Source: Pacificoceanicola onchidii
Lineage (GTDB): Bacteria > Pseudomonadota > Alphaproteobacteria > Rhodobacterales > Rhodobacteraceae
Length of the DNA: 64,000 nt
Assembly: GCF_004804335.1 (NCBI RefSeq)
Contig: NZ_SRXY01000010.1
Location: forward strand, 108,595-172,594
Direction of reading: 5' to 3'
This document shows positions 1-64,000 of the stretch, one piece after another. Position numbers and translations under genes: made by a program. How positions within the stretch are numbered: the first letter of the stretch is position 1; every line of letters starts with the position of its first letter. The notes below the pieces were generated by a model. The model was given only the letters and a program-made list of their open reading frames with translations. It was not told the origin of the DNA and did not search any database.

Positions 1-1138
1 TACCGCCCTCGTGCACCCAGTGTTTATAGAGACGGAATGGCGCGTTGGAGACATTGGCCCAGGGCAGATCATAACTCATGAAGGTATCGGCACTGCCCGG
101 CCGCAAAGACGGGCGGTTGCCGGAGTTGATCTCGCGTCCATCGGGCAGAACATCCGGGAAAGACTTGCACCAACCGTCTTCGGCCAAGAGTTCCGCGCAT
201 CCGCCATTGTCGGACAGGAACAGAATGAGCGTGTTGTCTTTGACGCCCTGTTTTTCCAGGCAGTCCACAACGCGTCCGACCCCGGCATCCATCCGGTCAA
301 CCATGGCCGCATAGACGGCCATCCGGTCCGCTTCCCAATCCTGGTTTTCGGTATGCTCCCAGGGGCGCGCGTTGGCGTCGCGCGGCGAAATCTCCCATGG
401 GTTTTGCAGCGCGCCGAGAGCAATCATGCTCTCGTGCCGGGCGGTCCGTATCTTGTCCCAGCCGTTGCGATAAACCATGTCATATCGCGCTATGTCTTCT
501 GCCGGCGCATGCAGTGGCCAATGTGGGGCGTTGTAGGCCAGATACATGAAGAATGGCTTCTCATCCTCGACGGAATCCTCGATCATGTCGCAGGCTTTGT
601 CGCTGATCGCATCCGTCAGGTAGAAATCATCGGAGGTGATCTCTATCCGGCTGTCGTCTTCCATCAAATGATGCGGATGAAAGAAGCTCATCGCTCCGTC
701 AACCATGCCAAAGAACCGGTCAAATCCACGCTGACGCGGGGATGGGTGGTCGACGTCTCCCACCCGCCAGTTGTCAGCATCACGCGGTTCGAAGTCACCA
801 CCGACATGCCACTTGCCCGACATCAGCGTGCGATAGCCGTTTTCGCGCATGGCCTCCGCAATTGTCACGGCATCATTGCGCAACTTGCCCTGATATTCCG
901 GCAGTCCGAAGTCCACCGCCATAAACCCGATCCCGGCCTTGTGTGGATATAGCCCAGTCAACAAAGACGCACGCGTGGGACAACAGCGCGCACAATTGTA
1001 CATGGAACTGAATGTGACCCCGTTTTTTGCAAGTTTGTCGATGTTGGGCGTCTGGATTTCGGATCCCATCAGGCCCATGTCGGCAAAGCCCATGTCATCA
1101 ACAAGTATGACAATAACATTTGGACGGTTGCCGCTCAT
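1..1138 (-). CDS. Sulfatase (type I, formylglycine-dependent), 3' end cut by window
   Basis: About 379 N-terminal residues are visible; the reading frame is open to the left edge. The N-terminus carries the metal-binding VDDMG segment typical of arylsulfatases, and the active-site motif C-C-P-T-R-A-S (CxPxR, the Cys that becomes formylglycine) is encoded near 970-990. Further conserved stretches are GKWHVGG and FLSDNGG. Family knowledge: these enzymes hydrolyse sulfate esters. The ATG at 1138 overlaps the tctA stop as ATGA, so translation is probably coupled to the transporter. That suggests the imported substrate is sulfated or its release needs desulfation, which is inference. I see no clear signal peptide, so it is probably cytoplasmic. 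Confidence 0.9.
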   Translation of the reverse strand, partial: MSGNRPNVIVILVDDMGFADMGLMGSEIQTPNIDKLAKNGVTFSSMYNCARCCPTRASLLTGLYPHKAGIGFMAVDFGLPEYQGKLRNDAVTIAEAMRENGYRTLMSGKWHVGGDFEPRDADNWRVGDVDHPSPRQRGFDRFFGMVDGAMSFFHPHHLMEDDSRIEITSDDFYLTDAISDKACDMIEDSVEDEKPFFMYLAYNAPHWPLHAPAEDIARYDMVYRNGWDKIRTARHESMIALGALQNPWEISPRDANARPWEHTENQDWEADRMAVYAAMVDRMDAGVGRVVDCLEKQGVKDNTLILFLSDNGGCAELLAEDGWCKSFPDVLPDGREINSGNRPSLRPGSADTFMSYDLPWANVSNAPFRLYKHWVHEGG

Positions 1139-2661
1139 TGGTTGGACCCTTTCACGACTTCAGCAGACTTCCAGAACATCAGCTTTGCTTTCAAAGCAGG
1201 CGGCACGAATATCCAGGTAAACACGGCAACGTTGATGGCCATGATCGTTGCGCTAATGGGGCGTTCGAAGAAGATGCCGTAGTCTCCGTTAGAAAACAGC
1301 AGCGAACGGCGCAGGTTTTCTTCGCATATTGGCCCAAGGACGAGGCCGATCACGACAGGCGCAAGCGGGTAGTTTGCCCGACGCAGCAGATAGCCAATGA
1401 TGCCGAAGCCCAGCATCGTCCAAAGATCGAAAACAGACCAACGGATGGAGAAGGTGCCAACAATGGCCAGCACTGTGATGATCGGAATAAGCTGGCGCTT
1501 CTTGATCCTCAGTGTGAATGCAAACAGCGGTGCCAGCCAAATACCCAGAAAAGCCAGCGCGACATTGGCGAACAGATACGCAAGGAAGATGCCGCCGACG
1601 ATATCGATGTGATTTTCAAAGAGCGTCGGGCCAGGGAAATACCCGATCAGAATAAGCGAACCCATCAGCACGGCCGCTGCCGCGTCACCGGGCACACCGA
1701 GCGCGAAGGATGGGATCAGCGCACCGCCACAACAGGCGTTATTGGCACTTTCAGTAGCAATGACGCCGTTGGGCTCCCCTTCGCCAAACTTCTCGTCCGG
1801 TCCTGCGTTTGACTTGGCAATCGCATAAGACGTGAAGGAGGAAATAACCCCGCCAGCTCCCGGCAAGATGCCGAACAACGTGCCGACGGTCGAAGACCGC
1901 AGAAGGTTCTTCCATCTCGGCACAAGTGCACCAAGCGATTTGAAGAAAGGAACACGACCGGCTTGACCGTCTTTCTTTTCGTCCAGCCCTCCGCGTTCGA
2001 TTTCCAGGAACATCTCGGAGAAAGCAAAAAGACCAACGATGACGGCCACAATATGGAAGCCACCCAGCAACGCATCGGTCCCGAAAGTGAAGCGATTGTA
2101 TTGCGAGAATTTGTCGGCGCCAAAGGTTGCGATAAAGAGACCAAGCGCTGCGACCGTGAGGCCTTTGACTGCGGAACCCTGCGAGACAATCGAAACACTC
2201 AGGAGCCCCATCAGAGTGATTGCGAAATACTCAAAAGGGCCAAACTTCAGGGCAACATTCGCCAGCAACGGCGACAGGAAGACCAAGAAGATCCCGCCGA
2301 TTATGCCGCCAACGGCCGAAGCCGCGACTGCCAGGCCGATGGCTTCGCCGCTTTTGCCTTTGGCGGCCATGGGGTAGCCGTCCAGCAGAGTGGCAGCGGC
2401 TAGCGGCGTGCCGGGTATCCGCAACAGGATGGCGGAAACTGCGCCTCCACAGCTCCCGCCCACATAGACTGCCACCAAAAGCGACATGGCTGCCACCTGG
2501 TCAAGATAGACGGCAATCGGGGTAAGCAGCACGATCCCCATAAGCGGCCCCAGACCGGGCAGCACGCCGATTATCAGGCCGGCAAATGTGCCGACAGTCA
2601 CCATCATGAGCGCTTGCGGTGTCAGAAAGCCTGGTAGGCCTTGGCTCAGAATCTCAAGCAT
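1135..2661 (-). CDS. tctA: Tripartite tricarboxylate transporter, large permease TctA
   Basis: 508 residues, the usual TctA length (about 500), strongly hydrophobic with about a dozen membrane segments. The glycine/proline-rich family signature GVLPGLGP lies at residues 32-39, and a second copy, GILPGAGG, lies near residue 265, matching the two inverted halves of the family. TctA is the inner-membrane channel of a secondary, ion-driven importer that works with TctB and the periplasmic TctC. Third gene of a minus-strand operon, 9 nt after tctB, and coupled by ATGA to the sulfatase gene. The substrate cannot be read from sequence. Confidence 0.95.
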   Translation of the reverse strand: MLEILSQGLPGFLTPQALMMVTVGTFAGLIIGVLPGLGPLMGIVLLTPIAVYLDQVAAMSLLVAVYVGGSCGGAVSAILLRIPGTPLAAATLLDGYPMAAKGKSGEAIGLAVAASAVGGIIGGIFLVFLSPLLANVALKFGPFEYFAITLMGLLSVSIVSQGSAVKGLTVAALGLFIATFGADKFSQYNRFTFGTDALLGGFHIVAVIVGLFAFSEMFLEIERGGLDEKKDGQAGRVPFFKSLGALVPRWKNLLRSSTVGTLFGILPGAGGVISSFTSYAIAKSNAGPDEKFGEGEPNGVIATESANNACCGGALIPSFALGVPGDAAAAVLMGSLILIGYFPGPTLFENHIDIVGGIFLAYLFANVALAFLGIWLAPLFAFTLRIKKRQLIPIITVLAIVGTFSIRWSVFDLWTMLGFGIIGYLLRRANYPLAPVVIGLVLGPICEENLRRSLLFSNGDYGIFFERPISATIMAINVAVFTWIFVPPALKAKLMFWKSAEVVKGSNQ

Positions 2662-2670
2662 CGGGCAACC

Positions 2671-3162
2671 TCAGAAAATTTGGCCCAGTCGGCCGACCGG
2701 GAAAATGACGTTCAATCCACTCTCAAAGACGAAGGCCAGCAAAAGCGAGATAATGATGCCGAGTAGAGCTGCTTCGACCCATCGGGCGCCGAGCAGCCGG
2801 AAAAGTAAGAAAAGGAAGATCGGCGTGGAGATGTCGTAGCCGACAAACCGCAAAACGCTCAGGTAGATGGCCACCAGAACCAGATGGAGGATGGCCTTGA
2901 TGCGCAATGCCCGGTCATAGTCCGGCATGGCACCTTCTTCGGATGCATCACTGACCATTCCCGCGATCTGGGAAACCAATGTCATTGATGAGAGAGCGAT
3001 CAATCCCCAGGCGACGATACGCGGGAACAGGCCTGCGTTCTGCAATGCGTCACCGTCGCCATAACCGGCGTCGACGAAAACGGTCCCGGTGTAGATCAGG
3101 ATGGCAATGCCTATCCCCAACAACGTTATGGCAACTGCAAATTCAAAACTTCTTGAAGTCAT
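2671..3162 (-). CDS. tctB: Tripartite tricarboxylate transporter, small permease TctB
   Basis: 163 residues with four hydrophobic segments (about residues 10-30, 45-65, 85-110 and 125-155), the normal TctB size and topology. Small membrane subunit of the TctABC importer. It lies between tctC and tctA; the 92-nt gap to tctC contains a strong hairpin (3199-3239) that may lower expression of the membrane subunits relative to the binding protein. Family assignment rests on topology, length and position, because TctB sequences are poorly conserved. Confidence 0.88.
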   Translation of the reverse strand: MTSRSFEFAVAITLLGIGIAILIYTGTVFVDAGYGDGDALQNAGLFPRIVAWGLIALSSMTLVSQIAGMVSDASEEGAMPDYDRALRIKAILHLVLVAIYLSVLRFVGYDISTPIFLFLLFRLLGARWVEAALLGIIISLLLAFVFESGLNVIFPVGRLGQIF

Positions 3163-3198
3163 GGTCTCGCCCCCACTTGCAAACCCGTCAATGCAACA

Positions 3199-3239
3199 CT
3201 GTGCCCCCCCCTAAAGGGAAGGAAAAGGGGGAGGCACAG
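3199..3239 (-). other. Intercistronic hairpin between tctC and tctB
   Basis: The 13-nt arms 3199-3211 (CTGTGCC followed by a C-run) and 3227-3239 pair at 12 of 13 positions around a 15-nt loop. No T-run follows on the minus strand, so it looks more like an mRNA-stabilising or partially attenuating element than a full terminator. It sits directly after the tctC stop, where such a hairpin would keep binding protein in excess over permease (inference). Confidence 0.6.
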
Positions 3240-3254
3240 CATCTCTAGAACAAC

Positions 3255-4262
3255 TTAATTGTTTTCTAGAGCTTCCTTTTCCCAAGTCAGGGCGTCCGTC
3301 GCCGCTTGGAGCATTTCTTCAACCGGACCAACTACTTCTTCGTATTGATCAGCGGTGTAGCCATTCATTACGAAGCCGAGGTCCGCCACCTTCTGGCGCA
3401 CATCCTCGCGTTGCATTGCGGCAAACTGGGCGTCGCGCATCTGTTCGACGATGGCATCGGGAGTTCCAGCCTTAACCACCCACCAGGTCCAGCCCACAGA
3501 TCCAAGTCCACGCAATGGGAACTCCGGCATAAATTCGTGGATCAAGGGCGCACCGCCGTACCAGTTCTGGGCATCATTCGCATCTGTAAGGACAGCTTCG
3601 ACCCGAACGTGAGACTCGTTGGCCCTGTAGGCACCTGGCGTCGTTACGACCCAATCGATGATTCCTGCGCGCAGATCCTTTACGCCGTCAGCCGTTGCTG
3701 AATACGGAATATGTCGGCTGAGCGTGTCATTGTGGCGCATAACCATCGCACCGACCATGTGCGGCAATGCAACTTCAGGTCCGCCCGAATATCTGGTCGT
3801 GCCGGGGTTATCCTTTAGGTATTGGATCAGCGAAGGGAAGTCCGTCCACCGATCTTCATCAGCACGCGAAATGATTGCAAAAGCATTGGACACACCGAAG
3901 TGGAGTGGAATGAAGTCTGTATAGGAATGATCAGCATTTCCGTTCATTGGCGCGATCACTAGAGGTGCCAGATAGCCATCGATCAAAGTGTAGCCGTCTG
4001 CAGGTTCAGCAAGCGCGGTCTTGAAGGCATTCATACCACTGGCGCCAGTCATTGATACCGTGTTGATTGCTACTCCAAGTTCCTCACCCATCGCTGTAGC
4101 GATGATCTGACTAGCGGCAAAAGTCGGACTGCTCGTACCCCACGGAAAAACGTGCGTGATTGGACGTGAGGGGTAGTCCTCATCTGCAAATGCAGCCATT
4201 GGCATTAACGCCAGCGTCCCTATCGTTACAAGCTTTTTTAAATAACCGGTTAGTTCATTCAT
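3255..4262 (-). CDS. tctC: Tripartite tricarboxylate transporter substrate-binding protein TctC (BUG family)
   Basis: 335 residues with a Sec signal peptide (hydrophobic core LVTIGTLALMPMAAFA, cleavage expected near residue 26), followed by the YPSRPITHVFPW stretch typical of the N-terminus of mature BUG proteins. Length is normal for the family. It is the periplasmic receptor that delivers an organic acid, or possibly a sulfated compound given the sulfatase downstream, to TctAB. First gene of the operon. The ATG at 4262 is preceded by a purine-rich GGAGGAG ribosome binding site, which supports this start. Confidence 0.93.
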   Translation of the reverse strand: MNELTGYLKKLVTIGTLALMPMAAFADEDYPSRPITHVFPWGTSSPTFAASQIIATAMGEELGVAINTVSMTGASGMNAFKTALAEPADGYTLIDGYLAPLVIAPMNGNADHSYTDFIPLHFGVSNAFAIISRADEDRWTDFPSLIQYLKDNPGTTRYSGGPEVALPHMVGAMVMRHNDTLSRHIPYSATADGVKDLRAGIIDWVVTTPGAYRANESHVRVEAVLTDANDAQNWYGGAPLIHEFMPEFPLRGLGSVGWTWWVVKAGTPDAIVEQMRDAQFAAMQREDVRQKVADLGFVMNGYTADQYEEVVGPVEEMLQAATDALTWEKEALENN

Positions 4263-4381
4263 TTTGTAGCTCCTCCTCCAGGGCCATGAATCTCGTGCTA
4301 GAAGTTCTCAGAAAGCGAGATGATTCAGCTCAAAAGTGTCAGCAATACAAAATTCTTACAAGTTCTATTAATTCATAAATC

Positions 4382-4398
4382 TATAACTTTTTGTTATA
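4382..4398. promoter_or_regulatory. Operator-like inverted repeat upstream of tctC
   Basis: TATAAC-TTTTT-GTTATA is a perfect 6-bp dyad in an AT-rich stretch about 120 nt upstream of the tctC start. It lies in the 385-nt non-coding space between tctC and the IS fragment. Its position suits a regulator site for the divergent transporter operon, but no regulator gene is adjacent. Nothing else recognisable is in this gap. Confidence 0.4.
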
Positions 4399-4647
4399 TT
4401 TCCGGCGATCCAAAAATCACTCGTTGAGCTTCTAAGTGGAACTTCATTGATTGAATATTCTCCTTGTTATCATGAAATCCCATATCGACCTCAGATTTCG
4501 TCCGAGCCATGTTTCTCCGTAAAAATTTGCTCTTTGCTACCTAGATGGTTGGCGAGGTGGCGGGTGCAGTGCCTCCTGAAAACGTCCGCGTTTTTGGGTT
4601 GGAAACTTTCGATAGGTTTCCCACGGCCGGGAGAGGAGCGGATAGCG

Positions 4648-4914
4648 ATGAAAGAATCCAAATTTAGAGACGCGCAGAAGGCATTCATCACCAAGCAGGG
4701 CGAAGAAGGAACACCAGTTGCTGAGATCTGTCGGAAGGCTGGCATCAGCCAAGAGACGTGCTTCAATTGGAAGAAGGATTACGCTGGGATGGTACCGACG
4801 GACATGAAGAAGCTTCGTGAACTGGAGGACGAGAACAGGCGGCTGAAGAAAATCGCCGCTGACTTGTCGTTGGACAAGGAAATGCTTCAGGACGTTATCA
4901 AACGAAAGCTTTGA
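4648..4914 (+). CDS. IS3-family transposase OrfA
   Basis: 88 residues from ATG 4648. A helix-turn-helix covers about residues 10-40 (EICRKAGISQETCFNWKKDY), followed by the leucine-zipper-like and LDKEMLQDVIKRKL C-terminus typical of OrfA in the IS407/IS3 group. OrfA binds the element ends and joins OrfB by programmed frameshifting. The frame is open further upstream to 4447, but those residues do not resemble OrfA, and GGAGAGGAG lies just before 4648. Confidence 0.9.
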   Translation: MKESKFRDAQKAFITKQGEEGTPVAEICRKAGISQETCFNWKKDYAGMVPTDMKKLRELEDENRRLKKIAADLSLDKEMLQDVIKRKL

Positions 4915-5202
4915 GGCCTGGTCGCAAAAGAGCGCTGCTTGATGAGATCGGAACCGACTGGCGGGTGTCGATCCGGAGGGCGTGTGGTCTTATCCGGTTG
5001 GATCCTCGGACATTACGGTACAAGTTTCGTCGGCGCGACCATGCCGCGTTAGAACAGGGGGTCAAAGATATTTGTGTGACACGCGTGCGGTTTAGCTATC
5101 GTCGCGTACATGTGCTTCTGCGCCGGGAGGGTTGGGAGATCAACGCGAAGAAGAAGACGTATCGTGTTTACAAGGAGTAGGGAATGCAGTTGCGTAATAA
5201 GA
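4911..5202 (+). pseudogene. IS3-family transposase OrfB fragment, broken
   Basis: The reading frame (TTG 4911) encodes the N-terminal HTH_21 part of OrfB (RRACGLIRLDPRTLRYKFRR, then FSYRRVHVLLRREGW). It hits TAG at 5178 where relatives read Leu (YKELGMQLRNKT). The frame continues for about eight recognisable codons, GMQLRNKT, and then similarity ends. The rve integrase core with the catalytic DDE residues is missing. It is non-functional through both a nonsense change and a 3' truncation. Confidence 0.85.
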
Positions 5203-5310
5203 CAGGGACCCGCATCTCTTCAATTCAGTTGAATTGTTTGGAAAGAACCTCGCTTAGAAAGTCGAAAAACCAACGGTGATGTTTGCAGCTTCCTAGTTCA
5301 GAAAAAAATT

Positions 5311-5353
5311 TTGACTCGGCCGCGAGGACCTTCTAGTAACCATTTAGTTACTA
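5311..5353 (+). promoter_or_regulatory. etfBA-ppc promoter with overlapping dyad
   Basis: TTGACT at 5311-5316, a 17-nt spacer and TAGTAA at 5334-5339 form a good sigma-70-type promoter. The -10 hexamer is the left arm of a perfect inverted repeat, TAGTAAC-CATTTA-GTTACTA (5334-5353), which would place a bound regulator over the -10 and start site and so act as a repressor. The etfB ATG is 28 nt further on, behind AGGAG. Confidence 0.6.
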
Positions 5354-5380
5354 ACATTCGTCCAACAGGAGAAGCGGCTG

Positions 5381-6139
5381 ATGAAGGTATTGGTGCCTGT
5401 CAAACGTGTGATTGACTACAACGTTAAGGTTCGTGTGAAGGCGGACGGGAGCGGGGTTGATCTTGCCAATGTGAAAATGTCGATGAACCCCTTTGACGAG
5501 ATTGCGGTCGAAGAGGCGATCCGTCTGAAGGAGGCCGGCAAGGCCGAGGAAGTGATCGCGGTGTCGATCGGCGTCAAGCAAAGCCAGGAGACCCTGCGCA
5601 CAGCGCTGGCCATGGGCGCGGATCGTGCGATCCTGGTGATCGCAACGGATGATGTGCATCAGGACATCGAACCGCTGGCCGTTGCCAAGATCCTTAAGGG
5701 GATCATCGACGAAGAGCAGCCCGGCCTTGTACTGGCAGGCAAGCAGGCGATCGACAACGACATGAACGCCACCGGCCAGATGCTGGCAGCCCTTACGGGC
5801 TGGGCCCAGGGCACATTCGCCTCTGAGCTGGACGTGGACGGCGACACCGCCACGGTGACACGCGAAGTCGACGGCGGTTTGCAGACAATCAAGGTCAAGA
5901 TGCCTGCCATCGTGACGGTTGATCTGCGCCTGAACGAACCGCGTTACGCATCGCTACCCAACATCATGAAGGCCAAGAAAAAGCCTTTGGACGAAAAGAC
6001 ACCCGCCGACTACGGCGTGGATGTTGCCAACCGTCTTGAAATCGTCGGCACCAAAGAGCCAGAAGCCCGCGCCGCTGGTATCATCGTTGGTTCGGTTGAC
6101 GAGCTGGTCGAGAAACTCAAAGAAGCGGGGGCTGTGTAA
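5381..6139 (+). CDS. etfB: Electron transfer flavoprotein beta subunit
   Basis: 252 residues, the family length. It begins [14 protein letters not shown], and the AMP-site and dehydrogenase-recognition region ([11 protein letters not shown], then AMGADRAIL) is intact, with the ETF-beta signature around [20 protein letters not shown]. With EtfA it forms the soluble FAD/AMP heterodimer that passes electrons from acyl-CoA or dimethylglycine-type dehydrogenases to the quinone pool. First gene of a plus-strand operon; its stop overlaps the etfA start as TAATG. Confidence 0.97.
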
Positions 6140-7062
6140 TGGCTGTTCTACTTTTTGCAGAAGTCACCGACGGTGCACTGAACATGGATGCCACGGCCAA
6201 GGCAATGACCGCGGCCAAGATGCTGGGTGATGTTACGATCCTGTGCGCAGGCGCAACTGCCAAGGCAGCCGCGGACGAAGCGGCCACACTTGGCGCCGCC
6301 AAGGTCTTGCTGGCTGAAGATGATGTGCTGGGCCACCGTTTGGCCGAAACCACCGCTGATCTGATCCTGTCACTGGCTGGCGACTATGACCACATCGTCG
6401 CCCCCGCCACCACCGACGCTAAAAACGTGATGCCCCGCGTCGCAGCCCTGCTGGACGTGATGGCAATCTCGGACGCTGCGGCAGTTGTTGATGCGGACAC
6501 GTTTGAACGCCCGATCTACGCGGGCAACGCGATCCAAACGGTGAAATCGTCCGACGCCAAGAAAGTCATCACCTTCCGTACATCCACATTCGATCCCGCT
6601 GAAGCTGGTGGCTCTGCCGCGGTTGAGGCTGTCGCCGTTCCCGGTGGGTCCGGCCTGTCCGAGTGGGTCGAGGACAAGGTTGCCGAAAGCGATCGCCCCG
6701 AATTGACATCCGCTGGCGCTATTGTGTCCGGCGGCCGAGGTGTCGGTTCTGAGAACGACTTCAAACTGATCGAGGCCCTGGCCGACAAACTGGGCGCGGC
6801 TGTTGGTGCGTCCCGCGCGGCGGTCGATTCCGGGTATGCACCCAATGACTGGCAGGTTGGTCAGACCGGTAAGGTCGTCGCGCCTGATCTTTATGTTGCG
6901 GTCGGCATCTCCGGCGCGATCCAGCACCTTGCTGGTATGAAGGACTCCAGAATCATCGTGGCCATCAACAAGGACGAAGAAGCGCCGATCTTCCAGGTCG
7001 CCGACTTCGGCCTGGTCGCTGACCTCTTTGATGCCGTGCCTGAGCTGACCGAGAAACTGTGA
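6139..7062 (+). CDS. etfA: Electron transfer flavoprotein alpha subunit
   Basis: 307 residues. The C-terminal FAD-binding domain (about residues 185-305) contains SGGRGVG, VGQTGK and the ETF-alpha signature [17 protein letters not shown]. It binds the FAD of the ETF heterodimer. Translationally coupled to etfB (TAATG) and 12 nt upstream of ppc. In many relatives etfBA is followed by a 3-hydroxyacyl-CoA dehydrogenase gene; here it is followed by ppc, which is unusual. The codon usage of etfBA is GC-rich, unlike ppc. Confidence 0.97.
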
Positions 7063-7074
7063 AGGCGCACTAAT

Positions 7075-9600
7075 ATGAATGAAGTAATCGGCCGCTCGGT
7101 TTTCAACAACTCTTCATCTGAGACATTCAAGCGATTGGAGGCATGCCTTCTAGAGGTGATTTCCCAGCATGAGTCTGAGAATTCAGCGGCTGATTGCTGT
7201 TCTGCAGCATCGGAGGACGGCACGAATCCCACTGGAAACCCTGCCACCCTCCGAATGCTTGGTCTGTTAATGCTGTTTCACAACCTTTCGATGGCATTGG
7301 CATCCGTGAGATCTGACAGTCTTCCAAATCTTGAAGCATTCCTGGCCGACATCGAGAGTGAGGGACAGGAGCAGAACTGTGGAGCTATTCAAGACTTCAA
7401 AGTTGAATTCGTTCTGACCGCCCATCCCACCGAAATGCAGCGCCAAAGCATCCTGCGCCTTTTGCGTGCTTTGCTCGAAACGCTGATGCGCTCCGAAGAT
7501 GCTGCGGATAGCGGTGAGGTTCGCGATCTGGTCGAGCTCCTGTGGTTAACTGCGCCGTCTAGAAGTGGGGCATTGACGGTAAAAGACGAGATCGAAAACG
7601 GGATTGCGGCATTCAAAAATTCGATTATATCGGCGTTGCCCGGAGTGTTGGCCACACTGGGCAGATATCGTAGCAATCCTCAACGCAGCTTCAATTTTTC
7701 TACCTGGATTGGCGGTGATCGGGATGGCAACCCGTTTGTAACAGCAAATATCCTACGCTTTGCGGCAAAGCAGCAAAGCGACGCGATAGCGTCCTTTTAT
7801 ACTTCCGAACTTTTGAAGCTTGAAGAATTGCTGTCCATCTCCGACAGCCTCGTGAATATTCCCGAGGATCTACTTGAGCTGGCCGCCTCGCATCCAGACG
7901 CACCCCGGCACTATGCCGATGAGGCGGTGAGATGTGCTTTGTCGGAGATTAGGAGAAAGGTGCAAGAGCGCCTGTTTGCAACGCCACAAGAACTGCACCA
8001 AGATCTTCAAATCGTCCACGGCGCACTGTCAAAAATCAAACTCAAAGGGGGACTGGCGGACCGTCTCGAACACTTGATGTTGTCCGTCTTGGCGTTCGGT
8101 TTCCATTTGGCGAGCATTGACCTTCGTCAAAACGCTACAATCCACTCTCAAACCGTAGCCGAAATTCTCGCTGATACAGGTGTGACGCCGGACTATTCTT
8201 CACTCACTTCCGCGGAACAGACCGAGCTCTTATCAGACCTCTTGGCAAACCCGATTACCTATACACCCAGCCCATCTTCGGAACTTTCGGAAATCGCGCA
8301 ATCGGAGATCCAAATCCTATGTGCTGCCGATGAAATTCGCACAGTTACAGGCCCGGACACTATTCGATATGCGATCATCTCGAACAACCGGACAAGTCAG
8401 AACGTTCTGGAGCTGTGCTTCCTGCTGGATACGTTCGGGCTAGGAGGGGCGTCCGGTGTGCAAGCTGTGCCGCTGTTTGAAACCATTGCAGATTTGCGAC
8501 GTGCACCTGCCATCATGTCCGAGCTAATTGAGTGCTCCCAGTACATGAAGCGGCTCGGCGAAACTGGCGGCGAACAATTGATCATGCTTGGGTATTCCGA
8601 CAGCAACAAGGACGGCGGTATCGTTACCTCTCGCTGGGAGACGGGTCGTGCCGAGCAGGCACTTGTCGATCTTTTTCAGAAGCACGGAATTCCGGTTCGT
8701 TTCTTCCATGGACGCGGTGGTTCAATTGGACGCGGCAGCGGCACAACAAGACAGGCAATCGAGGCACAACCCGCTTCGAAATCGTCGTTGCGCTTTCGAG
8801 TAACCGAGCAAGGCGAGGTCATATCAAAACGTTTCGGCACAAAGGAACAAACCAGCCAACATCTTAATGAAGTCGCGGTCGAACTTCTACAGTTTGCCAA
8901 CAGGCCTAATATTGTGGAAAGCACCAACAATAGCAGAACTGAGATTTTAGACCGGTTCTCACAGCACGCAAATGACAGCTACCGGAAACTCGTCTCTGAC
9001 ACGCCCGGCTTCTTCAACTATTTCAATCAGGCAACGATCTTTCGATTTCTGCCACACCTTAACATAGGCTCGCGCCCGGTTAGTCGTGGCGCAATGAATG
9101 AGCTTGGGCAAATCCGGGCAATCCCATGGGTCCTTAGCTGGGCACAGAGCCGACACATGCTTCCCGGCTGGTTTGGTTCTGGCTCGGCGTTCGCTCAACT
9201 AGACCCTACCGAGTCAGATATTCTGGCGCGGCATTACAGCGATGACCTGCGATTCAAGAGTGTAGTGGACGGAATTGGGTTGGCATTATGCAAGTCTGAC
9301 ATGAGGGTTGCCAAGGATTACAGCTCATTAGTTACTGACAAAAGAACACGCCGCAGCGTCTTCAACGCGATCTTTGCTGAATGGGAATTATCGGCTGCGT
9401 GGTTTACGAAAATCACTGGAACCGACCCGTTAGATATGGATGAGCAATTCGCAGGACGTCGTCGGTTGCTTGAGCATTTGAACAGCGAGCAGCTCTTGGC
9501 TCTACAGGAGCTTTCCAACAAACCCGATGACGCAACCCAACTGAGAAATCTCAAACTAACGATTTCTGGAATTGCTGCGGGGCTCGAGCATACCGGATAA
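7075..9600 (+). CDS. ppc: Phosphoenolpyruvate carboxylase
   Basis: 841 residues, a little shorter than the usual 870-900 of bacterial PEPC, mainly at the N-terminus. Catalytic signatures are intact: TAHPTEMQR with the catalytic His at residue 117, [29 protein letters not shown] (about residue 543), [11 protein letters not shown] and the late RAIPWVLSW and [11 protein letters not shown] segments. The C-terminal tetrapeptide is EHTG rather than QNTG. It converts PEP and bicarbonate to oxaloacetate, an anaplerotic step. It lies 12 nt after etfA with GAAGG before the ATG, so it is probably co-transcribed. Base composition is clearly lower in GC than etfBA, suggesting a different origin. Confidence 0.95.
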
Positions 9601-10101
9601 AATATTTAACATAAATTTCATTATGCGATTTCTCATAAGCAACTGAAAACATGATATTATTACCCTTCTCTGGCAGAAAACGATCAACACCATCGCATCT
9701 ATTCGAGGAGCTCCGGTAGCACCGTGCAGTTGGCTATAAGATCGCTGGATCGGAGTATCGTAAAGAGTGACAGAAGATCTGAAAGAAGCAACGCCTATCG
9801 GACGGCTGCTGGGTGCTTTCGGCGAAACGCTTGCGTGGGTCTATCGTTGGAACAGCATGGAAATCTCGCTCCTCTGGCTGTCCGACATGCCTGTTCCAGA
9901 ATCCATGGTATTTGCGCCCCAACCTGGTTGTGATCGTGCGACGCGCGATGACGTCGTGGGGCTACCAAGAGCTCTTCGTGCCGACGATGACAAAGATTGA
10001 ACTGGGTTGGCAGCGATCGCTCTCAGAGTTGGATACACTTCGCGTGACAATGATATACTTTCGTGATATTGGGAGCTGACTGTCACGCTCAGAGAGACGC
10101 C
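9601..10101. other. Non-coding gap after ppc
   Basis: About 500 nt. The first 100 nt are AT-rich with no clear terminator hairpin. An open frame at 9767-10000 and an overlapping one at 9813-10079 could be two frames of one decayed gene, but neither product is recognisable. Confidence 0.4.
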
Positions 10102-10851
10102 ATGACCAACATATTTGCTCGCGTATTCTTGGCCTTGGGAATGAGTGCGTTGTCTCTCATTTCTTTGCCGAGCAGAGCTAGCGCTCAGACTTACCCGATC
10201 GATTGTGCAATCTTACTCTGCCTTTCTGGCGGTTGGCCCGCTTCAGTTCCATGTTCGCGAGCTCGGGCCGAATTCATTTGCCGCATCACCCCTTGGCCTG
10301 TTGAGCCACCGCTGCAGATTTGGCGTTGCCCGATGGGCGCGTCTTTCGGCGTTGACAGCACAACACTACCCAAAGCTCAGCTTTACGACATCTTTGCAAG
10401 CGAGCGATCCCCCCAGCCACAGAGTTTCCCAACAGCGTTAGAACACATCAATCCCCGGCCCATTCCTGCTGTCATTCGCCTGAACGGTACGCAAAGCACC
10501 ACACGCCCAGAAGGTTTAGCTCTGCACCTCGTGCAAAACCGCGCCGATATCGACATCAGCGGGCCAGAATTCAACTTCGTGCGCTCCATTCGGGTCTTTG
10601 ATGTCCGCTATGCGAGGCAGCATGAATCTGGCCGAGACGGTGATTGCAACCGAAGTGCAACCGTTGTTTTAGGAACTTACGGTACCCAAGGCGACTTTTC
10701 CTGGGCTCGATCCACACTGACCGCCCTGCCCGACGCGCATGTCGGACTCGAACGCTGGGGTCAGAATTGTCCCAGCATTTATCATCGGTCGGTCTTTGTG
10801 GATTGGCGTGACTACGACGGAAACTACGGTTTCGAGCAAGTAAATTACTGA
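10102..10851 (+). CDS. Secreted conserved protein of roseobacter conjugation regions
   Basis: 249 residues from ATG 10102. The residues upstream of this ATG in the open frame do not fit a protein N-terminus, while from it a clear signal peptide follows (core VFLALGMSALSLISLPSRASA, cleavage before QTYPIDC). The mature part has several cysteines (DCAILLC, VPCSRARAEFIC, WRCP) and ends in an aromatic-rich segment. I recognise it only as a conserved exported protein that accompanies virB clusters in Rhodobacteraceae plasmids; its function is unknown. It is convergent with the XRE gene that follows. Confidence 0.75.
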   Translation: MTNIFARVFLALGMSALSLISLPSRASAQTYPIDCAILLCLSGGWPASVPCSRARAEFICRITPWPVEPPLQIWRCPMGASFGVDSTTLPKAQLYDIFASERSPQPQSFPTALEHINPRPIPAVIRLNGTQSTTRPEGLALHLVQNRADIDISGPEFNFVRSIRVFDVRYARQHESGRDGDCNRSATVVLGTYGTQGDFSWARSTLTALPDAHVGLERWGQNCPSIYHRSVFVDWRDYDGNYGFEQVNY

Positions 10852-10872
10852 TTTGACGGCCACTTGGATTCG

Positions 10873-11130
10873 TCAGATCCGATGGTCTGGCTCCGTCGCT
10901 GATTCTGTTGCCGCCAACAGGCCTGCCGTATCTGTTCCAAGGGCCCGCGCTAGCACGATCAACTCCACCACATCGATCCGACGCTCACCACTTTCGACAC
11001 GCGCCACGAACGATTGATGCTGCTTCAGCCGTTTGGCCAGTTGATCCTGAGTCAATCCAGCCGTTTTCCGCGCCGCAATCAGTGCTTCGCGGAGTGCTTC
11101 ATGTCCTGAACTCCTGATCGTCTTTGCCAC
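10873..11130 (-). CDS. XRE-family helix-turn-helix regulator
   Basis: 85 residues from a GTG start. A Cro/CI-type HTH covers about residues 12-70, with recognition region [29 protein letters not shown]. It is a single-domain DNA-binding protein of the type that autoregulates and controls conjugation genes (inference). Its own upstream region contains two dyads, one of which places the Shine-Dalgarno in a hairpin loop. It lies just left of the virB operon in the opposite orientation. Confidence 0.88.
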
Positions 11131-11132
11131 GC

Positions 11133-11185
11133 GTCACAAACCTCTTGTGACCGGGCTAATCTACTTTATAGATTATCTAAAAAGT
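11133..11185 (-). promoter_or_regulatory. Leader of the XRE gene: SD hairpin and AT-rich dyad
   Basis: GTCACAA-ACCTC-TTGTGAC (11133-11151) is a perfect 7-bp inverted repeat. In the minus-strand mRNA the loop is GAGGU, the probable Shine-Dalgarno of the GTG start at 11130. Just upstream, 11163-11185 is a near-perfect 23-bp palindrome with outer arms ACTTT and AAAGT and a centre of AGAT/ATCT, a plausible autoregulatory operator for the XRE protein. Confidence 0.55.
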
Positions 11186-11287
11186 GGATATTCATAGGAT
11201 TCCATGGAGTTACTTTCTGGATGCAGTGCGATTGGTAGAAGACCAAGTTACTTTGATCACGGTCTGTCTAGCTGCGCGCCTTGGAAC

Positions 11288-11608
11288 TCAGTCACCGGCG
11301 ATCTGAAGGAAGCGACCGTAGTCCTGGCTTACCTCCTGAGCCTCCTTGAACGCTCGTTCACGTTCCTCATCCAGGCACCGAAAGTAAGCTTGGATATCTC
11401 GGATGTAGAATTCGAAGTCTTGACGAATGAGTTCTCGAAACTGATGCGCATCATTCGGATCGTCAGGAACAAAAGGTCGTTTTGGAGCAAGGCAAGTTTC
11501 GGCTTGCGCCTGGTCAACAAAAACCATCAACGCCGCAAATGCCCATGGAAGGCTGGAAGTGCACAACCGGAGGTTTCTGAAACCCCATATTTCCTTGAAT
11601 GAATCCAC
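11288..11608 (-). CDS. Small secreted conserved protein of conjugation regions
   Basis: 106 residues from GTG 11608. A hydrophobic signal segment (SSLPWAFAALMVFV) ends in QAQA before ETCLAPKRP. The mature part is about 70 residues and acidic, with motif PFVPDDPNDA, a helical segment with two cysteines overall and YIRDIQAYFRCLDEER. It resembles a short exported protein that I associate with roseobacter virB loci. Function unknown. It is transcribed away from the virB operon; a shared promoter region lies between them. Confidence 0.7.
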   Translation of the reverse strand: MDSFKEIWGFRNLRLCTSSLPWAFAALMVFVDQAQAETCLAPKRPFVPDDPNDAHQFRELIRQDFEFYIRDIQAYFRCLDEERERAFKEAQEVSQDYGRFLQIAGD

Positions 11609-11663
11609 CGCGCATGCCTAATGGGTGCGCAACCAAACTACAGCCGCAGCACAAAATTACATC

Positions 11664-11689
11664 TTGCGGTTGTTAATATACTATCGTAA
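11664..11689 (+). promoter_or_regulatory. virB-operon promoter/operator element
   Basis: TTGCGG at 11664, then AT-rich sequence ending in ATATACTATCGTAA (11676-11689). The same block, ATATATTATCGTAA, occurs on the minus strand at 57769-57782 ahead of the mobC-virD2-virD4 operon, in both cases 50-60 nt before the first start codon and preceded by a TTG-type -35 candidate and GTTG. This suggests joint control of channel and relaxosome genes. Confidence 0.55.
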
Positions 11690-11750
11690 CACTGGGCTTC
11701 AAGTGGGAATGCCCGGGCGTTGCGTCTTTTGAGAAAGCGTGAGCCGGGCC

Positions 11751-12104
11751 ATGAACTGGGACATCGAAGCACCAAATGTGGTTACGGAAGCACGTTTCCG
11801 CGAACTCGTGGAAAGTGGCTATAGCGCTGAAATCCTGTGCCAGGAGTCGGCACATAAGAAAGGCCCGAGCTATTACGGGGTCTGGATCATGCGTGTCGTC
11901 TCTGACGATGGCGTGGAGAAGCTGCTGGTCACGGCCCGTACCCGGACGACCTACAACGACATCAAGATCCGCGAGTTCAAGACCATCACGGGCGTGGTGT
12001 CCTTCCTCATCGGCATCGGCTTTTCCCATGCCGATGTCCCGCTCGAAGAAGGCCAGCGGACAACGCACAAGTTGGCTGCGACCGACAAGGGCGGCAGCAA
12101 GTAG
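11751..12104 (+). CDS. Conserved hypothetical protein, first gene of virB operon
   Basis: 117 residues from ATG 11751; a GTG at 11739 is an alternative. The middle ([25 protein letters not shown]) looks like a small alpha/beta domain, and the C-terminus is basic and polar. I recognise no named domain. It is followed by virB1 in another frame with a 71-nt overlap, so the two are co-translated. Position suggests a regulator or accessory factor of the transfer operon, but nothing in the sequence proves this. Confidence 0.7.
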
Positions 12105-12762
12105 CCTTCTCCTTTTCTGGTATCTCGCGTGTCCCGCCAATGCGCAAATGGTGCTGGTCATGGAGAGCGATGGCTCTCTGACCCCGACGCGTTCCCAGGA
12201 CAGCTTTGCGCGCAATTACAATGACGGCATCGCTCAGGGGTCTGCTGCTGATGAGTTGGCGATCTTTGGTGAACGGGACGCTGAACCTGAAGACATCCAA
12301 TTGGTCGCCCTTGCTCGACCTGCGCCCCTACCCCGCGCCGATCTACTCACGGCCATCGAGGCTACTGCCTTGCGCTATGCTGGCCATCCCGGGCTGCGCC
12401 GCGCGGAGCTCTCGGTCCGAGACTGGCTGACCCTCTACCGCGCCAATATCGAGATCGAGAGCGCCTACCGGCAGGATGCGGTCTCGAGTGCAGGCGCCAT
12501 TGGCCTTGGTCAATTGATGCCAGCAACGGCGCGCGACCTCGGTGTCGACCCGCGTGATCCGCTTCAAAACCTCGACGGCTCCGCCCGCTATCTTGCCATG
12601 ATGCTGGAGACGTTCGGCGATCCGCGTCTTGCGCTAGCAGCCTACAACGCCGGGCCAGATGCGGTCCGCCAGTATGGCGGCATTCCCCCCTACAGAGAAA
12701 CCCAGAACCACGTGGCCCGTGTCATGGCCGTCGTGGCCCGATTGGAAGGATCAAATTCATGA
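12034..12762 (+). CDS. virB1: VirB1-type lytic transglycosylase
   Basis: 242 residues. The frame is open much further upstream, but only from ATG 12034 (or 12028) is there a sensible signal peptide: a basic n-region, hydrophobic core [10 protein letters not shown], cleavage at ANA before QMVLVMES. The SLT domain lies in the C-terminal half (about residues 125-230) with catalytic Glu in IEIESAYR, then [13 protein letters not shown] and AAYNAGP. It opens peptidoglycan for assembly of the type IV secretion channel. It overlaps the preceding gene by 71 nt and virB2 by 4 nt (ATGA). Confidence 0.88.
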
Positions 12763-13052
12763 GACAGATTTCAAACCTCTTTGTCGCCTCACTAGCGCTC
12801 TTCTTGATCGTCGCAGAACCGGCCATCGCACAAAGTATCGATCTCTCCCCGATCCAAAGCCTGCTACAGGGTATCGTCGATGCGCTGACCGGCCCGCTTG
12901 GTGTTGTCATCGCGACGCTCGCTGTTCTCGGCGTCTTCTTGAGCTGGTTCTTCAATATCATCGACCTGCGTCAGGCGCTCTGGGTGCTCGTCGGCATTGC
13001 AGGCGTCGCTGCCGCCCCCACCATTGTTGCCGCGGTTTTTGCCGGTGGCTGA
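12759..13052 (+). CDS. virB2: VirB2 pilin (TrbC/VirB2 family)
   Basis: 97 residues with a signal peptide ([17 protein letters not shown], then QSIDLS) and two further hydrophobic helices (about residues 45-68 and 73-95), the usual prepilin topology and length. It is the major subunit of the conjugative pilus. The start overlaps the virB1 stop as ATGA, and the end overlaps the virB3 GTG start. Confidence 0.88.
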
Positions 13053-13323
13053 GCGCTCGCCTCTCTTCCTCGGCCTCGTGCGGCCGCCAAAACTTCTGGG
13101 CCTGCCCATCATGTACGCGATGGTCTGGCTCTTTGGCTCGGTGCTGCTCTTCGTCTGGGTGCAGCACATCGCGGTGCTGGGCGTGGCCGCCCTTCTCTAT
13201 CCTGTGCTTTGGAAGGCTGCGGACTGGGACCCGCGCTTCATCGACGTGATGATGACCGCACTGCAGGAGACGCCACCGACGCGGAACCGTTTCATCCATG
13301 GCGGGGACAGCTATGCGCCCTAG
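13045..13323 (+). CDS. virB3: VirB3, inner-membrane T4SS component
   Basis: 92 residues from GTG 13045, which overlaps the virB2 stop by 8 nt. The motif PLFLGLVRPPKLLGLP at the N-terminus followed by two hydrophobic segments (about residues 22-58) is typical of VirB3. It works with VirB4 in the inner-membrane complex. Starting further upstream would add residues translated out of frame from virB2, so the GTG is preferred. It overlaps virB4 at its 3' end. Confidence 0.87.
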   Translation: MAERSPLFLGLVRPPKLLGLPIMYAMVWLFGSVLLFVWVQHIAVLGVAALLYPVLWKAADWDPRFIDVMMTALQETPPTRNRFIHGGDSYAP

Positions 13324-15688
13324 TACAGCCTTGGACGAAACGGTCGATCTCCGCACATTGACTCCCGACTGGTATGCCCGCGAAACCCGCCTCGCGCATA
13401 TGCTGCCCTATGTCAGCCTGGTCGATGACCGCACCGTGCGGACGCGGGTGAACGAGCTTTTTCAGTGCATCCGGCTCGATGGGGTGAACAGCTATACGAC
13501 GGATGATACCTATCTCGACAAGCTGACCGCGCTCTTTGCCCGGATCATCGCGCAGCTGGGGCCGGAGTTCAGCTATTACGTCCATAAGGTCTCGAAGGCG
13601 ATCACGCCGGACCTCGAACCCGTGCGTGAGGACAGTTTTGCGGGAGAAGTCGACCGGCTCTGGCGCGCAAAACTCGAGAGCAGTGGCCTGCGCGACAAAA
13701 CCTTGACGCTTACGGTCATTCACCGCCCGCCTCCTAAGAGCGTCCTGCCATTCCTGAATCGCAGCGCCCCCGATCGCCTCAAGGAAGCAACCGAGAAGCG
13801 TCTGCGTCGCTTGGGCGAGGCCGTGAGCGTGTTCCTGTCAGGCCTGACGGAGCTAAACCCGCGCGTGCTGACTTCCGAGAGCGGCGAGTTGATCGGCTTT
13901 CTGGGCGCGCTCAACACAGGACAGGAATTGCCGCTATATCCCGCCAATACCTACGGCTTTCTGGCATTCAACGTTGCCAATACACGTGTGACGTTTCAAG
14001 GCGATCACTTCGAACTCTCCGAAGGCGTCGTGGGCCAACGCTACGGCAAGAGCTTTACCATCGGGGAATATTCCGAGGCCACATCCTGCACCATGTTCGA
14101 CATGCTGAACCTGCCGGTCGACATGATCGTCACGCACTCTTTCACGCCGATCAATTCGAACCTCATGGCGGGCCGCATCAAGCGGCAAAAGCGCCAGATG
14201 CAGGCCAGTCAGGACGCGGCTCTCTCGCTTATGGAAGCGCTCGACATCGCCGCTGATGATCTCGAAGCCAAACGCCAGAGCTTCGGTGAACACCACATGG
14301 TCGTGACGATCTTCTGCGACACGCTCGACGAACTACAAACCCTCAGCGCCGAGATCGCGAACGCGGCCGCCGCCGAAGGCGTGAAGATGATCGGCGAGCG
14401 GGTCGCGGCGAAGGCGCATTACCTCAGCCAGCATCCCGGCAACCAGCCCAAGCGCGTGCGCGCCAGTGCGATCACCAACCGCAACTTTGCGGATTTCGCG
14501 GCGTTTCATCGGACGCAGCTTGGCAAGCCTGCTGAGAAGACCCCCTGGGGCAAGGTCATGACATTTCTGCCCACGCCCGAACAAAGCGCCTACCGGTTTT
14601 CCTATCACGAGCAAGGCAGCCCCGAGAAAGAACCGACCAGCGGGCATACCCTGATCATGGGACGGCCCGGCTCGGGCAAATCGGTCCTCTCGGCCTTTCT
14701 CATGACGCAGGCCCGTCGAGCAGGGGCGCGGATCTTCGTCTTCGATTACCGCCTCGGTATGGAGATGGCGGTCCGCGCCAATGGCGGGCGCTACGCCTCC
14801 CTGAAAGCCGGGCAGCCCACGGGCCTCAACCCGCTCTGGACAGAGACCGATGCGCGCGGCACCGCCTGGCTCTCGGACTGGCTCGCCACCCTACTCTATC
14901 GTGCCGACAAGTCGCTGACGCCCGCGCAAACAAACCGCATACAGGAAGTCGTGCGCCAGAACGCTCAGGCCTCCAACCCGGCCCTTCGGAACTGGCGAGA
15001 TTTCGCATCGCTTTTCGTCTCCACCGATGATCGCGGCGATCTGCACCAGCGATTGCTCGAATGGACAGACGAGGGCCGCTACGGCTGGATTTTCGGACAG
15101 ACTCTGGAAGACACGTTTTCACTCGAGGGGGATGTGGTCGGCTTCGATCTCACCGGCATTCTCGACAGCGAGGCCGAGAAGGAGCGCATGGCCGTGCTCT
15201 CCTATCTCTTCCGCCGGGTCGAGCGCGAGATCGAGGACCGTCGCCCCACGATCATCGTGATCGACGAGGCCTGGAAGGCGCTCGACAACGCGTATTTCGC
15301 GGAGCGGCTGCCGAATTGGCTGGTGACCGCACGCAAGCAGAACACCGTCGCGGTGATGATGACGCAATACGCCAGCCAGCTCGAGCGCACCCGGACTGGC
15401 AAGACCATTGTCGAGGCGGTGCCGACGCAAATCCTGCTCCCGAACATCCGCGCCCATGCCGCCGATTACACGATGCTGAACCTCTACGAGAAGGAGCTCG
15501 ACGTGCTTCTCAACACCGGCAGCGACAGCCGCCTTGCGCTCATCCGCGACGACCAGGGCTCGATCGTGGTCGATGCCGATCTGAGCGCGCTTGGGCCCAA
15601 TCTCACGATCCTCGGTGGCATGGAAAAGGGCGAGGCCTTGGTCGGCCCCGACTACCGCGACCGCCCTGACTTCTGGAGGCTTTTATGA
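13298..15688 (+). CDS. virB4: VirB4 ATPase of the type IV secretion system
   Basis: 796 residues (791 if ATG 13313 is used), normal for VirB4. Walker A GRPGSGKS lies near residue 455, Walker B TIIVIDEAW near 652, and MTQYASQLERT follows as in the family. The N-terminal half is the CagE/TrbE/VirB domain. It is a cytoplasmic, membrane-associated hexameric ATPase that powers pilus biogenesis and substrate transfer. Overlaps virB3 upstream and the lipoprotein gene downstream (4 nt). GC-rich and apparently intact. Confidence 0.95.
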   Translation: MAGTAMRPSTALDETVDLRTLTPDWYARETRLAHMLPYVSLVDDRTVRTRVNELFQCIRLDGVNSYTTDDTYLDKLTALFARIIAQLGPEFSYYVHKVSKAITPDLEPVREDSFAGEVDRLWRAKLESSGLRDKTLTLTVIHRPPPKSVLPFLNRSAPDRLKEATEKRLRRLGEAVSVFLSGLTELNPRVLTSESGELIGFLGALNTGQELPLYPANTYGFLAFNVANTRVTFQGDHFELSEGVVGQRYGKSFTIGEYSEATSCTMFDMLNLPVDMIVTHSFTPINSNLMAGRIKRQKRQMQASQDAALSLMEALDIAADDLEAKRQSFGEHHMVVTIFCDTLDELQTLSAEIANAAAAEGVKMIGERVAAKAHYLSQHPGNQPKRVRASAITNRNFADFAAFHRTQLGKPAEKTPWGKVMTFLPTPEQSAYRFSYHEQGSPEKEPTSGHTLIMGRPGSGKSVLSAFLMTQARRAGARIFVFDYRLGMEMAVRANGGRYASLKAGQPTGLNPLWTETDARGTAWLSDWLATLLYRADKSLTPAQTNRIQEVVRQNAQASNPALRNWRDFASLFVSTDDRGDLHQRLLEWTDEGRYGWIFGQTLEDTFSLEGDVVGFDLTGILDSEAEKERMAVLSYLFRRVEREIEDRRPTIIVIDEAWKALDNAYFAERLPNWLVTARKQNTVAVMMTQYASQLERTRTGKTIVEAVPTQILLPNIRAHAADYTMLNLYEKELDVLLNTGSDSRLALIRDDQGSIVVDADLSALGPNLTILGGMEKGEALVGPDYRDRPDFWRLL

Positions 15689-15852
15689 CACGCATTTTGT
15701 TGCTTTTCGCCGCGCTCGGCGCGCTGACCTCCTGCGCCCAGTACCAGGAACCGCAGACCAATTGCTTCACCTTCCTCGCCTCGACAGCCCCTGTCGCGCC
15801 GGATTGCACCTTCACGCCCCTTGGAGCGCCGGAGGGTGACATTGAAGTGTAG
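15685..15852 (+). CDS. Small VirB7-like lipoprotein
   Basis: 55 residues, starting at ATG 15685 inside the virB4 stop region. Short signal peptide (ILLLFAALGA) with lipobox L-T-S-C, lipidated Cys at residue 17, then two further cysteines in a short polar tail. Size, lipobox and place in the operon fit VirB7, which anchors the outer-membrane core complex, although VirB9, its usual partner, is not in the window. The 3' end overlaps the next gene by 17 nt. Confidence 0.7.
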   Translation: MTRILLLFAALGALTSCAQYQEPQTNCFTFLASTAPVAPDCTFTPLGAPEGDIEV

Positions 15853-17227
15853 CCTGCCCCATATCCTGACCCTTTGCCTTCTGCCCGGTCTCGCCTTTTC
15901 TCAAGGCGTGCCGACCAATGACAGCGGGTTGACCGCGCGCGATATCGTCGAAACAGGCGATCGCGAGGCCGACCTCGCCATTCAAGCGGACAAGCTCTCG
16001 GTGCGTGAACTCATCGCCGAGATCGAACGCGAGCAATTGGCCACCCTGCAGCGCATCCTCGATGCCCAGACAAGCTTCGGCGGTCAGGGACTGCCGGCGA
16101 TGGTCTCGGGGCTGGAGGGCGGCAGCGGCGATCCGGACCGCTCCGTCGAGGCGGTCTATGGCAATGCGGAAATCGATCCCAATCCCGGCGGCGCACAGAT
16201 GTTCGGGGATGCGGCAGAAAACATAGAGCAGCTTATCATCCGCGTCGCGCAGGAGACCAGCGGCTTTGCGGGCGTGGGTCGTGCGGGTCTCTCGCCGGTC
16301 CAATGGCGGGCCCTTCTGCAGGCGCTCATCTGGCAGGAAAGTCGGTTTACGATTGGGGCGCGGTCTCCCGTCGGCGCCTTTGGCCTCACCCAGATCATGC
16401 CCGGCACGGCCAGCGATCTCGGCATCAACCCGGAATACTATGACAGCCCCTACCTGCAGGTGCATGGCGGCGCGCGCTATCTCGCGGCGCAACTGAACAC
16501 CTTCGATGGCAATATCATCAACGCGCTCGCGGCCTACAACGCTGGCCCCGGACGGGTGTTTGAATATGGCGGTGTCCCGCCCTTTGCCGAGACCCAGCAC
16601 TACGTCCAGGTCATTCCCGAACGCTACAATCTCTATCTGAGCCGCATCGGCGGGATCGAAGCTCTCGGCACGATCGACCCCGCGCTTCTGGCCAATGCCA
16701 ACCTCTCGATCACCGGGCATGGCGCGGCATTCTATGGCAACAACGCGCCCGCGGCGATCCGGCAAGCCGCCCTACGCATCCAAGACATCGTCGAGCGGAT
16801 TTCCGAGACGGAAGACGTGCAGGAAAGCATCGCGCTCAACACCTATGGCCTGATCGTCGTTCTCTGCGCAACCGCTGGCGTTGCTGAACGGAACCTGATC
16901 CCAACTCTCGATAACCAGCCAGATGTCTGTCCCGACCAGCCTCCAGAGCCGCAGTGGATGCAAGACATCGCTGTACGCGAGTCCCACAAGCGGCTCCTGA
17001 TCCAACAGATCTATCGGGCGCAGAGCAAGCAACGCATCGTTGAAGCCCAAAGCTGTGAATGTCCAACGCGGTATCCGACTTGGGAGGCAGCTGAAGGCGT
17101 CTACTTCGAGCATTTCGCCGCATCTGAATACTGGGACATCGTGGAAGCGACATCAGAATACCGACGCCAGGCCAATGAACTTCGGCGTGAAGCCATGCCA
17201 ATCTGCGAAGCCGCTGGAAACTGGTAG
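15836..17227 (+). CDS. Secreted lytic transglycosylase in VirB5 position, with extended N- and C-terminal regions
   Basis: 463 residues from GTG 15836, which gives a signal peptide (LPHILTLCLLPGLAFS). Residues about 45-100 form a charged helical region (ELIAEIEREQLATLQRIL) reminiscent of VirB5-type adhesins. The SLT domain follows (catalytic Glu in IWQESRF, then GAFGLTQIMPGTA and AAYNAGPGRV), and then a 170-residue C-terminus with paired cysteines (CECP, VLCATAG). A second transglycosylase in the same operon as VirB1 is unusual. I infer that it combines cell-wall cutting with the minor-pilin role of the missing virB5, but the VirB5 part is only suggestive. Confidence 0.78.
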   Translation: MTLKCSLPHILTLCLLPGLAFSQGVPTNDSGLTARDIVETGDREADLAIQADKLSVRELIAEIEREQLATLQRILDAQTSFGGQGLPAMVSGLEGGSGDPDRSVEAVYGNAEIDPNPGGAQMFGDAAENIEQLIIRVAQETSGFAGVGRAGLSPVQWRALLQALIWQESRFTIGARSPVGAFGLTQIMPGTASDLGINPEYYDSPYLQVHGGARYLAAQLNTFDGNIINALAAYNAGPGRVFEYGGVPPFAETQHYVQVIPERYNLYLSRIGGIEALGTIDPALLANANLSITGHGAAFYGNNAPAAIRQAALRIQDIVERISETEDVQESIALNTYGLIVVLCATAGVAERNLIPTLDNQPDVCPDQPPEPQWMQDIAVRESHKRLLIQQIYRAQSKQRIVEAQSCECPTRYPTWEAAEGVYFEHFAASEYWDIVEATSEYRRQANELRREAMPICEAAGNW

Positions 17228-17233
17228 AATTCC

Positions 17234-18313
17234 ATGAGCGTCGTCACCTACTTCGTAGAAACGGCCGAAGGCTATCTCAATTCCGCTGCCGAGACGCAAT
17301 TTGGAGCGGTCGCCGCAACAATCGGAACGATACTCGTCCTTGGCACTACACTCGTTGTCATTCTGGTTTTCATCAACACGATCTACCAGTATCGCGTCAT
17401 GGACGGGCCTACGGCCTTTTGGCTCGCCGTGAAGATTGGACTGATCGGCGCATTTGCAACCAACTGGGTGCAGTTCAACATCATTGCTGCCGCGATCCTG
17501 AATGGGATCGACAGCATTGCCGGGTCGCTCGTGGCCTCTGTCGGCGGCGGATCACCCGGCCCATCCGGCACCTTCGCAGAAGAGTTCGACAACCTGATCG
17601 CGGCGCTTGGGGAGTATCTGAATGCCGCGGGGTCTGAACTGAACTGGATGGCCGGTGCCCTGCTGGACACACTTGGGGTTCTCTTGCTCTCGATACTTGG
17701 TGGCTTGGCGGCGTTTATCGTCGTTGCGTCCAGGCTCATGATCGCTCTGCTGATCGGGATTGCACCGATCATGATCTTCCTGACCCTTTTTGAAGTGACC
17801 AAGGATTATTTCACGCGTTGGCTTTCAGCGCTGATTTCCTTCGCAATGTACCCGATCGTTGTTGCCGGCGTGTTCGCGACCATCACGGGTGTCTCGCGTG
17901 CGCTACTTGCTGAACTGGGCGACCCGGAAGGCGCCTCCAACATCGGCGCGCTCATTCCCTTCTTCATGATGGTACTGATGGCAAAGGGGTTCATCATAGC
18001 AACGCCCTTCCTGGTTCGGGCGATTTCCGGAAACATCATGATGCCAGCGCTCTCTGCTGGATTCGGTGGCAGCTATGCCTTTGCTCGAGGGCTTGCAGGA
18101 AGCCAGCAAGTCTACAACCGATACGCCATCGGAGGTGCAACGGGGGCGGAGTATGCAGCTCTGCGTGCGCGACAATTCCTTGGTGTCCAAGCGTTGCCCA
18201 GCCGACCCAATTCTGCGGGCGGACCAACTGCGGCTCCGTCCGGAGACGGGACCGGGACTGGCGCTCGGATGCTGGCACAGCTTTTAAGGTTGGATCGCCT
18301 CGGCAGGCGGTAA
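17234..18313 (+). CDS. virB6: VirB6/TrbL-type polytopic T4SS protein
   Basis: 359 residues with at least six hydrophobic segments, including a long central cluster (GVLLLSILGGLAAFIVV to IGIAPIMIFLTLFE) typical of VirB6, and a soluble Gly/Pro-rich C-terminal tail. It forms part of the inner-membrane path for DNA. It follows the transglycosylase gene by 6 nt. It is the last recognisable virB gene here: virB8, virB9, virB10 and virB11, normally next, are absent. Confidence 0.9.
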   Translation: MSVVTYFVETAEGYLNSAAETQFGAVAATIGTILVLGTTLVVILVFINTIYQYRVMDGPTAFWLAVKIGLIGAFATNWVQFNIIAAAILNGIDSIAGSLVASVGGGSPGPSGTFAEEFDNLIAALGEYLNAAGSELNWMAGALLDTLGVLLLSILGGLAAFIVVASRLMIALLIGIAPIMIFLTLFEVTKDYFTRWLSALISFAMYPIVVAGVFATITGVSRALLAELGDPEGASNIGALIPFFMMVLMAKGFIIATPFLVRAISGNIMMPALSAGFGGSYAFARGLAGSQQVYNRYAIGGATGAEYAALRARQFLGVQALPSRPNSAGGPTAAPSGDGTGTGARMLAQLLRLDRLGRR

Positions 18314-18562
18314 GGCGACAACGATAAAAAACCTGCGAAAACTGCAAAGGTTTTGCCGGGAATTTTTGCCCAAGCTAAGTGGCGGATCCTAGGAGGGGCA
18401 GGGTGTAGTGTCACAAACCACCAATTCAGTCGAAAAACCCTGCCTACCACACATCTTGTTTTTGCGCTGGCCACACCCTCCCAACCCGCTGTCATTGTGG
18501 GCTTAAACAGTGTTTTTATTTGTCGGTGTTTGGAACCGCTTCAACCCTCAGAGCGGAACCAT

Positions 18563-18856
18563 TTAGGCCATACGTATTAGGTTCTGAGCGGTGGCTTCGG
18601 GCGGGGGACTCTTCATTAGTTTCCTTATCTGGATCATTGACCAAGACAAAGGACACACTTTCCCCTCCTTCTCATAAACACCGCGATATTTCATCTGGCC
18701 ATCGAGCGGATCGCGCACTTGATCGTAGCTAAAACTGTGCTGGGTACCGGTCTCGATCCAACGTCTGACACCTGCCTGGCTGACCAGGATCAATGGCTCA
18801 CCTTGGAGTGGGATAGTTTCACCCACATAAAAACTTCGTCCATTTTCTAGTCTCAA
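18563..18856 (-). CDS. Hypothetical protein, possibly 3' part of the preceding gene
   Basis: 97 residues if started at TTG 18856. The product is polar with a small beta-rich stretch (FYVGETIPLQGEPLILVSQ) and no recognised domain. It is in the same reading frame as the 18875-19132 gene, separated only by its TGA stop (18875-18877) and seven sense codons. It could be a separate gene using the rare TTG or the tail of one gene split by a nonsense change. The 249 nt between here and virB6 hold nothing I recognise. Confidence 0.4.
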   Translation of the reverse strand: MRLENGRSFYVGETIPLQGEPLILVSQAGVRRWIETGTQHSFSYDQVRDPLDGQMKYRGVYEKEGKVCPLSWSMIQIRKLMKSPPPEATAQNLIRMA

Positions 18857-18874
18857 TTCCCTGTCATTCTGCCA

Positions 18875-19132
18875 TCATTTCCTTGGCTCAGCGACAAGAG
18901 TCAGCGACGCCTGACTAACAATGTCCAGAGCATCAGAAAACTTCATTTCAAGCGGATTAAGGTCCACGATCTTTCCGCCGCCCATGGCGCGCCGAAGATC
19001 GACCAGAACCGCTATGATTTCTGACGCGTCGCCCGTTTCCAGTGCATCCGACAAAAAAAGCGCTCTGACTTTCGCATTGCCCAGGTGGTCGCTCATACAT
19101 CCCGAAGCAGAACTTGTTACACGCGACTTCAT
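18875..19132 (-). CDS. Small protein resembling the start of addiction-module antidotes
   Basis: 85 residues from ATG 19132, which has GGAG about 10 nt upstream; ATG 19096 is an alternative. The segment VRALFLSDALETGDASEIIAVLVDLRRAMG resembles the N-terminal half of HigA/TIGR02684-type antidote proteins, but the expected helix-turn-helix does not follow. The C-terminal half is unlike any family I know. A GGGG/CCCC dyad matching the one ahead of the neighbouring XRE gene lies just upstream (19150-19162). Confidence 0.5.
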   Translation of the reverse strand: MKSRVTSSASGCMSDHLGNAKVRALFLSDALETGDASEIIAVLVDLRRAMGGGKIVDLNPLEMKFSDALDIVSQASLTLVAEPRK

Positions 19133-19221
19133 TTCGTACCAACTCCACCCCCAAAATGGGGTTGACCCTGTTTAGCGGGGAAATGGTCAGTTTGCAACTT
19201 TCCACACGAATTTAAATCGCT

Positions 19222-19476
19222 TCAGCGCAACGCCGCGGGAAGCACAGGTGTAAGCTGATCGAGAAACAGATCGCACGACACGTCCAATGCCTTGAGAATA
19301 ACCAAGAGCTCCACGACATCGAGCCGTCGCTCTCCCAGTTCGTATTTCCCTACAAACGATGGCGGCTTACCAAGCTTCAATGCCAATTGCGCTTGAGAAT
19401 GGCCGCTGGCTTCGCGTGCGCTTCTGAGCGCAGCGAGCATGACCGTGTAGGCTTCTGTGTGGACACTTCCTGACAA
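19222..19476 (-). CDS. XRE-family helix-turn-helix regulator
   Basis: 84 residues from TTG 19476 (ATG 19440 possible but would cut into the domain). HTH residues about 15-70 include HSQAQLALKLGKPPSFVGKYELGERRLDV. It is similar in size and layout to the XRE protein at 10873-11130 but clearly a distinct sequence. Probable small DNA-binding regulator. G-rich dyads lie upstream of this gene and of the next gene downstream, suggesting it controls both (inference). Confidence 0.83.
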   Translation of the reverse strand: MSGSVHTEAYTVMLAALRSAREASGHSQAQLALKLGKPPSFVGKYELGERRLDVVELLVILKALDVSCDLFLDQLTPVLPAALR

Positions 19477-19511
19477 TTCTGATCATCGCTGTTTGAGTGG
19501 TCCAAGCATCT

Positions 19512-19545
19512 ACCCCTGATTTGGGGGCAACCCCAAAAGAGGGGT
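19512..19545 (-). promoter_or_regulatory. GGGG/CCCC operator-like dyads around the XRE gene
   Basis: The arms ACCCCT-GAT-TTGGGG (19512-19526) and CCCCAA-AAG-AGGGGT (19531-19545) form a 15-bp inverted repeat with 13 pairs around a 4-nt centre, 36 nt upstream of the XRE start. A shorter related site, CCCCAAAATGGGG, is at 19150-19162 upstream of the 18875-19132 gene. Confidence 0.5.
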
Positions 19546-19558
19546 GCCACAGGCCTAA

Positions 19559-20715
19559 AGCGCCTTCGTCGGGCCCCGATCCTTCTTGACCTCGCGATCC
19601 GTCTTCTGGTCGCGCTCGTCCTCGATCTCCAGCTTTTCACACGGCTTGTTCAGCACGCCTTTCCGCCGCTGGTTCAAAGACAGCTTGCGCGCTTTGCGCC
19701 GTGTGTCCTCGCCCATGTCATTCTCGCCATGACTAAACAGCTTGTGAACCACCACTTGACTGTCGCGGCCCGCGTCCTTTTCCATGATCGCCTTCAGCCG
19801 GTTACGCGCGTAATTGAGTTTTGCTGGCTTAGGCACATCGTCCAAGTTCCGCGACCGATCCACGAAACGCGCCAAACGCGCTTTGAAATCATCCTGGCCT
19901 CGCGGCATGTCCCGATCCGCCTCTAACACGGCCCTGCCCCGCATCCCGCTCTCACCCGGAGGTCTCCCGTGCGATGTCCAGCCGCTCGCGCATTTCATGG
20001 AAGGCCTCGCGGGCAGCGTGAACCGCCCTGCCCCGATCTGTAACCGGGACATACTCCCGGCCATCGCGCTCAACAGCGCGCCTTTCACGCCGCTCCATCA
20101 CATTGGTCGCCGGTCCCAGCTTCACTTCCGGATCACGGTCAGGTTCCTCGGCCTTCTGCGCATCACCTTGGCTCTGTGCCTCCACCCGCTGCGCTTCAAG
20201 GGACCGGTGATCGACCTTAGCGACCTCCCCTGCCATTTTCAGCGCCTGGTTCAGCAGTTCGGCCCAGAGGCCGCGCATTTGCTCGATCTCGGCTCCACCG
20301 GTTTTCGCGGAATCGCGAACACGACTCTTGGCCGCAAACCCCTCCAATTCCAGCTTCCAGGTAGACGTCAGAACATAGGCATGGTGGTTGCGCTGGTCGC
20401 CCTCACAGTGGGACGTATGAATCGCAACATCGACGGCTACACCTTAGTGATCCATGAGCTGCTCGGCAAACTGGCAGGTGATCTGTGACCGGGCTTCGGC
20501 GCTGATTTCAGATGGCAGTGCCAGCTCCAATTCGCGGGCGGCGACGGGTCTCGCTTTCCTCGGCTGCATACCTGTCTTGCGCCTAGGACGGAGCGTCTTT
20601 GGGGGTCAAGACAAAGATTTCATCGACGCCGCGTTTGGCGAAGTAATCGTGGACCCGCCCCTCCCGCTGGTACTCGATGCGCTCGACGACACGATAGGCC
20701 GCTGCTGACTCCCGC
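19559..20715 (-). pseudogene. Decayed MobA/MobL-family relaxase
   Basis: Similarity to MobA/MobL relaxases runs through at least three frames. The N-terminal part (SAAAYRVVERIEYQREGRVHDY) ends at a stop at 20583. The next part (ARPVAARELELALPSEIS) meets TAA at 20444-20446 within the expected ...DHYGVAVDVAIH motif, then continues through the NHHAYVL metal-binding HxH motif (about 20375-20389) and the VDHRSLEAQR region to a stop near 19952. The tail (KLNYARNRLKAIMEKD) is in another frame. The first residues of the protein are missing. It is unrelated to the VirD2-type relaxase at 54.8-57.1 kb, so it derives from a second mobilisable element. Confidence 0.8.
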
Positions 20716-21208
20716 CCATCCCCCGATATGGACCACCGGGCCAGCAGGCTTTCTTCCGAAGGCCAGCGCCCCAGAACACTGGGGCTGGAGGGAAAAAACA
20801 GCCCGGCTGAAGTGTGCAACGCACCTCTGAGGCAGGGGCTGGCCAGTGACCTGCCCCCACCGCGAGGCGCTGGCGTGACATAGCGAGACGCAATCCAACC
20901 GCCGAGGTTGGCCCCGGTGAGGTTGCGTAAGTGGGCCCTCAGAGGCGCCACGAATCCTGCTGATGAAGAAAGTGCGGGGGTCGGGAACGGCCCATAGCGG
21001 CCGTCCACCCTAAGTCCGCGATGCTGCGGTTGCAGCCCACTTTCCCGACATTCGCTGCGCGTGCAAATTCTGGAGCTCGATGAACTCACAGATCGCGGAC
21101 GTAGTTGCCATAGCTCGGTTCAATTTGAATGTCCGCAATGGCTGCAGACATTCTGAAGTCCGTGGCGAGATTTACCGACGAATTTTTTAACTGATCAAGT
21201 TAAGGGCA
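20716..21208. other. Non-coding gap next to the relaxase remnant
   Basis: Contains a perfect 7-bp hairpin, GCCCCAG-AACA-CTGGGGC (20768-20785), further GC-rich partial repeats and repeat copy A. Being just upstream of a MobA/MobL remnant, it could be a relic of that element's oriT; no nic motif is recognisable. Confidence 0.4.
20983..21060 (+). repeat. Dispersed ~75-bp repeat, copy A
   Basis: Begins GGGAACGGCCCATAGCGG and ends GATGCTGCGGTTGCAGCCC then GACATTCGCTGCG. One of the best-preserved copies of the family. Confidence 0.65.
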
Positions 21209-22198
21209 TTAGTTTTGACCACTCTGCCAGTTTGGTAATGGATCAAATCCCAATTGCAGCAAGACGTGCGGAACATCCACGAATACCCAGTTTTCAACAA
21301 GAAGGCTATCTTCCCGACGCCACCAGTCGCAGACCCGCATAAAGACCCTTTCGTTTGTGGGACTCTGACCCAAGAATGGTTTCACGTTGACACCAGTCAG
21401 GGACGGCCAACCACCTGAGCACGTGTAATTTCCGTCTCCATACCTTGTGAAATGCTTGGTCATCCCATTGTTTTTCGTTCCACCCGACCATCCTTCAAAC
21501 TGCGATTCAAAAGGGACTTGGAACGATGCAAATTCCTCAATACCCACAAAGCTTCCAAAGGCGCCCGGGCCATACCACATCATGTTGTCGTGCCAGTAAG
21601 GTCGCCACGCCTCATCTTCGGTCGCCAGTTTGTTGAGCATATCCGTCACGATCTGATAACTGCGTTGGCCCTCGGCCAGATCGGTGACATCCTTAAGGAA
21701 GCCGTCTCTGCTCGCCGGTCCTTGGATTAGCCCTGTGTAGCCGCGCGATAATCCCGGCCCCATGGGCAAGGGCCATTGATTGCACGCGATCATCAATTCC
21801 GGAATGTCGAGGTAGATATAGCTTTCGACCACCTTGCCTTTCTCGATGCGGTGAAACTCGCCATAGCGCAGATAGCTTAGCGTGCCGGTTGCCTTGATGC
21901 CGATCCAGTCTTGGGCAAACTGTCCCACATAGTAGCCTGTGGAACTGATCCAGTCCTGTCCTTCAAATTGACCCGCCATGAAAATGTCGTCCCTTCTATA
22001 AAGTCCGTCAAAAGACTGCTGTAAAGGACGCAGGAACGTGTCGAGGTATTTGTCTGCCCCGTGCAGTTCGTTGAAAGGGTGGACAACATTGATGTTGGCG
22101 TCCGCAGCGAAGAACGCGGCAATTGCGCCAGAAAAATCGTTTGGATGCCTTAGGGCCTCTGCATAGCGCAGATAGAGTGAACGGTCATGTGATGACAT
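21209..22198 (-). CDS. SnoaL-like / ester-cyclase-type NTF2-fold protein
   Basis: 329 residues from ATG 22198, preceded by AAGGA. The frame is open for 150 codons further upstream, but that part overlaps a dispersed repeat and looks non-coding. The sequence has two consecutive SnoaL-like halves (about residues 10-150 and 175-320), each with the aromatic-rich NTF2-fold pattern (YVGQFAQDWIGIKATG; MMWYGPGAFGSFVGIEEFASF). Such proteins bind or isomerise small polyketide-like or steroid-like molecules; substrate unknown. No operon partner: the next gene, also on the minus strand, is 800 nt away. Confidence 0.75.
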   Translation of the reverse strand: MSSHDRSLYLRYAEALRHPNDFSGAIAAFFAADANINVVHPFNELHGADKYLDTFLRPLQQSFDGLYRRDDIFMAGQFEGQDWISSTGYYVGQFAQDWIGIKATGTLSYLRYGEFHRIEKGKVVESYIYLDIPELMIACNQWPLPMGPGLSRGYTGLIQGPASRDGFLKDVTDLAEGQRSYQIVTDMLNKLATEDEAWRPYWHDNMMWYGPGAFGSFVGIEEFASFQVPFESQFEGWSGGTKNNGMTKHFTRYGDGNYTCSGGWPSLTGVNVKPFLGQSPTNERVFMRVCDWWRREDSLLVENWVFVDVPHVLLQLGFDPLPNWQSGQN

Positions 22199-23016
22199 GA
22201 TATTTCCTTTTGAATGCTTTGATGTGGTGAATCTGGTTACTTGTAACCCGGCCCCGCACGCATTCTGGCAAAAGGAATTCGACCCGGACGCCTTGAGCGC
22301 ACTGCAAGCAAACGCAGGGCTGCGTTTTCCGCAGATGATCGCACGGAAAGAAGGCTTTTTTGTCCCATAGGCCGACAGTAGCGCTTTTGTCGTGTTGAGC
22401 AAGAACAGATTAGGGGTACGCGATGCCGCTGCCATGATTATTGGGCTACGGTCATGTCTAGGCCCCCTGATCGTGCAGAAATGATCAAAGCCGACCTTCA
22501 CGCAACCTGCAGCATTTGGGAAGTTTGGGCTCAGTGCAGACCACGGAGGCAACTCAGCGTCCAACCGGCAAATCCTTTCCGCCTCGGTAAGGACGGCCCA
22601 ATGCAGGCCTTCACTATGATCAGCTGATGCTGCAGTGCGGCCCGTCAAAGCTGCCGTTCATGCACCGTGCAGCTTTTCTATTTTGGCAATGACCGGGTCG
22701 CGGACTCTTCAGACATTGGGCTGTAGTCCGTTTTCAATCTGCATTTCATCTTCCGGCTGATCGGTGGTCGCAGTCCATACTCATCATCTTGGGTGATCAG
22801 AAAACAGAGATTGGCACCAAAGACCTGAACGGACCCGATCATTGGCTGTATGGTGCGTGAACCAGCATGTCGGGGACGAGGCGGGCACTCCTCCGAAATC
22901 GCGTCGCCAAAAGTTGACGCAAAGTGATCATGCCGAGCCGAGACTATCCGCCAGGAGTCAAATCGTGGCCGAGTTCGATGCACTTCTGGGCCACCAGTAT
23001 ATTTCAAACCTGATCC
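22199..23016. other. Non-coding gap with repeat sequence
   Basis: About 800 nt without a convincing gene. It includes repeat copy H and, at about 22505-22545, a GCAGCATTTGGGAAG..GGGCTCAG block also seen near 27150 and 35560. Confidence 0.5.
22591..22662 (+). repeat. Dispersed ~75-bp repeat, copy H
   Basis: GGACGGCCCAATGC followed by GCTGATGCTGCAGTGCGGCCC and CTGCCGTTCATG; a diverged member of the family. Confidence 0.5.
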
Positions 23017-24981
23017 TTAGTTCTTCAGCTCGACCTTTTTGAAGTACCATTGCTGCGCATCCGATCCGCTGTGTGAATGAGTAATCAGTGTGTCGCCTGG
23101 TTTACCGTCTTCGCCCTTATCGTGCACATACCAATCGTTGTCGTCACGCAAACAGGCAAGATAAACTCCGTCGTCGTTGTCACGCAGGCAATAGCTTGTG
23201 TTTTCCGTATGGTCATCGTTGCTTGACCCAAGTTGTGAACCTTCGCCGCCGCTCCAGTGCAGGTACGTACCAGTGGCCATGTTTTGCAGGCAAATGCTGC
23301 CCAAATACAAGTTCCGTACCCGCCAGTGTTGGCGCGCAGATCTCGCATTTCCTTCTTCCAACACGGCGCGCAGGTCGCCATATTCACCCACAAAAGAGAT
23401 CGCGGAGGTTTCGTCGCCCTCTCCATTGAAGATCATATAAATTCCGCCGTCGTAGATCGGGTACTTGTCTGACGACCCGAACATGCGCCTCGGCTTGGAG
23501 ATCGGGTGAAAAAACCAACGTTCATTCGATCCGGCGTCGCCGGTTTCCTCAACATTGCAATAGGCGTTCCATGCGCCGTTGTCCGTGTTCTCAAATCCAC
23601 CGCATTTCAAGTTTCCATCATAGGATTTCATGTAAGCCAAGCCCTCGGACGCATCATGCATGCTGATCGTAAACCGCGTGATATCCTCATTGGCTTTTGT
23701 CGCTTCCACAAGTTTGAACGGCGGTTTTTCCCCTTTCTTGCGCGCAATGACATGACCGGTGCCTAGATGAAGGAACTGATAGTCCGAGCCCGTGGGATGC
23801 GGGATCAGCATGAAATGTGTGTGGCTGCTGGAGTTGTCGGTATGAACGCTTAAATTCGGCTCTTGAGTTTTAAAGCCGCAAAGTGACAAACGCTGCATGT
23901 AATCTATGGTTCGATGAGCCAACAATTCATACGTCTGACCGATGACGATGCTGCCCCTGCTTTCGGACACAAAGCCCCCGATGAGCAGATCAGCATTGCC
24001 ATTCGCCTCGAACACGGCCTGCATCACGTTGTGGTACATCTTGTCGTAGAAATCGACGAGGATGACATTCACCCTGCGACCCTGATTTGTTACCGCATGT
24101 TCGAAGAACTTTGGAAATCGGTCGGGCAGAGAAGATTCCATGTCTTCCAAAGTGAAATCGAACCGGACTGTCGCGTCGAAACCCCAAGCGAGGATGTATT
24201 GCAGTTTGCGAAGCTTGCCTTCGTCGCTATCGCTCAAGCGCTCGATCAGGTACTTTTCCATCTCTTCGGGGTCGGTCGTCCCTTTGTACATGTCATCGAC
24301 GTAGGACGAGAAGGGCCAGAATTCCTTGAAATCATCGAAACGCTCGTTCATGACCGGCTCAAATTCATCTGAATTGTAAAGGACGATCACGCGCGGCCTG
24401 TCGCCGATGATCTCGCCCAGCGTCAAATCTTGAACCTTGGTGTCCGGATCTGGGCGCGGGTACAGATAGTCGCCCAGAACGGACTTTATCATGTCCAAGA
24501 GACCTTCATCGCCCGGATCCGTGGCGCCTGGAGCGGCCTGCGTACCTTTTGTAACCTCAATGATGATCAGCTCACGTTCGACGGTCTCGAGAAAGGCCCT
24601 CACTTCTTGAAGACTTTGATCTGAGTATTGGCCATAGACCTGATGATACGTCCGCCAGTGCCCGGTGGCCTGATCCCAGCAATTCCGGCTGTCCAGATAC
24701 CGTGCACCCATGTTCAGCAGCTGCGTTACTGACGAATGCTGAGTGATTGCGTTCCCCTGAATGTATTTGCGCAAAATGAGATCGGGGAGCTTTGTCAACG
24801 GCCCGTCATGCATCCCTTTGTCGATCAAGAACAATGCTTTCGCAGCGCACGCGGACATCTCCGTACCGAGAGTTGCTGCATCGTAGTGATGCACACCTGG
24901 CATCATGATGTCTTTCAGCTGCTTGCCCATCAGGCCATCAGAGGCCTGCATCCAGTTGCGATAACCATTCAATTTGAACAT
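23017..24981 (-). CDS. PI-PLC X-like phosphodiesterase with C-terminal ricin-type lectin-like region
   Basis: 654 residues from ATG 24981, with GGAGA nine nt upstream; the longer frame to 25065 lacks a ribosome binding site. The first 170 residues look like a PI-PLC X domain: MMPGVHHYDAA in place of the catalytic PGTHDS, TQHSSVTQLLNMGARYLDSR, then YHQVYGQ for the second histidine and ELIIIEV. Residues about 400-654 are rich in Trp, Gly and Asp and end with QQWYFKK, the QxW motif of beta-trefoil (ricin-type) domains. No signal peptide is evident, so a cytoplasmic or non-classically exported enzyme is implied. It may cleave glycerophosphodiester or inositol lipids (inference). Confidence 0.65.
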   Translation of the reverse strand: MFKLNGYRNWMQASDGLMGKQLKDIMMPGVHHYDAATLGTEMSACAAKALFLIDKGMHDGPLTKLPDLILRKYIQGNAITQHSSVTQLLNMGARYLDSRNCWDQATGHWRTYHQVYGQYSDQSLQEVRAFLETVERELIIIEVTKGTQAAPGATDPGDEGLLDMIKSVLGDYLYPRPDPDTKVQDLTLGEIIGDRPRVIVLYNSDEFEPVMNERFDDFKEFWPFSSYVDDMYKGTTDPEEMEKYLIERLSDSDEGKLRKLQYILAWGFDATVRFDFTLEDMESSLPDRFPKFFEHAVTNQGRRVNVILVDFYDKMYHNVMQAVFEANGNADLLIGGFVSESRGSIVIGQTYELLAHRTIDYMQRLSLCGFKTQEPNLSVHTDNSSSHTHFMLIPHPTGSDYQFLHLGTGHVIARKKGEKPPFKLVEATKANEDITRFTISMHDASEGLAYMKSYDGNLKCGGFENTDNGAWNAYCNVEETGDAGSNERWFFHPISKPRRMFGSSDKYPIYDGGIYMIFNGEGDETSAISFVGEYGDLRAVLEEGNARSARQHWRVRNLYLGSICLQNMATGTYLHWSGGEGSQLGSSNDDHTENTSYCLRDNDDGVYLACLRDDNDWYVHDKGEDGKPGDTLITHSHSGSDAQQWYFKKVELKN

Positions 24982-25761
24982 CTTAAGTCTCCAATTTGTT
25001 TGCCAAAAAAGACGGAAAATAAGGTTTGTCGCTCCGACGGTGGACGATTGGGTATCACTTTTCAAGTTAATCTTCGGAACGGCATCTCGGCGAAGAGGAA
25101 GACGTCAACAGTAAATCGCGTGCCTGGTAAGGTAATCCGATCACCTAAAAGCATGCATTGCAATCCTGCTGATCTGCGATGCGCACTGTTAGGGAAATTT
25201 GTCCGAATTCTGAGGGTCTAAAGGGCTATCGCTCTCCGTCCGAGCCGTCGCGCGTTGCCCGAAAGTGAATTGTCGCGTCGGGCATTCTGCCCGATTTCGC
25301 CGGATCGATCTTGAGCTTTGGCACATTTCGGATCCCGCCGTTTGATCGCTAAATCCGCGCATCCGAAATACCTTGAAACCGGGCCGTCGTGCCACTTTCC
25401 TTGTTTGAAAGCCATGCCCATCGCGTGGCATCTGAGCATCCGTTCGGCCACACGGTTTCCTTGTGCCGAATTGTACCGCCGGATTGGGACGCAGCGTTCG
25501 CTGCGCCGCATTCAGGGTACAAGTTGGACTCTTCGCGGCCAATAGATCAATCGCAGCAAGCTCACCTAATGGATCGAGCCGCCCAACCAAAGACGGCCCA
25601 AACCTGCCGTTCGCCAATCTTCTCGAATGCTGCGATGCGGCCAACCAAAGCGGCCATTCGCTGCCGCCGCGAACACTGAAGGTGCTCAGACGACAGCTCT
25701 GCGGGACAGAGCTGACATTCCGGGCCAGCGGTTGAATGGCTGCTTTCAGTGTACGCCGAAG
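24982..25761. other. Non-coding gap between the PI-PLC-like gene and the LysR gene
   Basis: About 780 nt. Overlapping open frames on both strands look like GC-skew artefacts. It includes repeat copy F and a short GCAGCG/CGCTGC hairpin at 25491-25504. Confidence 0.5.
25592..25665 (+). repeat. Dispersed ~75-bp repeat, copy F
   Basis: GACGGCCCAAACCTGCCGTTCG, then CGAATGCTGCGATGCGGCC and GCGGCCATTCGCTG; a diverged member of the family. Confidence 0.5.
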
Positions 25762-26685
25762 CTAGCCATGCACAAATTCTTCCACGGCAGAACGGTCCGC
25801 CTCCGCAATCTCGTAGGCCCATGACCGAAAAGCCTCGACCTTGGGGGAGTACCATTTGTGACGTCCGGCGAGGACGCAGATGCCACCGTCAGGCGACTTG
25901 CACACCATGTCCGGAAACGGAGCAACCAACGTTCCCGATTGCAATTCTTCGCGACACAGAACCAAGTCGGCCATCGCAACTCCAACGCCCATGACCGCCG
26001 CCTTGGTTGCAATGTCAATGTTGGGAAACTCCTGACCGACATTCGGATCGACGCCAACGGGCTGGAAAGCATCTACCCATGTCCTCCAGTCAGAGTGACT
26101 TCTTGTTTCGTGCAGCAAATTACAGCCAGCAAGCGCCTCAGGAGAAGTCAGCGACTTTCTAAGACGATAGTCTGGTGTACAGGCTGGCGTGAGTAAAATC
26201 GGAAAAAGTGTCTGCACCTCAAGATCCTGCGAGCGGTTCGGCAAGTTGGATATCGAGAAGCCAACGTCCGCATTGATCGGGTCGAAGCCGCTATCTGGAT
26301 AAAAGTCCGTTGTCAGGCGCACAGAGAACTCTGGATAAGCATCCCTGAAGTCTTCCAGCTTGGGCAGCAGCCACCTGATTGACGTCCCCGGCGGGCATAC
26401 GACACGCAACTCGTTGGCATCGGCGGAAATTTCTTCCGCTGCACGCCTGATCATGCCGAAGGCCTCTGAAACAAAGGGCAGAAACGCAGTACCTGCTGGC
26501 GTCAATCGCACGCCCTGAGCCAGCCGCTCGAACAGCTGAACGCCCAAATGATCTTCCAGCAGTTTGACGTGCCGACTTATCGCGCCACGCGTCACATTTA
26601 GCTCTTCGCTTGCACCCACAAAACCATGGTGACGTGCCGCGGCCTCAAAGGCCCTCAGGGCGTTAAGGGGCGGTAGTCTTGCCAT
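25762..26685 (-). CDS. LysR-family transcriptional regulator (GcvA-like)
   Basis: 307 residues, normal LysR length. Starts MARLPPLNALRAFEAAARH, the typical GcvA-subgroup N-terminus. The winged HTH covers residues about 5-65 (GASEELNVTRGAISRHVKLLEDHLG), followed by the substrate-binding domain. LysR proteins usually act on a divergent neighbour; here that is a small gene of unknown function at 26793. Its link to the PI-PLC-like gene or the glp transporter is not shown by sequence. Confidence 0.93.
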   Translation of the reverse strand: MARLPPLNALRAFEAAARHHGFVGASEELNVTRGAISRHVKLLEDHLGVQLFERLAQGVRLTPAGTAFLPFVSEAFGMIRRAAEEISADANELRVVCPPGTSIRWLLPKLEDFRDAYPEFSVRLTTDFYPDSGFDPINADVGFSISNLPNRSQDLEVQTLFPILLTPACTPDYRLRKSLTSPEALAGCNLLHETRSHSDWRTWVDAFQPVGVDPNVGQEFPNIDIATKAAVMGVGVAMADLVLCREELQSGTLVAPFPDMVCKSPDGGICVLAGRHKWYSPKVEAFRSWAYEIAEADRSAVEEFVHG

Positions 26686-26792
26686 ATGCGAGGCTCATTT
26701 TTTCTAACCCTTTGGGTGCAAAAGCTTGGTTTGCTCGAAAGTCTCCGCTCGCGGTATCCCTCTGTCAAGCCAGAAAACATTATGAAATTTCT

Positions 26793-27068
26793 ATGTTGAT
26801 CAGTGTGCTTGAGAACGGCTTGTCGATCAGGAAAGTTGCGGATCTGTTGACTTGGTATAAGAAAATAATCCCTACGTTAGGAGTAGAAACGCCTGATGCG
26901 CAACTACAAAGGGATCTGGAGCGCCTTGCTTTGAGCGCCCCGCACGTGCTGGCGGATTTAGGGTTTGAGCAAGACCTTAAGGCCAGTACAAGCGAAAAGG
27001 CGGTATGGCGCCGGGGCACCCACAGCGTGATAATCTACAGTCCCAAACATGCCGCTGCCTTCGTTTGA
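26793..27068 (+). CDS. Small hypothetical protein divergent from the LysR gene
   Basis: 91 residues from ATG 26793. Mixed helical sequence with EDLERLALSAPHVLADLGF-like region (actual start of that segment is RDLERLAL) that loosely recalls the DUF1127 ending LRDIGL, then a polar tail. The similarity is weak. The ATG lies 107 nt from the LysR start, the usual arrangement for a LysR target. Could be real or spurious. Confidence 0.4.
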   Translation: MLISVLENGLSIRKVADLLTWYKKIIPTLGVETPDAQLQRDLERLALSAPHVLADLGFEQDLKASTSEKAVWRRGTHSVIIYSPKHAAAFV

Positions 27069-27760
27069 AGTCTTTTTCAAGCATCTGAACAGAAAGTGCT
27101 GCTCTGGAGCCATCTCTTGGCTGGCATCAAGGACCAGACATTCGGACCTAGTGCAGCATTTGGCAAGCTTAGGCTCTGAGCCGACGTCGGATGCGGCGCG
27201 GCATCGGCATGATCGAGGGTGCCCGGCGATGCAGGGAACGGCCCTTAGCTGCCGTTGGTCAGCCTCTGCGGTTTCTGCAGTTGCAGCCTGCATTCCAGAC
27301 GTTCGCTGGGGCCGCTCGGATTGAGGGGAACCGGACGACTGGGTAGCGGACAAAGGGTGAGTTCGCTGCGGTTGCTCGAACGGCGGCTGCTGGAGGATCT
27401 CGGGTGCGGTCCCCCTGCAGGTCGGCGGGAAAGTAAACTTTCACTGCAAATTTCGAACAGGCTAGTTGAACCTTTAAGTTGGCAGACGTCAGCCTTGTAT
27501 TTCACCCTATTCGCATTTGGGCAGAGGATGTTATACCAGCTCAAGAGTTTTTTGCGGTGCTTTCGGCACCTACGGATACAAGGTAATTGAACCAAGTTTC
27601 GATATTTCGCACTTTGATAGTAAAAATTATGTTTATTATCAATTCATTACAAGCGTATTGCACTATTACTAAAAATTTAGTTTGACAGCGGCGCCGATTA
27701 TCATTGATGCTGCCTGCCATCCGGCCTGCACCGGATCAAATAATCTTTGGGAGGAGACAG
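27069..27760. other. Non-coding gap with repeats and glp promoter region
   Basis: About 690 nt. It contains a GCAGCATTTGG..GGCTCTGA block at about 27153-27183, repeat copy E, and an AT-rich 100-nt stretch before glpV. In that stretch GATAGTAA (27616-27623) and TTATTATC (27633-27640) form an imperfect dyad, and TTGACA stands at 27682. This is the likely promoter and operator zone of the transporter operon. Confidence 0.5.
27234..27309 (+). repeat. Dispersed ~75-bp repeat, copy E
   Basis: Starts GGGAACGGCCCTTAGCTGCC and ends CTGCAGTTGCAGCCTGCATT then CAGACGTTCGCTGG. It matches copy A over most of its length. Confidence 0.6.
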
Positions 27761-29500
27761 ATGCGCAGACATCTACTATCCGCAGTGGCGGCGGCAGCCG
27801 TTATTGCTGGACACGGTTCTGCTTGGGCCGACGAAGCCGCAGCACAACGTTGGATTGACGACGAATTCCAGCCATCGACCTTGTCGAAAGACGAGCAGAT
27901 GGGTGAAATGAAGTGGTTCATCGAAGCTGCACAACCCTACGCTGGCATGGAAATCAACGTCCTGTCCGAGGGCATCCCCACGCACTCGTATGAATCCGAG
28001 GTTCTTACCAAGGCGTTCGAGGAAATCACCGGAATCAAGGTTAACCACCAGATCCTTGGCGAGGGCGAAGTGGTTCAGGCCGTGCAGACCCAGATGCAAA
28101 CCGGTCGGAACCTGTATGATGGTTACGTCAACGACAGTGACCTGATTGGCACGCACTCGCGCCTGCAACTGGCCTATAACCTGACCGAACAGATGGCGGG
28201 TGGCTGGGCGGGCACGACCTCGCCGACACTGGATCTGGATGACTTCATGGGCATTCAGTTCACCACCGGTCCGGACGGCAACCTGTACCAGCTGCCTGAC
28301 CAGCAGTTCGCGAACCTCTACTGGTTCCGCAAGGACTGGTTCGATGACGAGAACAACAAGGCCGCATTCAAGGAAAAATACGGCTATGATCTGGGCGTTC
28401 CGGTCAACTGGTCGGCCTATGAGGACATCGCGGAGTTCTTCACCAATGACGTGAAGGAAGTTGACGGCGTCGCAATCTACGGCCACATGGATTACGGAAA
28501 GCGCGCGCCTGACCTTGGCTGGCGCATGACCGATGCGTGGCTGTCGATGGCTGGCGCTGGTGACGTGGGTGAGCCGAATGGCGTTCCCGTCGACGAGTGG
28601 GGCATTCGCATGGAAGCGGGCACCTGCAACCCGGTTGGTGCGTCCGTCTCGCGCGGTGGTGCGGCAAACGGTCCGGCTGCGGTCTATGCGATCCGCAAAT
28701 GGGACGAATGGCTGCGCAACTATGCGCCTCCGGGTGCGGCGTCTTATGACTTCTACCAGTCGCTGCCGGCACTCAGTCAAGGCAACGTGGCCCAGCAGAT
28801 CTTCTGGTACACCGCCTTTACTGCCGACATGGTGAAGCCGAAATCCGAAGGCAACAACACCGTGGATGACGAAGGCACGCCGCTGTGGCGGATGGCGCCC
28901 AGCCCGCACGGCCCCTATTGGGAAGATGGCCAGAAGGTTGGGTATCAGGACGTGGGATCCTGGACATTCCTGAAGTCGACCCCCGAGGATCGTGCTCAAG
29001 CGGCTTGGCTGTATGCTCAGTTCGTGACGTCCAAGACGGTTGATGTGAAGAAGTCCCATGTGGGCCTGACCTTCATCCGCGACAGCTCGGTCAACCATGA
29101 GTCGTTCACCGAACGCGCACCCAAGCTGGGTGGTTTGGTCGAGTTCTACCGCTCGCCCGATCGTGTGGCATGGTCGCCGACCGGCATCAACGTGCCGGAC
29201 TATCCGAAGTTGGCCCAGATCTGGTGGCAGCAGATCGGTGACGTGAACTCAGGCGCCTTCACCCCGCAAGAGGCGATGGACCGTCTGGCCGAGGAAATGG
29301 ACATCACCATGGCCCGAATGCAGGCCGCGGATGAGGCCGCCAACGTCTATGGCGGATGTGGTCCACGTCTGAACGAACCGCAGGATCCTGCCTTCTGGCT
29401 GGAAAAAGCGGGTTCGCCCAAGGCCAAGCTGGAGAACGAAAAGCCGCAAGGCCAGACCGTCAACTATGACGAGCTGGTGGCGCGCTGGCAGGCCAACTAA
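27761..29500 (+). CDS. glpV: Glycerol-type ABC transporter substrate-binding protein
   Basis: 579 residues from ATG 27761, directly after GGGAGGAGACAG. Signal peptide of about 24 residues (LLSAVAAAAVIAGHGSAWA). The mature protein is of the large extracellular solute-binding type, with an INVLSEGIPTHSYESEVL N-terminus. Together with two ATPases, two permeases and a DUF2160 protein downstream it matches the GlpVSTPQU glycerol importer described in Rhizobium leguminosarum. Here glpV is first in the operon. No glpK, glpD or glpR gene is nearby, so the substrate (glycerol or a related polyol) is inferred from family only. Confidence 0.85.
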   Translation: MRRHLLSAVAAAAVIAGHGSAWADEAAAQRWIDDEFQPSTLSKDEQMGEMKWFIEAAQPYAGMEINVLSEGIPTHSYESEVLTKAFEEITGIKVNHQILGEGEVVQAVQTQMQTGRNLYDGYVNDSDLIGTHSRLQLAYNLTEQMAGGWAGTTSPTLDLDDFMGIQFTTGPDGNLYQLPDQQFANLYWFRKDWFDDENNKAAFKEKYGYDLGVPVNWSAYEDIAEFFTNDVKEVDGVAIYGHMDYGKRAPDLGWRMTDAWLSMAGAGDVGEPNGVPVDEWGIRMEAGTCNPVGASVSRGGAANGPAAVYAIRKWDEWLRNYAPPGAASYDFYQSLPALSQGNVAQQIFWYTAFTADMVKPKSEGNNTVDDEGTPLWRMAPSPHGPYWEDGQKVGYQDVGSWTFLKSTPEDRAQAAWLYAQFVTSKTVDVKKSHVGLTFIRDSSVNHESFTERAPKLGGLVEFYRSPDRVAWSPTGINVPDYPKLAQIWWQQIGDVNSGAFTPQEAMDRLAEEMDITMARMQAADEAANVYGGCGPRLNEPQDPAFWLEKAGSPKAKLENEKPQGQTVNYDELVARWQAN

Positions 29501-29581
29501 GCCAATGCAACCGGGGGTGCCGTGCGCGGCATCCCCACCCTACGACCAGTGCGCGGCACTGAAGGACCGGAATCCACGGAC

Positions 29582-30631
29582 ATGATCGAACTTAAAGACG
29601 CCACCAAATGGGTCGGCAATGTAATCCATATCAAACCTACGAACTTGTCGCTGCAGACCGGCCATTTCAATGTGCTGCTGGGGGCAACAGGATCGGGCAA
29701 GACCTCTCTGATCAAGATGATGGCCGGGCTGGACCCGATCGCCTCGGGCAAGGTCTTTATGGATGGGCAGGATGTGACAAGGCTGAACACTCAGAAGAGG
29801 CAGATCAGCTTGGTACACCAGTTCTTCGTGAACTATCCGCATATGACAGTATTCGACAATATCGCCTCGCCATTGCGCGTGGCAGGCATGGCAAAATCCG
29901 AAGTCGAGGGCCGTGTAGAAGAAGCAGCCGATCTGCTCCAACTGCGCCCGATGCTGCATCGCCGCCCGCATGAGCTGTCTGGCGGGCAGCAACAACGCAC
30001 CGCGCTGGCCCGCGCAATTGCGAAGGAAAGTCGTGCGGTGTTTCTGGACGAACCGCTGGCGAACCTCGACTATAAGCTGCGCGAGGAATTGCGCGAGCAA
30101 TTGCCCGATCTGTTCGCCGGACGTGGTGCCGTCGTGGTCTATGCCACGTCGGAACCCGAAGAGGCTCTGCTGCTGGGCGGCTACACCGCCTTGATGGAGG
30201 ACGGCCGGGTGACGCAGTTCGGTCCCACCGCAGACATCTATCGCAACCCCGAAAACATTGCCGCAGCTCGCGTTTTCTCGGACCCGCCCATCAACGTGGC
30301 GCGCATCACCGTTTTCGGCGCGCAGGCGGCACTGGAAGGCGGCGGCGGCTGGGCGGTCTCAGACATGGCAGATGGCGACTATATGGTCGCCGTCCGACCG
30401 CACCGCGTCACACCATTTAGAACGTCAGACGCGGATGTGGAATTAACTGGACGCGTGATCGTGACCGAGCTGTCGGGCTCGGATTCCAGCGCGCATTTCC
30501 GGCATGGCTCGGATGATTGGGTGTCGCTGGCCGCTGGGGTGCATCCCTATCAGGTCGGCGAGGATCACAGTTTCTACATGAACCCGGCGCATTGCCGGTA
30601 TTTCGGCCAAGACGGCAAAAGGGTGGCCTGA
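29582..30631 (+). CDS. glpS: ABC transporter ATP-binding protein GlpS-like
   Basis: 349 residues from ATG 29582. Walker A GATGSGKT (residues 34-41), Q-loop in SLVHQFFVNYPHMTVFDNI, signature LSGGQQQR, Walker B AVFLDEPLANLD; C-terminal TOBE-like domain as in MalK-type ATPases. The H-loop position reads VVYATSEPEEALLL, so Ser replaces the usual His. It pairs with the next ATPase, giving a heterodimeric motor. Confidence 0.9.
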   Translation: MIELKDATKWVGNVIHIKPTNLSLQTGHFNVLLGATGSGKTSLIKMMAGLDPIASGKVFMDGQDVTRLNTQKRQISLVHQFFVNYPHMTVFDNIASPLRVAGMAKSEVEGRVEEAADLLQLRPMLHRRPHELSGGQQQRTALARAIAKESRAVFLDEPLANLDYKLREELREQLPDLFAGRGAVVVYATSEPEEALLLGGYTALMEDGRVTQFGPTADIYRNPENIAAARVFSDPPINVARITVFGAQAALEGGGGWAVSDMADGDYMVAVRPHRVTPFRTSDADVELTGRVIVTELSGSDSSAHFRHGSDDWVSLAAGVHPYQVGEDHSFYMNPAHCRYFGQDGKRVA

Positions 30632-30632
30632 C

Positions 30633-31709
30633 ATGGCACAGATCAAACTTTCGAACCTGCGGCATAGCTATATGCCTAACCCGCAAGGTCCGCAGGACTA
30701 TGCGCTGAAGGAAATCGACGTCACATGGCGCGATGGCGGGGCCTATGCGCTGCTCGGGCCCTCCGGCTGTGGTAAATCCACTTTGTTGAATATCATCTCG
30801 GGCCTGCTGACGCCGTCCGAAGGGCAAATCCTGTTCGATGACCAGGACGTTACCATCCTGCCCCCCGATCAGCGCAACATTGCGCAGGTATTCCAGTTTC
30901 CGGTGATCTACGACACGATGACCGTGGGCGAAAACCTGGCCTTTCCGCTGAAGAACCGAGGCGTTGACCCGGCAACAATCAAGCGTCGCGTCGATGAGAT
31001 TGCCGAGATGCTGGACGTCACCGACATGCTGGATACCCGTGCCAGTGGCCTGAGCCCGGACAACAAGCAGAAAATCTCGATGGGGCGCGGTCTGGTCCGT
31101 GATGACGTGAACGCGGTGATGTTTGACGAGCCGCTAACCGTGATCGACCCGCATCTGAAATGGAAGCTGCGGTCTAAGTTGAAGGAACTACACCAGCGCG
31201 TCAAAGCCACGATGATCTACGTAACCCACGATCAGACCGAGGCCCTGACCTTCGCCGACGAAGTGGTCGTAATGCAGGAAGGCGAAGTGGTGCAGATCGG
31301 TACGCCAGTTGAACTGTTCGAGCGGCCTCAGCACACGTTTGTCGGCCATTTCATCGGCTCGCCCGGCATGAATGTTCTACCCTGCGAAGCCAAAGGCGAT
31401 CGCGCGGTCTTCGAAGGCCATGAGGTGATGTTGGAAGGCCCCACCCACGGCGACGGAGGTCGCACCGATCTGGGTATTCGCCCGGAATATGTGGGCTTTG
31501 GCGACACCGGCATTCCTGCACATGTGACCAAAGTTTCGGACATCGGTCGCCACTATGTGGTCAGCGCCATGGTCGGCAACACCGCCTTAAAGGCCGTCAC
31601 CGAACATCAGGTGCCAGAACCCGGATCCGAGGTATTCCTGCAATTCAACCCAGAACAATCGCGCGTCTATCGCGACGGCTGGATCGCAACCGAGGAGCGG
31701 GCGCAATGA
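30633..31709 (+). CDS. glpT: ABC transporter ATP-binding protein GlpT-like, degenerate signature
   Basis: 358 residues, one nt after glpS. Walker A GPSGCGKST at residues 42-50, Walker B AVMFDEPLTVID and H-loop YVTHDQTEAL are intact, but the LSGGQ signature reads LSPDNKQKISMGRG. With the H-loop change in GlpS this means only one composite site of the heterodimer is likely fully active. C-terminal TOBE-like domain present. The stop overlaps glpP as ATGA. Confidence 0.9.
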   Translation: MAQIKLSNLRHSYMPNPQGPQDYALKEIDVTWRDGGAYALLGPSGCGKSTLLNIISGLLTPSEGQILFDDQDVTILPPDQRNIAQVFQFPVIYDTMTVGENLAFPLKNRGVDPATIKRRVDEIAEMLDVTDMLDTRASGLSPDNKQKISMGRGLVRDDVNAVMFDEPLTVIDPHLKWKLRSKLKELHQRVKATMIYVTHDQTEALTFADEVVVMQEGEVVQIGTPVELFERPQHTFVGHFIGSPGMNVLPCEAKGDRAVFEGHEVMLEGPTHGDGGRTDLGIRPEYVGFGDTGIPAHVTKVSDIGRHYVVSAMVGNTALKAVTEHQVPEPGSEVFLQFNPEQSRVYRDGWIATEERAQ

Positions 31710-32569
31710 GAACGGAAAACCAAAAGGCATGGTTCTTTGTCCTGCCGGTGCTGGCGCTGGTCGCGTTCAACGCGCTGGTGCCGATGATGACGGTGGTCAA
31801 CTACTCGGTGCAGGAAACCTTTGGCAACAATCAGTTCTTTTGGGAAGGTCTGGGCTGGTTCGAACAAATCCTGCGTTCTGACCGGTTCCAAGCAGCCCTC
31901 GGTCGGCAGTTCCTGTTCACCTTCCTGATACTGCTGATCGAGGTGCCTTTGGGCATCATTGTTGCCCTGTCGATGCCGCGAAAAGGGGTTTGGGTGCCGG
32001 TTTGTCTGGTGCTTATGGCGTTGCCGATGCTGATCCCCTGGAACGTGGTCGGTTCAATGTGGAATATCTTTACGCTGCCGAAAATCGGCCTGATGGGATA
32101 TTTCCTGAATGATGTTCTGGGCATCAACTATGACATGACGCAACAGCCGCTGTCGGCCTGGATCACGGTCATTGTCATGGATGTCTGGCACTGGACGTCG
32201 CTGGTGGTTCTGCTGTGCTATGCGGGCCTCGTGTCGATCCCGGATGCCTATTACCAGGCCGCCAAAATCGACGGGGCCAGCCCGTGGTCGGTGTTCCGCT
32301 ACATCCAGCTGCCCAAGATGAAAACCGTTCTGACCATCGCCGTTTTGCTGCGGTTCATGGACAGTTTCAACATCTATACCGAGCCCTTCGTTCTAACTGG
32401 CGGCGGCCCCGGTAATTCGACCACCTTACTGTCGATCGACCTTGTGAAGATCGCGCTGGGACAGTTCGATCTTGGCCCTGCTGCCGCGATGAGCCTGATC
32501 TACTTCGCCATTACATTGTTGGTCAGTTGGGTCTTTTACACTCTGATGACAAAGGATGACGCGCAATGA
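31706..32569 (+). CDS. glpP: ABC transporter permease GlpP-like
   Basis: 287 residues with six predicted membrane helices. The BPD_transp_1 EAA loop (YQAAKIDGASPWSVFRYIQLPKM) is near residues 190-212 and docks to an ATPase. MalF-type permease of the sugar/polyol importers. Overlaps the genes on both sides by 4 nt (ATGA). Confidence 0.92.
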   Translation: MRTENQKAWFFVLPVLALVAFNALVPMMTVVNYSVQETFGNNQFFWEGLGWFEQILRSDRFQAALGRQFLFTFLILLIEVPLGIIVALSMPRKGVWVPVCLVLMALPMLIPWNVVGSMWNIFTLPKIGLMGYFLNDVLGINYDMTQQPLSAWITVIVMDVWHWTSLVVLLCYAGLVSIPDAYYQAAKIDGASPWSVFRYIQLPKMKTVLTIAVLLRFMDSFNIYTEPFVLTGGGPGNSTTLLSIDLVKIALGQFDLGPAAAMSLIYFAITLLVSWVFYTLMTKDDAQ

Positions 32570-33363
32570 AGAAGCGGTCTCTTATCCCGATCCTCTACAT
32601 CGCGTTCCTGATGCTGCCGATCTACTGGCTGGTGGCGATGTCCTTCAAGACCACGAACGAGATCCTGTCGGGCTTTTCCCTGTTCCCGCAGACCTTCACG
32701 CTGGAGAACTACATCACCATCTTCACAGACCCGACGTGGTACTGGGGCTATATCAACTCGATCATCTACGTTACGATCAACACGGTTCTGTCGGTCTGTG
32801 TGGCGCTGCCTGCGGCCTACGCGTTCTCGCGCTATCGGTTCTTGGGCGACAGGCAGCTGTTCTTTTGGCTGCTTACCAACCGGATGGCCCCGGCAGCCGT
32901 GTTCGCTCTGCCGTTCTTCCAGCTTTATTCGTCGATCCACCTGTTTGACACCTACCTAGCCGTGGCGCTGGCACACACGCTGTTCAATGTGCCTCTGGCG
33001 GTGTGGATTCTTGAGGGCTTCATGCGCGGCATTCCGAAAGAGTTGGACGAAACCGCCTATGTTGACGGCTATTCCTTCCCGCGGTTCTTCGTCACAATCT
33101 TCTTGCCCAACATCAAAGCCGGTGTCGGCGTCGCAGCCTTCTTCTGCTTTATGTTCTCGTGGGTCGAGATGCTGCTGGCCAAAACACTGACTGCAGTCGA
33201 GGCCAAACCCATCGCCGCCGTGATGACCCGCACCGCCTCTAGCGCGGGGTATGAGTTGGGCTTGCTGGCTGCCGCCGGAACGCTGACCATCATCCCAGGG
33301 GCAATCGTCATCTGGTTTGTCCGCAACTACATCGCGCGTGGGTTCGCGATGGGCCGAGTGTGA
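32566..33363 (+). CDS. glpQ: ABC transporter permease GlpQ-like
   Basis: 265 residues, MalG-type permease with six membrane helices and EAA loop ELDETAYVDGYSFPRFF near residues 155-170. It forms the second half of the membrane channel with GlpP. Starts by ATGA overlap with glpP and ends overlapping a GTG of the next gene. Confidence 0.92.
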   Translation: MKKRSLIPILYIAFLMLPIYWLVAMSFKTTNEILSGFSLFPQTFTLENYITIFTDPTWYWGYINSIIYVTINTVLSVCVALPAAYAFSRYRFLGDRQLFFWLLTNRMAPAAVFALPFFQLYSSIHLFDTYLAVALAHTLFNVPLAVWILEGFMRGIPKELDETAYVDGYSFPRFFVTIFLPNIKAGVGVAAFFCFMFSWVEMLLAKTLTAVEAKPIAAVMTRTASSAGYELGLLAAAGTLTIIPGAIVIWFVRNYIARGFAMGRV

Positions 33364-33371
33364 GGTTCGAT

Positions 33372-33773
33372 ATGCGTAAACTTCTTCTCTCCCTTCCATT
33401 TCTGCCTTCCATGGCAGCGGCTCAGCAGGCCGGCTGGGGCAGCGTCGGCCAGCAAGAGGAAAAGGGCTTTTCGTGGACTGATCCACTATGGCCCGATTTC
33501 TGGATGGCCTGGACGCCGGCCACACTGGCGCTGTTTGTCGGCATCTTCTCGGCCATTGCTTTGATCGGTGTACTGGAAGGGTTCAAATTTCGCGACGGGA
33601 TCGAACGACGTGGCGTACTCGGGCTGACAACGACGCTGGGTGACCGTCTGTTCATTACGCTTCTCGGATCGGCCTACATCTTCCTCGCCTGGCTTGGGTT
33701 GGTGGGTCAACCGGTCTGGACACCTCTTTTCCTGTCCATCGGTTGGGGTGTCTTCGTCTTCTGGAAAGTTTAG
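33372..33773 (+). CDS. glpU: Small membrane protein GlpU (DUF2160)
   Basis: 133 residues from ATG 33372, which has GAGG six nt upstream; GTG 33360 would overlap glpQ by 4 nt and is an alternative. An N-terminal signal-like segment ends in MAAAQQ, and three hydrophobic segments follow. DUF2160 proteins are found in glp-type ABC operons; their role in transport is not established. Last gene of the operon; no clear terminator follows before the blaI-like gene 66 nt on. Confidence 0.85.
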   Translation: MRKLLLSLPFLPSMAAAQQAGWGSVGQQEEKGFSWTDPLWPDFWMAWTPATLALFVGIFSAIALIGVLEGFKFRDGIERRGVLGLTTTLGDRLFITLLGSAYIFLAWLGLVGQPVWTPLFLSIGWGVFVFWKV

Positions 33774-33839
33774 GCTTTGCGAAACAGCGAAAGGATGCTT
33801 GTCTGTCAGGCATACTAAAAAATTGCGACCCCGAGATCG

Positions 33840-34235
33840 ATGCGTAAGAAAAAAACAACAAATCTGCTGACCGAAGTGGAACTTGAGTTCATGAACGAAC
33901 TCTGGGCGCTTGGTCAGGGTTCGGTCCGTGAAGTCCTTGATCGCCTGCCACCTGATCGCAATCTGGCCTACACATCAGGCGCCACGATTCTGCGGATCCT
34001 TGATGAAAAAGGGTTCGTCGAAAGCGAAAAGAACGGCAAGTCGCTGATCTACAGACCGCTTCTCGAAAAGGACAGGTATCAGTCGCGGTCGCTGCAGAAT
34101 CTGTCCCGGACCCTATTTGACGACACACCTGCGACGCTGGTTGCAAGGCTGGTCGACGATGAGGGGCTTACAGAAGATGACCTAGAGGAGATTCGAGCAC
34201 TGGTAGAGAGGAGACTGCAAAATGACAGCGGTTAA
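33840..34235 (+). CDS. BlaI/MecI/CopY-family repressor
   Basis: 131 residues. The N-terminal winged helix (residues about 8-75; VELEFMNELWALGQGSVREVLDRL, then SGATILRILDEKGFV) is that of BlaI/MecI, and the C-terminal half is the dimerisation domain cut by the partner protease in that family. It overlaps the metallopeptidase gene by 14 nt. No beta-lactamase or penicillin-binding protein gene is adjacent, so the regulated target is unknown. Confidence 0.9.
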   Translation: MRKKKTTNLLTEVELEFMNELWALGQGSVREVLDRLPPDRNLAYTSGATILRILDEKGFVESEKNGKSLIYRPLLEKDRYQSRSLQNLSRTLFDDTPATLVARLVDDEGLTEDDLEEIRALVERRLQNDSG

Positions 34236-35319
34236 ACCGGTTCTTGACGCATTTCTCGAGTTCAACGTTGTGCTTGGATTATCGGCGCTGATCTGGCTGG
34301 TCGTGCGCGGGGTCCTTGCGATGACTCCCATGCGGTACGGCTTCGTTGCTCAGCTTCGGTCGCTCAAGATACTTTGCATTGGCGTTATACTCAGCCCTAT
34401 TCTGGCGATAGGCGTTTCGGGTTTTGTCGCTCAGGTGTGGCCCGGACGCTTTGTGGCGCTGGGGGATATCGCAGTGGCGGCCTATCTGCGCGGTGAAATC
34501 GCCATGCCGGCCGCACAGTTCGAAACCCTTCTGAACACGCGCGAACGCTGGGTTGATCATGTCCTTTCTGGCGACTCGGTCTTTGTGACGTGCGCGTTGA
34601 TTGCGATGTTTCTGATGGCGGCTGTTCTGGCAGTTCGGGTTGCTCTGAACGCGCTTGCTATTCGCAACGCCGTAAGGTCCAGCTTTCTGTGGCGGCAATC
34701 CTCCAAGGTAGATATCCGTATCTCGGATCGCGTTACCGTGCCGTTTGCAGTGCGCGGCCTTCGTCGCCGGCACGTCGTTTTGCCCAGCCATCTGCTGAAC
34801 TCGCCGCGCGATCTGCGCTTTGCTCTGGCGCATGAATTTCAGCATATCCGCGCATTGGACGTGGAATGGGAATTGGGATTCGAGCTTCTGCGCCCGCTGC
34901 TGTTCTGGAACCCGGCCTACCTGGCAATGAAGCATCAGTTCGACCGGCTTCGCGAGTTAGCCTGCGATCAGTCCGTTGTCTCGCGCAAAGGCATTGACGC
35001 GACAGACTATACCGCCTGTTTGCTTGAATATTGCACACGTTCGGTAAAGCTGAAGAGCCCTCGTATTCTTCATGTGGCTTTGGTGAACGGGCAGAAAGCA
35101 AAGCATGTATTGCGTCAGCGTGTGATTGCTCTGACCGATGCGCCTGTGACGACCACACAATTGTCAGCGCTTTTCTTTGGTTTGACGCTTTCTCTGGTTG
35201 TTGTGCTCGCCATTGGTTCAGCCTCGGTGCGTCAAACTCAGGACTGGAGCCACGACCGTCTGATGCTTTCGACGGTTGTAAATCTGGAACGGCTGGAGGC
35301 TCGGAATCAGGGTAACTGA
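34222..35319 (+). CDS. BlaR1/M56-family membrane metallopeptidase
   Basis: 365 residues, four to five membrane segments, zinc motif HEFQH (HExxH) near residue 208 followed by ELACD, the third-ligand motif of M56. The large extracellular penicillin-sensor domain of BlaR1 (about 250 residues) is absent: only about 60 residues follow the last membrane helix. It would cleave the BlaI-like repressor in response to an unknown signal. Coupled to the repressor gene by overlap. Confidence 0.88.
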   Translation: MTAVKPVLDAFLEFNVVLGLSALIWLVVRGVLAMTPMRYGFVAQLRSLKILCIGVILSPILAIGVSGFVAQVWPGRFVALGDIAVAAYLRGEIAMPAAQFETLLNTRERWVDHVLSGDSVFVTCALIAMFLMAAVLAVRVALNALAIRNAVRSSFLWRQSSKVDIRISDRVTVPFAVRGLRRRHVVLPSHLLNSPRDLRFALAHEFQHIRALDVEWELGFELLRPLLFWNPAYLAMKHQFDRLRELACDQSVVSRKGIDATDYTACLLEYCTRSVKLKSPRILHVALVNGQKAKHVLRQRVIALTDAPVTTTQLSALFFGLTLSLVVVLAIGSASVRQTQDWSHDRLMLSTVVNLERLEARNQGN

Positions 35320-35674
35320 TAGGCTGAATAGTAAGTCCGGTATGGGTTGGAGAATCGGCCTCACGAGTATTGCTAGCAAGTTAGTCGCAGGTTCGGCACG
35401 ACTATGCTGCTGGTTCTCAATGAGTCCAGGTCCAAGTTACCGCTGTCAACGGCTTTAATACGGGTGCCCGTTTTGCTCGAAATCGATTGACTGAGAACGA
35501 TTTGATGGCAGCCAATGACCGCAATCAAAGCTTCGCAGTCACTCCTTCCAGATGCAGCATCTGGAACTATGGGCTCTGACCGGACCTCAGATGCGACGCA
35601 GCATCCTGTGATATGATGGCAACGTCAACGTCGGGTTGTCGTTGTGGAGGGCATGGCGGATCGGAGGATCAGTC
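35320..35674. other. Non-coding gap before recombinase copy 1
   Basis: Carries a GCAGCATCTGG..GGCTCTGACCGGAC block (about 35559-35590). The last 70 nt (35604-35674) are nearly identical to the sequence before recombinase copy 2, including TGTGATATGAT, a candidate extended -10, and the GGAGG ribosome binding site. Confidence 0.55.
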
Positions 35675-36307
35675 ATGGAAATACCAAACTTGCCTTCCGT
35701 TCGTGCGCTTCGCCCGGCTTGGAACAAGGGACGCATCGTCGGTCAGAAACGGCCACTGAAACCAAAACACGTCTGGGCAATCCGCGTTCGACTTGAATTG
35801 GCAGAAAATCACCGGGAACTCGCGCTATTCAACATGGCGATCGACAGCAAACTACGCGGATGTGACCTTGTGAAAATGAAGGTCGTCGATGTTTTAGCAT
35901 CCGGTCAGATCAAAGAACGGGCATCTGTGCTACAAAGCAAGACACAGAAACCCGTGCGATTTGAGATATCCAAAGGCACACGCGCGTCGGTCGAAAAGTG
36001 GATGGAAGATGAGCTCATGGTCGGCTCAGAATACCTTTGGCCAGGTCGATTCCATGAACGCTTGCACATCTCGACACGCCAGTACGCCCGGATCGTCCGC
36101 GATTGGGTGGCGTCGATCGGCCTGGAGGCCAGCGCATACGGAACGCATTCGACGCGAAGGACAAAAGTCACACAGATCTATAAGAAGACCGGCAACTTGC
36201 GGGCGGTCCAGCTCCCACTTGGGCACACTAAGATGAATAGCACTGTCCGTTATCTCGGCGTTGAACTGGAAGATGCTCTTGCGATTGCAGCGGCCATTGA
36301 AATTTAG
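35675..36307 (+). CDS. Tyrosine recombinase, copy 1
   Basis: 210 residues from ATG 35675 behind CGGAGG. Catalytic residues are present: Arg61 (KLRGCDL), Lys near 89, His158 and Arg161 (HSTRR), His184 (LGHTK), nucleophile Tyr193 (VRYLG). There is no separate N-terminal core-binding domain beyond about 55 residues, so it belongs to the short plasmid/phage-type recombinases. About 93% identical to copy 2; notable changes are Leu to Pro just before LGHTK and Met to Thr within HSxRR, which might impair it. A hairpin follows the stop. Confidence 0.9.
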   Translation: MEIPNLPSVRALRPAWNKGRIVGQKRPLKPKHVWAIRVRLELAENHRELALFNMAIDSKLRGCDLVKMKVVDVLASGQIKERASVLQSKTQKPVRFEISKGTRASVEKWMEDELMVGSEYLWPGRFHERLHISTRQYARIVRDWVASIGLEASAYGTHSTRRTKVTQIYKKTGNLRAVQLPLGHTKMNSTVRYLGVELEDALAIAAAIEI

Positions 36308-36313
36308 CAATTT

Positions 36314-36335
36314 GGGCCGTCTTAGCGGACGGCCC
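36314..36335 (+). terminator. Hairpin after recombinase copy 1
   Basis: GGGCCGTC-TTAGCG-GACGGCCC, a perfect 8-bp stem with 6-nt loop, 6 nt after the stop. No T-run. The matching hairpin after copy 2 (43670-43691) differs in sequence but is preserved in shape. Confidence 0.55.
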
Positions 36336-36351
36336 GGACCGGACATTGATC

Positions 36352-36585
36352 ATGGCGATTGGCGCTTCTGTGCGGATTCCCCAAAGCCGACGTTCAAGAA
36401 TGCAGACAAAACTAGCACTCGGAAAGCAGGGCAAGCTGATCTTTGAGCCCTACGGTCCCTGTATTCCCACCGAGCCAGAGGTTAACAACGGGGGAAAGTG
36501 GGACAGGCATCTCGTTCCGAGTGTATTGGGCTGCCCACGACGATTATTCGATCCGCCCGAGATCGACTCCTTAATTCTTGAGTAG
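36352..36585 (+). CDS. Possible small hypothetical protein
   Basis: 77 residues from ATG 36352, ending 5 nt before the 340-residue gene, the only argument for translation. Basic N-terminus, no recognised domain. It may be spurious. Confidence 0.3.
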   Translation: MAIGASVRIPQSRRSRMQTKLALGKQGKLIFEPYGPCIPTEPEVNNGGKWDRHLVPSVLGCPRRLFDPPEIDSLILE

Positions 36586-36590
36586 ACGAA

Positions 36591-37613
36591 ATGATTCTTT
36601 ACAAGACGATTGCACTAAAGTTTGGACACCATCTCGAAAACGAGATGCCTGTGGACATGATTGGCCCAGACGGTCAGCGGGTTTCGCCTGAAGAAGTCCG
36701 TCAGCACTGGCGAGGAGTTCTTGGCGACCTCTCCTCAGCGAGAATCTTTTTGCTCGACCACAACGCTGCGAATTATCTCGACTCTTTGAGAATGGATGTC
36801 CAAGGAATGCCATGGGAGGATAGACCTGAGGCCGACATTCAAGACTATGTGCGCGATATCGAACTACCGCGTGACCTCCTTTGGATCGAGTACGACGACC
36901 GCAAACTCTGGGAAGACCGTTGCGTTCGAGGATTGACGGCCCTGGATGATGAAGAACTGAGCAGACGTCATCAGCGAGGGTTCCTCTTTGATAACCGTTC
37001 TTCCGAAATACTAAGCGTGCGCCTTTTCTCAGCTATGACGGACACCACCTTCTTTGATGCGCCCTTTGTGCTTGAGATATCGAAATCGCAGGACGGCCGT
37101 CCCGACTTTAGTGACACCAGTTGGAAAGCTCAGCGGACCGTACTTGCGGGGCTTATGAGGGCAGGACTTTTGCCCGATGGAGCTTCAATGAGAGAACACT
37201 TCGAGGAACATTCGGGTCACCTAACATATGAGATGGTGATCGGGTTTATGTTATTTGCTGCTCTTGCTGCACGCGAGGATGATTTGACGTCGCAAGAGGC
37301 TGCAAGCCTATCTACAAAGCAGGCAAAGACAGCGCGGCGTTTTGGCAAGACTTGGATGACCGAGGTGCTCAAGTCTCACGTAACCATTCGTATCGGACCG
37401 GCGGGTGAGCGACATTTGTCTGAGCAAAAGGCAAGGTTTGGCTTTGAGAAAACACAATCTGCAAGTCGAACTGCGCCGACCGAGCATTGGGTGGCCGAGC
37501 ACGAAAGACGTTACGCCGACGGGAAAGTGGTACGGGTCCGGGCGCATAAGCGTGGACAACCAGTTTGTAGGGAACTACCCGCGCGCGTCGTGGGACCTAG
37601 AATGAAGGAGTGA
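36591..37613 (+). CDS. Unknown protein inside the recombinase-bounded segment
   Basis: 340 residues, soluble, acidic in the first half and basic at the C-terminus. Visible features are an ARIFLLDHNAANYLDSL segment, a hydrophobic VIGFMLFAALAAR helix (about residues 215-230) and a conserved-looking ending EHWVAEHERRYADGKVVRVRAHKRGQ then PARVVGP, which I associate with prophage-type proteins of alphaproteobacteria. No catalytic motif recognised. It lies between the two recombinases. Confidence 0.65.
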   Translation: MILYKTIALKFGHHLENEMPVDMIGPDGQRVSPEEVRQHWRGVLGDLSSARIFLLDHNAANYLDSLRMDVQGMPWEDRPEADIQDYVRDIELPRDLLWIEYDDRKLWEDRCVRGLTALDDEELSRRHQRGFLFDNRSSEILSVRLFSAMTDTTFFDAPFVLEISKSQDGRPDFSDTSWKAQRTVLAGLMRAGLLPDGASMREHFEEHSGHLTYEMVIGFMLFAALAAREDDLTSQEAASLSTKQAKTARRFGKTWMTEVLKSHVTIRIGPAGERHLSEQKARFGFEKTQSASRTAPTEHWVAEHERRYADGKVVRVRAHKRGQPVCRELPARVVGPRMKE

Positions 37614-37907
37614 GTTTCTGACAATCATTCCTGTCGGACACTAAGCTGCTTGGTCTAGTTCGGCCCTAAGCAGACATTCAACGCGCGCCTCCGATGCTGC
37701 GGTCGCAGCCCACATAGCTGCCCTTCGCTGCAGATGTATGATACACGACCCTCGAACTCACAGATCGCGGACAAACCGGACCTATCACCTGTGGCCGCTT
37801 TCGTCTCTCCGACCAGCGGAAAGCTGCACCGAGAGCATTTGTTGAAGGGACCAACGATCGGGAAACGACGAAAAGAAACGCGACCCAGGTTATGACCTCG
37901 CAGGTTC
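37614..37907. other. Non-coding gap, mostly repeat copy B
   Basis: The gap separates the convergent 340-residue gene and the CHAT operon. Besides the repeat, the sequence GAACTCACAGATCGCGGAC after it also follows copy A (21080-21100), so the repeated unit extends past 75 bp here. No clear terminator. Confidence 0.5.
37659..37731 (+). repeat. Dispersed ~75-bp repeat, copy B
   Basis: TTCGGCCCTAAGCAGACATTC, then CCGATGCTGCGGTCGCAGCCC and CCCTTCGCTGC. Confidence 0.65.
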
Positions 37908-38306
37908 TTAGAAATCAGAAAAGTTATCTACTATAGTATCAATTACCGACTGCAGTGTTTCATCTGTCGCGTGTTCGCATAAATATAAAATGTGGCGAAC
38001 TTTGGTTCTCCGATCCGAAAGATCATTTATCCTTTGAAGCACGGCAAACAAAGCTAATCCATCTCCACCGATCAGAGCCGCCAACAACTCATGCGAGTTA
38101 CGTAGAAACCACGCTAGCGCTACCGCGACGCACATCAGCAGGATGAACAAGGCTTGGAAGAGACGGATCCGCGTCGCCCATTCCCTTTCCATCTTTCGCA
38201 GCGACTGCAGCAGTTTGTCCCGATCAAAGGTCCAGTCCTCTTTGCTGCTTAACGAGGCGACCCCCTTGCTTCTGTGCCGCGCGAGGACGTCATAAAGCGA
38301 TGACAT
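37908..38306 (-). CDS. Small membrane protein of the CHAT operon
   Basis: 132 residues from ATG 38306, one nt after the CHAT gene stop. A basic cytoplasmic N-terminus (residues 1-48) is followed by two hydrophobic helices (about 49-67 and 72-91) and a C-terminal helical tail. No named family recognised. As a two-helix hairpin it could be an effector or anchor that joins the cytoplasmic protease to the exported protein of the same operon (inference). Confidence 0.7.
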   Translation of the reverse strand: MSSLYDVLARHRSKGVASLSSKEDWTFDRDKLLQSLRKMEREWATRIRLFQALFILLMCVAVALAWFLRNSHELLAALIGGDGLALFAVLQRINDLSDRRTKVRHILYLCEHATDETLQSVIDTIVDNFSDF

Positions 38307-38307
38307 A

Positions 38308-39354
38308 TTACCAACTCCCCTTACTTGCCCGGACGGCCTTTTGGCCCCGTTGGCTTAGGTCACGAATGCCGTGCACAAGGTCCATCAAAAACGGCGTCCG
38401 CCCGTCCCGAGCGCTCTCAAAGACATGGGCAACAAAAGCCGCCCAGACGGTCGGTGTAAGCTCCATGGTGGTTCCCACAACGCGCAGGTTGGGGCGCTCC
38501 GTGGCCAGGACTTGCTGTAGGACGTTCGAGTGGCAGGCCATCAGCGACACGCTCTGCGTCGCGTCCCCAATCGCGGCGGCGATGTGATCTGGTCGTGCGA
38601 GCCCGTCCGACAGCTCCAGGCGGTTCCCCGGGCGCAGGATATCGGACCCAAAGGCATCGTCGAGGAACTCGCGGTTCATCGCGGCCATGAAGTCCGCGTC
38701 ATAGCTGATACCAAGGTTTTGGTCCTCTAACGCGCGCTCCTCTTCAGAGCTAGGGAACATGGCGCACCCAGCCTCGACCAGTGAGTTCAGGGTCTTGCGC
38801 AGGTCTTGCAGGCTCTGTGGGTCAGGGTAGCCTGGCAAACCGGGCGCAAAGCCTGCCCAAGCGTGCCGCGCAGCACACGCCAGAGCTGCCCACGCGCCCC
38901 TTTTGAAGTCCGCCTGGGTAATCCAATGCCCTTTCCAATGCGTAAAGAGGCACACGTGGTTGAATTGTCCGGCACGGGCGAGATCCGAAAGATCGGCGTC
39001 GCGGAATACGGTGACCTTCGCGGCAGTGGCGGTGTCGACCAGCCGCGAAAGCTCGGAGAACAGCGTGCCGACGTTTGGCGCGCTCGCGACCTGCGCGGCA
39101 AGTGTCACGGCCTCACTGGCACTCAGGGGGCGCGTCCCATCGCCGGGGATGCTGTTCGGGCAGACCGTCTCTGCAAGGCGCCACGCGTAGTCTTGGTCGG
39201 CCGGGTCCTTGGTGAACCGGCCGGCCAACTCTGCCGGGCTCGCGGGGATGCCGATAACCAGGGCGATGTCCGCGAGCGGCACCTGCGCCGTCGCTGCCAT
39301 GGCGCGACTGCCGAAGGCATCCCGCGGCCGTTTCGTCTGCCCGTCCGTCGGCAC
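38308..39354 (-). CDS. CHAT-like (caspase-fold) peptidase
   Basis: 348 residues from GTG 39354. The C-terminal two thirds fit the CHAT/caspase pattern: strand FNHVCLFTHWKGHW with candidate catalytic His139 or His143, then SVSLMACHSN with candidate Cys274, followed by LRVVGTTMELTPTVWAAFVAHVFESA as in CHAT proteins after the cysteine. No TPR repeats are attached. No signal peptide, so cytoplasmic. It is 3 nt after the stop of the large exported protein and 1 nt before the small membrane protein. CHAT peptidases often act in prokaryotic immunity or programmed death; the assignment here is by motif only. Confidence 0.6.
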   Translation of the reverse strand: MPTDGQTKRPRDAFGSRAMAATAQVPLADIALVIGIPASPAELAGRFTKDPADQDYAWRLAETVCPNSIPGDGTRPLSASEAVTLAAQVASAPNVGTLFSELSRLVDTATAAKVTVFRDADLSDLARAGQFNHVCLFTHWKGHWITQADFKRGAWAALACAARHAWAGFAPGLPGYPDPQSLQDLRKTLNSLVEAGCAMFPSSEEERALEDQNLGISYDADFMAAMNREFLDDAFGSDILRPGNRLELSDGLARPDHIAAAIGDATQSVSLMACHSNVLQQVLATERPNLRVVGTTMELTPTVWAAFVAHVFESARDGRTPFLMDLVHGIRDLSQRGQKAVRASKGSW

Positions 39355-39357
39355 CGC

Positions 39358-42300
39358 TCAGCCCTCTCTGGGCAGCAGGCCGCGCGGGAGATCGATGCGC
39401 GACAAAAGCAGGAAGCCATCCCCTTCGGTCAGCATCGCGTAGACCGAGATGTCTTGCCCACCCTCCAGGAGCCGGCTGCGGAAAGCATCGACGAACGCGT
39501 CGGCCTTGGTTTGCTCCGTGGCGGCGTCCAGCGTCTCGCGGTAGGTCCGTGGAACGTCGGGCGCCTGGGCGTCCTGCGAACGGCGGGTCACGACAATGTC
39601 CAGCCGCAGGTTCAGCCGAGACAGGAGCGACGGCGGGCGCACCGCGAACACGCTGATCACGTGGTAGCTCATCGGAGATTCCACGGCCGGGATGCGCGTT
39701 TGGATTGCAGTGGGGATCTCGGCCACGTCGCGCTGCGCAATGCCGCCTTTGCCCTGCCGCTTGAGCGCCCCGAGACGGATGGCCAGCCCGCGCCAGCCTT
39801 TGGCGTCGCCGCTCTCCACCTCGATCGTGGGGCGGCGGGGGCCTTCGGCCCCTGAGACGGTCGCGCTGCGGCCGACCGGCGGGAGCGGAGGCTTGCCCGC
39901 GCCCATGGCCAGCACCTGCGGGGCGCTCATCGCCACCTCGGTCGGCTGGCCCGCCACGACCGATTGCGACAGCGCCTGGACCCGTTCGATCGGCATCTTC
40001 GGCCCGAAGACCAGGTTGGCCGCCGGCGGTGGAGAGCCGATTGCCTTCTTTAGGACCGTCACCGCATCGTAGATCGTGCCGTGCAGCGTCTCGCTGGGCG
40101 GCTGCCCAGAGCGAACGACGAACATACCGCGCGGCAAAGCCTCCACGTAGATCGCCCCTGCGCCGTGCACCTCTGTGAGCTGATCGAAGCTGTCGCGCGC
40201 GGACCGCAGCGCCGTCGCGGTGTCCTGGCCCGGGCGGCCAAGGAAGCGAATGGCCGAGGACGTGTCCTGGGCGGCGTTGAAAGGCTTGCGAAAGCCGATC
40301 GCGGCGTCGACCGGCCGCGCGTCCCGCGGTTTGAGCGCTGCGGTGAGCCGGTCGCGCAGCTCCGAGGGATCCTCGTTGCGGTAGCGCTGCGCAATCCGGC
40401 CCAGCTCGCGGGCTCCGGGCTGGTCGCTGGGGTGGACGCGGATCTCCATGCGGCCGTCGCGGGTGACGTCCACCTCCGGCCGTCCGCGCGGCACCGAGGC
40501 ATCGGGCACCAGCCGCGGCAGGTCTGCTGACAAGTTGTGGCCGCCGGTACTCTGCCGTCCATCTTCGCCCAGATTGCGCGACAAGACCAGAGTTGGGGTC
40601 CGGATCGAGCTGCCGTCCGCTGGATCCACGTTGGCAGCCTCGACAACGCTGTTGATGAACCTGGTCCCGTCGAGGAACGGATAAAGACACTCCGAGATGT
40701 CCTCGGATGCGTCGAGGGCGAGAAACTTCCTTACGTTCTCGGACAGGGCGGCATTCTCGATCTTGCGCTCAGTTGGAACGTCAAAGCCAGTAATCCTGGC
40801 AAGCAAGAACGGAGCAAGCCACATGTCTGTTTGGTCGATCTCAAGGCGCTCGGGCGCCGAGAGCGCATCGACCAAGTTGTCCCTTATCCGAACGTCGAGC
40901 GCTTCGAGTTCAGCCAACCTGCTGAGCAAGCACCTCTGGGCACCAAGTATCTCCGCTTGCAGTTCCATTCGGTCCTGCCAACTCAAGTCAGCGATCTTCT
41001 CGTAATAGAACTCTGGCAGCGTTCCAGTTTCTGCGCGCTGTAACGCTTCGGAGATGTGGTCTTCGATTTTTCTCTCGAACAACCGTACACGTAAGCCGTC
41101 AGGATCCGTCTGATCCTTTGCAGTAATCTCCCAGTTCCGAAAAATCTGGAATAGGAATGCGTATTGGACTACGCGTGTGAGATGGGGGTCTTTGCGTTCA
41201 GCGAAATATGTCCAAGCGACATCTTCAAGCGAGTCGATAAACGCATTGGAACTTAGTTCGTCCCCATCCAAATCTGCCTGATACGTTATTGGAAGGGCCC
41301 CCGTGCGCAAGGGCGTTGCAAAATCATAACGTCCACTTTGCATCTCCAATCCGGCACCAACGGTATTCCAGTTGAATAGCGTCTCGGAGGTGCCCTCAGC
41401 CTCAGAGATCAGCGTACTCAGTTGGGATTCGAACGGGAATATGTCTGGTTTTGGGTAAGGGAAGTTGTAGTACTCGACGCTACCGGCTTGCGACCACGAC
41501 TTAAGAAGCTGGTCAGCAATGTTGAGTAGGCTTCCTGCCTCGGAGTCTAGCAATTGATCGGACAAAAAGATCGGAGCAACATCAAACCCGAAGTATTTGC
41601 CATGCGAGACTTTGCCTGCAAAGGCATGCCCACGTTCGTAGCTTTGTCCAAGCTCACTTGTGATAGCCGCAGCGGCCGCAAGCCGGCGTACCTCTTCAAA
41701 CCGCAACGGCGGCAGCGCATCGACTGAGACCTGGCGTGCGCGGGCCAGGATGGCGACGCTTCCTGTTGTGCGATCCCGAAGTGCACCCAGGATCAGATCT
41801 CCGGAAACGGTCAACTGACGAAACGCACGCCGCATCTCAGCATCTGCGCCGGCATCAACGGGCGTTGCGCGCAACGCGCCAAAGCCCCGCTCGGCGGAGT
41901 CGGTGTCAAGTACCCAGGCGACGAGGCTGCCGTCGATTGAGGTGTAGAGCCCACTCTCCCCCGATGACAGCACGGCTGCGATAGGTCTCGCGCCTAGAAC
42001 ACGATCTTTGAACTGCAGCGCGGCCTCTCCAAATAGCCAAGCTTCAAGCTCATACGGCGAGAGCTCGACGTTCTCCGGTGCACTGGCATAGTTCACCGGC
42101 TCGATGGCATCGAGATTCCTATAATAGGCAAAACGCGACGAGCCGAACCCAAATTCACTCAGCCATGCTACGGCAAGATCAATATGAGATTGCGTGAACT
42201 CAGTCTCGGGATGCCGCAGTTTCACGACGAAATCGCGAGTCCAACCATCAAGCAGAATGTTGTGTTGTCGTGTTGTGATCTCGGCTACGCTTCCTCGCCC

Positions 42301-42534
42301 GAACGCCTGCTCGAAGAGGGCGGCAACTTCTGCGTTGTCTCGCGGAAAAATATCAGAAGGTTCCGCCACGATGACCGTAAGCGTGCGAGGATCATCGCCG
42401 CGGAAAATCGCAAACTCTTGAACATGAAAAGGGAGGATCTGCCGATATTCATCCCAGATGTCAGCAGCGACATGATGCGGAAAAAACTGAACGAGTACAG
42501 AGAAAAGCAAAACCTGGAAATTTGTTCTTAGCAT
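39358..42534 (-). CDS. Large exported protein of the CHAT operon, unknown function
   Basis: 1058 residues from ATG 42534, which has GAGG eight nt upstream; the frame is open to 42594 but only from this ATG is there a clean signal peptide (QVLLFSVLVQFFPHHVAA, cleavage near residue 24). The N-terminal 600 residues are a mixed alpha/beta sequence with no recognised domain. After about residue 640 the sequence becomes Arg/Pro/Ala-rich and base composition shifts to much higher GC. The C-terminus contains a beta-strand-rich segment (YHVISVFAVRPPSLLSRLNLRLDIVV). It opens a tight operon with the CHAT-like protease and a small membrane protein. I cannot assign a function. Confidence 0.75.
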   Translation of the reverse strand: MLRTNFQVLLFSVLVQFFPHHVAADIWDEYRQILPFHVQEFAIFRGDDPRTLTVIVAEPSDIFPRDNAEVAALFEQAFGRGSVAEITTRQHNILLDGWTRDFVVKLRHPETEFTQSHIDLAVAWLSEFGFGSSRFAYYRNLDAIEPVNYASAPENVELSPYELEAWLFGEAALQFKDRVLGARPIAAVLSSGESGLYTSIDGSLVAWVLDTDSAERGFGALRATPVDAGADAEMRRAFRQLTVSGDLILGALRDRTTGSVAILARARQVSVDALPPLRFEEVRRLAAAAAITSELGQSYERGHAFAGKVSHGKYFGFDVAPIFLSDQLLDSEAGSLLNIADQLLKSWSQAGSVEYYNFPYPKPDIFPFESQLSTLISEAEGTSETLFNWNTVGAGLEMQSGRYDFATPLRTGALPITYQADLDGDELSSNAFIDSLEDVAWTYFAERKDPHLTRVVQYAFLFQIFRNWEITAKDQTDPDGLRVRLFERKIEDHISEALQRAETGTLPEFYYEKIADLSWQDRMELQAEILGAQRCLLSRLAELEALDVRIRDNLVDALSAPERLEIDQTDMWLAPFLLARITGFDVPTERKIENAALSENVRKFLALDASEDISECLYPFLDGTRFINSVVEAANVDPADGSSIRTPTLVLSRNLGEDGRQSTGGHNLSADLPRLVPDASVPRGRPEVDVTRDGRMEIRVHPSDQPGARELGRIAQRYRNEDPSELRDRLTAALKPRDARPVDAAIGFRKPFNAAQDTSSAIRFLGRPGQDTATALRSARDSFDQLTEVHGAGAIYVEALPRGMFVVRSGQPPSETLHGTIYDAVTVLKKAIGSPPPAANLVFGPKMPIERVQALSQSVVAGQPTEVAMSAPQVLAMGAGKPPLPPVGRSATVSGAEGPRRPTIEVESGDAKGWRGLAIRLGALKRQGKGGIAQRDVAEIPTAIQTRIPAVESPMSYHVISVFAVRPPSLLSRLNLRLDIVVTRRSQDAQAPDVPRTYRETLDAATEQTKADAFVDAFRSRLLEGGQDISVYAMLTEGDGFLLLSRIDLPRGLLPREG

Positions 42535-43029
42535 GGAAAAAACCTCAAAAAAGGCGAATCGAATTATCGACAAATAACCTCTAGATTGTACCAAGAATTT
42601 TGCTTCGGTATAGTCTCGAGCCGTGTGTCCCTGAAACGATCTTGGGGCAGTTTGACAAATCTGCCAGAAGCAAGCCTAGCAAATTGATCGACAACACATC
42701 GCTTTGCTCGGGTCGCAATAATCGAAATGACGCAGGCAAAAGGCAACGTCGGGCGACGCCCGGCGTGGCGCAACTACGGGAGCTTAAGGGCTAGCCTTCC
42801 GCTTCTGCTAACGCACAACAGGACGACGGGGTTTGTGAAACGGTTCGATCACGCGCTTCGGTTGTGCATTGTTTCTCCTTAGCCCCTAAACTACCCATCG
42901 CTGTACCGCATACGACGACTGTTTTGGGCTCACTGCCGACTTCCGAGGCAGTGCAGCAACCGTGTGATATGGTGCCCTGTCAACGTCGGGTTGTCGTTGT
43001 GGAGGGTATGGCGGATCGGAGGATCAGTC
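42535..43029. other. Non-coding gap before recombinase copy 2
   Basis: About 495 nt. The first part holds the CHAT-operon promoter zone. From 42955 on it is a near-copy of the region upstream of recombinase copy 1, preceded at about 42918 by GGGCTCACTGCCGAC, again related to the block at 35570. Confidence 0.5.
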
Positions 43030-43662
43030 ATGGAAACACCAAACTTACCAGCCATTCGCGCGCTACGACCCGCATGGAACAAGGGTCGGATCGTCGGCCA
43101 GAAACGACCGTTGAAACCAAAGCATGTCTGGGCGATCCGGGTTCGACTTGAACTGGCTGAAAACCATCGCGACCTCGCGCTGTTCAATATGGCGATCGAC
43201 AGCAAGCTGCGCGGTTGCGATCTGGCCAAGTTGAAAGTCGTTGACGTCATGGCGTCCGGCCAGATCAAAGAGCGTGCTTCCGTTCTGCAAAGCAAGACGC
43301 AGAAACCTGTTCGCTTTGAGATTTCCGAAGGCACACGCGCCTCTGTCGAAAAGTGGATGGAAGACGAACTCATGGTCGGTTCTGAGTATCTATGGCCAGG
43401 CCGTTTCCATGAACGTCTGCACATCTCAACCCGCCAATATGCTCGCATTGTCAGGGACTGGGTGACATCAATTGGGCTGGAAGCCAGCGCTTACGGCACG
43501 CATTCGATGCGGCGCACCAAGGTTACACAAATTTATAAGAAGACAGGAAACCTTCGCGCTGTTCAGCTCCTGCTCGGCCACACAAAGATGGATAGTACAG
43601 TCAGGTATCTTGGGGTCGAACTAGAGGATGCTCTCGCCATCGCTGAAGCCATTGAAATCTAG
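43030..43662 (+). CDS. Tyrosine recombinase, copy 2
   Basis: 210 residues from ATG 43030, GGAGG upstream. All catalytic positions are intact: Arg61, Lys near 89, His158 and Arg161 (HSMRR), His184 (LLGHTK), Tyr193 (VRYLG). About 14 differences from copy 1. Same orientation as copy 1, 7.36 kb apart, with shared upstream sequence and a similar 3' hairpin. Probably the ancestral or active copy, because it retains Leu before LGHTK. Confidence 0.92.
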   Translation: METPNLPAIRALRPAWNKGRIVGQKRPLKPKHVWAIRVRLELAENHRDLALFNMAIDSKLRGCDLAKLKVVDVMASGQIKERASVLQSKTQKPVRFEISEGTRASVEKWMEDELMVGSEYLWPGRFHERLHISTRQYARIVRDWVTSIGLEASAYGTHSMRRTKVTQIYKKTGNLRAVQLLLGHTKMDSTVRYLGVELEDALAIAEAIEI

Positions 43663-43669
43663 GGCAGAT

Positions 43670-43691
43670 GGGTCGCCTTCAGGGGCGGCCC
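43670..43691 (+). terminator. Hairpin after recombinase copy 2
   Basis: GGGTCGCC-TTCAGG-GGCGGCCC, 8-bp stem with one G-U pair, 7 nt after the stop. It overlaps the left end of repeat copy C. Confidence 0.5.
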
Positions 43692-43757
43692 AAAGCGGAC
43701 ATTAAGCCTAGTTTCTCGATGCTGCGATTGCAGCCTGCATAGCAGTCATTGGTTGCG
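43683..43757 (+). repeat. Dispersed ~75-bp repeat, copy C
   Basis: GGCGGCCCAAAGCGGACATT, then TCGATGCTGCGATTGCAGCC and GCAGTCATTGGTTGCG. Confidence 0.65.
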
Positions 43758-43788
43758 CACGCGCAAATAAAAGTTGGGTATTGGAAGG

Positions 43789-44427
43789 CTACTTAACGTG
43801 TTCGAGTCCGTCCGGAAGGGTCACGCTCGGGTCCAACCGCATTGAGGCAATGTCTTCCTGGCTCAAACCACTTACTCCCTCCAGAGACGAGTAATAGCAT
43901 TCTTCGGACTGCCAGCCGGTTCGGTAACAAACAGTGGAAACGCGCATTCCGGCAACACGGCAGTCTTCGAAGCTGCTGTATCGAAAGGAGGTTGCATTGA
44001 AGCCCGCTTTGCTCATGTCACATCTTGTGAACCAGGACTGTTCAAAAGAAGCGAATGAGACGGGCTGAGCTGGGAACTCGCAGTCTGTGAAACTGGCTTC
44101 CGATCCGCTTGCATCATTCAGTTTCATCCCTTCAAGCCGGCATTGAGAAAAGCTTGATCGATCAAGTCGGGTTCCTTGCAGCTTGGCTTCACGAAAGTCA
44201 CATTCTGAGAACCAAACGTACGTTAGGTCTGTGTCCGAGAAGCTTGCGGTTTTGAAATCAAATCTTTCAAACTTCATTGCACCTTGATCAGGTTGGAAGC
44301 CCCGACGTTCCAACTCTTCAAATAGATTTATGTTGCTAAGGTCTGGACCTGACTGAAGGCCCCCGACCGCAGCATTCCATGCGTCAACACCTTCCAAAAG
44401 GAGTTCGATATACTGGAGATCTGCCAT
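43789..44427 (-). CDS. Pentapeptide-repeat protein
   Basis: 212 residues from ATG 44427. From about residue 50 to 185 the sequence follows the A(D/N)Lxx pentapeptide rhythm in a diverged form (FDFKTASFSDTDLTYVWFSECDF-type spacing with F/L/M at the centre of each five). Such proteins fold into a right-handed beta-helix, some mimicking DNA. The N-terminal 45 residues are helical and resemble the leader of other pentapeptide proteins (IELLLEGVDAWNA). It stands alone, flanked by repeat copies C and D. Confidence 0.8.
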   Translation of the reverse strand: MADLQYIELLLEGVDAWNAAVGGLQSGPDLSNINLFEELERRGFQPDQGAMKFERFDFKTASFSDTDLTYVWFSECDFREAKLQGTRLDRSSFSQCRLEGMKLNDASGSEASFTDCEFPAQPVSFASFEQSWFTRCDMSKAGFNATSFRYSSFEDCRVAGMRVSTVCYRTGWQSEECYYSSLEGVSGLSQEDIASMRLDPSVTLPDGLEHVK

Positions 44428-44774
44428 GAAACGCTTTCCTAGTTAAGTTAGATGGATAATGGGAGCATACGAATTTCCCATAAACAGAACCACCTGTTTT
44501 ACCAATCGATGTTCGGCCCAAAGCGGTCACTCGATGAGATCAACGATTGCTGCAGCCGCAGCCCGCATTGCGGACATTCGAATTGGCTGAGCCACGGTTC
44601 AAATGAAGGCTGACGGGCTATCCGCACATCTAGCAGATCAAGATGTTGCATTCACCATATGCGATCGACGTTCAAACTGGTCTATCTGTACTTCTGCTCC
44701 GGCTTTGCGGTCGCTACCGGCTTGTCTGCCAATCGCGTGATGTGCAAATTCAGATTAAGCATGTCTTGCAGCAC
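44428..44774. other. Non-coding gap with repeat copy D
   Basis: About 350 nt containing the repeat and nothing else recognisable. Confidence 0.5.
44511..44590 (+). repeat. Dispersed ~75-bp repeat, copy D
   Basis: GTTCGGCCCAAAGCGGTCACTC, then CGATTGCTGCAGCCGCAGCC and GCATTGCGGACATTCG. Confidence 0.6.
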
Positions 44775-45440
44775 TTAAGTTTTCCAAGGCAATCGAGACT
44801 TACCACACTTACACGAAATCGCTTTCTCACCGGGCACATCAATATCTGCGCGAATATGGCGGCCACAATGCTCGCAGACAAAGAGGGCGACCAGTTTCTC
44901 GATATCTTCCAGCAACACATCAATGTCCTCGCCGACAATTTTGCCGGCGTTATCGTGAGAGACCAGATTGGCGATGAGGGCCGAGCCTGCCAGATCGGAG
45001 AAGATTTGCGTCGCCAGCAGATCGGGCGACTTGTCCTTCAAAGTTGATCTCAGCGCGCTGATCAGCTCATCGGACAATCGCTTTTCGTTTATGTCGTTGA
45101 AGCGGAAGGCCACTTTGACCTCAAGAGCCTGGCAGATGTTCTTGAGGACAAGCTCCAGTAGCTTGCGTAGGTCATTGGAAACGTCTTCCTTGCCCTTTTT
45201 CTGTTCGATGATTTCTTTCAGCGTCGCGGGGCTGTTTTCGAGAAGGATGCCATTTGCACCGTCTGACCGGACCTCATGAAAAACCCAGCCATGCTGCCCC
45301 ATTTCCCTTTTGATAATGTCGAACCAGATATTCTCGTGCGTGAGGATGATAATTTGCCAATCGGAGAACTCGTCGCGCAAAAGACGTAAGAGCCTGCGCC
45401 GGTGCGATATATCGAAGCTTGTGACGATATCGTCGAGCAC
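44775..45440 (-). CDS. C-terminal part of the SMC-like ATPase, out of frame
   Basis: 221 residues. It begins exactly at Walker B (VLDDIVTSFD) and continues through the LTHEN H-loop; it ends in a zinc-ribbon CEHCG..CKCG. It is the missing C-terminal lobe of the upstream ATPase, displaced by one base at a T-run (minus-strand AAG TTT TAG near 45438-45446). Without a frameshift it cannot form a nucleotide-binding domain alone. Confidence 0.85.
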   Translation of the reverse strand: MLDDIVTSFDISHRRRLLRLLRDEFSDWQIIILTHENIWFDIIKREMGQHGWVFHEVRSDGANGILLENSPATLKEIIEQKKGKEDVSNDLRKLLELVLKNICQALEVKVAFRFNDINEKRLSDELISALRSTLKDKSPDLLATQIFSDLAGSALIANLVSHDNAGKIVGEDIDVLLEDIEKLVALFVCEHCGRHIRADIDVPGEKAISCKCGKSRLPWKT

Positions 45441-47170
45441 TAAAACTTGGCGTGCTTGTTGAAAATGCGTGCGTTGGCGAGGAACAGCACCACACCAAGG
45501 CTATTCAGGTGACTTTCGCTCAAATATTTACGTGGCGGCTGGGTCGCCTTGCCATGGAAAGTGTACTGGAACTCGACACCTTCATCGCCGACCATAGTCA
45601 GGCGCACTTTGTCCACGCTCTCTTTGGGATGAAGTGCGGTGTAGAACTTCCCGACATCATCGCTGATGGTATCCAGCACTGCTTGCAGTGCCCCATTCTG
45701 AACCTTGATGAAGGCATCCAGCATCGAGGAAAGGGTTATGACTTGGGCTTCATAAGCACCCTTTATGTTTTGATAGCTCTCAAAGTCGTTCACCTGATCG
45801 CTGACGGTTTTGAGCCTGGTCAGCGCAGCGGCGACCTTCTTTTCCAGCTCCGTGAGCTGCAGTTTCTTCGCGGCTTCTTTGGCTTGCTCCGCAGCCGTTT
45901 CCGATTCTGCACGCAACGCCTTCAGTTCGGTATCGAAACCAGCCGGTGCCTCGAATACCTTTTTGTCGTCAAAGGCGGATTTCAGCTCTTTCAGATAATC
46001 GCGCAACTTGGCGCGCGCAGACTTAACAGCCGCGATCAGCGAAGAAAAATCCTTCAGATCGGAATACGTCTCCATGATGGTTTTCGTATTAAGGCCCGCG
46101 TTGATGACGGTCTCGGCAAGCGCATCCTTGAGCGTGCCTGCTTCATCGAGCTGCTTCTGCAACGCCTCTAACGCTTCAAGGCGCTTGCCGACCTCTTCTT
46201 GAAGTTGGGCAAGCTCATAGGGCAACAAACAAAACGGGCACTGCGGATCGGTAAAGACTTCGTCGTCCAGGACGGCCTTGCCGCGCGTCAGAAAGTCACT
46301 GAGCCGAAGCTTGTTGACGTTTTCGTTCTCTTTAGCGAGGGCGTTGTATTTGTCCGTAAATGCTGTGGCATCATCGGAGAGTTGATCAATGTCGGCGACC
46401 AGATCACTGCAAGCCTTTTTAAGCTGCGCAAGTCGTTCTGCCAGTCGTATCTTTTCTTCACTGCTGCCCTGTCCCCTTAGCTCTTCTAAGGCCTCAATGT
46501 AAGAATCTTCGTCAGTAACTTCAGTATTAAGATCAAATGGCTTAATGACCTTGGCGGCCACGTCGTAAAATTCTTTTCTGTTAGGAACAACCTGCTCTAC
46601 TTCCGCGATCATCCCGGACTGAAGACGCTGAATCTGCTGTTTTGCGGTCGTGTAATCAGTTTCTTTTTCGAGCTGGTTCTTTGTTTGCAAAAGGACGTTT
46701 CTAAATTTCGTGATCTCGCTATAGCCGATAATATCGGCAATGGCCTCACGCTTTCCGCCTTTTGTTTTGTCGAGAAAGTTAACAATATCGGCATGCCTGA
46801 GAATAATATTGTCACCTTTCAGATCAGCAACAAGCTGCTCCGCATTGTCATTGGCAAAGGTGGCCGAGGTCTTCAGCGCGTCCGACAGCGCTTTGGTTCC
46901 GTTGCGGTCAGTGCCGTCAAATACCAGCTCCACAGAGCTGGGGTTGTCGTCTGCTAGCACATTGCGCAGCGAGTCCTGCTTGCAGTCCTCCCGCCACAGG
47001 TGGTCCACGCGGTCATGAATGAACCACTCCAGGGCATCTGTAATAGTGCTCTTGCCCGACGCGTTCTCACCGAAGATCGCAACGCTCTTCGTTTTCTTCG
47101 AAAAATCGAGGGGCAGCTCGAAACGTGCGCCGCGAAAGCGCGAGACGGTGATCTTGCGAACTTTAGTCAT
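45440..47170 (-). CDS. SMC/Rad50-like ATPase, N-terminal part with zinc-hook motif
   Basis: 576 residues from ATG 47170. Walker A FGENASGKST (residues 33-42) opens an AAA_15/AAA_23-type ATPase lobe. A long coiled coil (about 170-500) is centred on CPFC near residue 310, resembling the Rad50 zinc hook. The ABC signature region (YLSESHLNSLGVVLFLA) is at the end, followed immediately by KHAKF and a stop. The Walker B half is in the -1 frame in the next ORF. Together the family would be about 800 residues. Overlaps the small acidic gene by 8 nt. Such ATPases are frequent in phage-defence loci. Confidence 0.85.
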   Translation of the reverse strand: MTKVRKITVSRFRGARFELPLDFSKKTKSVAIFGENASGKSTITDALEWFIHDRVDHLWREDCKQDSLRNVLADDNPSSVELVFDGTDRNGTKALSDALKTSATFANDNAEQLVADLKGDNIILRHADIVNFLDKTKGGKREAIADIIGYSEITKFRNVLLQTKNQLEKETDYTTAKQQIQRLQSGMIAEVEQVVPNRKEFYDVAAKVIKPFDLNTEVTDEDSYIEALEELRGQGSSEEKIRLAERLAQLKKACSDLVADIDQLSDDATAFTDKYNALAKENENVNKLRLSDFLTRGKAVLDDEVFTDPQCPFCLLPYELAQLQEEVGKRLEALEALQKQLDEAGTLKDALAETVINAGLNTKTIMETYSDLKDFSSLIAAVKSARAKLRDYLKELKSAFDDKKVFEAPAGFDTELKALRAESETAAEQAKEAAKKLQLTELEKKVAAALTRLKTVSDQVNDFESYQNIKGAYEAQVITLSSMLDAFIKVQNGALQAVLDTISDDVGKFYTALHPKESVDKVRLTMVGDEGVEFQYTFHGKATQPPRKYLSESHLNSLGVVLFLANARIFNKHAKF

Positions 47171-47384
47171 CACCTTCCTCCGCTGCGCCCGCCACATCAG
47201 CCTTGAGTGCGGCCTTGCGCGCCTCTTCCAGCTTGCGTAGCAGCTTTACCTTGCTTAAATCATCTTCCTTTCGAAGCTTGCTGACAGCGGCCACGGTGTC
47301 AGCATCGAGGGATTCGTCGTTAACCTGGGTGTCGAGGAACTCGGTAATGACCTCGGTTGCTGTCTTGACGTTTTCGGTGGTCAA
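47163..47384 (-). CDS. Small acidic helical partner of the SMC-like ATPase
   Basis: 73 residues from TTG 47384, with AAGGGGA 6-9 nt upstream. Helical throughout (ADTVAAVSKLRKEDDLSKVKLLRKLEEARKAAL), ending AAEEGDD. The 3' end overlaps the ATPase start by 8 nt, so the two are co-translated. In size and position it resembles the middle component of ABC-type three-component systems (comparison to a described defence class, not proven here). Confidence 0.7.
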   Translation of the reverse strand: MTTENVKTATEVITEFLDTQVNDESLDADTVAAVSKLRKEDDLSKVKLLRKLEEARKAALKADVAGAAEEGDD

Positions 47385-47412
47385 GGCTTATCCCCTTGTT
47401 TAGCGTTGAAAA

Positions 47413-47856
47413 ATGAGAATATTATTCACGCAAACGTACAATCTTAGCGAGCAAGAAATCAAGTTTGTTCGCGGTGTTGCGGGCATCTACTTTATCTATT
47501 TGACCGAAAGTGAAATCGCGTATCCCTTTGCGAATTCAAAGCTGATTTACATTGGGATGAGCGAGTCAAAACAATACGGCCTTTTCAAGAGGCTTGGCGG
47601 CCATTTGTCCGGCCAATCCGGCAACATGGGAATTAGCAACTACGCAAAAACGCAGGGAGTGAAGTTTACGTACTACTCTGCAGAAGTTCTCAGGAACTAC
47701 GGAAATGAGAACCTTTTTGACATTGAAAGCTTCTTCTTGAGCGATTTTCTCAAACACTATGGTTGCTTTCCCATTTGCAATGGCTTGTCTGGTCACAAGC
47801 CGTCTGAACATTCGAATCCTATTACGGCGGACGTTGATTGGTCGTTCTTCAACTGA
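47413..47856 (+). CDS. GIY-YIG nuclease domain protein
   Basis: 147 residues from ATG 47413. GIYFIYL at residues about 24-30 and LIYIGMS near 45-51 are the two signature strands; RLGGHLSG follows with the usual Arg. A downstream Glu in DIESFFL may be the metal ligand. Single-domain protein. Divergent from the ATPase pair with only 28 nt between the start codons, too little for two separate promoters. A nuclease effector beside an SMC-like ATPase suggests a joint defence role (inference). Confidence 0.72.
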   Translation: MRILFTQTYNLSEQEIKFVRGVAGIYFIYLTESEIAYPFANSKLIYIGMSESKQYGLFKRLGGHLSGQSGNMGISNYAKTQGVKFTYYSAEVLRNYGNENLFDIESFFLSDFLKHYGCFPICNGLSGHKPSEHSNPITADVDWSFFN

Positions 47857-48056
47857 AATGTGCCACTGTCTTGCCTCAAATCGAGCGGCGTCAAGATTTT
47901 CACTGTCTTTGGCCGGGGTAAGCTAGGCCCACGGGATGACCGCCTGAGGGGCTTCCATAATCCGCATTCGACCAAGCGAAAACAACTTGGCGATACCATG
48001 AGTATTCATATGTAGCGTCAGAAATCAGCGACACCAATGAAATTTGATATTCAACT

Positions 48057-49295
48057 ATGAGTGAGCAAACTGTAGGTTTTCAACTTACAAGAGTGATCTA
48101 TGAAAAGTTGCGGCTCTTGCCGCTATTGCTGAAACAGCCCCTGCGAGAATTCGAAATGACATTTGAGCCAGACACCCGCTATGCGAGATCCAAGCTTCGA
48201 GATGCTCCCACAGATCTACCACATGATCTCGCGAGCGTCATTGAGTACCGCAAATCGGGCCTCAGTCTCAATCACATAGTAGGGTGCCCACTCGAATGTG
48301 CGTACTGCGTTCGCCATCTTTTCGACAACTATGAAATGAAAAGACCTCATCTGGTTTTGTCTGATGATGAGGCGGTAGCACAGCTAGTTGATCATCCCGC
48401 ATTTCGCGCCCACCAGACACCATTACAAATCTTTAACAGAGCGACAGATCCGTTCCTTCCTAGAGTGAAGGAACATCTACACCGATGTCTGGAGCTACTC
48501 GATGATCTGGGTTTGACGAACCATATGCTGGTTATCACCAGATGGCATGTCTTAGAGGAAGATGTTGCTCGGTTGGAACGGCTCAAGAACCTCAAAGTCA
48601 CAATATTGATCACGTGGTCTGGTATTTCTGACCCTCGCATTGAGCCTATCGACAGTTCAATTGCTCACAAGTCTCTGCAGACTCTCGCATCCTGCGCTTC
48701 CCGCACACGCCGAATTCTCTATTGGCGCCCAATTGTCCTCGGGCTGAACGATTCAGACGAACTGATTGCGGAGGCCCATTCCATGAGCCGGTTTGCAAAT
48801 GCGACGGTTTTCACTGGCCTCTTCCATAGAGAGCAGATCAGAGACTATCTTCGATCGGTGAATGTACCGGATCTATATGAGATGGTGCCTCGCCGGAAGA
48901 TTTTTCCGCGGGAAGTTGAAGACCGGATTCTAAAAGCTTTCGGAAACACACCAATATTTCGCAAGACGTCTTGCGGGGTAGCGTATGCGCACAAAGTTCA
49001 CGATTATAACGGCCACATCGGGATAGATCGCATTTGTGATATTTGTCCAGGTGATCAGGTCAGAATTTGCACTGCTGCCCACAAGGTTCCTACCCGAAGT
49101 CAGTTGCTTGGATTTGCAAAAGAAGTTGGTCTTGAGACAGATAGTATAGAAGCGTTTGAAGGCCATATCGTCGTTGAAAATAGCACGGAGCAACAGCGAT
49201 ACTTCGTTCAACACGCAACAGGGTTTCAAGTGCATGACCGAGCTCACCCGCATTTGCCGGGTCGTCATGGTCGCGCGGAAGAAGGATGGACATAA
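48057..49295 (+). CDS. Radical SAM protein, SPL-like
   Basis: 412 residues from ATG 48057. The 4Fe-4S motif CPLECAYC (Cx3Cx2C) is at residues 77-84, followed by a TIM-barrel-like sequence (LQIFNRATDPFLP, LVITRWHVLEEDVARLE) that resembles spore-photoproduct-lyase-like and other nucleic-acid-related radical SAM proteins. Extra cysteines near residues 325-338 (CDICPGDQVRIC) could hold a second cluster. First gene of a four-gene operon; its stop overlaps the next start as TAATG. Substrate unknown; nucleotide or nucleic-acid chemistry is suggested by the neighbours. Confidence 0.82.
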   Translation: MSEQTVGFQLTRVIYEKLRLLPLLLKQPLREFEMTFEPDTRYARSKLRDAPTDLPHDLASVIEYRKSGLSLNHIVGCPLECAYCVRHLFDNYEMKRPHLVLSDDEAVAQLVDHPAFRAHQTPLQIFNRATDPFLPRVKEHLHRCLELLDDLGLTNHMLVITRWHVLEEDVARLERLKNLKVTILITWSGISDPRIEPIDSSIAHKSLQTLASCASRTRRILYWRPIVLGLNDSDELIAEAHSMSRFANATVFTGLFHREQIRDYLRSVNVPDLYEMVPRRKIFPREVEDRILKAFGNTPIFRKTSCGVAYAHKVHDYNGHIGIDRICDICPGDQVRICTAAHKVPTRSQLLGFAKEVGLETDSIEAFEGHIVVENSTEQQRYFVQHATGFQVHDRAHPHLPGRHGRAEEGWT

Positions 49296-49876
49296 TGAAA
49301 CGCATGTGGGCTGTCGATGTTGAGGGCAACGGAGCTACGCCACCAGAGATTATTGAGTTAGGAATCGTTGAGATGGACGACCTCCGACTGACAGGGAAGG
49401 TGATGCATTGGCAATTCAAGCCGCAACACGAGATCACGCCCATCGTTAGCAGGATTCATGGGATTACGAATGATGATGTCGCCGATGCTCCCCCACTCGA
49501 AGACGTTGTGGACGACATCTTACTCTGGCTTGAGGACTCTCCAATCGTTGGCCACAATGTTCGGGTCGAATTGGAGGCGCTCACTAGAGTTCTACCAGAT
49601 TGGAAACCGGCGGCGGCCTACGATAGTTTGAAGGTCGCACGTAGGATGCTACCGAACGAAGAAAAATTTGGCTTGGAGCGGCTCGGAGATGTGCTCAGGC
49701 TCAAGGACGCGGCGTCTCAAGCGGTCGGCGGTGGGGTGTCACATTCGGCCCCATATGATGCCGCTATGTCTGCTATCCTACTGGAGCATTTACTTGCACC
49801 GTTATCGCAGGCCGAACGAGACAGTATATTGATGGATGCTGACGTCACCAACTCTAGGCAGGGGACGCTTTTGTGA
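49295..49876 (+). CDS. DnaQ-like (DEDDh) 3'-5' exonuclease
   Basis: 193 residues from ATG 49295, with AAGGA nine nt upstream and TAATG overlap with the radical SAM gene. Exo I is AVDVEGNG (Asp8, Glu10) and Exo III is HSAPYDAA with His and Asp five apart. Exo II reads GHNVRVELEAL, where the expected Asp of HNxxFD is Glu. It would degrade single-stranded DNA or RNA ends or short oligonucleotides from the 3' side. Stop overlaps the next GTG. Confidence 0.82.
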   Translation: MKRMWAVDVEGNGATPPEIIELGIVEMDDLRLTGKVMHWQFKPQHEITPIVSRIHGITNDDVADAPPLEDVVDDILLWLEDSPIVGHNVRVELEALTRVLPDWKPAAAYDSLKVARRMLPNEEKFGLERLGDVLRLKDAASQAVGGGVSHSAPYDAAMSAILLEHLLAPLSQAERDSILMDADVTNSRQGTLL

Positions 49877-50445
49877 CTCGCGTCGTGAAAATTGCAGTTG
49901 CCGGGACCCATTCCACTGGAAAAACGACCTTTATGAAGGATTTGGAGAAAAGGTTGATCGAGGCTGGTCATGTCGTCGCTTATGTACACGACAGTGCGGC
50001 TGAGGCGCGTGACGTCGGCTTTCCAATCTTGAGCAACCATACGTTTGAGAGTACCGCTTGGTTGATCGCGCAGGCAATTCGTCTTGAGACAGCAGCAACG
50101 CTAAAAGCAAATGTTATCCTCATTGACCGTCCAGTTCCCGACGCTCTTGGGTATTTGATTGCTGCTCTGCGTACGACAAATCGTTCTATCGACCAACAGC
50201 GATTGGAACGCCTTGAAGCCATCTGTGAAGCTTGGGTGAAAGAGTATGATCTAATTTTTGCGACACGACTTGACGAGAATATACCCATTGGGCCGGGTCG
50301 CGATGATAACCACGTTTTCAGGTCCGCTGCCGGCAAGGCGGTCGCCGAGGTAATGGCAAAGCTTGCCCCCGAACACTGTATTCTCACACCAGAGAATTTC
50401 GAAGAATCTATCGCCTTATCCATACGTTTGGCCTCTGGAAGATGA
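49873..50445 (+). CDS. P-loop nucleoside/nucleotide kinase-like protein (AAA_28 / NadR-like)
   Basis: 190 residues from GTG 49873 (GTGA overlap). P-loop GTHSTGKT at residues 11-18, then DRPVPDALGYLIA as Walker B/DRx region and a C-terminal Arg-rich lid. AAA_28/NadR kinase domains phosphorylate small nucleoside-like substrates. The position after a radical SAM enzyme and exonuclease fits handling of a modified nucleotide (inference). Confidence 0.75.
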   Translation: MTRVVKIAVAGTHSTGKTTFMKDLEKRLIEAGHVVAYVHDSAAEARDVGFPILSNHTFESTAWLIAQAIRLETAATLKANVILIDRPVPDALGYLIAALRTTNRSIDQQRLERLEAICEAWVKEYDLIFATRLDENIPIGPGRDDNHVFRSAAGKAVAEVMAKLAPEHCILTPENFEESIALSIRLASGR

Positions 50446-51392
50446 GCGTGCCCTCGCACGCTATTGCCCATCTACTTTCTACCGTTGCTGGCTCCCATCG
50501 GATTGGTATCGGGTGCATGGCGCTTACTGGACTATATGGGAGGATCGCCGAATCCGATGCACGTGATGTGTTGGACCGTGCAATGGATCTTGATTTCCGT
50601 CTTTTTGATACGGCACCTTTGTACACAGACGGTCAGAACGAAGAGTTGATAGGTGATGTCATTGGATCAAAGGCTGGCATAACGGTATCCACCAAATTCG
50701 GCCTTTCGGAAGACAATTGCGGTAAACTTGTTCGAGATAGTCGGCCCAGCTCGATCCGCGCATCAGTAGAGGCATCACTTAGACGATTGCGTCGAGAGCG
50801 GATTGATATCCTGATCCAACATCGTCCCGATCCGGACGTAAATGACCAAGAGGTTGCTGGTACTGTGCAGGACCTTATCGATGCAGGTAAAGTTGCATCC
50901 TTTGGTCTCTCAGGAACGTCAGTTAACCGCATTAAGCCGATGTCGGAACGTTGCAGTGTTACTGTGGTTCAAAATGAACTTTCAGTCTTAAGCGACCCAA
51001 ACTCTTGGTGTACGCCTCAAAAGGTCGGAGATATGGGCGTCTTCTTTATGGCTTATGCGCCGTTCGCGCGGGGCCTATTGAGCCAGAAAAAAGCGGGCAC
51101 CAACCGCGCAGCCGACGATTACCGTGCGCAGATGAAAGCGTTCCAAAATCCCGAACAGTCGGCCCACAAAAGACTTCGGGAGTGTATCGAAGACGTTGCA
51201 TCGGCCTATGGTGTTTCAGCGACCGCAGTCATGTTAGCCTGGGCTAAATCTCGTGGTGAGAATGTTGTACCTATTCCTGGGCCACGCCATAAATCACATC
51301 TTGCCAATCTGATAGAAACCACCAACCTTGAAATCCAAGATGCTCAAATTTTGACGATTGATGAGATTGCGAGTAACTTACAGGTGGGCTAG
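50442..51392 (+). CDS. Aldo/keto reductase
   Basis: 316 residues, ATGA overlap with the kinase gene. The (beta/alpha)8 AKR tetrad is present: Asp56 and Tyr61 (FDTAPLY), Lys85 (VSTKFG), His127 (LIQHRPD). The NADP-binding C-terminal IPGPRHKSHLANLIE also matches. It reduces a carbonyl using NAD(P)H. As last gene of the operon it may finish or reverse a modification made by the radical SAM enzyme (inference). Ends 7 nt from the convergent PLD-like gene. Confidence 0.9.
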   Translation: MSVPSHAIAHLLSTVAGSHRIGIGCMALTGLYGRIAESDARDVLDRAMDLDFRLFDTAPLYTDGQNEELIGDVIGSKAGITVSTKFGLSEDNCGKLVRDSRPSSIRASVEASLRRLRRERIDILIQHRPDPDVNDQEVAGTVQDLIDAGKVASFGLSGTSVNRIKPMSERCSVTVVQNELSVLSDPNSWCTPQKVGDMGVFFMAYAPFARGLLSQKKAGTNRAADDYRAQMKAFQNPEQSAHKRLRECIEDVASAYGVSATAVMLAWAKSRGENVVPIPGPRHKSHLANLIETTNLEIQDAQILTIDEIASNLQVG

Positions 51393-51399
51393 GCCCGCG

Positions 51400-52638
51400 T
51401 CAGCTCAACTCAGGTGCAGGGCCGTCTTGTAGACTACCGATCCAACCAACACCCGTTAAACGGATCATCAGATGATGATTTGCTCGTTCAGGCGCGGCAG
51501 GAAGTGAGAGCTTTAGAGGATCGACATATTTCTTGATGACCTTGTTGTACGGAGAGACTGCAAAGGATGCATTTTCCATAGATGGACCATCCACCAAGTT
51601 AGCAGAGCCACTGAAAACCTCGCATTGGTCACCAATGCCGATGTATACTTTGGCGTGAAAATCTTGCTTTTTATTGCCGGTGGCCACGATCTGATTTTCG
51701 AGGCCGTAACTTGCCAAGACGTCGTGATCCAAACCAGTTTCTTGGAGAGCCGATTTATAACCTGACCACGTTGCAGAGCGTGTTAAAAAAACGGTTCGTT
51801 TAGCATCCAATTGTTTCAAGAGACGTTCCCAAATCTCTAGTTTTTCGCTCTTGGATTTCCATTGATGACCCACGAACGGTGCAGCAATGAGGACTTGATC
51901 CTTGTATAAACGCCATCTCACAATGAGTTTGTCTAACGCGTCCATCAAATAGGACTTGGTATGTATCCCACTTAATACGTCGGCCAGGTTAACTCCTGAG
52001 ACGTCGGCCAGTAAAAATCCGTCCAACTCGAGACTGGCATTCGGATCAATTTGGAAAGGGCGATAAAAAGTAGCCACGTGAGTTTGGGAGCAGGAGCACG
52101 GCACCTTGATCGAGACGAGCAGATGTTCAACCTCTGGCATCCGACGCGCGAGATAGTTGTTTAGGATAATCCCCCATTGCTGTCTAATATCGCCAATGGC
52201 TGCGACAAGCTCAGCTAGAGCGGCCTTTTCCAAGCCTTCATCGGTTTCGGCACAGCAGTAAATCGGGTGAACATTGAAGTCGAATACCGGATCTTCATCA
52301 TTGATAGCGAGCCGATACACGGCCCTGTCCGTGGCGTATTCTACGGATCCAGCATAGGGATCTTCTTCGTCGTCATAGCGCTCAATAACCCGACAATTAC
52401 CTGCTGGCGATTCAATAGGATTTTTCAAATCGACGGCAAATGTTTCACTGCACGCATTGCACTTGATGACCCAGGTTCCTCGGTCGTTGACCATAGGAAA
52501 CTTCAGCTCAGTGTAATGGTGCGGGTCACCGCAATGGGGACACTTCGCGGCGTAATTCTTGCGTTTGGTTTCAAAAGCTTTTGGAAGGCTCAATATCTGA
52601 CATCCACAAATAGGAAGTTTCATACATCGGAGACACAC
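51400..52638 (-). CDS. PLD-like nuclease with N-terminal zinc ribbons
   Basis: 412 residues from GTG 52638, preferred to ATG 52623 because it includes the CLRC..CGC cysteines that pair into a zinc knuckle; a second CPHC..CNAC ribbon follows within 75 residues. The C-terminal third has a single HKD-type motif, FHAKVYIG then FSGSANL (near residue 326), as in phospholipase D-like nucleases. Zinc ribbons would give nucleic-acid binding. Convergent with the radical SAM operon, so not co-transcribed, but in the same low-GC block. Confidence 0.72.
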   Translation of the reverse strand: MCLRCMKLPICGCQILSLPKAFETKRKNYAAKCPHCGDPHHYTELKFPMVNDRGTWVIKCNACSETFAVDLKNPIESPAGNCRVIERYDDEEDPYAGSVEYATDRAVYRLAINDEDPVFDFNVHPIYCCAETDEGLEKAALAELVAAIGDIRQQWGIILNNYLARRMPEVEHLLVSIKVPCSCSQTHVATFYRPFQIDPNASLELDGFLLADVSGVNLADVLSGIHTKSYLMDALDKLIVRWRLYKDQVLIAAPFVGHQWKSKSEKLEIWERLLKQLDAKRTVFLTRSATWSGYKSALQETGLDHDVLASYGLENQIVATGNKKQDFHAKVYIGIGDQCEVFSGSANLVDGPSMENASFAVSPYNKVIKKYVDPLKLSLPAAPERANHHLMIRLTGVGWIGSLQDGPAPELS

Positions 52639-52813
52639 GCTGTCGCCATTCGAAGTCTAAAATCATCGTACACCATCGGTTCCTTGGGGACACGCACATA
52701 GCCGCATCTGAGACTTTGAGTGTCTGCTTTGCGGAAATCGCACCTGAGTGTTCGCAGCTGCAGCGAAAGACTGCTTTCCGCCCGAACTCGACCGACGTCC
52801 GATCCTCGCTACC

Positions 52814-54826
52814 CTATCGGGCAACCAGCTTCTGACCACCAACCTCTCGCAACATCGCTTCCATGTCGTCCAAGCCATCGACAGCGGAGCGCATTTGCGC
52901 CTCACCCCCGGCGCTCGCTGCCTCGGCATCCGTGACTTGGCTCCCAAAATTCATCTCCATCTGTCGTTGTTCCTCGGCGACAACGGCTTGAACGACGGGC
53001 GTGGTCTTCTTTGAGGCGACATTGGCTTTCTCTGACGATTGGCCATCAGCAGCCTGGCGTACGGCCTCAACGTCGACCTCGGGTCCGCTTGACCCGTCCG
53101 GAGAGGGTGTCATCGGCATCGCGCGCATACTCAGCGGCAGATCACCTTCCGGCCCACCTCCACCTGGCTCCGGAAACGGCAGCTCACCCGTCTGCGCCGC
53201 GTGGATCGCTTTGAACAGCCGATCGTCGAAATATTGGATCCGCTTCGCGCGGACCGGCATCTGGGCATCGATCACCATGACGATCTCGTCGAGCGGCAGG
53301 CGGCGCGCCTCATCTTCTGGCAACAACGAGCTTTCTTCAGTCCGTGTCGATTGGCTGCGCCCCTCGAAGGGGTTCTTGCCGATGGACTGCGAACGCGTGA
53401 CCACGGTCTTCGTGGTCTTGCCGACCGCCTTGCTCAACTCCTCGACGGTTTTTTCATCGGAAGGCGTCAGGTAGAGCTTTACGCCAGCGTTGCCCTGCAG
53501 GGCACGGCGGGTGTTTTCGCCATAGATTTCATCGAGGGCGGGGATAGTTTGGGTAACGACCGCCAAGTGCCCGCGATAAGCGCGCAAAGTCTCAATGCTC
53601 TCGACCACGATCGGCATTTTGCCTAAGCGATTGAACTCGTCGAGCATGATCATTACGGGCCAAGGTTCATCCGGCCCGGGATCCTTCTCCTGCATGGCTG
53701 AGAGGAGATCCGAGAAGAACAGCCTGATCAGCGGCGCGAGCGGTTTCACCATCAGCGGCTGGACCACGAGATAAACAGAAAAGGGCTTCTTGCGGATCGT
53801 CCGGAAATCAAAGTCCGACACCGCCGTCGCCTCATCGATCGCCGGGTTCTGCCATTGGTCGAGCCCCGAGGTCATCAGGAGCGAAACGTATGAGGTCAGC
53901 GTGTCGTTGTTGGTCGAGGCGAGCCGCGTGAAAATCAGCTTTGCTGCCCTGTTCTCCACCTCGTGGCCGCGTGCGAAGTATTCCTTCTGCTTGTTCCCAC
54001 CCGATGCGGCGATGCGGTAGATCTCGCCCAAGGTCGGGCGCTTGCGCTGGAACGCCAACAGGCCTGCCGCCACGAAGAGATCGATCCCGCCTTTCAGAAG
54101 CCCTTGCACCCTGTCGTTGTCACTTTGCAGGAAGAGCGTCGCGAGGAGCTGCAATTCCATCTGCTGGCGCGCAGGATCTTTCAATTGATAGATGCGCAGG
54201 AGTGGGTTGTAGCGATGCGTGCGCTTGCCCTCCCAATCGGTGGGGGCAAAACGATAGACCTTGTCGCCCTGGGCGGCGCGGTGCCGGGCCGTGGCCTCAA
54301 AACACTCCCCCTTCACATCGAGCGTGACGGCGGAGCCCCGCCAGGTCAGCAGGTTCGGAATGACAAAACCCGTGGTCTTGCCGCGACCCGTGGGGGCGAC
54401 AATCAGCGCGTGTGGGAAGACCTTCGAACAGATGTATTTTGCGCGGGAGCCGGGCGTCCCAAGTTTGCCGAGAATGAACCCGGTGCCGGGTGCGCCAAAG
54501 AACCCGTTGGCCTTCATCTCGCGCGCGCTCTGCCAATGGGTCTGGCCAAACCGTGTCAGGGCGGCTCCCGACAGCGCGAGGCTCAGCATCATGCCGGCGA
54601 CGGCAAAGCTGCCGATGATCAGGTGGATGAGTTGGGCATCCTCCGGGCGGCGATCGAGGATCGCCATGTAGTTCTGCGCAATATAGGCAAAGTCGATCTC
54701 GGCCCCGAAGCCGAGATCCTGGTAGGTCAGCACCGCCGAGGCGATGGTGTAGCCCATGGCCCCGGTCACCAGCGTCACGAGCAAGACACCCGTGGCGATC
54801 CGGGCTTTGCCCATGGCGCCGCTCAA
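52814..54826 (-). CDS. virD4: VirD4/TraG coupling protein
   Basis: 670 residues from TTG 54826 (TTGA overlap with the relaxase stop); ATG 54814 is the alternative. Two N-terminal membrane helices (residues about 10-35 and 65-88), Walker A APTGRGKTT near residue 143 and Walker B VMIMLDEFNRLG near 388. It feeds the relaxase-DNA complex to the T4SS channel at the inner membrane. The acidic C-terminal tail is long. GC-rich and intact. Belongs with the virB block at 11.7-18.3 kb. Confidence 0.95.
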   Translation of the reverse strand: MSGAMGKARIATGVLLVTLVTGAMGYTIASAVLTYQDLGFGAEIDFAYIAQNYMAILDRRPEDAQLIHLIIGSFAVAGMMLSLALSGAALTRFGQTHWQSAREMKANGFFGAPGTGFILGKLGTPGSRAKYICSKVFPHALIVAPTGRGKTTGFVIPNLLTWRGSAVTLDVKGECFEATARHRAAQGDKVYRFAPTDWEGKRTHRYNPLLRIYQLKDPARQQMELQLLATLFLQSDNDRVQGLLKGGIDLFVAAGLLAFQRKRPTLGEIYRIAASGGNKQKEYFARGHEVENRAAKLIFTRLASTNNDTLTSYVSLLMTSGLDQWQNPAIDEATAVSDFDFRTIRKKPFSVYLVVQPLMVKPLAPLIRLFFSDLLSAMQEKDPGPDEPWPVMIMLDEFNRLGKMPIVVESIETLRAYRGHLAVVTQTIPALDEIYGENTRRALQGNAGVKLYLTPSDEKTVEELSKAVGKTTKTVVTRSQSIGKNPFEGRSQSTRTEESSLLPEDEARRLPLDEIVMVIDAQMPVRAKRIQYFDDRLFKAIHAAQTGELPFPEPGGGGPEGDLPLSMRAMPMTPSPDGSSGPEVDVEAVRQAADGQSSEKANVASKKTTPVVQAVVAEEQRQMEMNFGSQVTDAEAASAGGEAQMRSAVDGLDDMEAMLREVGGQKLVAR

Positions 54827-57135
54827 TGGACCTGTCCCCGCTCGGTTTCGCCATCCACGTCTGTCGCGCGGTGTTTTTCGTATTCGGCGTCGGCGAGTTC
54901 GTCGACCACCTGGCGCAAGGCCTCGGTGTTGGCCGTCACGGCATCGGATTGCAGATAGACCTTGGCGACATAGAGCCGATCGAGGCGGTCCTCGAGAACC
55001 TTGTCCAGCGCGTCGGCACCGCCGGATGTGAGCCGCTCGACTTGACGGTCATCCAGTACCCGCGCGATCTCGCCGCGGAAGGCCTCCCGCTCCGCCTCGG
55101 TTTCGAAGGGCGCGGACAACTCCCCCGCCCGCTCATGGTCAAGGACACGCGCAATCTCGACTGCAACACGGTCGGTATGGTCAGATTGCGGCGCGGTTTC
55201 GTCGCGCGCCGCGAGAACTTCGTCGCGTGTGCCAGCCCCAATCCCGCCGCGTAACTCGGTTTCGCGGCGGACCTGATTGATGGCTTCCGTATCCCGTATC
55301 TCCACGACGGCGGCATAGGTCGCGCCAAGCCCGCGGGCGAGGTGGGACGGCATGTCCGGATAGCGCGCTCGCAAGTCATCCGTGACAGCATCTGCAACGG
55401 GCGTGCGGACGTCGCGTCCCTCCATGATCCCGTCGACTTCACGGGTTATCTCACTGGCGCGGGCCGCAACGGTGATGGTCTCCCGGTATGGCTCAGGGCG
55501 TGCGAGCAGGTCTGGGTGTGCCTCGAGATACGCGCGCTGTTCGGTCTCGATCCGGCGCTCTGCCTTTGAGACCAACTCCCACTCCCGGTCCTCGATCTGT
55601 TGCGCGGTCAGGCCGTCTGCGCGCATCTCCTGACGGATTGTCCCTTCCATCGCCTGCACCGCGTCAAGGTGATAATGGAACCGCTCGCTGACCGGTTCCG
55701 CTTCCACGACGCCATCCAGGCGCAGTACGTTCTCCCGTTCCAGAAGCGTGCCAAGTTTCACATGCACGTCATTGAGAATGTCGCGCGCCTGTTCCAGATC
55801 GGCGCGGCGTTCGAGGTTCAGATCCAGCGCCTCGGACACCTTGGAGAGATCATCGGCGATCCATTGGTGCTCCAGCGCTGCATTGGAGGCTCCGGTCTCA
55901 ATCCGGGCCACCACTTCCGATGTGCTGATCCCGGTGCCGCGCAGCGCGGCGTCAATGCGCGCTCTCAGATCGGGCTCGGCCAGACGCTCAAGCTGGTTGG
56001 TGTCGATGTTCGCCTCGGAATAGATCCCGCCCTCCGAGGGGGTCTCTGAAAGTGCGGATGATCGCAAACCGAGTGGCTGCATGTGCTGGACCTGCGTCTG
56101 GATTTCGATGAGGCGTTTTTCCAGCACGGGACGTTCGGCGTCAGACTTCTCGGCGATCATGCCCTGCACCCGTGCGAGCTTCTCCGCATAGAGGCTTCTC
56201 AGGTCCTCGAAACTTTGATCCTCGGCCATGTACACATCTCCTGTTCGGTCCACCTGCCCGCCCCGCGCCAGCACCTCGCCCGCGCGAAAGAGGGCTGCGG
56301 CGATATCCTCGCGGGCCTCGCGCGAAGCCTCCGCAGCGAGTGAATGGTAAACGGTTCTGGTGTTGGCGATCTCCGCCAGCGTCCGCGTCAGGTCCTGCCC
56401 CACTCGTTCGCGCTCGCTGGGCGCGCGACCCTCTTCTTTCGCCGCATAAACTTCGCTGGTGCGGGCCGGGTAATGCACAACCCCGCGATCCACCCGGCGC
56501 GTGGCCTCCAGGCGCACGCCGTACTTCTCCGCCTCCTCGACCATGGCGAGGCGGAAATCGTCATAGTTGAAGCGATGGTTGCGCCCCAGAAAGAAGAACT
56601 CGCCTTCCTGCGAGCGGCGGTTCAGCACCAGATGCGCATGCGGGTGATCGCGGTCCTCATGCACCGCGATGATGTAGTCGAAATGCCCCGCATCGGTCTG
56701 GAAAAACCGCTCGGCCACATCCGTCGCGATATCGCGCACATCCTCGCCCCGCGTGCCGATGGGGAAGGACATGAGCATGTGCGTGGTCTGGCCAAGCTTG
56801 GGTTTGAAGCCTGCATCCCACCGCTTGGCAAAGCGCTCGGTCAGATCCTTGATGTCACGCGCCTCGAGCTTCGCCTTGCCATCCAAAAACCCACTCGAGT
56901 CCACGATATGGGTGGACTTTGTGGTAAGGTAATCGAGCTGGTTTGCGAGCTGCGATTTGGTATGCGTGCCCCCGCCCCGGATTGCCTTGAAGACGGCTGG
57001 CCGATGCCCTGCCGCCGCGCGCACAAGCTGGCTCTGCTTGGCGACATGCAGCCCCTGCATCGAGCCCCGGATCCGGCTCCAGCCATCCCGGAAGACCTCG
57101 CCGGTGACAGCGTCAACCGCATCATTCAGCCGCAT
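54823..57135 (-). CDS. virD2: VirD2-family relaxase
   Basis: 770 residues from ATG 57135. The relaxase domain fills the first 250 residues. The metal-binding motif VHEDRDHPHAHLVLNRR starts near residue 157 (HxxxxxHxHxH), and the catalytic tyrosine candidates are near DYLTTKS (about residue 70). The C-terminal 500 residues are helical and highly charged. It nicks oriT and pilots the strand through VirD4 and the channel. Its start overlaps the MobC-like gene by 14 nt and its stop overlaps virD4. Confidence 0.92.
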   Translation of the reverse strand: MRLNDAVDAVTGEVFRDGWSRIRGSMQGLHVAKQSQLVRAAAGHRPAVFKAIRGGGTHTKSQLANQLDYLTTKSTHIVDSSGFLDGKAKLEARDIKDLTERFAKRWDAGFKPKLGQTTHMLMSFPIGTRGEDVRDIATDVAERFFQTDAGHFDYIIAVHEDRDHPHAHLVLNRRSQEGEFFFLGRNHRFNYDDFRLAMVEEAEKYGVRLEATRRVDRGVVHYPARTSEVYAAKEEGRAPSERERVGQDLTRTLAEIANTRTVYHSLAAEASREAREDIAAALFRAGEVLARGGQVDRTGDVYMAEDQSFEDLRSLYAEKLARVQGMIAEKSDAERPVLEKRLIEIQTQVQHMQPLGLRSSALSETPSEGGIYSEANIDTNQLERLAEPDLRARIDAALRGTGISTSEVVARIETGASNAALEHQWIADDLSKVSEALDLNLERRADLEQARDILNDVHVKLGTLLERENVLRLDGVVEAEPVSERFHYHLDAVQAMEGTIRQEMRADGLTAQQIEDREWELVSKAERRIETEQRAYLEAHPDLLARPEPYRETITVAARASEITREVDGIMEGRDVRTPVADAVTDDLRARYPDMPSHLARGLGATYAAVVEIRDTEAINQVRRETELRGGIGAGTRDEVLAARDETAPQSDHTDRVAVEIARVLDHERAGELSAPFETEAEREAFRGEIARVLDDRQVERLTSGGADALDKVLEDRLDRLYVAKVYLQSDAVTANTEALRQVVDELADAEYEKHRATDVDGETERGQVH

Positions 57136-57715
57136 GGGCAAACTCCCTCAAGGCGGCTGAGGCCTGCAGCTGCATCGCGTCACGACGGCGGCGCAGGAGC
57201 AGATCGATCTCGTCGGCGGAATCCAGGATGAACCGCGCCAGCCCGCGCATCTGCGCGAGGCGCAGTTCCGAGAACTCGGCACGCGTGCCTCCCCCGGCCC
57301 CCTGACCCATCCGGTTGGCCCGCGTCATCTGCTTGGCGATCTGCGCGACCCCATTGCCGACCTCGTGCAAGGAGGCCCTGTAGCGCGCCATCTCGGCCGC
57401 CATCTGCGCGTCCGGAACGAACACCCCGCCCGCCGCCTGGATGAGCCGCCGCAGCCCCTCGGCCCGGCTCTCGATCCCCGCCTTCGCCAACACCGCGTCG
57501 AGCGCCTCAAGCTCCGCAGCCGTGACCTTCACACTGACTGCTGAGACCGGGATCGCGGCATCCGTCTGGCGCTCTGCATCGGCTTTCAGGACGTAGCGCA
57601 CGGCCCGTGATGTGACCTCGAAACGCTCGGCCAGCTCAGACGTCGACACACCCTCCGCGGCCTCGCGGACGATCTGCATCTTCTCCATCTCTGTCAGGCG
57701 TTTCGTTCGGGACAT
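57122..57715 (-). CDS. MobC-like relaxosome accessory protein
   Basis: 197 residues from ATG 57715. Helix-turn-helix at residues about 8-40 (MEKMQIVREAAEGVSTSELAERFEVTSRAVRYVL), then a ribbon-like region (VSVKVTAAELEALDAVLAKAGI) and LHEVGNGVAQIAKQMTRANR, the MobC-type pattern before the relaxase. It probably binds oriT and assists the relaxase. First gene of the mobC-virD2-virD4 operon. The HTH fused in front is longer than in classical MobC. Confidence 0.82.
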   Translation of the reverse strand: MSRTKRLTEMEKMQIVREAAEGVSTSELAERFEVTSRAVRYVLKADAERQTDAAIPVSAVSVKVTAAELEALDAVLAKAGIESRAEGLRRLIQAAGGVFVPDAQMAAEMARYRASLHEVGNGVAQIAKQMTRANRMGQGAGGGTRAEFSELRLAQMRGLARFILDSADEIDLLLRRRRDAMQLQASAALREFAHAAE

Positions 57716-57768
57716 GCGGAAGAAAGACCCCCTATTTCCTGCCACCTTCCACCAAGGCTGCCCCTACC

Positions 57769-57793
57769 TTACGATAATATATCCAACTGTCAA
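57769..57793 (-). promoter_or_regulatory. mobC-virD2-virD4 promoter/operator element
   Basis: On the minus strand TTGACA then GTTGG and ATATATTATCGTAA (core 57769-57782), 54 nt before the MobC-like ATG. Matches the virB element at 11664-11689 in 13 of 14 core bases and in the preceding TTG..GTTG. Confidence 0.55.
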
Positions 57794-58213
57794 TTGTATA
57801 CTTACGTCGCATTCAGGCTCAGGCAGCCTTGGTGTCCGCTTCTCCCGCGACCCGCAGGGACGCGGCTCTGCCGCCCTCACCACCGAGCGACCCACGTGTC
57901 CAATGGGTCTCCTTCCCCAACACCGCCCGAGGGTCTGACCGAACACGCATGTGTTCGGACGGAACCGCGGGCGGGCGCAAACCCCACCGACAGGGCGGAC
58001 AGGCAGGGTCAAGGAGGGCCAGATTTGGCTTGCCAAATCTCTGCCGCAAAAACCGGGAGGCCCTGGCCGATAGGTTTTTGTGGATGGCCCCCTTGAGGCT
58101 GACTGGCCGCCCTGTCGCGGCATGATCACTCCGAGCAGCTATCGTCCTTTGAGCGCGCAGCGACTGGCACCAAGTGGAGGTCGCTGTCGGCGATCACCTG
58201 CGCCGGTGACGGC
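57794..58213. other. Non-coding region, oriT candidate
   Basis: About 420 GC-rich nt between the MobC-like operon and the small gene at 58279. It contains a perfect 8-bp hairpin, CCGAACAC-GCAT-GTGTTCGG (57939-57958), and several partial repeats. Its position directly upstream of relaxosome genes is where oriT is usually found; no classical YATCCTG nic sequence is seen. Confidence 0.4.
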
Positions 58214-58262
58214 ATCCCTGGAACAGGGATCGGGCCGCCCCAAGATCGTCCTGGGGCGGCCC
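58214..58262 (-). terminator. Tandem hairpins after the 68-residue gene
   Basis: GGGCCGCCCCA (58232-58242) pairs perfectly with 58252-58262 around a 9-nt loop, and ATCCCTG-GAA-CAGGGAT (58214-58230) forms a second stem just beyond. They lie 16 nt after the stop of the minus-strand gene. No T-run, but stem stability suggests a terminator or 3' end protector. Confidence 0.65.
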
Positions 58263-58278
58263 ATCCTCGTCAGAGGAT

Positions 58279-58485
58279 TCAGTCCTGAGGGTCCTTTGCG
58301 CTCGGCGGGAACATCACCAGCTCCGAGACCGCGACCGGGAAGTCGAGCTTGAGGCTGAAGAACTCCGAGCCGTCCCCATTGCGGGTGTTGCGGAACATCG
58401 CACCCACGCGCTGGAAGCGGGTGCGCTCCTGGCCATCGGTATCGGTAAACTTGACGGGGACGGTGGCGACGTAGTGGTTGGTCAT
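58279..58485 (-). CDS. Small conserved plasmid protein
   Basis: 68 residues from ATG 58485, with AAGGAG 9 nt upstream. The frame is open for 113 codons further upstream, but the ribosome binding site fixes this start. Polar beta-rich sequence (YVATVPVKFTDTDG, FFSLKLDFPVAVSELVMFPP). It recalls short single-domain proteins of conjugative plasmids in this family; no function is known. Followed by strong tandem hairpins, so it is probably an independently transcribed, well-expressed gene. Confidence 0.75.
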   Translation of the reverse strand: MTNHYVATVPVKFTDTDGQERTRFQRVGAMFRNTRNGDGSEFFSLKLDFPVAVSELVMFPPSAKDPQD

Positions 58486-59100
58486 CTGGGTTACTCCTTG
58501 TTGCGATGGGGATCTGCCAGCACGGGGGCACGAGGCCCGGTCGCAAGTGCAAATGCGGAGGGTCCACGGCTCCGCCGTGGAAGCCGTATTTGTGCTTGCC
58601 GGAGCGAAGCGGAGGGCACGAGCGCGCCGCCCCGTGCGATCCACATCTATGAGCAAAAAGGAGTGATCCGGATGACCCTCGCCATCACGCAGCCGCCATC
58701 CTCCGCGTCCTCGTCCCGCCGATCCTGGCCGGGGTGCTGACGGAGCCCGCCCGCGTGGATGCGATGTTCCGAAACACCACCCACGGATCGCTCTGGTCTT
58801 CAGCTTCGAGCCGAGCGTCACCATAGCCCGCGTCTTGAACTGCCTTCGACACTCATGTCTTCCCGCCAGACCCGAAGCGGATGGACCGAATTCAGACGGA
58901 CTGGGTAGAGGGATGACGGTATTGCTCTACGCGAACTGTCGATCCTGCGTAATCGTTCGCACGCGCCATGAGACATGACGAAAACGCTACCCCAAATGCA
59001 CCTTCCCGTTAACGGCTACCAAACCCATCTGGTCCAACACTCGAAAGGTCAACGATGAGACCTTCGCACAACGCTCCGGGCAGGCAAGAAGATGGCAAAG
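58486..59100. other. Non-coding gap before parDE
   Basis: About 615 nt. AAGGAG before an ATG at 58672 opens a 22-codon frame, possibly a leader or a remnant. Otherwise nothing recognisable. Confidence 0.4.
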
Positions 59101-59101
59101 T

Positions 59102-59120
59102 TTGTCATCTTTTATGACAA
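59102..59120 (+). promoter_or_regulatory. Operator-like dyad upstream of parDE
   Basis: TTGTCAT-CTTTT-ATGACAA, perfect 7-bp inverted repeat 45 nt before the ParD start. A likely binding site for ParD autoregulation. Confidence 0.55.
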
Positions 59121-59165
59121 TTTCCGGTCTTCGATGATATGCTTGTTTTGAGAAGGAGAATAGTT

Positions 59166-59411
59166 ATGGCCACCATGAACGTTTCACTCCCTGATCCAAT
59201 GAAGACTTGGGTTGAAGAACGCCTGAAAGATGGCAGCTTCAGCAATACAAGCGATTATGTGCGCCACCTAATCCGCCGTGACCAGGAGCGCGCTCAAGCG
59301 ATCGAGGCCTTGCAGCAAGCGATTGATGAAGGTCTCAAGAGCGGCGATCCGGAGCCTTTCGACTTCAAGACGTTCAAAGCGCAAATGCGGGAGAAACATG
59401 CCCGCAAGTAA
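59166..59411 (+). CDS. parD: ParD-type antitoxin
   Basis: 81 residues from ATG 59166, with AAGGAG upstream. The ribbon-helix-helix N-terminus (MNVSLPDPMKTWVEERLKDG, then SDYVRHLIRRDQER) is characteristic of ParD; the C-terminal tail (residues 55-81) wraps the toxin in this family. It neutralises ParE and represses its own promoter. Overlaps parE by 14 nt. Confidence 0.93.
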   Translation: MATMNVSLPDPMKTWVEERLKDGSFSNTSDYVRHLIRRDQERAQAIEALQQAIDEGLKSGDPEPFDFKTFKAQMREKHARK

Positions 59412-59718
59412 TCTCGCCGCCTACCGGCTGACGCCAGCAGCCCAACATGATCTGGAAGATATCTGGCTTTACACGGCGCAGACATGGACGATGGCGCAAG
59501 CAGATCGATACACCGATATCATAGAAGATGCCTTCGATCGATTGCTCTTCATGCCGGAGATGGCCCGTGAGCGCCCGGACTTCGATCCACCTGTCCGCAT
59601 CCATCCCAGTGCGGAACATCTGATCATCTATCGAGTCGAGCGAGATGAGTTGATTATCTTGCGAATACTGGGAGCAAGGCAGGATTGGCACGCGATACTG
59701 AGAGCGGCCGATCAGTAG
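59398..59718 (+). CDS. parE: ParE/RelE-superfamily toxin
   Basis: 106 residues from ATG 59398, inside the parD 3' end; the open frame upstream is antitoxin sequence read out of frame. The fold signature is present: YRLTPAAQHDLEDIWLYTAQ, then the central PVRIHPSAEHLIIYRVE and the C-terminal ILRILGARQDWHAIL. ParE toxins poison DNA gyrase. Together with ParD it would stabilise the element. Confidence 0.92.
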   Translation: MPASNLAAYRLTPAAQHDLEDIWLYTAQTWTMAQADRYTDIIEDAFDRLLFMPEMARERPDFDPPVRIHPSAEHLIIYRVERDELIILRILGARQDWHAILRAADQ

Positions 59719-59760
59719 ATCGGCGCATGGTCTGTGTTGTCGCCTTGACCGTCACGCGCC

Positions 59761-60801
59761 CTAGCTCCCAAGGATTGCCTTGGTCCCCGGCATCCGTTTC
59801 AATGAGTTCCCAATATGCTCCCGCCAGCGCGGGCCGACCTCCAGCGCGGTGGCATAGGCGCGGGCCAGATCATCGGGCCGGTCCTCAGCCATCGCCTCAA
59901 TCAGGAAAGCCGCCTGCTCCCGATCCTTCGCCGATTTGAGGCTCCCCGCTCCGTCCCGCCGCCGATCTGCAATGATCAGCTTGTGGATTGCATAGCGCTC
60001 CGGGCGCGGAACCTGGAGCAGTACGCCGGATCGATAGATTGCCGCCGCATGGATCGGCTCGGCAATCAGGAAGTTGAGATAATTCAACGCTTGGGCGTTC
60101 ACGCCCAAGGCGGGCAGCTCTCGAATGGTCTCATCTCCGAACGCCGGGGTCAGGAATTCGACCAGCTGGCCACTGCCGCCTTGGGCCCATCGCCAGGTCC
60201 GACCTTGGTCGAGTGCCGGCAGGGGATCAAACTTGAGCGCCGAGAACGTCTCGGCGAGACCAGGGTCAACCTGATCCTGCAGCGCCACGCTGAGCTTTTC
60301 GAACTGGGCGATGTCGATGTCGCCGGTATTGGCCATACCCCCCAGGGGCAAACGAACACCAAGCTCGCCTTCATAAAGCCGGAACGCGTTCGTCCCGACG
60401 ATGGTACCACCCAGCCGGAAGGTTCCGGCTGCAGCCATGGCCGACAGGATGGAACCGGTCGCCCGGTCGGTCGGTGTCATGCCTTCGGCCCGCAGAAGTC
60501 GAACGAGTCGCGACCGCTCTGCCTGCCGCGCCTTGGCGGTCGCGCGCAGCTCTTCGATCCGGTCGATGCGCGCGCGCGTCTCTTCGCTGTCCTCGCCGAT
60601 ATAGATGAACTGCATCTCGGTTCCGACACGGCGCGCGGCGTACCAATAGCCCTTGTCACCGCGCTCCTTGAGCGTGGGCTTGCCTGCGACACCGGACAAG
60701 ACGTCATCCTTCAGGAGACGCACCAGATCGGTATAGGCGCTCATCGCGATGCTGCTGAGAGGTGTCATGCCAATCATTTCCAAGTTTTGCTTGGCACGCA
60801 T
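59761..60801 (-). CDS. GSU2403-family nucleotidyltransferase-fold protein
   Basis: 346 residues from ATG 60801; TTG 60819 and ATG 60768 are alternatives. The nucleotidyltransferase motif is AGTFRLGGTIVGTNAFR (GG/GS helix) with the two acidic ligands in TGDIDIAQF about 30 residues later, as in NTP_transf_8. A helical N-terminus precedes it. Proteins of this fold transfer NMP groups; in plasmids and islands they may be toxins or antitoxins, but its target is not known. It is convergent with parE. Confidence 0.8.
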   Translation of the reverse strand: MRAKQNLEMIGMTPLSSIAMSAYTDLVRLLKDDVLSGVAGKPTLKERGDKGYWYAARRVGTEMQFIYIGEDSEETRARIDRIEELRATAKARQAERSRLVRLLRAEGMTPTDRATGSILSAMAAAGTFRLGGTIVGTNAFRLYEGELGVRLPLGGMANTGDIDIAQFEKLSVALQDQVDPGLAETFSALKFDPLPALDQGRTWRWAQGGSGQLVEFLTPAFGDETIRELPALGVNAQALNYLNFLIAEPIHAAAIYRSGVLLQVPRPERYAIHKLIIADRRRDGAGSLKSAKDREQAAFLIEAMAEDRPDDLARAYATALEVGPRWREHIGNSLKRMPGTKAILGS

Positions 60802-60900
60802 ATACCTATCAAAACACAAAATTGCTAGGCAAAGAAGTTTGGAGAACCGCCACGCCTATGAGAAACAACGAAAAGGCCGCCCGAAGGCGACCCTCTCAAT

Positions 60901-61830
60901 TCACTTCTCAACAGACTTCTTCGCCGGGTCGGCAACCCTCATGACCGTCAGGCCTTTCGATTCCGCCTTCTGCCCGAGGTTCAGCGCGACCCCGTTGCCG
61001 CCGAAGAGAACAACCCCCGTCGCCGCGAACTTGTCGTCCAGCATTTCGTCGTTGCACTTGAACGGTGCCGCCCGCCCATGCGCGGACCAGCGCGGATCGA
61101 AACGCGCCTGTGCTATCCCGCGTGCCCGTGCCCATCGTGCTGCAATCATCTCCGCCCCATGCTTGCCACCCTTGTGACAGAGGAAGATCTCCTGATTGCG
61201 GTTCTGCCTGATCCGTTCGCGAACCTTGTCGAGCGTGTTGAAGATCACATCGACATCGGTCCAGTCGGTGGCGCCTGAGACGATCAGGGGCACCCCCTCG
61301 ACTTTCGACTTCTCGGCAGTCTCGCGGTCGTGCTGCTCCAGAAGCTGCCGCGCCTCGAAGACCGCCCCGGTCTCTTGCGCCCGGACGCTCGCACGCGACC
61401 CGGAAGCCGGGATGAAGGCGTGGCCCGTCTCGATCTCGTAGCATTCCGCCGCCGCCTCGCTCATCACCTCGATGGCGCCGACAATCTCGCGCAGCTGCAG
61501 AAAGCGCGCCTGCGCTTCTTCTAGCGCGGTCTCGGCGATCTCCGATCCGTCGTGGGATTTTGCCAGCGCGCCGATCTTGTCGGCGGTGCGGTCGACCTCC
61601 TTGCCAAGCGACACCTTGCGGCGCTGCAGGATCGTCGCGAGCCCGTGGGCCAGCGGTTCGATTTCCGCTTCAAGCCCGGTCCCGCGCAGCGGACCGAGCA
61701 AAGTCTCGAAGCTTTCGCGGATGATGCGATCGGTCAGGATATGATCCTCCGGGATCGGCAGCTGCGCGTCCTTCTCGGTCAGCCCGAAAAGCTCGATCGT
61801 CTCGTAAGTGTTCGCGTTGTCGTAAGCCAT
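60901..61830 (-). CDS. DUF2493 (SLOG-superfamily) plasmid protein
   Basis: 309 residues from ATG 61830, with GGAGA upstream. Residues 1-190 are helical, and the C-terminal DUF2493/YspA-like domain contains PLIVSGATDWTDVDVIFNTLD, FLCHKGGKHGAEMIAARWA and GVVLFGGNGVALNLG, the Rossmann-like SLOG pattern for nucleotide-derived ligands. Common in conjugative plasmids of Rhodobacteraceae. Function unknown; a ligand-sensing role is possible. Confidence 0.85.
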   Translation of the reverse strand: MAYDNANTYETIELFGLTEKDAQLPIPEDHILTDRIIRESFETLLGPLRGTGLEAEIEPLAHGLATILQRRKVSLGKEVDRTADKIGALAKSHDGSEIAETALEEAQARFLQLREIVGAIEVMSEAAAECYEIETGHAFIPASGSRASVRAQETGAVFEARQLLEQHDRETAEKSKVEGVPLIVSGATDWTDVDVIFNTLDKVRERIRQNRNQEIFLCHKGGKHGAEMIAARWARARGIAQARFDPRWSAHGRAAPFKCNDEMLDDKFAATGVVLFGGNGVALNLGQKAESKGLTVMRVADPAKKSVEK

Positions 61831-62430
61831 GTCTGGTCTCCAGTATTCGGTTGTGGAGCCACCACGTGAGTGTGGGGGCATGGCCGAATGCCTGGTTTCC
61901 GAATCTGCCCGGGTCAGGGACGGCGCAGCCGCCGGCTTGCCGGGCGCAAAAGTTTTCCGAGCGCAGCACCCGACACAGGCCCGCGCTCACGCACGGGACC
62001 GCCCCGCGCCACGGGCTCTGCCCTCGCCGAAAAGTTTTGCGATCCTTGACGCGGGCTGATTTGGGGGCCATCCGGAGGATATGCTTCCACACTCATGTGT
62101 GTGTGTTTTGACGGTAGGTTTGCCCGACCCGAGAAGGCAAACGGCCCGACCGGACGCGGGAGACGGATGAAGCGGCGGGATCGTTTTGCCCCGCAAAACA
62201 GACCAGAGCGCAATCCGGCGGAGCGGCCAGGGAGAAACGTGCTCGCGAGGCGGGCAAACCGGGACGCCAAGCGCAACGCCGCGGTGAGGCCGCATGGCCG
62301 AATGCGCGACGGGCCGAAGGGCCGTTCAATCAATACGGCACGCGTAGCCTAGGAAGCGATGCCGGATGTTTCAAAACGGTTTTTACGCGCAATACCGCAG
62401 ACCGGCATCGGCTCCTTACAATGAAGCAAG
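61831..62430. other. Non-coding gap, right boundary of the conjugation module
   Basis: About 600 nt, GC-rich, no convincing gene. AAAAGTTTT occurs twice (near 61948 and 62030). A perfect 9-bp inverted repeat, CGATGCCGG (62357-62365) and CCGGCATCG (62402-62410), flanks a 36-nt spacer close to the LysE gene and could mark an insertion junction or a terminator. Confidence 0.4.
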
Positions 62431-63084
62431 TTACAGAATGTGTAGATGAAGATTGAGCGCGATACCGATCAGTATCAGTCCGCCAGCCCAGGCCAAATGC
62501 TCGCGCATCTCCCTTTCGCGGTTCATCGCCTTCGTTATGGTGCCGCCCATGTAGGCGACAACGAGGTCGGACGGGATGGCCGTCAGCGGAACAAGCGCCC
62601 CAAGCACCAAAAGCTGCATCGTAACACTGGTTTCGACAGCTTGTGTGTCGCCCACGTTTATGAAGGGCGGCAGGAACAGTGCGAAGAACAGGACTGTTTT
62701 CGGGTTAAGCAACTCAACAAAGGCACCCTGCCAGACAATCGAGGAAAGCGATTTGTGCTGCACCTTCTCGACATCGAGCGTCACTTGTGCACCTGCTTTG
62801 GCCCCACGGATCATATCGGCCCCGAGCCAAATAAGATAGGCTGAACCGATATAGCGTAAGGCCACTTCCAACCAATCGGATTTTTCGAACACCGCAGCCA
62901 AGCCCAGGGCCGTGGCGATAGCCAATACGATCCCACCGAGGCAAAGGCCAAGCGCCGAGGCGAGGCCCGCCGCGCGACTTTGCCCGACCGTTCTCGACAA
63001 TACGTAGAGCATCGATGGACCGGGTGTCGCGCTCAATGCCAGGCCCGCAAGAGCCACGGCAATCATCGCATCCAAACTCGGCAT
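62431..63084 (-). CDS. LysE-family exporter
   Basis: 217 residues with six membrane helices. Starts MPSLDAMIAVALAGLALSATPGPSMLYVLS, the LysE/RhtB signature with ATPGP near residues 19-23; the second signature LLNPKTVLFFALFLPPF is near residue 125. Exports amino acids or related small molecules; substrate not predictable. Its ATG lies 3 nt past the end of the oxygenase gene, with GGGAG upstream, so the two form an operon. Confidence 0.92.
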   Translation of the reverse strand: MPSLDAMIAVALAGLALSATPGPSMLYVLSRTVGQSRAAGLASALGLCLGGIVLAIATALGLAAVFEKSDWLEVALRYIGSAYLIWLGADMIRGAKAGAQVTLDVEKVQHKSLSSIVWQGAFVELLNPKTVLFFALFLPPFINVGDTQAVETSVTMQLLVLGALVPLTAIPSDLVVAYMGGTITKAMNREREMREHLAWAGGLILIGIALNLHLHIL

Positions 63085-63087
63085 TCT

Positions 63088-64000
63088 CTAACTCCCACTC
63101 CGGTTCATACGTTTCTCAAAAGGGTTTTCGACACAGCCGTCACCTTGCGCGAATCCGGCTCGTTGCCGGGACCTCAGATATGGGAAATCTCTGGCAAGCA
63201 TCCGCTCCAGATGATCTCCCGCCTTGAACGGTTCATACTTCACATGACCACCCTGCCCCACCAATTCGAAAAATGGCCGGATCATCGTGTCGTGGTTTGC
63301 AGCGACGAAATACGGCATCGAGAACCGCTCCGGGAGGAGGTTCAACACTCGATGCGGCGTCGATCGAAGCTGACCGTTTGTCCAGGCCTCCAGCATGTCT
63401 CCGATGTTCACGACATAGACACGGTGATCGACAGGAACATCGATCCAGTTGTCCTCTACGGTCATGACCTGCAAGCCAGCATTGCGCGTGTGCAAAAGCG
63501 TCAGGCATTCATAATCGGTGTGTGCACCCATGTTGACCGACTTGGCATCGATTCCGTCATTCTGGCGCACGTAATGCAAAAGGCGCAGCTGTGAGATAGG
63601 TTTGGTCATCTGCTCGGTTATGGCCCCAGGGCGCAGGCCCAGGTGCAACTCAAGCGTCGCACTGATCATCCGCCCAAGAGCAGCAATCTGCTCATAATAG
63701 GCTGATATGGTCCGTTGAAACCCGGCGATATCGGGCCAGACATTTGGTCCCAGCAGACGATTGCCAGCCAAGTAGTCCGGATCGTCATGTGGCAAATCTA
63801 AACCGAGATCAAAGGCTTCGTAGTTTCGGCTCACTTCGTCGGGGTAGTCGCCCTTTTCGGTAAACGGCACATAGCCCCGGTGATTGCTGCTGAGACCAAT
63901 ATAGTACTGGCGCTTGATTGACTCCGGCAGAGCAAAAAACCGCTCCGCCATCTGATAGGTCCTTTCGACGAGGCTCAGATCTATGCCATGCCCGATGATC
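63088..64000 (-). CDS. 2-oxoglutarate/Fe(II) oxygenase, isopenicillin-N-synthase-like, 5' end cut by window
   Basis: About 300 C-terminal residues are visible; the frame is open to the right edge, where it reads IIGHGIDLSLVERTYQMAER, so the N-terminus lies outside the window. The iron-binding HxD..H facial triad is present (HTDYECLTLL, then STPHRVLN), and RFSMPYFV supplies the Arg-x-Ser that binds 2-oxoglutarate. The N-terminal DIOX_N part (FFALPESIKRQYY) is typical of the IPNS-like group. Likely hydroxylates a small metabolite that the co-transcribed LysE protein might export (inference). Confidence 0.9.
   Translation of the reverse strand, partial: IIGHGIDLSLVERTYQMAERFFALPESIKRQYYIGLSSNHRGYVPFTEKGDYPDEVSRNYEAFDLGLDLPHDDPDYLAGNRLLGPNVWPDIAGFQRTISAYYEQIAALGRMISATLELHLGLRPGAITEQMTKPISQLRLLHYVRQNDGIDAKSVNMGAHTDYECLTLLHTRNAGLQVMTVEDNWIDVPVDHRVYVVNIGDMLEAWTNGQLRSTPHRVLNLLPERFSMPYFVAANHDTMIRPFFELVGQGGHVKYEPFKAGDHLERMLARDFPYLRSRQRAGFAQGDGCVENPFEKRMNRSGS

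What the first reader, a model, noticed from the sequence alone, without database searches (positions are those of the whole stretch)
48057..51392. Radical SAM / DnaQ exonuclease / P-loop kinase / aldo-keto reductase operon
Four genes overlap stop-to-start (TAATG, GTGA, ATGA), so they are made together. The mix of radical SAM chemistry, a 3'-5' exonuclease, a NadR/AAA_28-type kinase and an NAD(P)H reductase suggests making or processing an unusual nucleotide. I cannot match it to a described pathway or defence system.
Basis: partly seen in the sequence, partly recalled or inferred. Interest (0 to 1): 0.78.

Follow-up and report, generated by a model that had tools for sequence, protein, structure and literature searches.

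The report
Mobile nucleotide-analogue operon with own editor
Bacteria of several phyla share a small gene cassette, in Alphaproteobacteria often found beside anti-phage genes, that is predicted to build an altered DNA or RNA building block and would likely poison viruses with it, while a companion exonuclease would likely remove it from the cell's own DNA.

Summary
The four genes and their overlaps are real; only the radical SAM start moves, probably to 48156. They are not a local accident. Around the radical SAM gene in 97 distinct loci, the exonuclease gene is found in 95, the kinase in 86, the aldo-keto reductase in 58, in Alpha- and Gammaproteobacteria, Actinomycetota, Cyanobacteriota, Acidobacteriota, Nitrospirales and Myxococcota; yet of 149 genomes of the host's family only the host has it. 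Optional partners are nucleotide enzymes: a CMP-5-hydroxymethylase-like thymidylate-synthase homologue (29), an NDP kinase (30), and in a few loci thymidylate kinase in the kinase's place, dCMP deaminase or MazG-like proteins. The radical SAM protein's seven cysteines are invariant (91 of 91); its fold is nearest spore photoproduct lyase, the kinase's nearest thymidylate kinase/NadR. Alphaproteobacterial flanks are rich in anti-phage genes (187 PADLOC families against 4 in a control of equally many ORFs). Best reading: a mobile pathway for a modified pyrimidine nucleotide, likely anti-phage, with the exonuclease as self-protection. Function and product are untested. The radical SAM protein matches no PADLOC model and no NCBIfam family over cut-off; ten paper searches found no description of the operon.

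The parts
48156..49295 (+). Radical SAM protein, 379 aa, spore-photoproduct-lyase-like fold with an extra C-terminal part; CxxxCxxC at residues 44-51 and four more invariant cysteines (273, 294, 297, 305). The ORF is open from 48057.
   Evidence: start; fold; all 7 Cys in 91 of 91 sequences; L097 left out
49295..49876 (+). DnaQ-like DEDDh 3'-5' exonuclease, 193 aa; D8, E10, D/E92, H150, D155
   Evidence: RNase_T 2.8e-14; DEDDh 1e-23; motif intact in 87 of 87
49873..50445 (+). P-loop kinase, 190 aa, AAA_28 family, thymidylate kinase/NadR ribosylnicotinamide kinase fold; P-loop GTHSTGKT, D85-R86
   Evidence: (PHROG thymidylate kinase 1.2e-8)
50442..51392 (+). Aldo-keto reductase, 316 aa; D56, Y61, K85, H127 conserved. 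Optional fourth gene of the operon.
   Evidence: Aldo_ket_red 1.1e-55; 58 of 97 loci; tetrad residues in 54-55 of 56

Best explanation
The four genes form one conserved, patchily distributed operon that is predicted to make a modified pyrimidine nucleotide inside the cell, likely as a poison for phage polymerases, while the exonuclease likely edits the analogue out of the host's own DNA. Shown: gene order, intact catalytic residues, correlated divergence of the genes, nucleotide-enzyme partners, and the anti-phage-rich neighbourhood in Alphaproteobacteria. Inferred step 1: the kinase phosphorylates a (deoxy)nucleoside or its monophosphate. Step 2: the radical SAM enzyme, with its SAM-binding cluster and probably a second metal centre on the four C-terminal cysteines, abstracts a hydrogen from the sugar or base of that nucleotide and remodels it. 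Step 3: the aldo-keto reductase (in other loci perhaps an HD or MazG-like protein) reduces or trims the intermediate. Step 4: host kinases, or the operon's own NDP kinase where there is one, make the triphosphate, which phage polymerases incorporate. Step 5: the DEDDh exonuclease removes the analogue from host 3' ends. In the actinobacterial form a CMP-5-hydroxymethylase-like enzyme probably supplies a 5-substituted cytosine nucleotide.
For: Order conserved in 97 loci: exonuclease 95, kinase 86, AKR 58; in 8 of 8 further plasmid records the rSAM match is followed by annotated exonuclease and ATPase genes (in L144 the rSAM frame holds one stop). Distances of rSAM correlate with those of exonuclease, kinase and AKR at r 0.95, 0.885 and 0.93 over 31 loci, yet only 1 of 149 family genomes and 1 of 345 Enterobacterales have the gene. 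Partners: TS homologue whose best PDB match is CMP 5-hydroxymethylase (E 4e-71 against 7e-13 for true TS), with catalytic Cys and an Asp at TS's Asn in 26 of 26; NDP kinase with its His in 28 of 28; thymidylate kinase in the kinase slot of L039 (E 4e-29) and dCMP deaminase in L036/L038; MazG-like and NUDIX proteins after the AKR of L142. Folds. Defence neighbours: CBASS, dGTPase, ThsB, LmuA, SduA, QatC, PDC-S65; 187 PADLOC families in flanks against 4 in control. Precedents: validated anti-phage systems that hold thymidylate synthase, dNMP kinase or 5hmdU-kinase domains (PMC13092281, passages); a viral 3'-5' exoribonuclease removes viperin's product from RNA (PMC9415739, search listing).
Confidence: 0.5

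Rival explanations
1. Secreted nucleoside antibiotic: the operon makes a nucleoside analogue that leaves the cell and inhibits competitors, as the three-gene ThmABC cluster makes 4'-thiothymidine; the exonuclease is the resistance gene.
For: ThmABC shows that a radical SAM enzyme, a nucleoside kinase and a self-protection enzyme suffice to make such a compound in E. coli (PMC12691670, abstract, passages, sections 7 and 19). The actinobacterial partner resembles CMP 5-hydroxymethylase, which belongs to a nucleoside antibiotic pathway (recalled), and neighbours carry 'natural product biosynthesis' labels.
Against: No transporter is annotated inside the operon in the 14 annotated plasmid contexts (the gene tables are incomplete). 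Alphaproteobacterial copies sit among anti-phage genes. The rSAM profile does not match the kinase-linked radical SAM proteins I found in Enterobacterales.
Confidence: 0.2
2. Modification of nucleic acid or a nucleotide signal: the pathway makes a modified base for the cell's own DNA or RNA, or a signalling nucleotide, rather than a poison.
For: A CMP-hydroxymethylase-like enzyme, a kinase and NDP kinase resemble the supply side of base-modification pathways; the kinase fold is also near NadR.
Against: The hydroxymethylase-like gene is in only 29 of 97 loci, and I saw no polymerase, glycosyltransferase or modification-dependent nuclease as a regular partner among the clusters of neighbours (rough gene calls, few clusters identified). 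A near-constant exonuclease fits removal better than deposition.
Confidence: 0.15
3. DNA repair: a spore-photoproduct-lyase-like enzyme repairs a thymine lesion, the exonuclease trims ends and the kinase salvages nucleotides.
Against: The match stops at residue 271 of 379; the last 108 residues with four invariant cysteines are extra. NDP kinase, hydroxymethylase, deaminase, MazG and AKR have no evident role in photoproduct reversal. The sporadic, defence-island distribution is unlike a repair gene.
Confidence: 0.08

Closest known systems
Viperin / prokaryotic viperins (ddh-nucleotides)
   Same: Radical SAM enzyme acting, as predicted here, on a nucleotide for antiviral use; prokaryotic viperins often sit by nucleotide kinases (recalled).
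ThmABC (4'-thiothymidine cluster of Photorhabdus)
   Same: Radical SAM + nucleoside/nucleotide kinase + an enzyme that protects the maker; minimal set of genes.
   Different: Protection there is a nucleoside triphosphatase, here an exonuclease (predicted); no sequence link found, though I could not identify thmABC itself by name.
Anti-phage systems with thymidylate synthase / dNMP kinase / 5hmdU kinase domains (DefensePredictor)
   Same: Defence built from nucleotide-modifying enzymes (PMC13092281, passages).
   Different: The paper's main text has no 'radical', 'exonuclease' or 'aldo'.
Spore photoproduct lyase
   Same: Fold of residues 4-271 and CxxxCxxC.
   Different: C-terminal part, operon partners, distribution.
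CMP 5-hydroxymethylase (for the partner gene, not in the window)
   Same: Sequence, catalytic Cys, Asp at TS's Asn.
   Different: Here in an operon with radical SAM, exonuclease and kinase; activity untested.
AbmG (albomycin kinase)
   Different: Thymidylate kinases and NadR score higher; 14% identity.

Membership tests
Viperin | Sequence match to viperin family models | tested here: not met
   P0001 has 0 PADLOC families at E 0.1 and only TIGR04470 at E 0.0084 in NCBIfam; that both libraries hold viperin models is recalled
Viperin | Viperin fold | tested here: inconclusive
Viperin | Converts a nucleoside triphosphate to its ddh form | not testable with these tools
   needs purified enzyme
Spore photoproduct lyase | Fold | tested here: met
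Spore photoproduct lyase | Catalytic cysteine and tyrosines of the lyase | not tested
   no residue-level alignment to the solved chains was made
Spore photoproduct lyase | Chain ends after the barrel; no further cysteine cluster | tested here: not met
   108 further residues with C273, C294, C297, C305 in 91 of 91
Radical SAM mobile pair protein B (TIGR04470) | Score over curated cut-off of 410 bits | tested here: not met
   15.5 bits
DEDDh 3'-5' exonucleases | D-x-E, D/E, H-x4-D | tested here: met
   intact in 87 of 87; second acid is D in 44 and E in 43
Thymidylate kinases | Pfam Thymidylate_kin over cut-off | tested here: not met
ThmABC-type clusters | Homologous radical SAM protein (ThmA) | tested here: inconclusive
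   thmA could not be fetched by name; kinase-linked radical SAM proteins of Enterobacterales (L136, L137, L138) do not match A6 at a meaningful E-value
Known anti-phage systems | Operon matches a PADLOC model set | tested here: not met
   rSAM none; exonuclease DEDDh (1e-23) and PDC-S48 (1.6e-16); kinase and AKR none below 0.004
Known anti-phage systems | Protects against phage | not testable with these tools
   needs plating assays

The most novel reading that the evidence does not exclude
An unnamed, multi-phylum immune pathway that makes its own antiviral pyrimidine-nucleotide poison by radical chemistry and carries a dedicated proofreader: a defence system whose self/non-self discrimination is exonucleolytic editing of host DNA, with the second cysteine cluster possibly a sacrificed sulfur donor for a thio-sugar nucleotide.
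Probability: 0.25. Interest if true: 0.88.

Novelty: new variant of a known kind. Interest (0 to 1): 0.75.

Why it matters
If right, it adds a second radical-SAM route to antiviral nucleotides beside viperin, found across several bacterial phyla, and answers in a new way how a cell survives its own chain poison. It would also be a source of new nucleoside analogues, and the swap of partner genes between taxa predicts different products that can be tested at once.

Tried and rejected
Viral and phage origin: P0001 has no match in 50,697 phage records; the single-sequence scan of viral contigs found none, the alignment scan found 10, one of them (L088) beside a phage portal gene. PDB by sequence: the rSAM profile has no meaningful match, nor has the single kinase. 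The ThmABC link was sought through dNK-family hits in 345 Enterobacterales (108 genomes with a match, 82 over the cut-off); of 16 regions fetched, L136 and L137 hold a 415-aa radical SAM gene directly before a thymidylate-kinase-like gene, and L138 a radical SAM-like ORF between two P-loop ORFs (only L136 and L137 were scanned with Pfam); the A6 profile matches none of them at a meaningful E-value (one search failed on an empty file). That viperin is lower in the fold list and AbmM is not on it is no evidence that they are unrelated. My first gene calls in high-GC loci picked antisense ORFs and were replaced by profile searches; the neighbour clusters are rough for the same reason. The 'DNA repair photolyase' label is kept as a rival only. 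Papers: the Burroughs 2015 nucleotide-centric survey and two albomycin papers are not held, so a mention there is not excluded.
Full report
Check of the observation. The four ORFs lie where stated and overlap stop-to-start (TAATG, GTGA, ATGA). The radical SAM gene probably starts at 48156: relatives P0006 and P0010 begin there, and P0005 and P0008 are 379 aa long, the length from that start. The operon (from 48156) is 50.6% G+C against 56.4% for the window. Conjugation genes (coupling protein and MobA/VirD2 relaxase, 52814-57141) lie on one side and a phage-integrase-family ORF (42964-43662) on the other, so it is probably cargo of a mobile element.

Conservation. A protein search gave 2305 relatives at E 0.001 (the best 120 listed; only the 7995 candidates sharing most words scored). 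A scan of genome contigs found 265 relatives and kept 80; viral contigs gave 10; 6 of 39 plasmid records were fetched first. In these 96 loci plus the window (97; the tool's 98 counts the window twice, as L001), profile searches found the exonuclease in 95, kinase in 86, AKR in 58, TS homologue in 29, NDP kinase in 30, HD protein in 6 (one, L055, on the other strand), DUF3800 in 8 and an unknown protein in 12. One AKR (L007) is in pieces and in part antisense. Loci were chosen by the radical SAM protein, some are cut by contig ends, and not all are independent (L084 and L093 look alike). The two loci without the exonuclease are L005 (Nostoc: radical SAM and kinase only) and L097, a distant relative. 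In eight further plasmid records the rSAM match is followed each time by annotated exonuclease and ATPase genes; in one of them (L144, Nocardia) the rSAM frame has an internal stop, so that copy looks broken.

Spread. Record titles cover Alpha- and Gammaproteobacteria, Actinomycetota, Leptolyngbya, Obscuribacterales, Acidobacteriota, Nitrospirales and Myxococcus. Yet 1 of 149 genomes of the host's family (the host itself; drawn from a larger group) and 1 of 345 Enterobacterales (the Pantoea used as centre) have the gene. In 31 of 35 loci with all four genes (four near-duplicates removed; six loci with broken or odd genes left out beforehand) the protein distances of radical SAM correlate with exonuclease (0.95), kinase (0.885) and AKR (0.93), 0 of 999 permutations as high. 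This test is not corrected for phylogeny. Together these suggest that the genes travel as a unit.

Residues. The three SAM-cluster cysteines and four C-terminal ones are present in 91 of 91 radical SAM sequences (L097 left out); the exonuclease motif in 87 of 87, its second acid being D in 44 and E in 43; the kinase's P-loop lysine in 82 of 84; the AKR tetrad residues in 54-55 of 56. That they are active enzymes is inferred.

Partners point to pyrimidine nucleotides. The TS homologue matches CMP 5-hydroxymethylase at 4e-71 and true TS at 7e-13; it keeps the catalytic Cys and has Asp where TS has the Asn of PFNIAS (26 of 26). That this Asp marks cytosine over uracil is recalled knowledge of dCMP hydroxymethylases. 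The NDP kinase keeps its His (28 of 28). In L039 the kinase slot holds a true thymidylate kinase (Pfam 4.2e-29; L046 has an ORF of nearly the same beginning), L036 and L038 add a dCMP deaminase (7.8e-21 and 1.3e-22), L142 has a MazG-like protein (below cut-off) and, on the other strand, a multi-NUDIX protein after the AKR, and L144 has a deaminase and RibD-type reductase nearby on the other strand. L048 has no kinase between exonuclease and AKR. The HD protein weakly resembles dGTPase (4.5e-6).

Neighbourhood. PADLOC models confirm CBASS genes beside the S. meliloti copy, dGTPase and ThsB beside the A. vitis copy, LmuA (Rhizobium B21/90), SduA and QatC (S. chiapasense) and PDC-S65 (Pseudomonas L061); these suspects were picked by their annotation or sequence. 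Less selectively: of 159 eligible flanking ORFs of alphaproteobacterial loci L008-L035 I scanned 93, mostly the long ones, from 26 loci (40,595 residues); they match 187 PADLOC families at 1e-15, among the shown ones CBASS, Septu PtuA, Gabija GajB and type I restriction. The 93 longest of 100 ORFs from three 50-kb stretches elsewhere on three rhizobial plasmids (37,329 residues) match 4: mad3 in 5 members, mad8 and two PycC models in 1 each. These are counts of families, not of proteins; one protein can match many, and control and test genomes differ. In the annotated actinobacterial and Nostoc contexts no anti-phage gene is named. One copy (L088) lies by a HerA-type helicase and a phage portal gene, so it is probably prophage cargo.

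Mechanism. Kinase, radical SAM and reductase fit synthesis of a modified nucleotide; the lack of an annotated transporter inside the operon in the 14 annotated contexts argues for use inside the cell. A near-constant DEDDh exonuclease is odd for mere synthesis. I read it as editing. A precedent is the coronavirus 3'-5' exoribonuclease that removes viperin's product from RNA (PMC9415739, title and start of abstract only); in ThmABC the protecting enzyme is a triphosphatase (PMC12691670, abstract, passages, sections 7 and 19). Nucleotide-modifying enzymes as parts of defence systems have been validated (PMC13092281, passages). The review PMC9032320 (passages) and PMC10853773 (passages) were searched for albomycin enzymes and for radical SAM; the passages do not describe this operon.

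Novelty. The radical SAM protein has no PADLOC match at E 0.1 and no NCBIfam match over cut-off. Paper searches gave no description of the operon in what they listed; many journals are not held. I rate it a new variant of a known kind, antiviral nucleotide synthesis, with an editing exonuclease as the new element.

Noticed in passing
window 44775-47197 (-): LmuB/SMC-like ATPase lies in two abutting ORFs (45440-47197 and 44775-45440); the second opens at the Walker-B-like LDDIVTSFD, so the gene is probably interrupted by a frameshift or an assembly error.
   Followed up: partly
window 51400-52638 (-): 412-aa protein with an N-terminal zinc-ribbon-like part and a weak match to the defence protein ZacB (E 1e-4); possibly another defence cargo gene.
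   Followed up: no
window 47413-47856 (+): 147-aa protein with a weak GIY-YIG match just upstream of the operon; a GIY-YIG protein also precedes the A. vitis copy (L139).
   Followed up: no
window 35636-36307 and 42964-43662 (+): Two integrase-family ORFs that are 93% identical over 223 residues lie about 7 kb apart upstream of the cargo region: a possible duplication at the edge of the mobile element.
   Followed up: partly
window 59761-61881 (-): Nucleotidyltransferase NTP_transf_8 next to a YspA/SLOG protein; a nucleotidyltransferase-fold protein (GSU2403 family) is annotated near the Mesorhizobium copy (L141).
   Followed up: no
L136 3136-5887, L137 2812-4634, L138 4469-7470: Enterobacterales: another radical SAM protein (415 aa) followed by a thymidylate-kinase-like gene, in L136 also by a NYN/LOTUS protein; in L138 a radical SAM-like ORF between two P-loop ORFs. 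Parallel radical SAM-kinase pairs without a sequence link to ours.
   Followed up: partly
L088 3039-12567: The operon sits between a HerA-type helicase and its partner ORF on one side and a phage portal gene on the other, i.e. probably as cargo of a prophage.
   Followed up: partly
L002, L014-L019 upstream of the operon; L030 downstream: A DUF3800 protein lies about 130 bases before the radical SAM match in 7 alphaproteobacterial loci and follows the kinase in L030; it may be a further partner.
   Followed up: no
L064, L067, L071, L075, L078, L081, L084, L090, L092-L094, L143: The NDP kinase is about twice the usual length (345-353 aa) in these actinobacterial-type loci; two NDK domains were confirmed by Pfam in L143 only.
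   Followed up: partly
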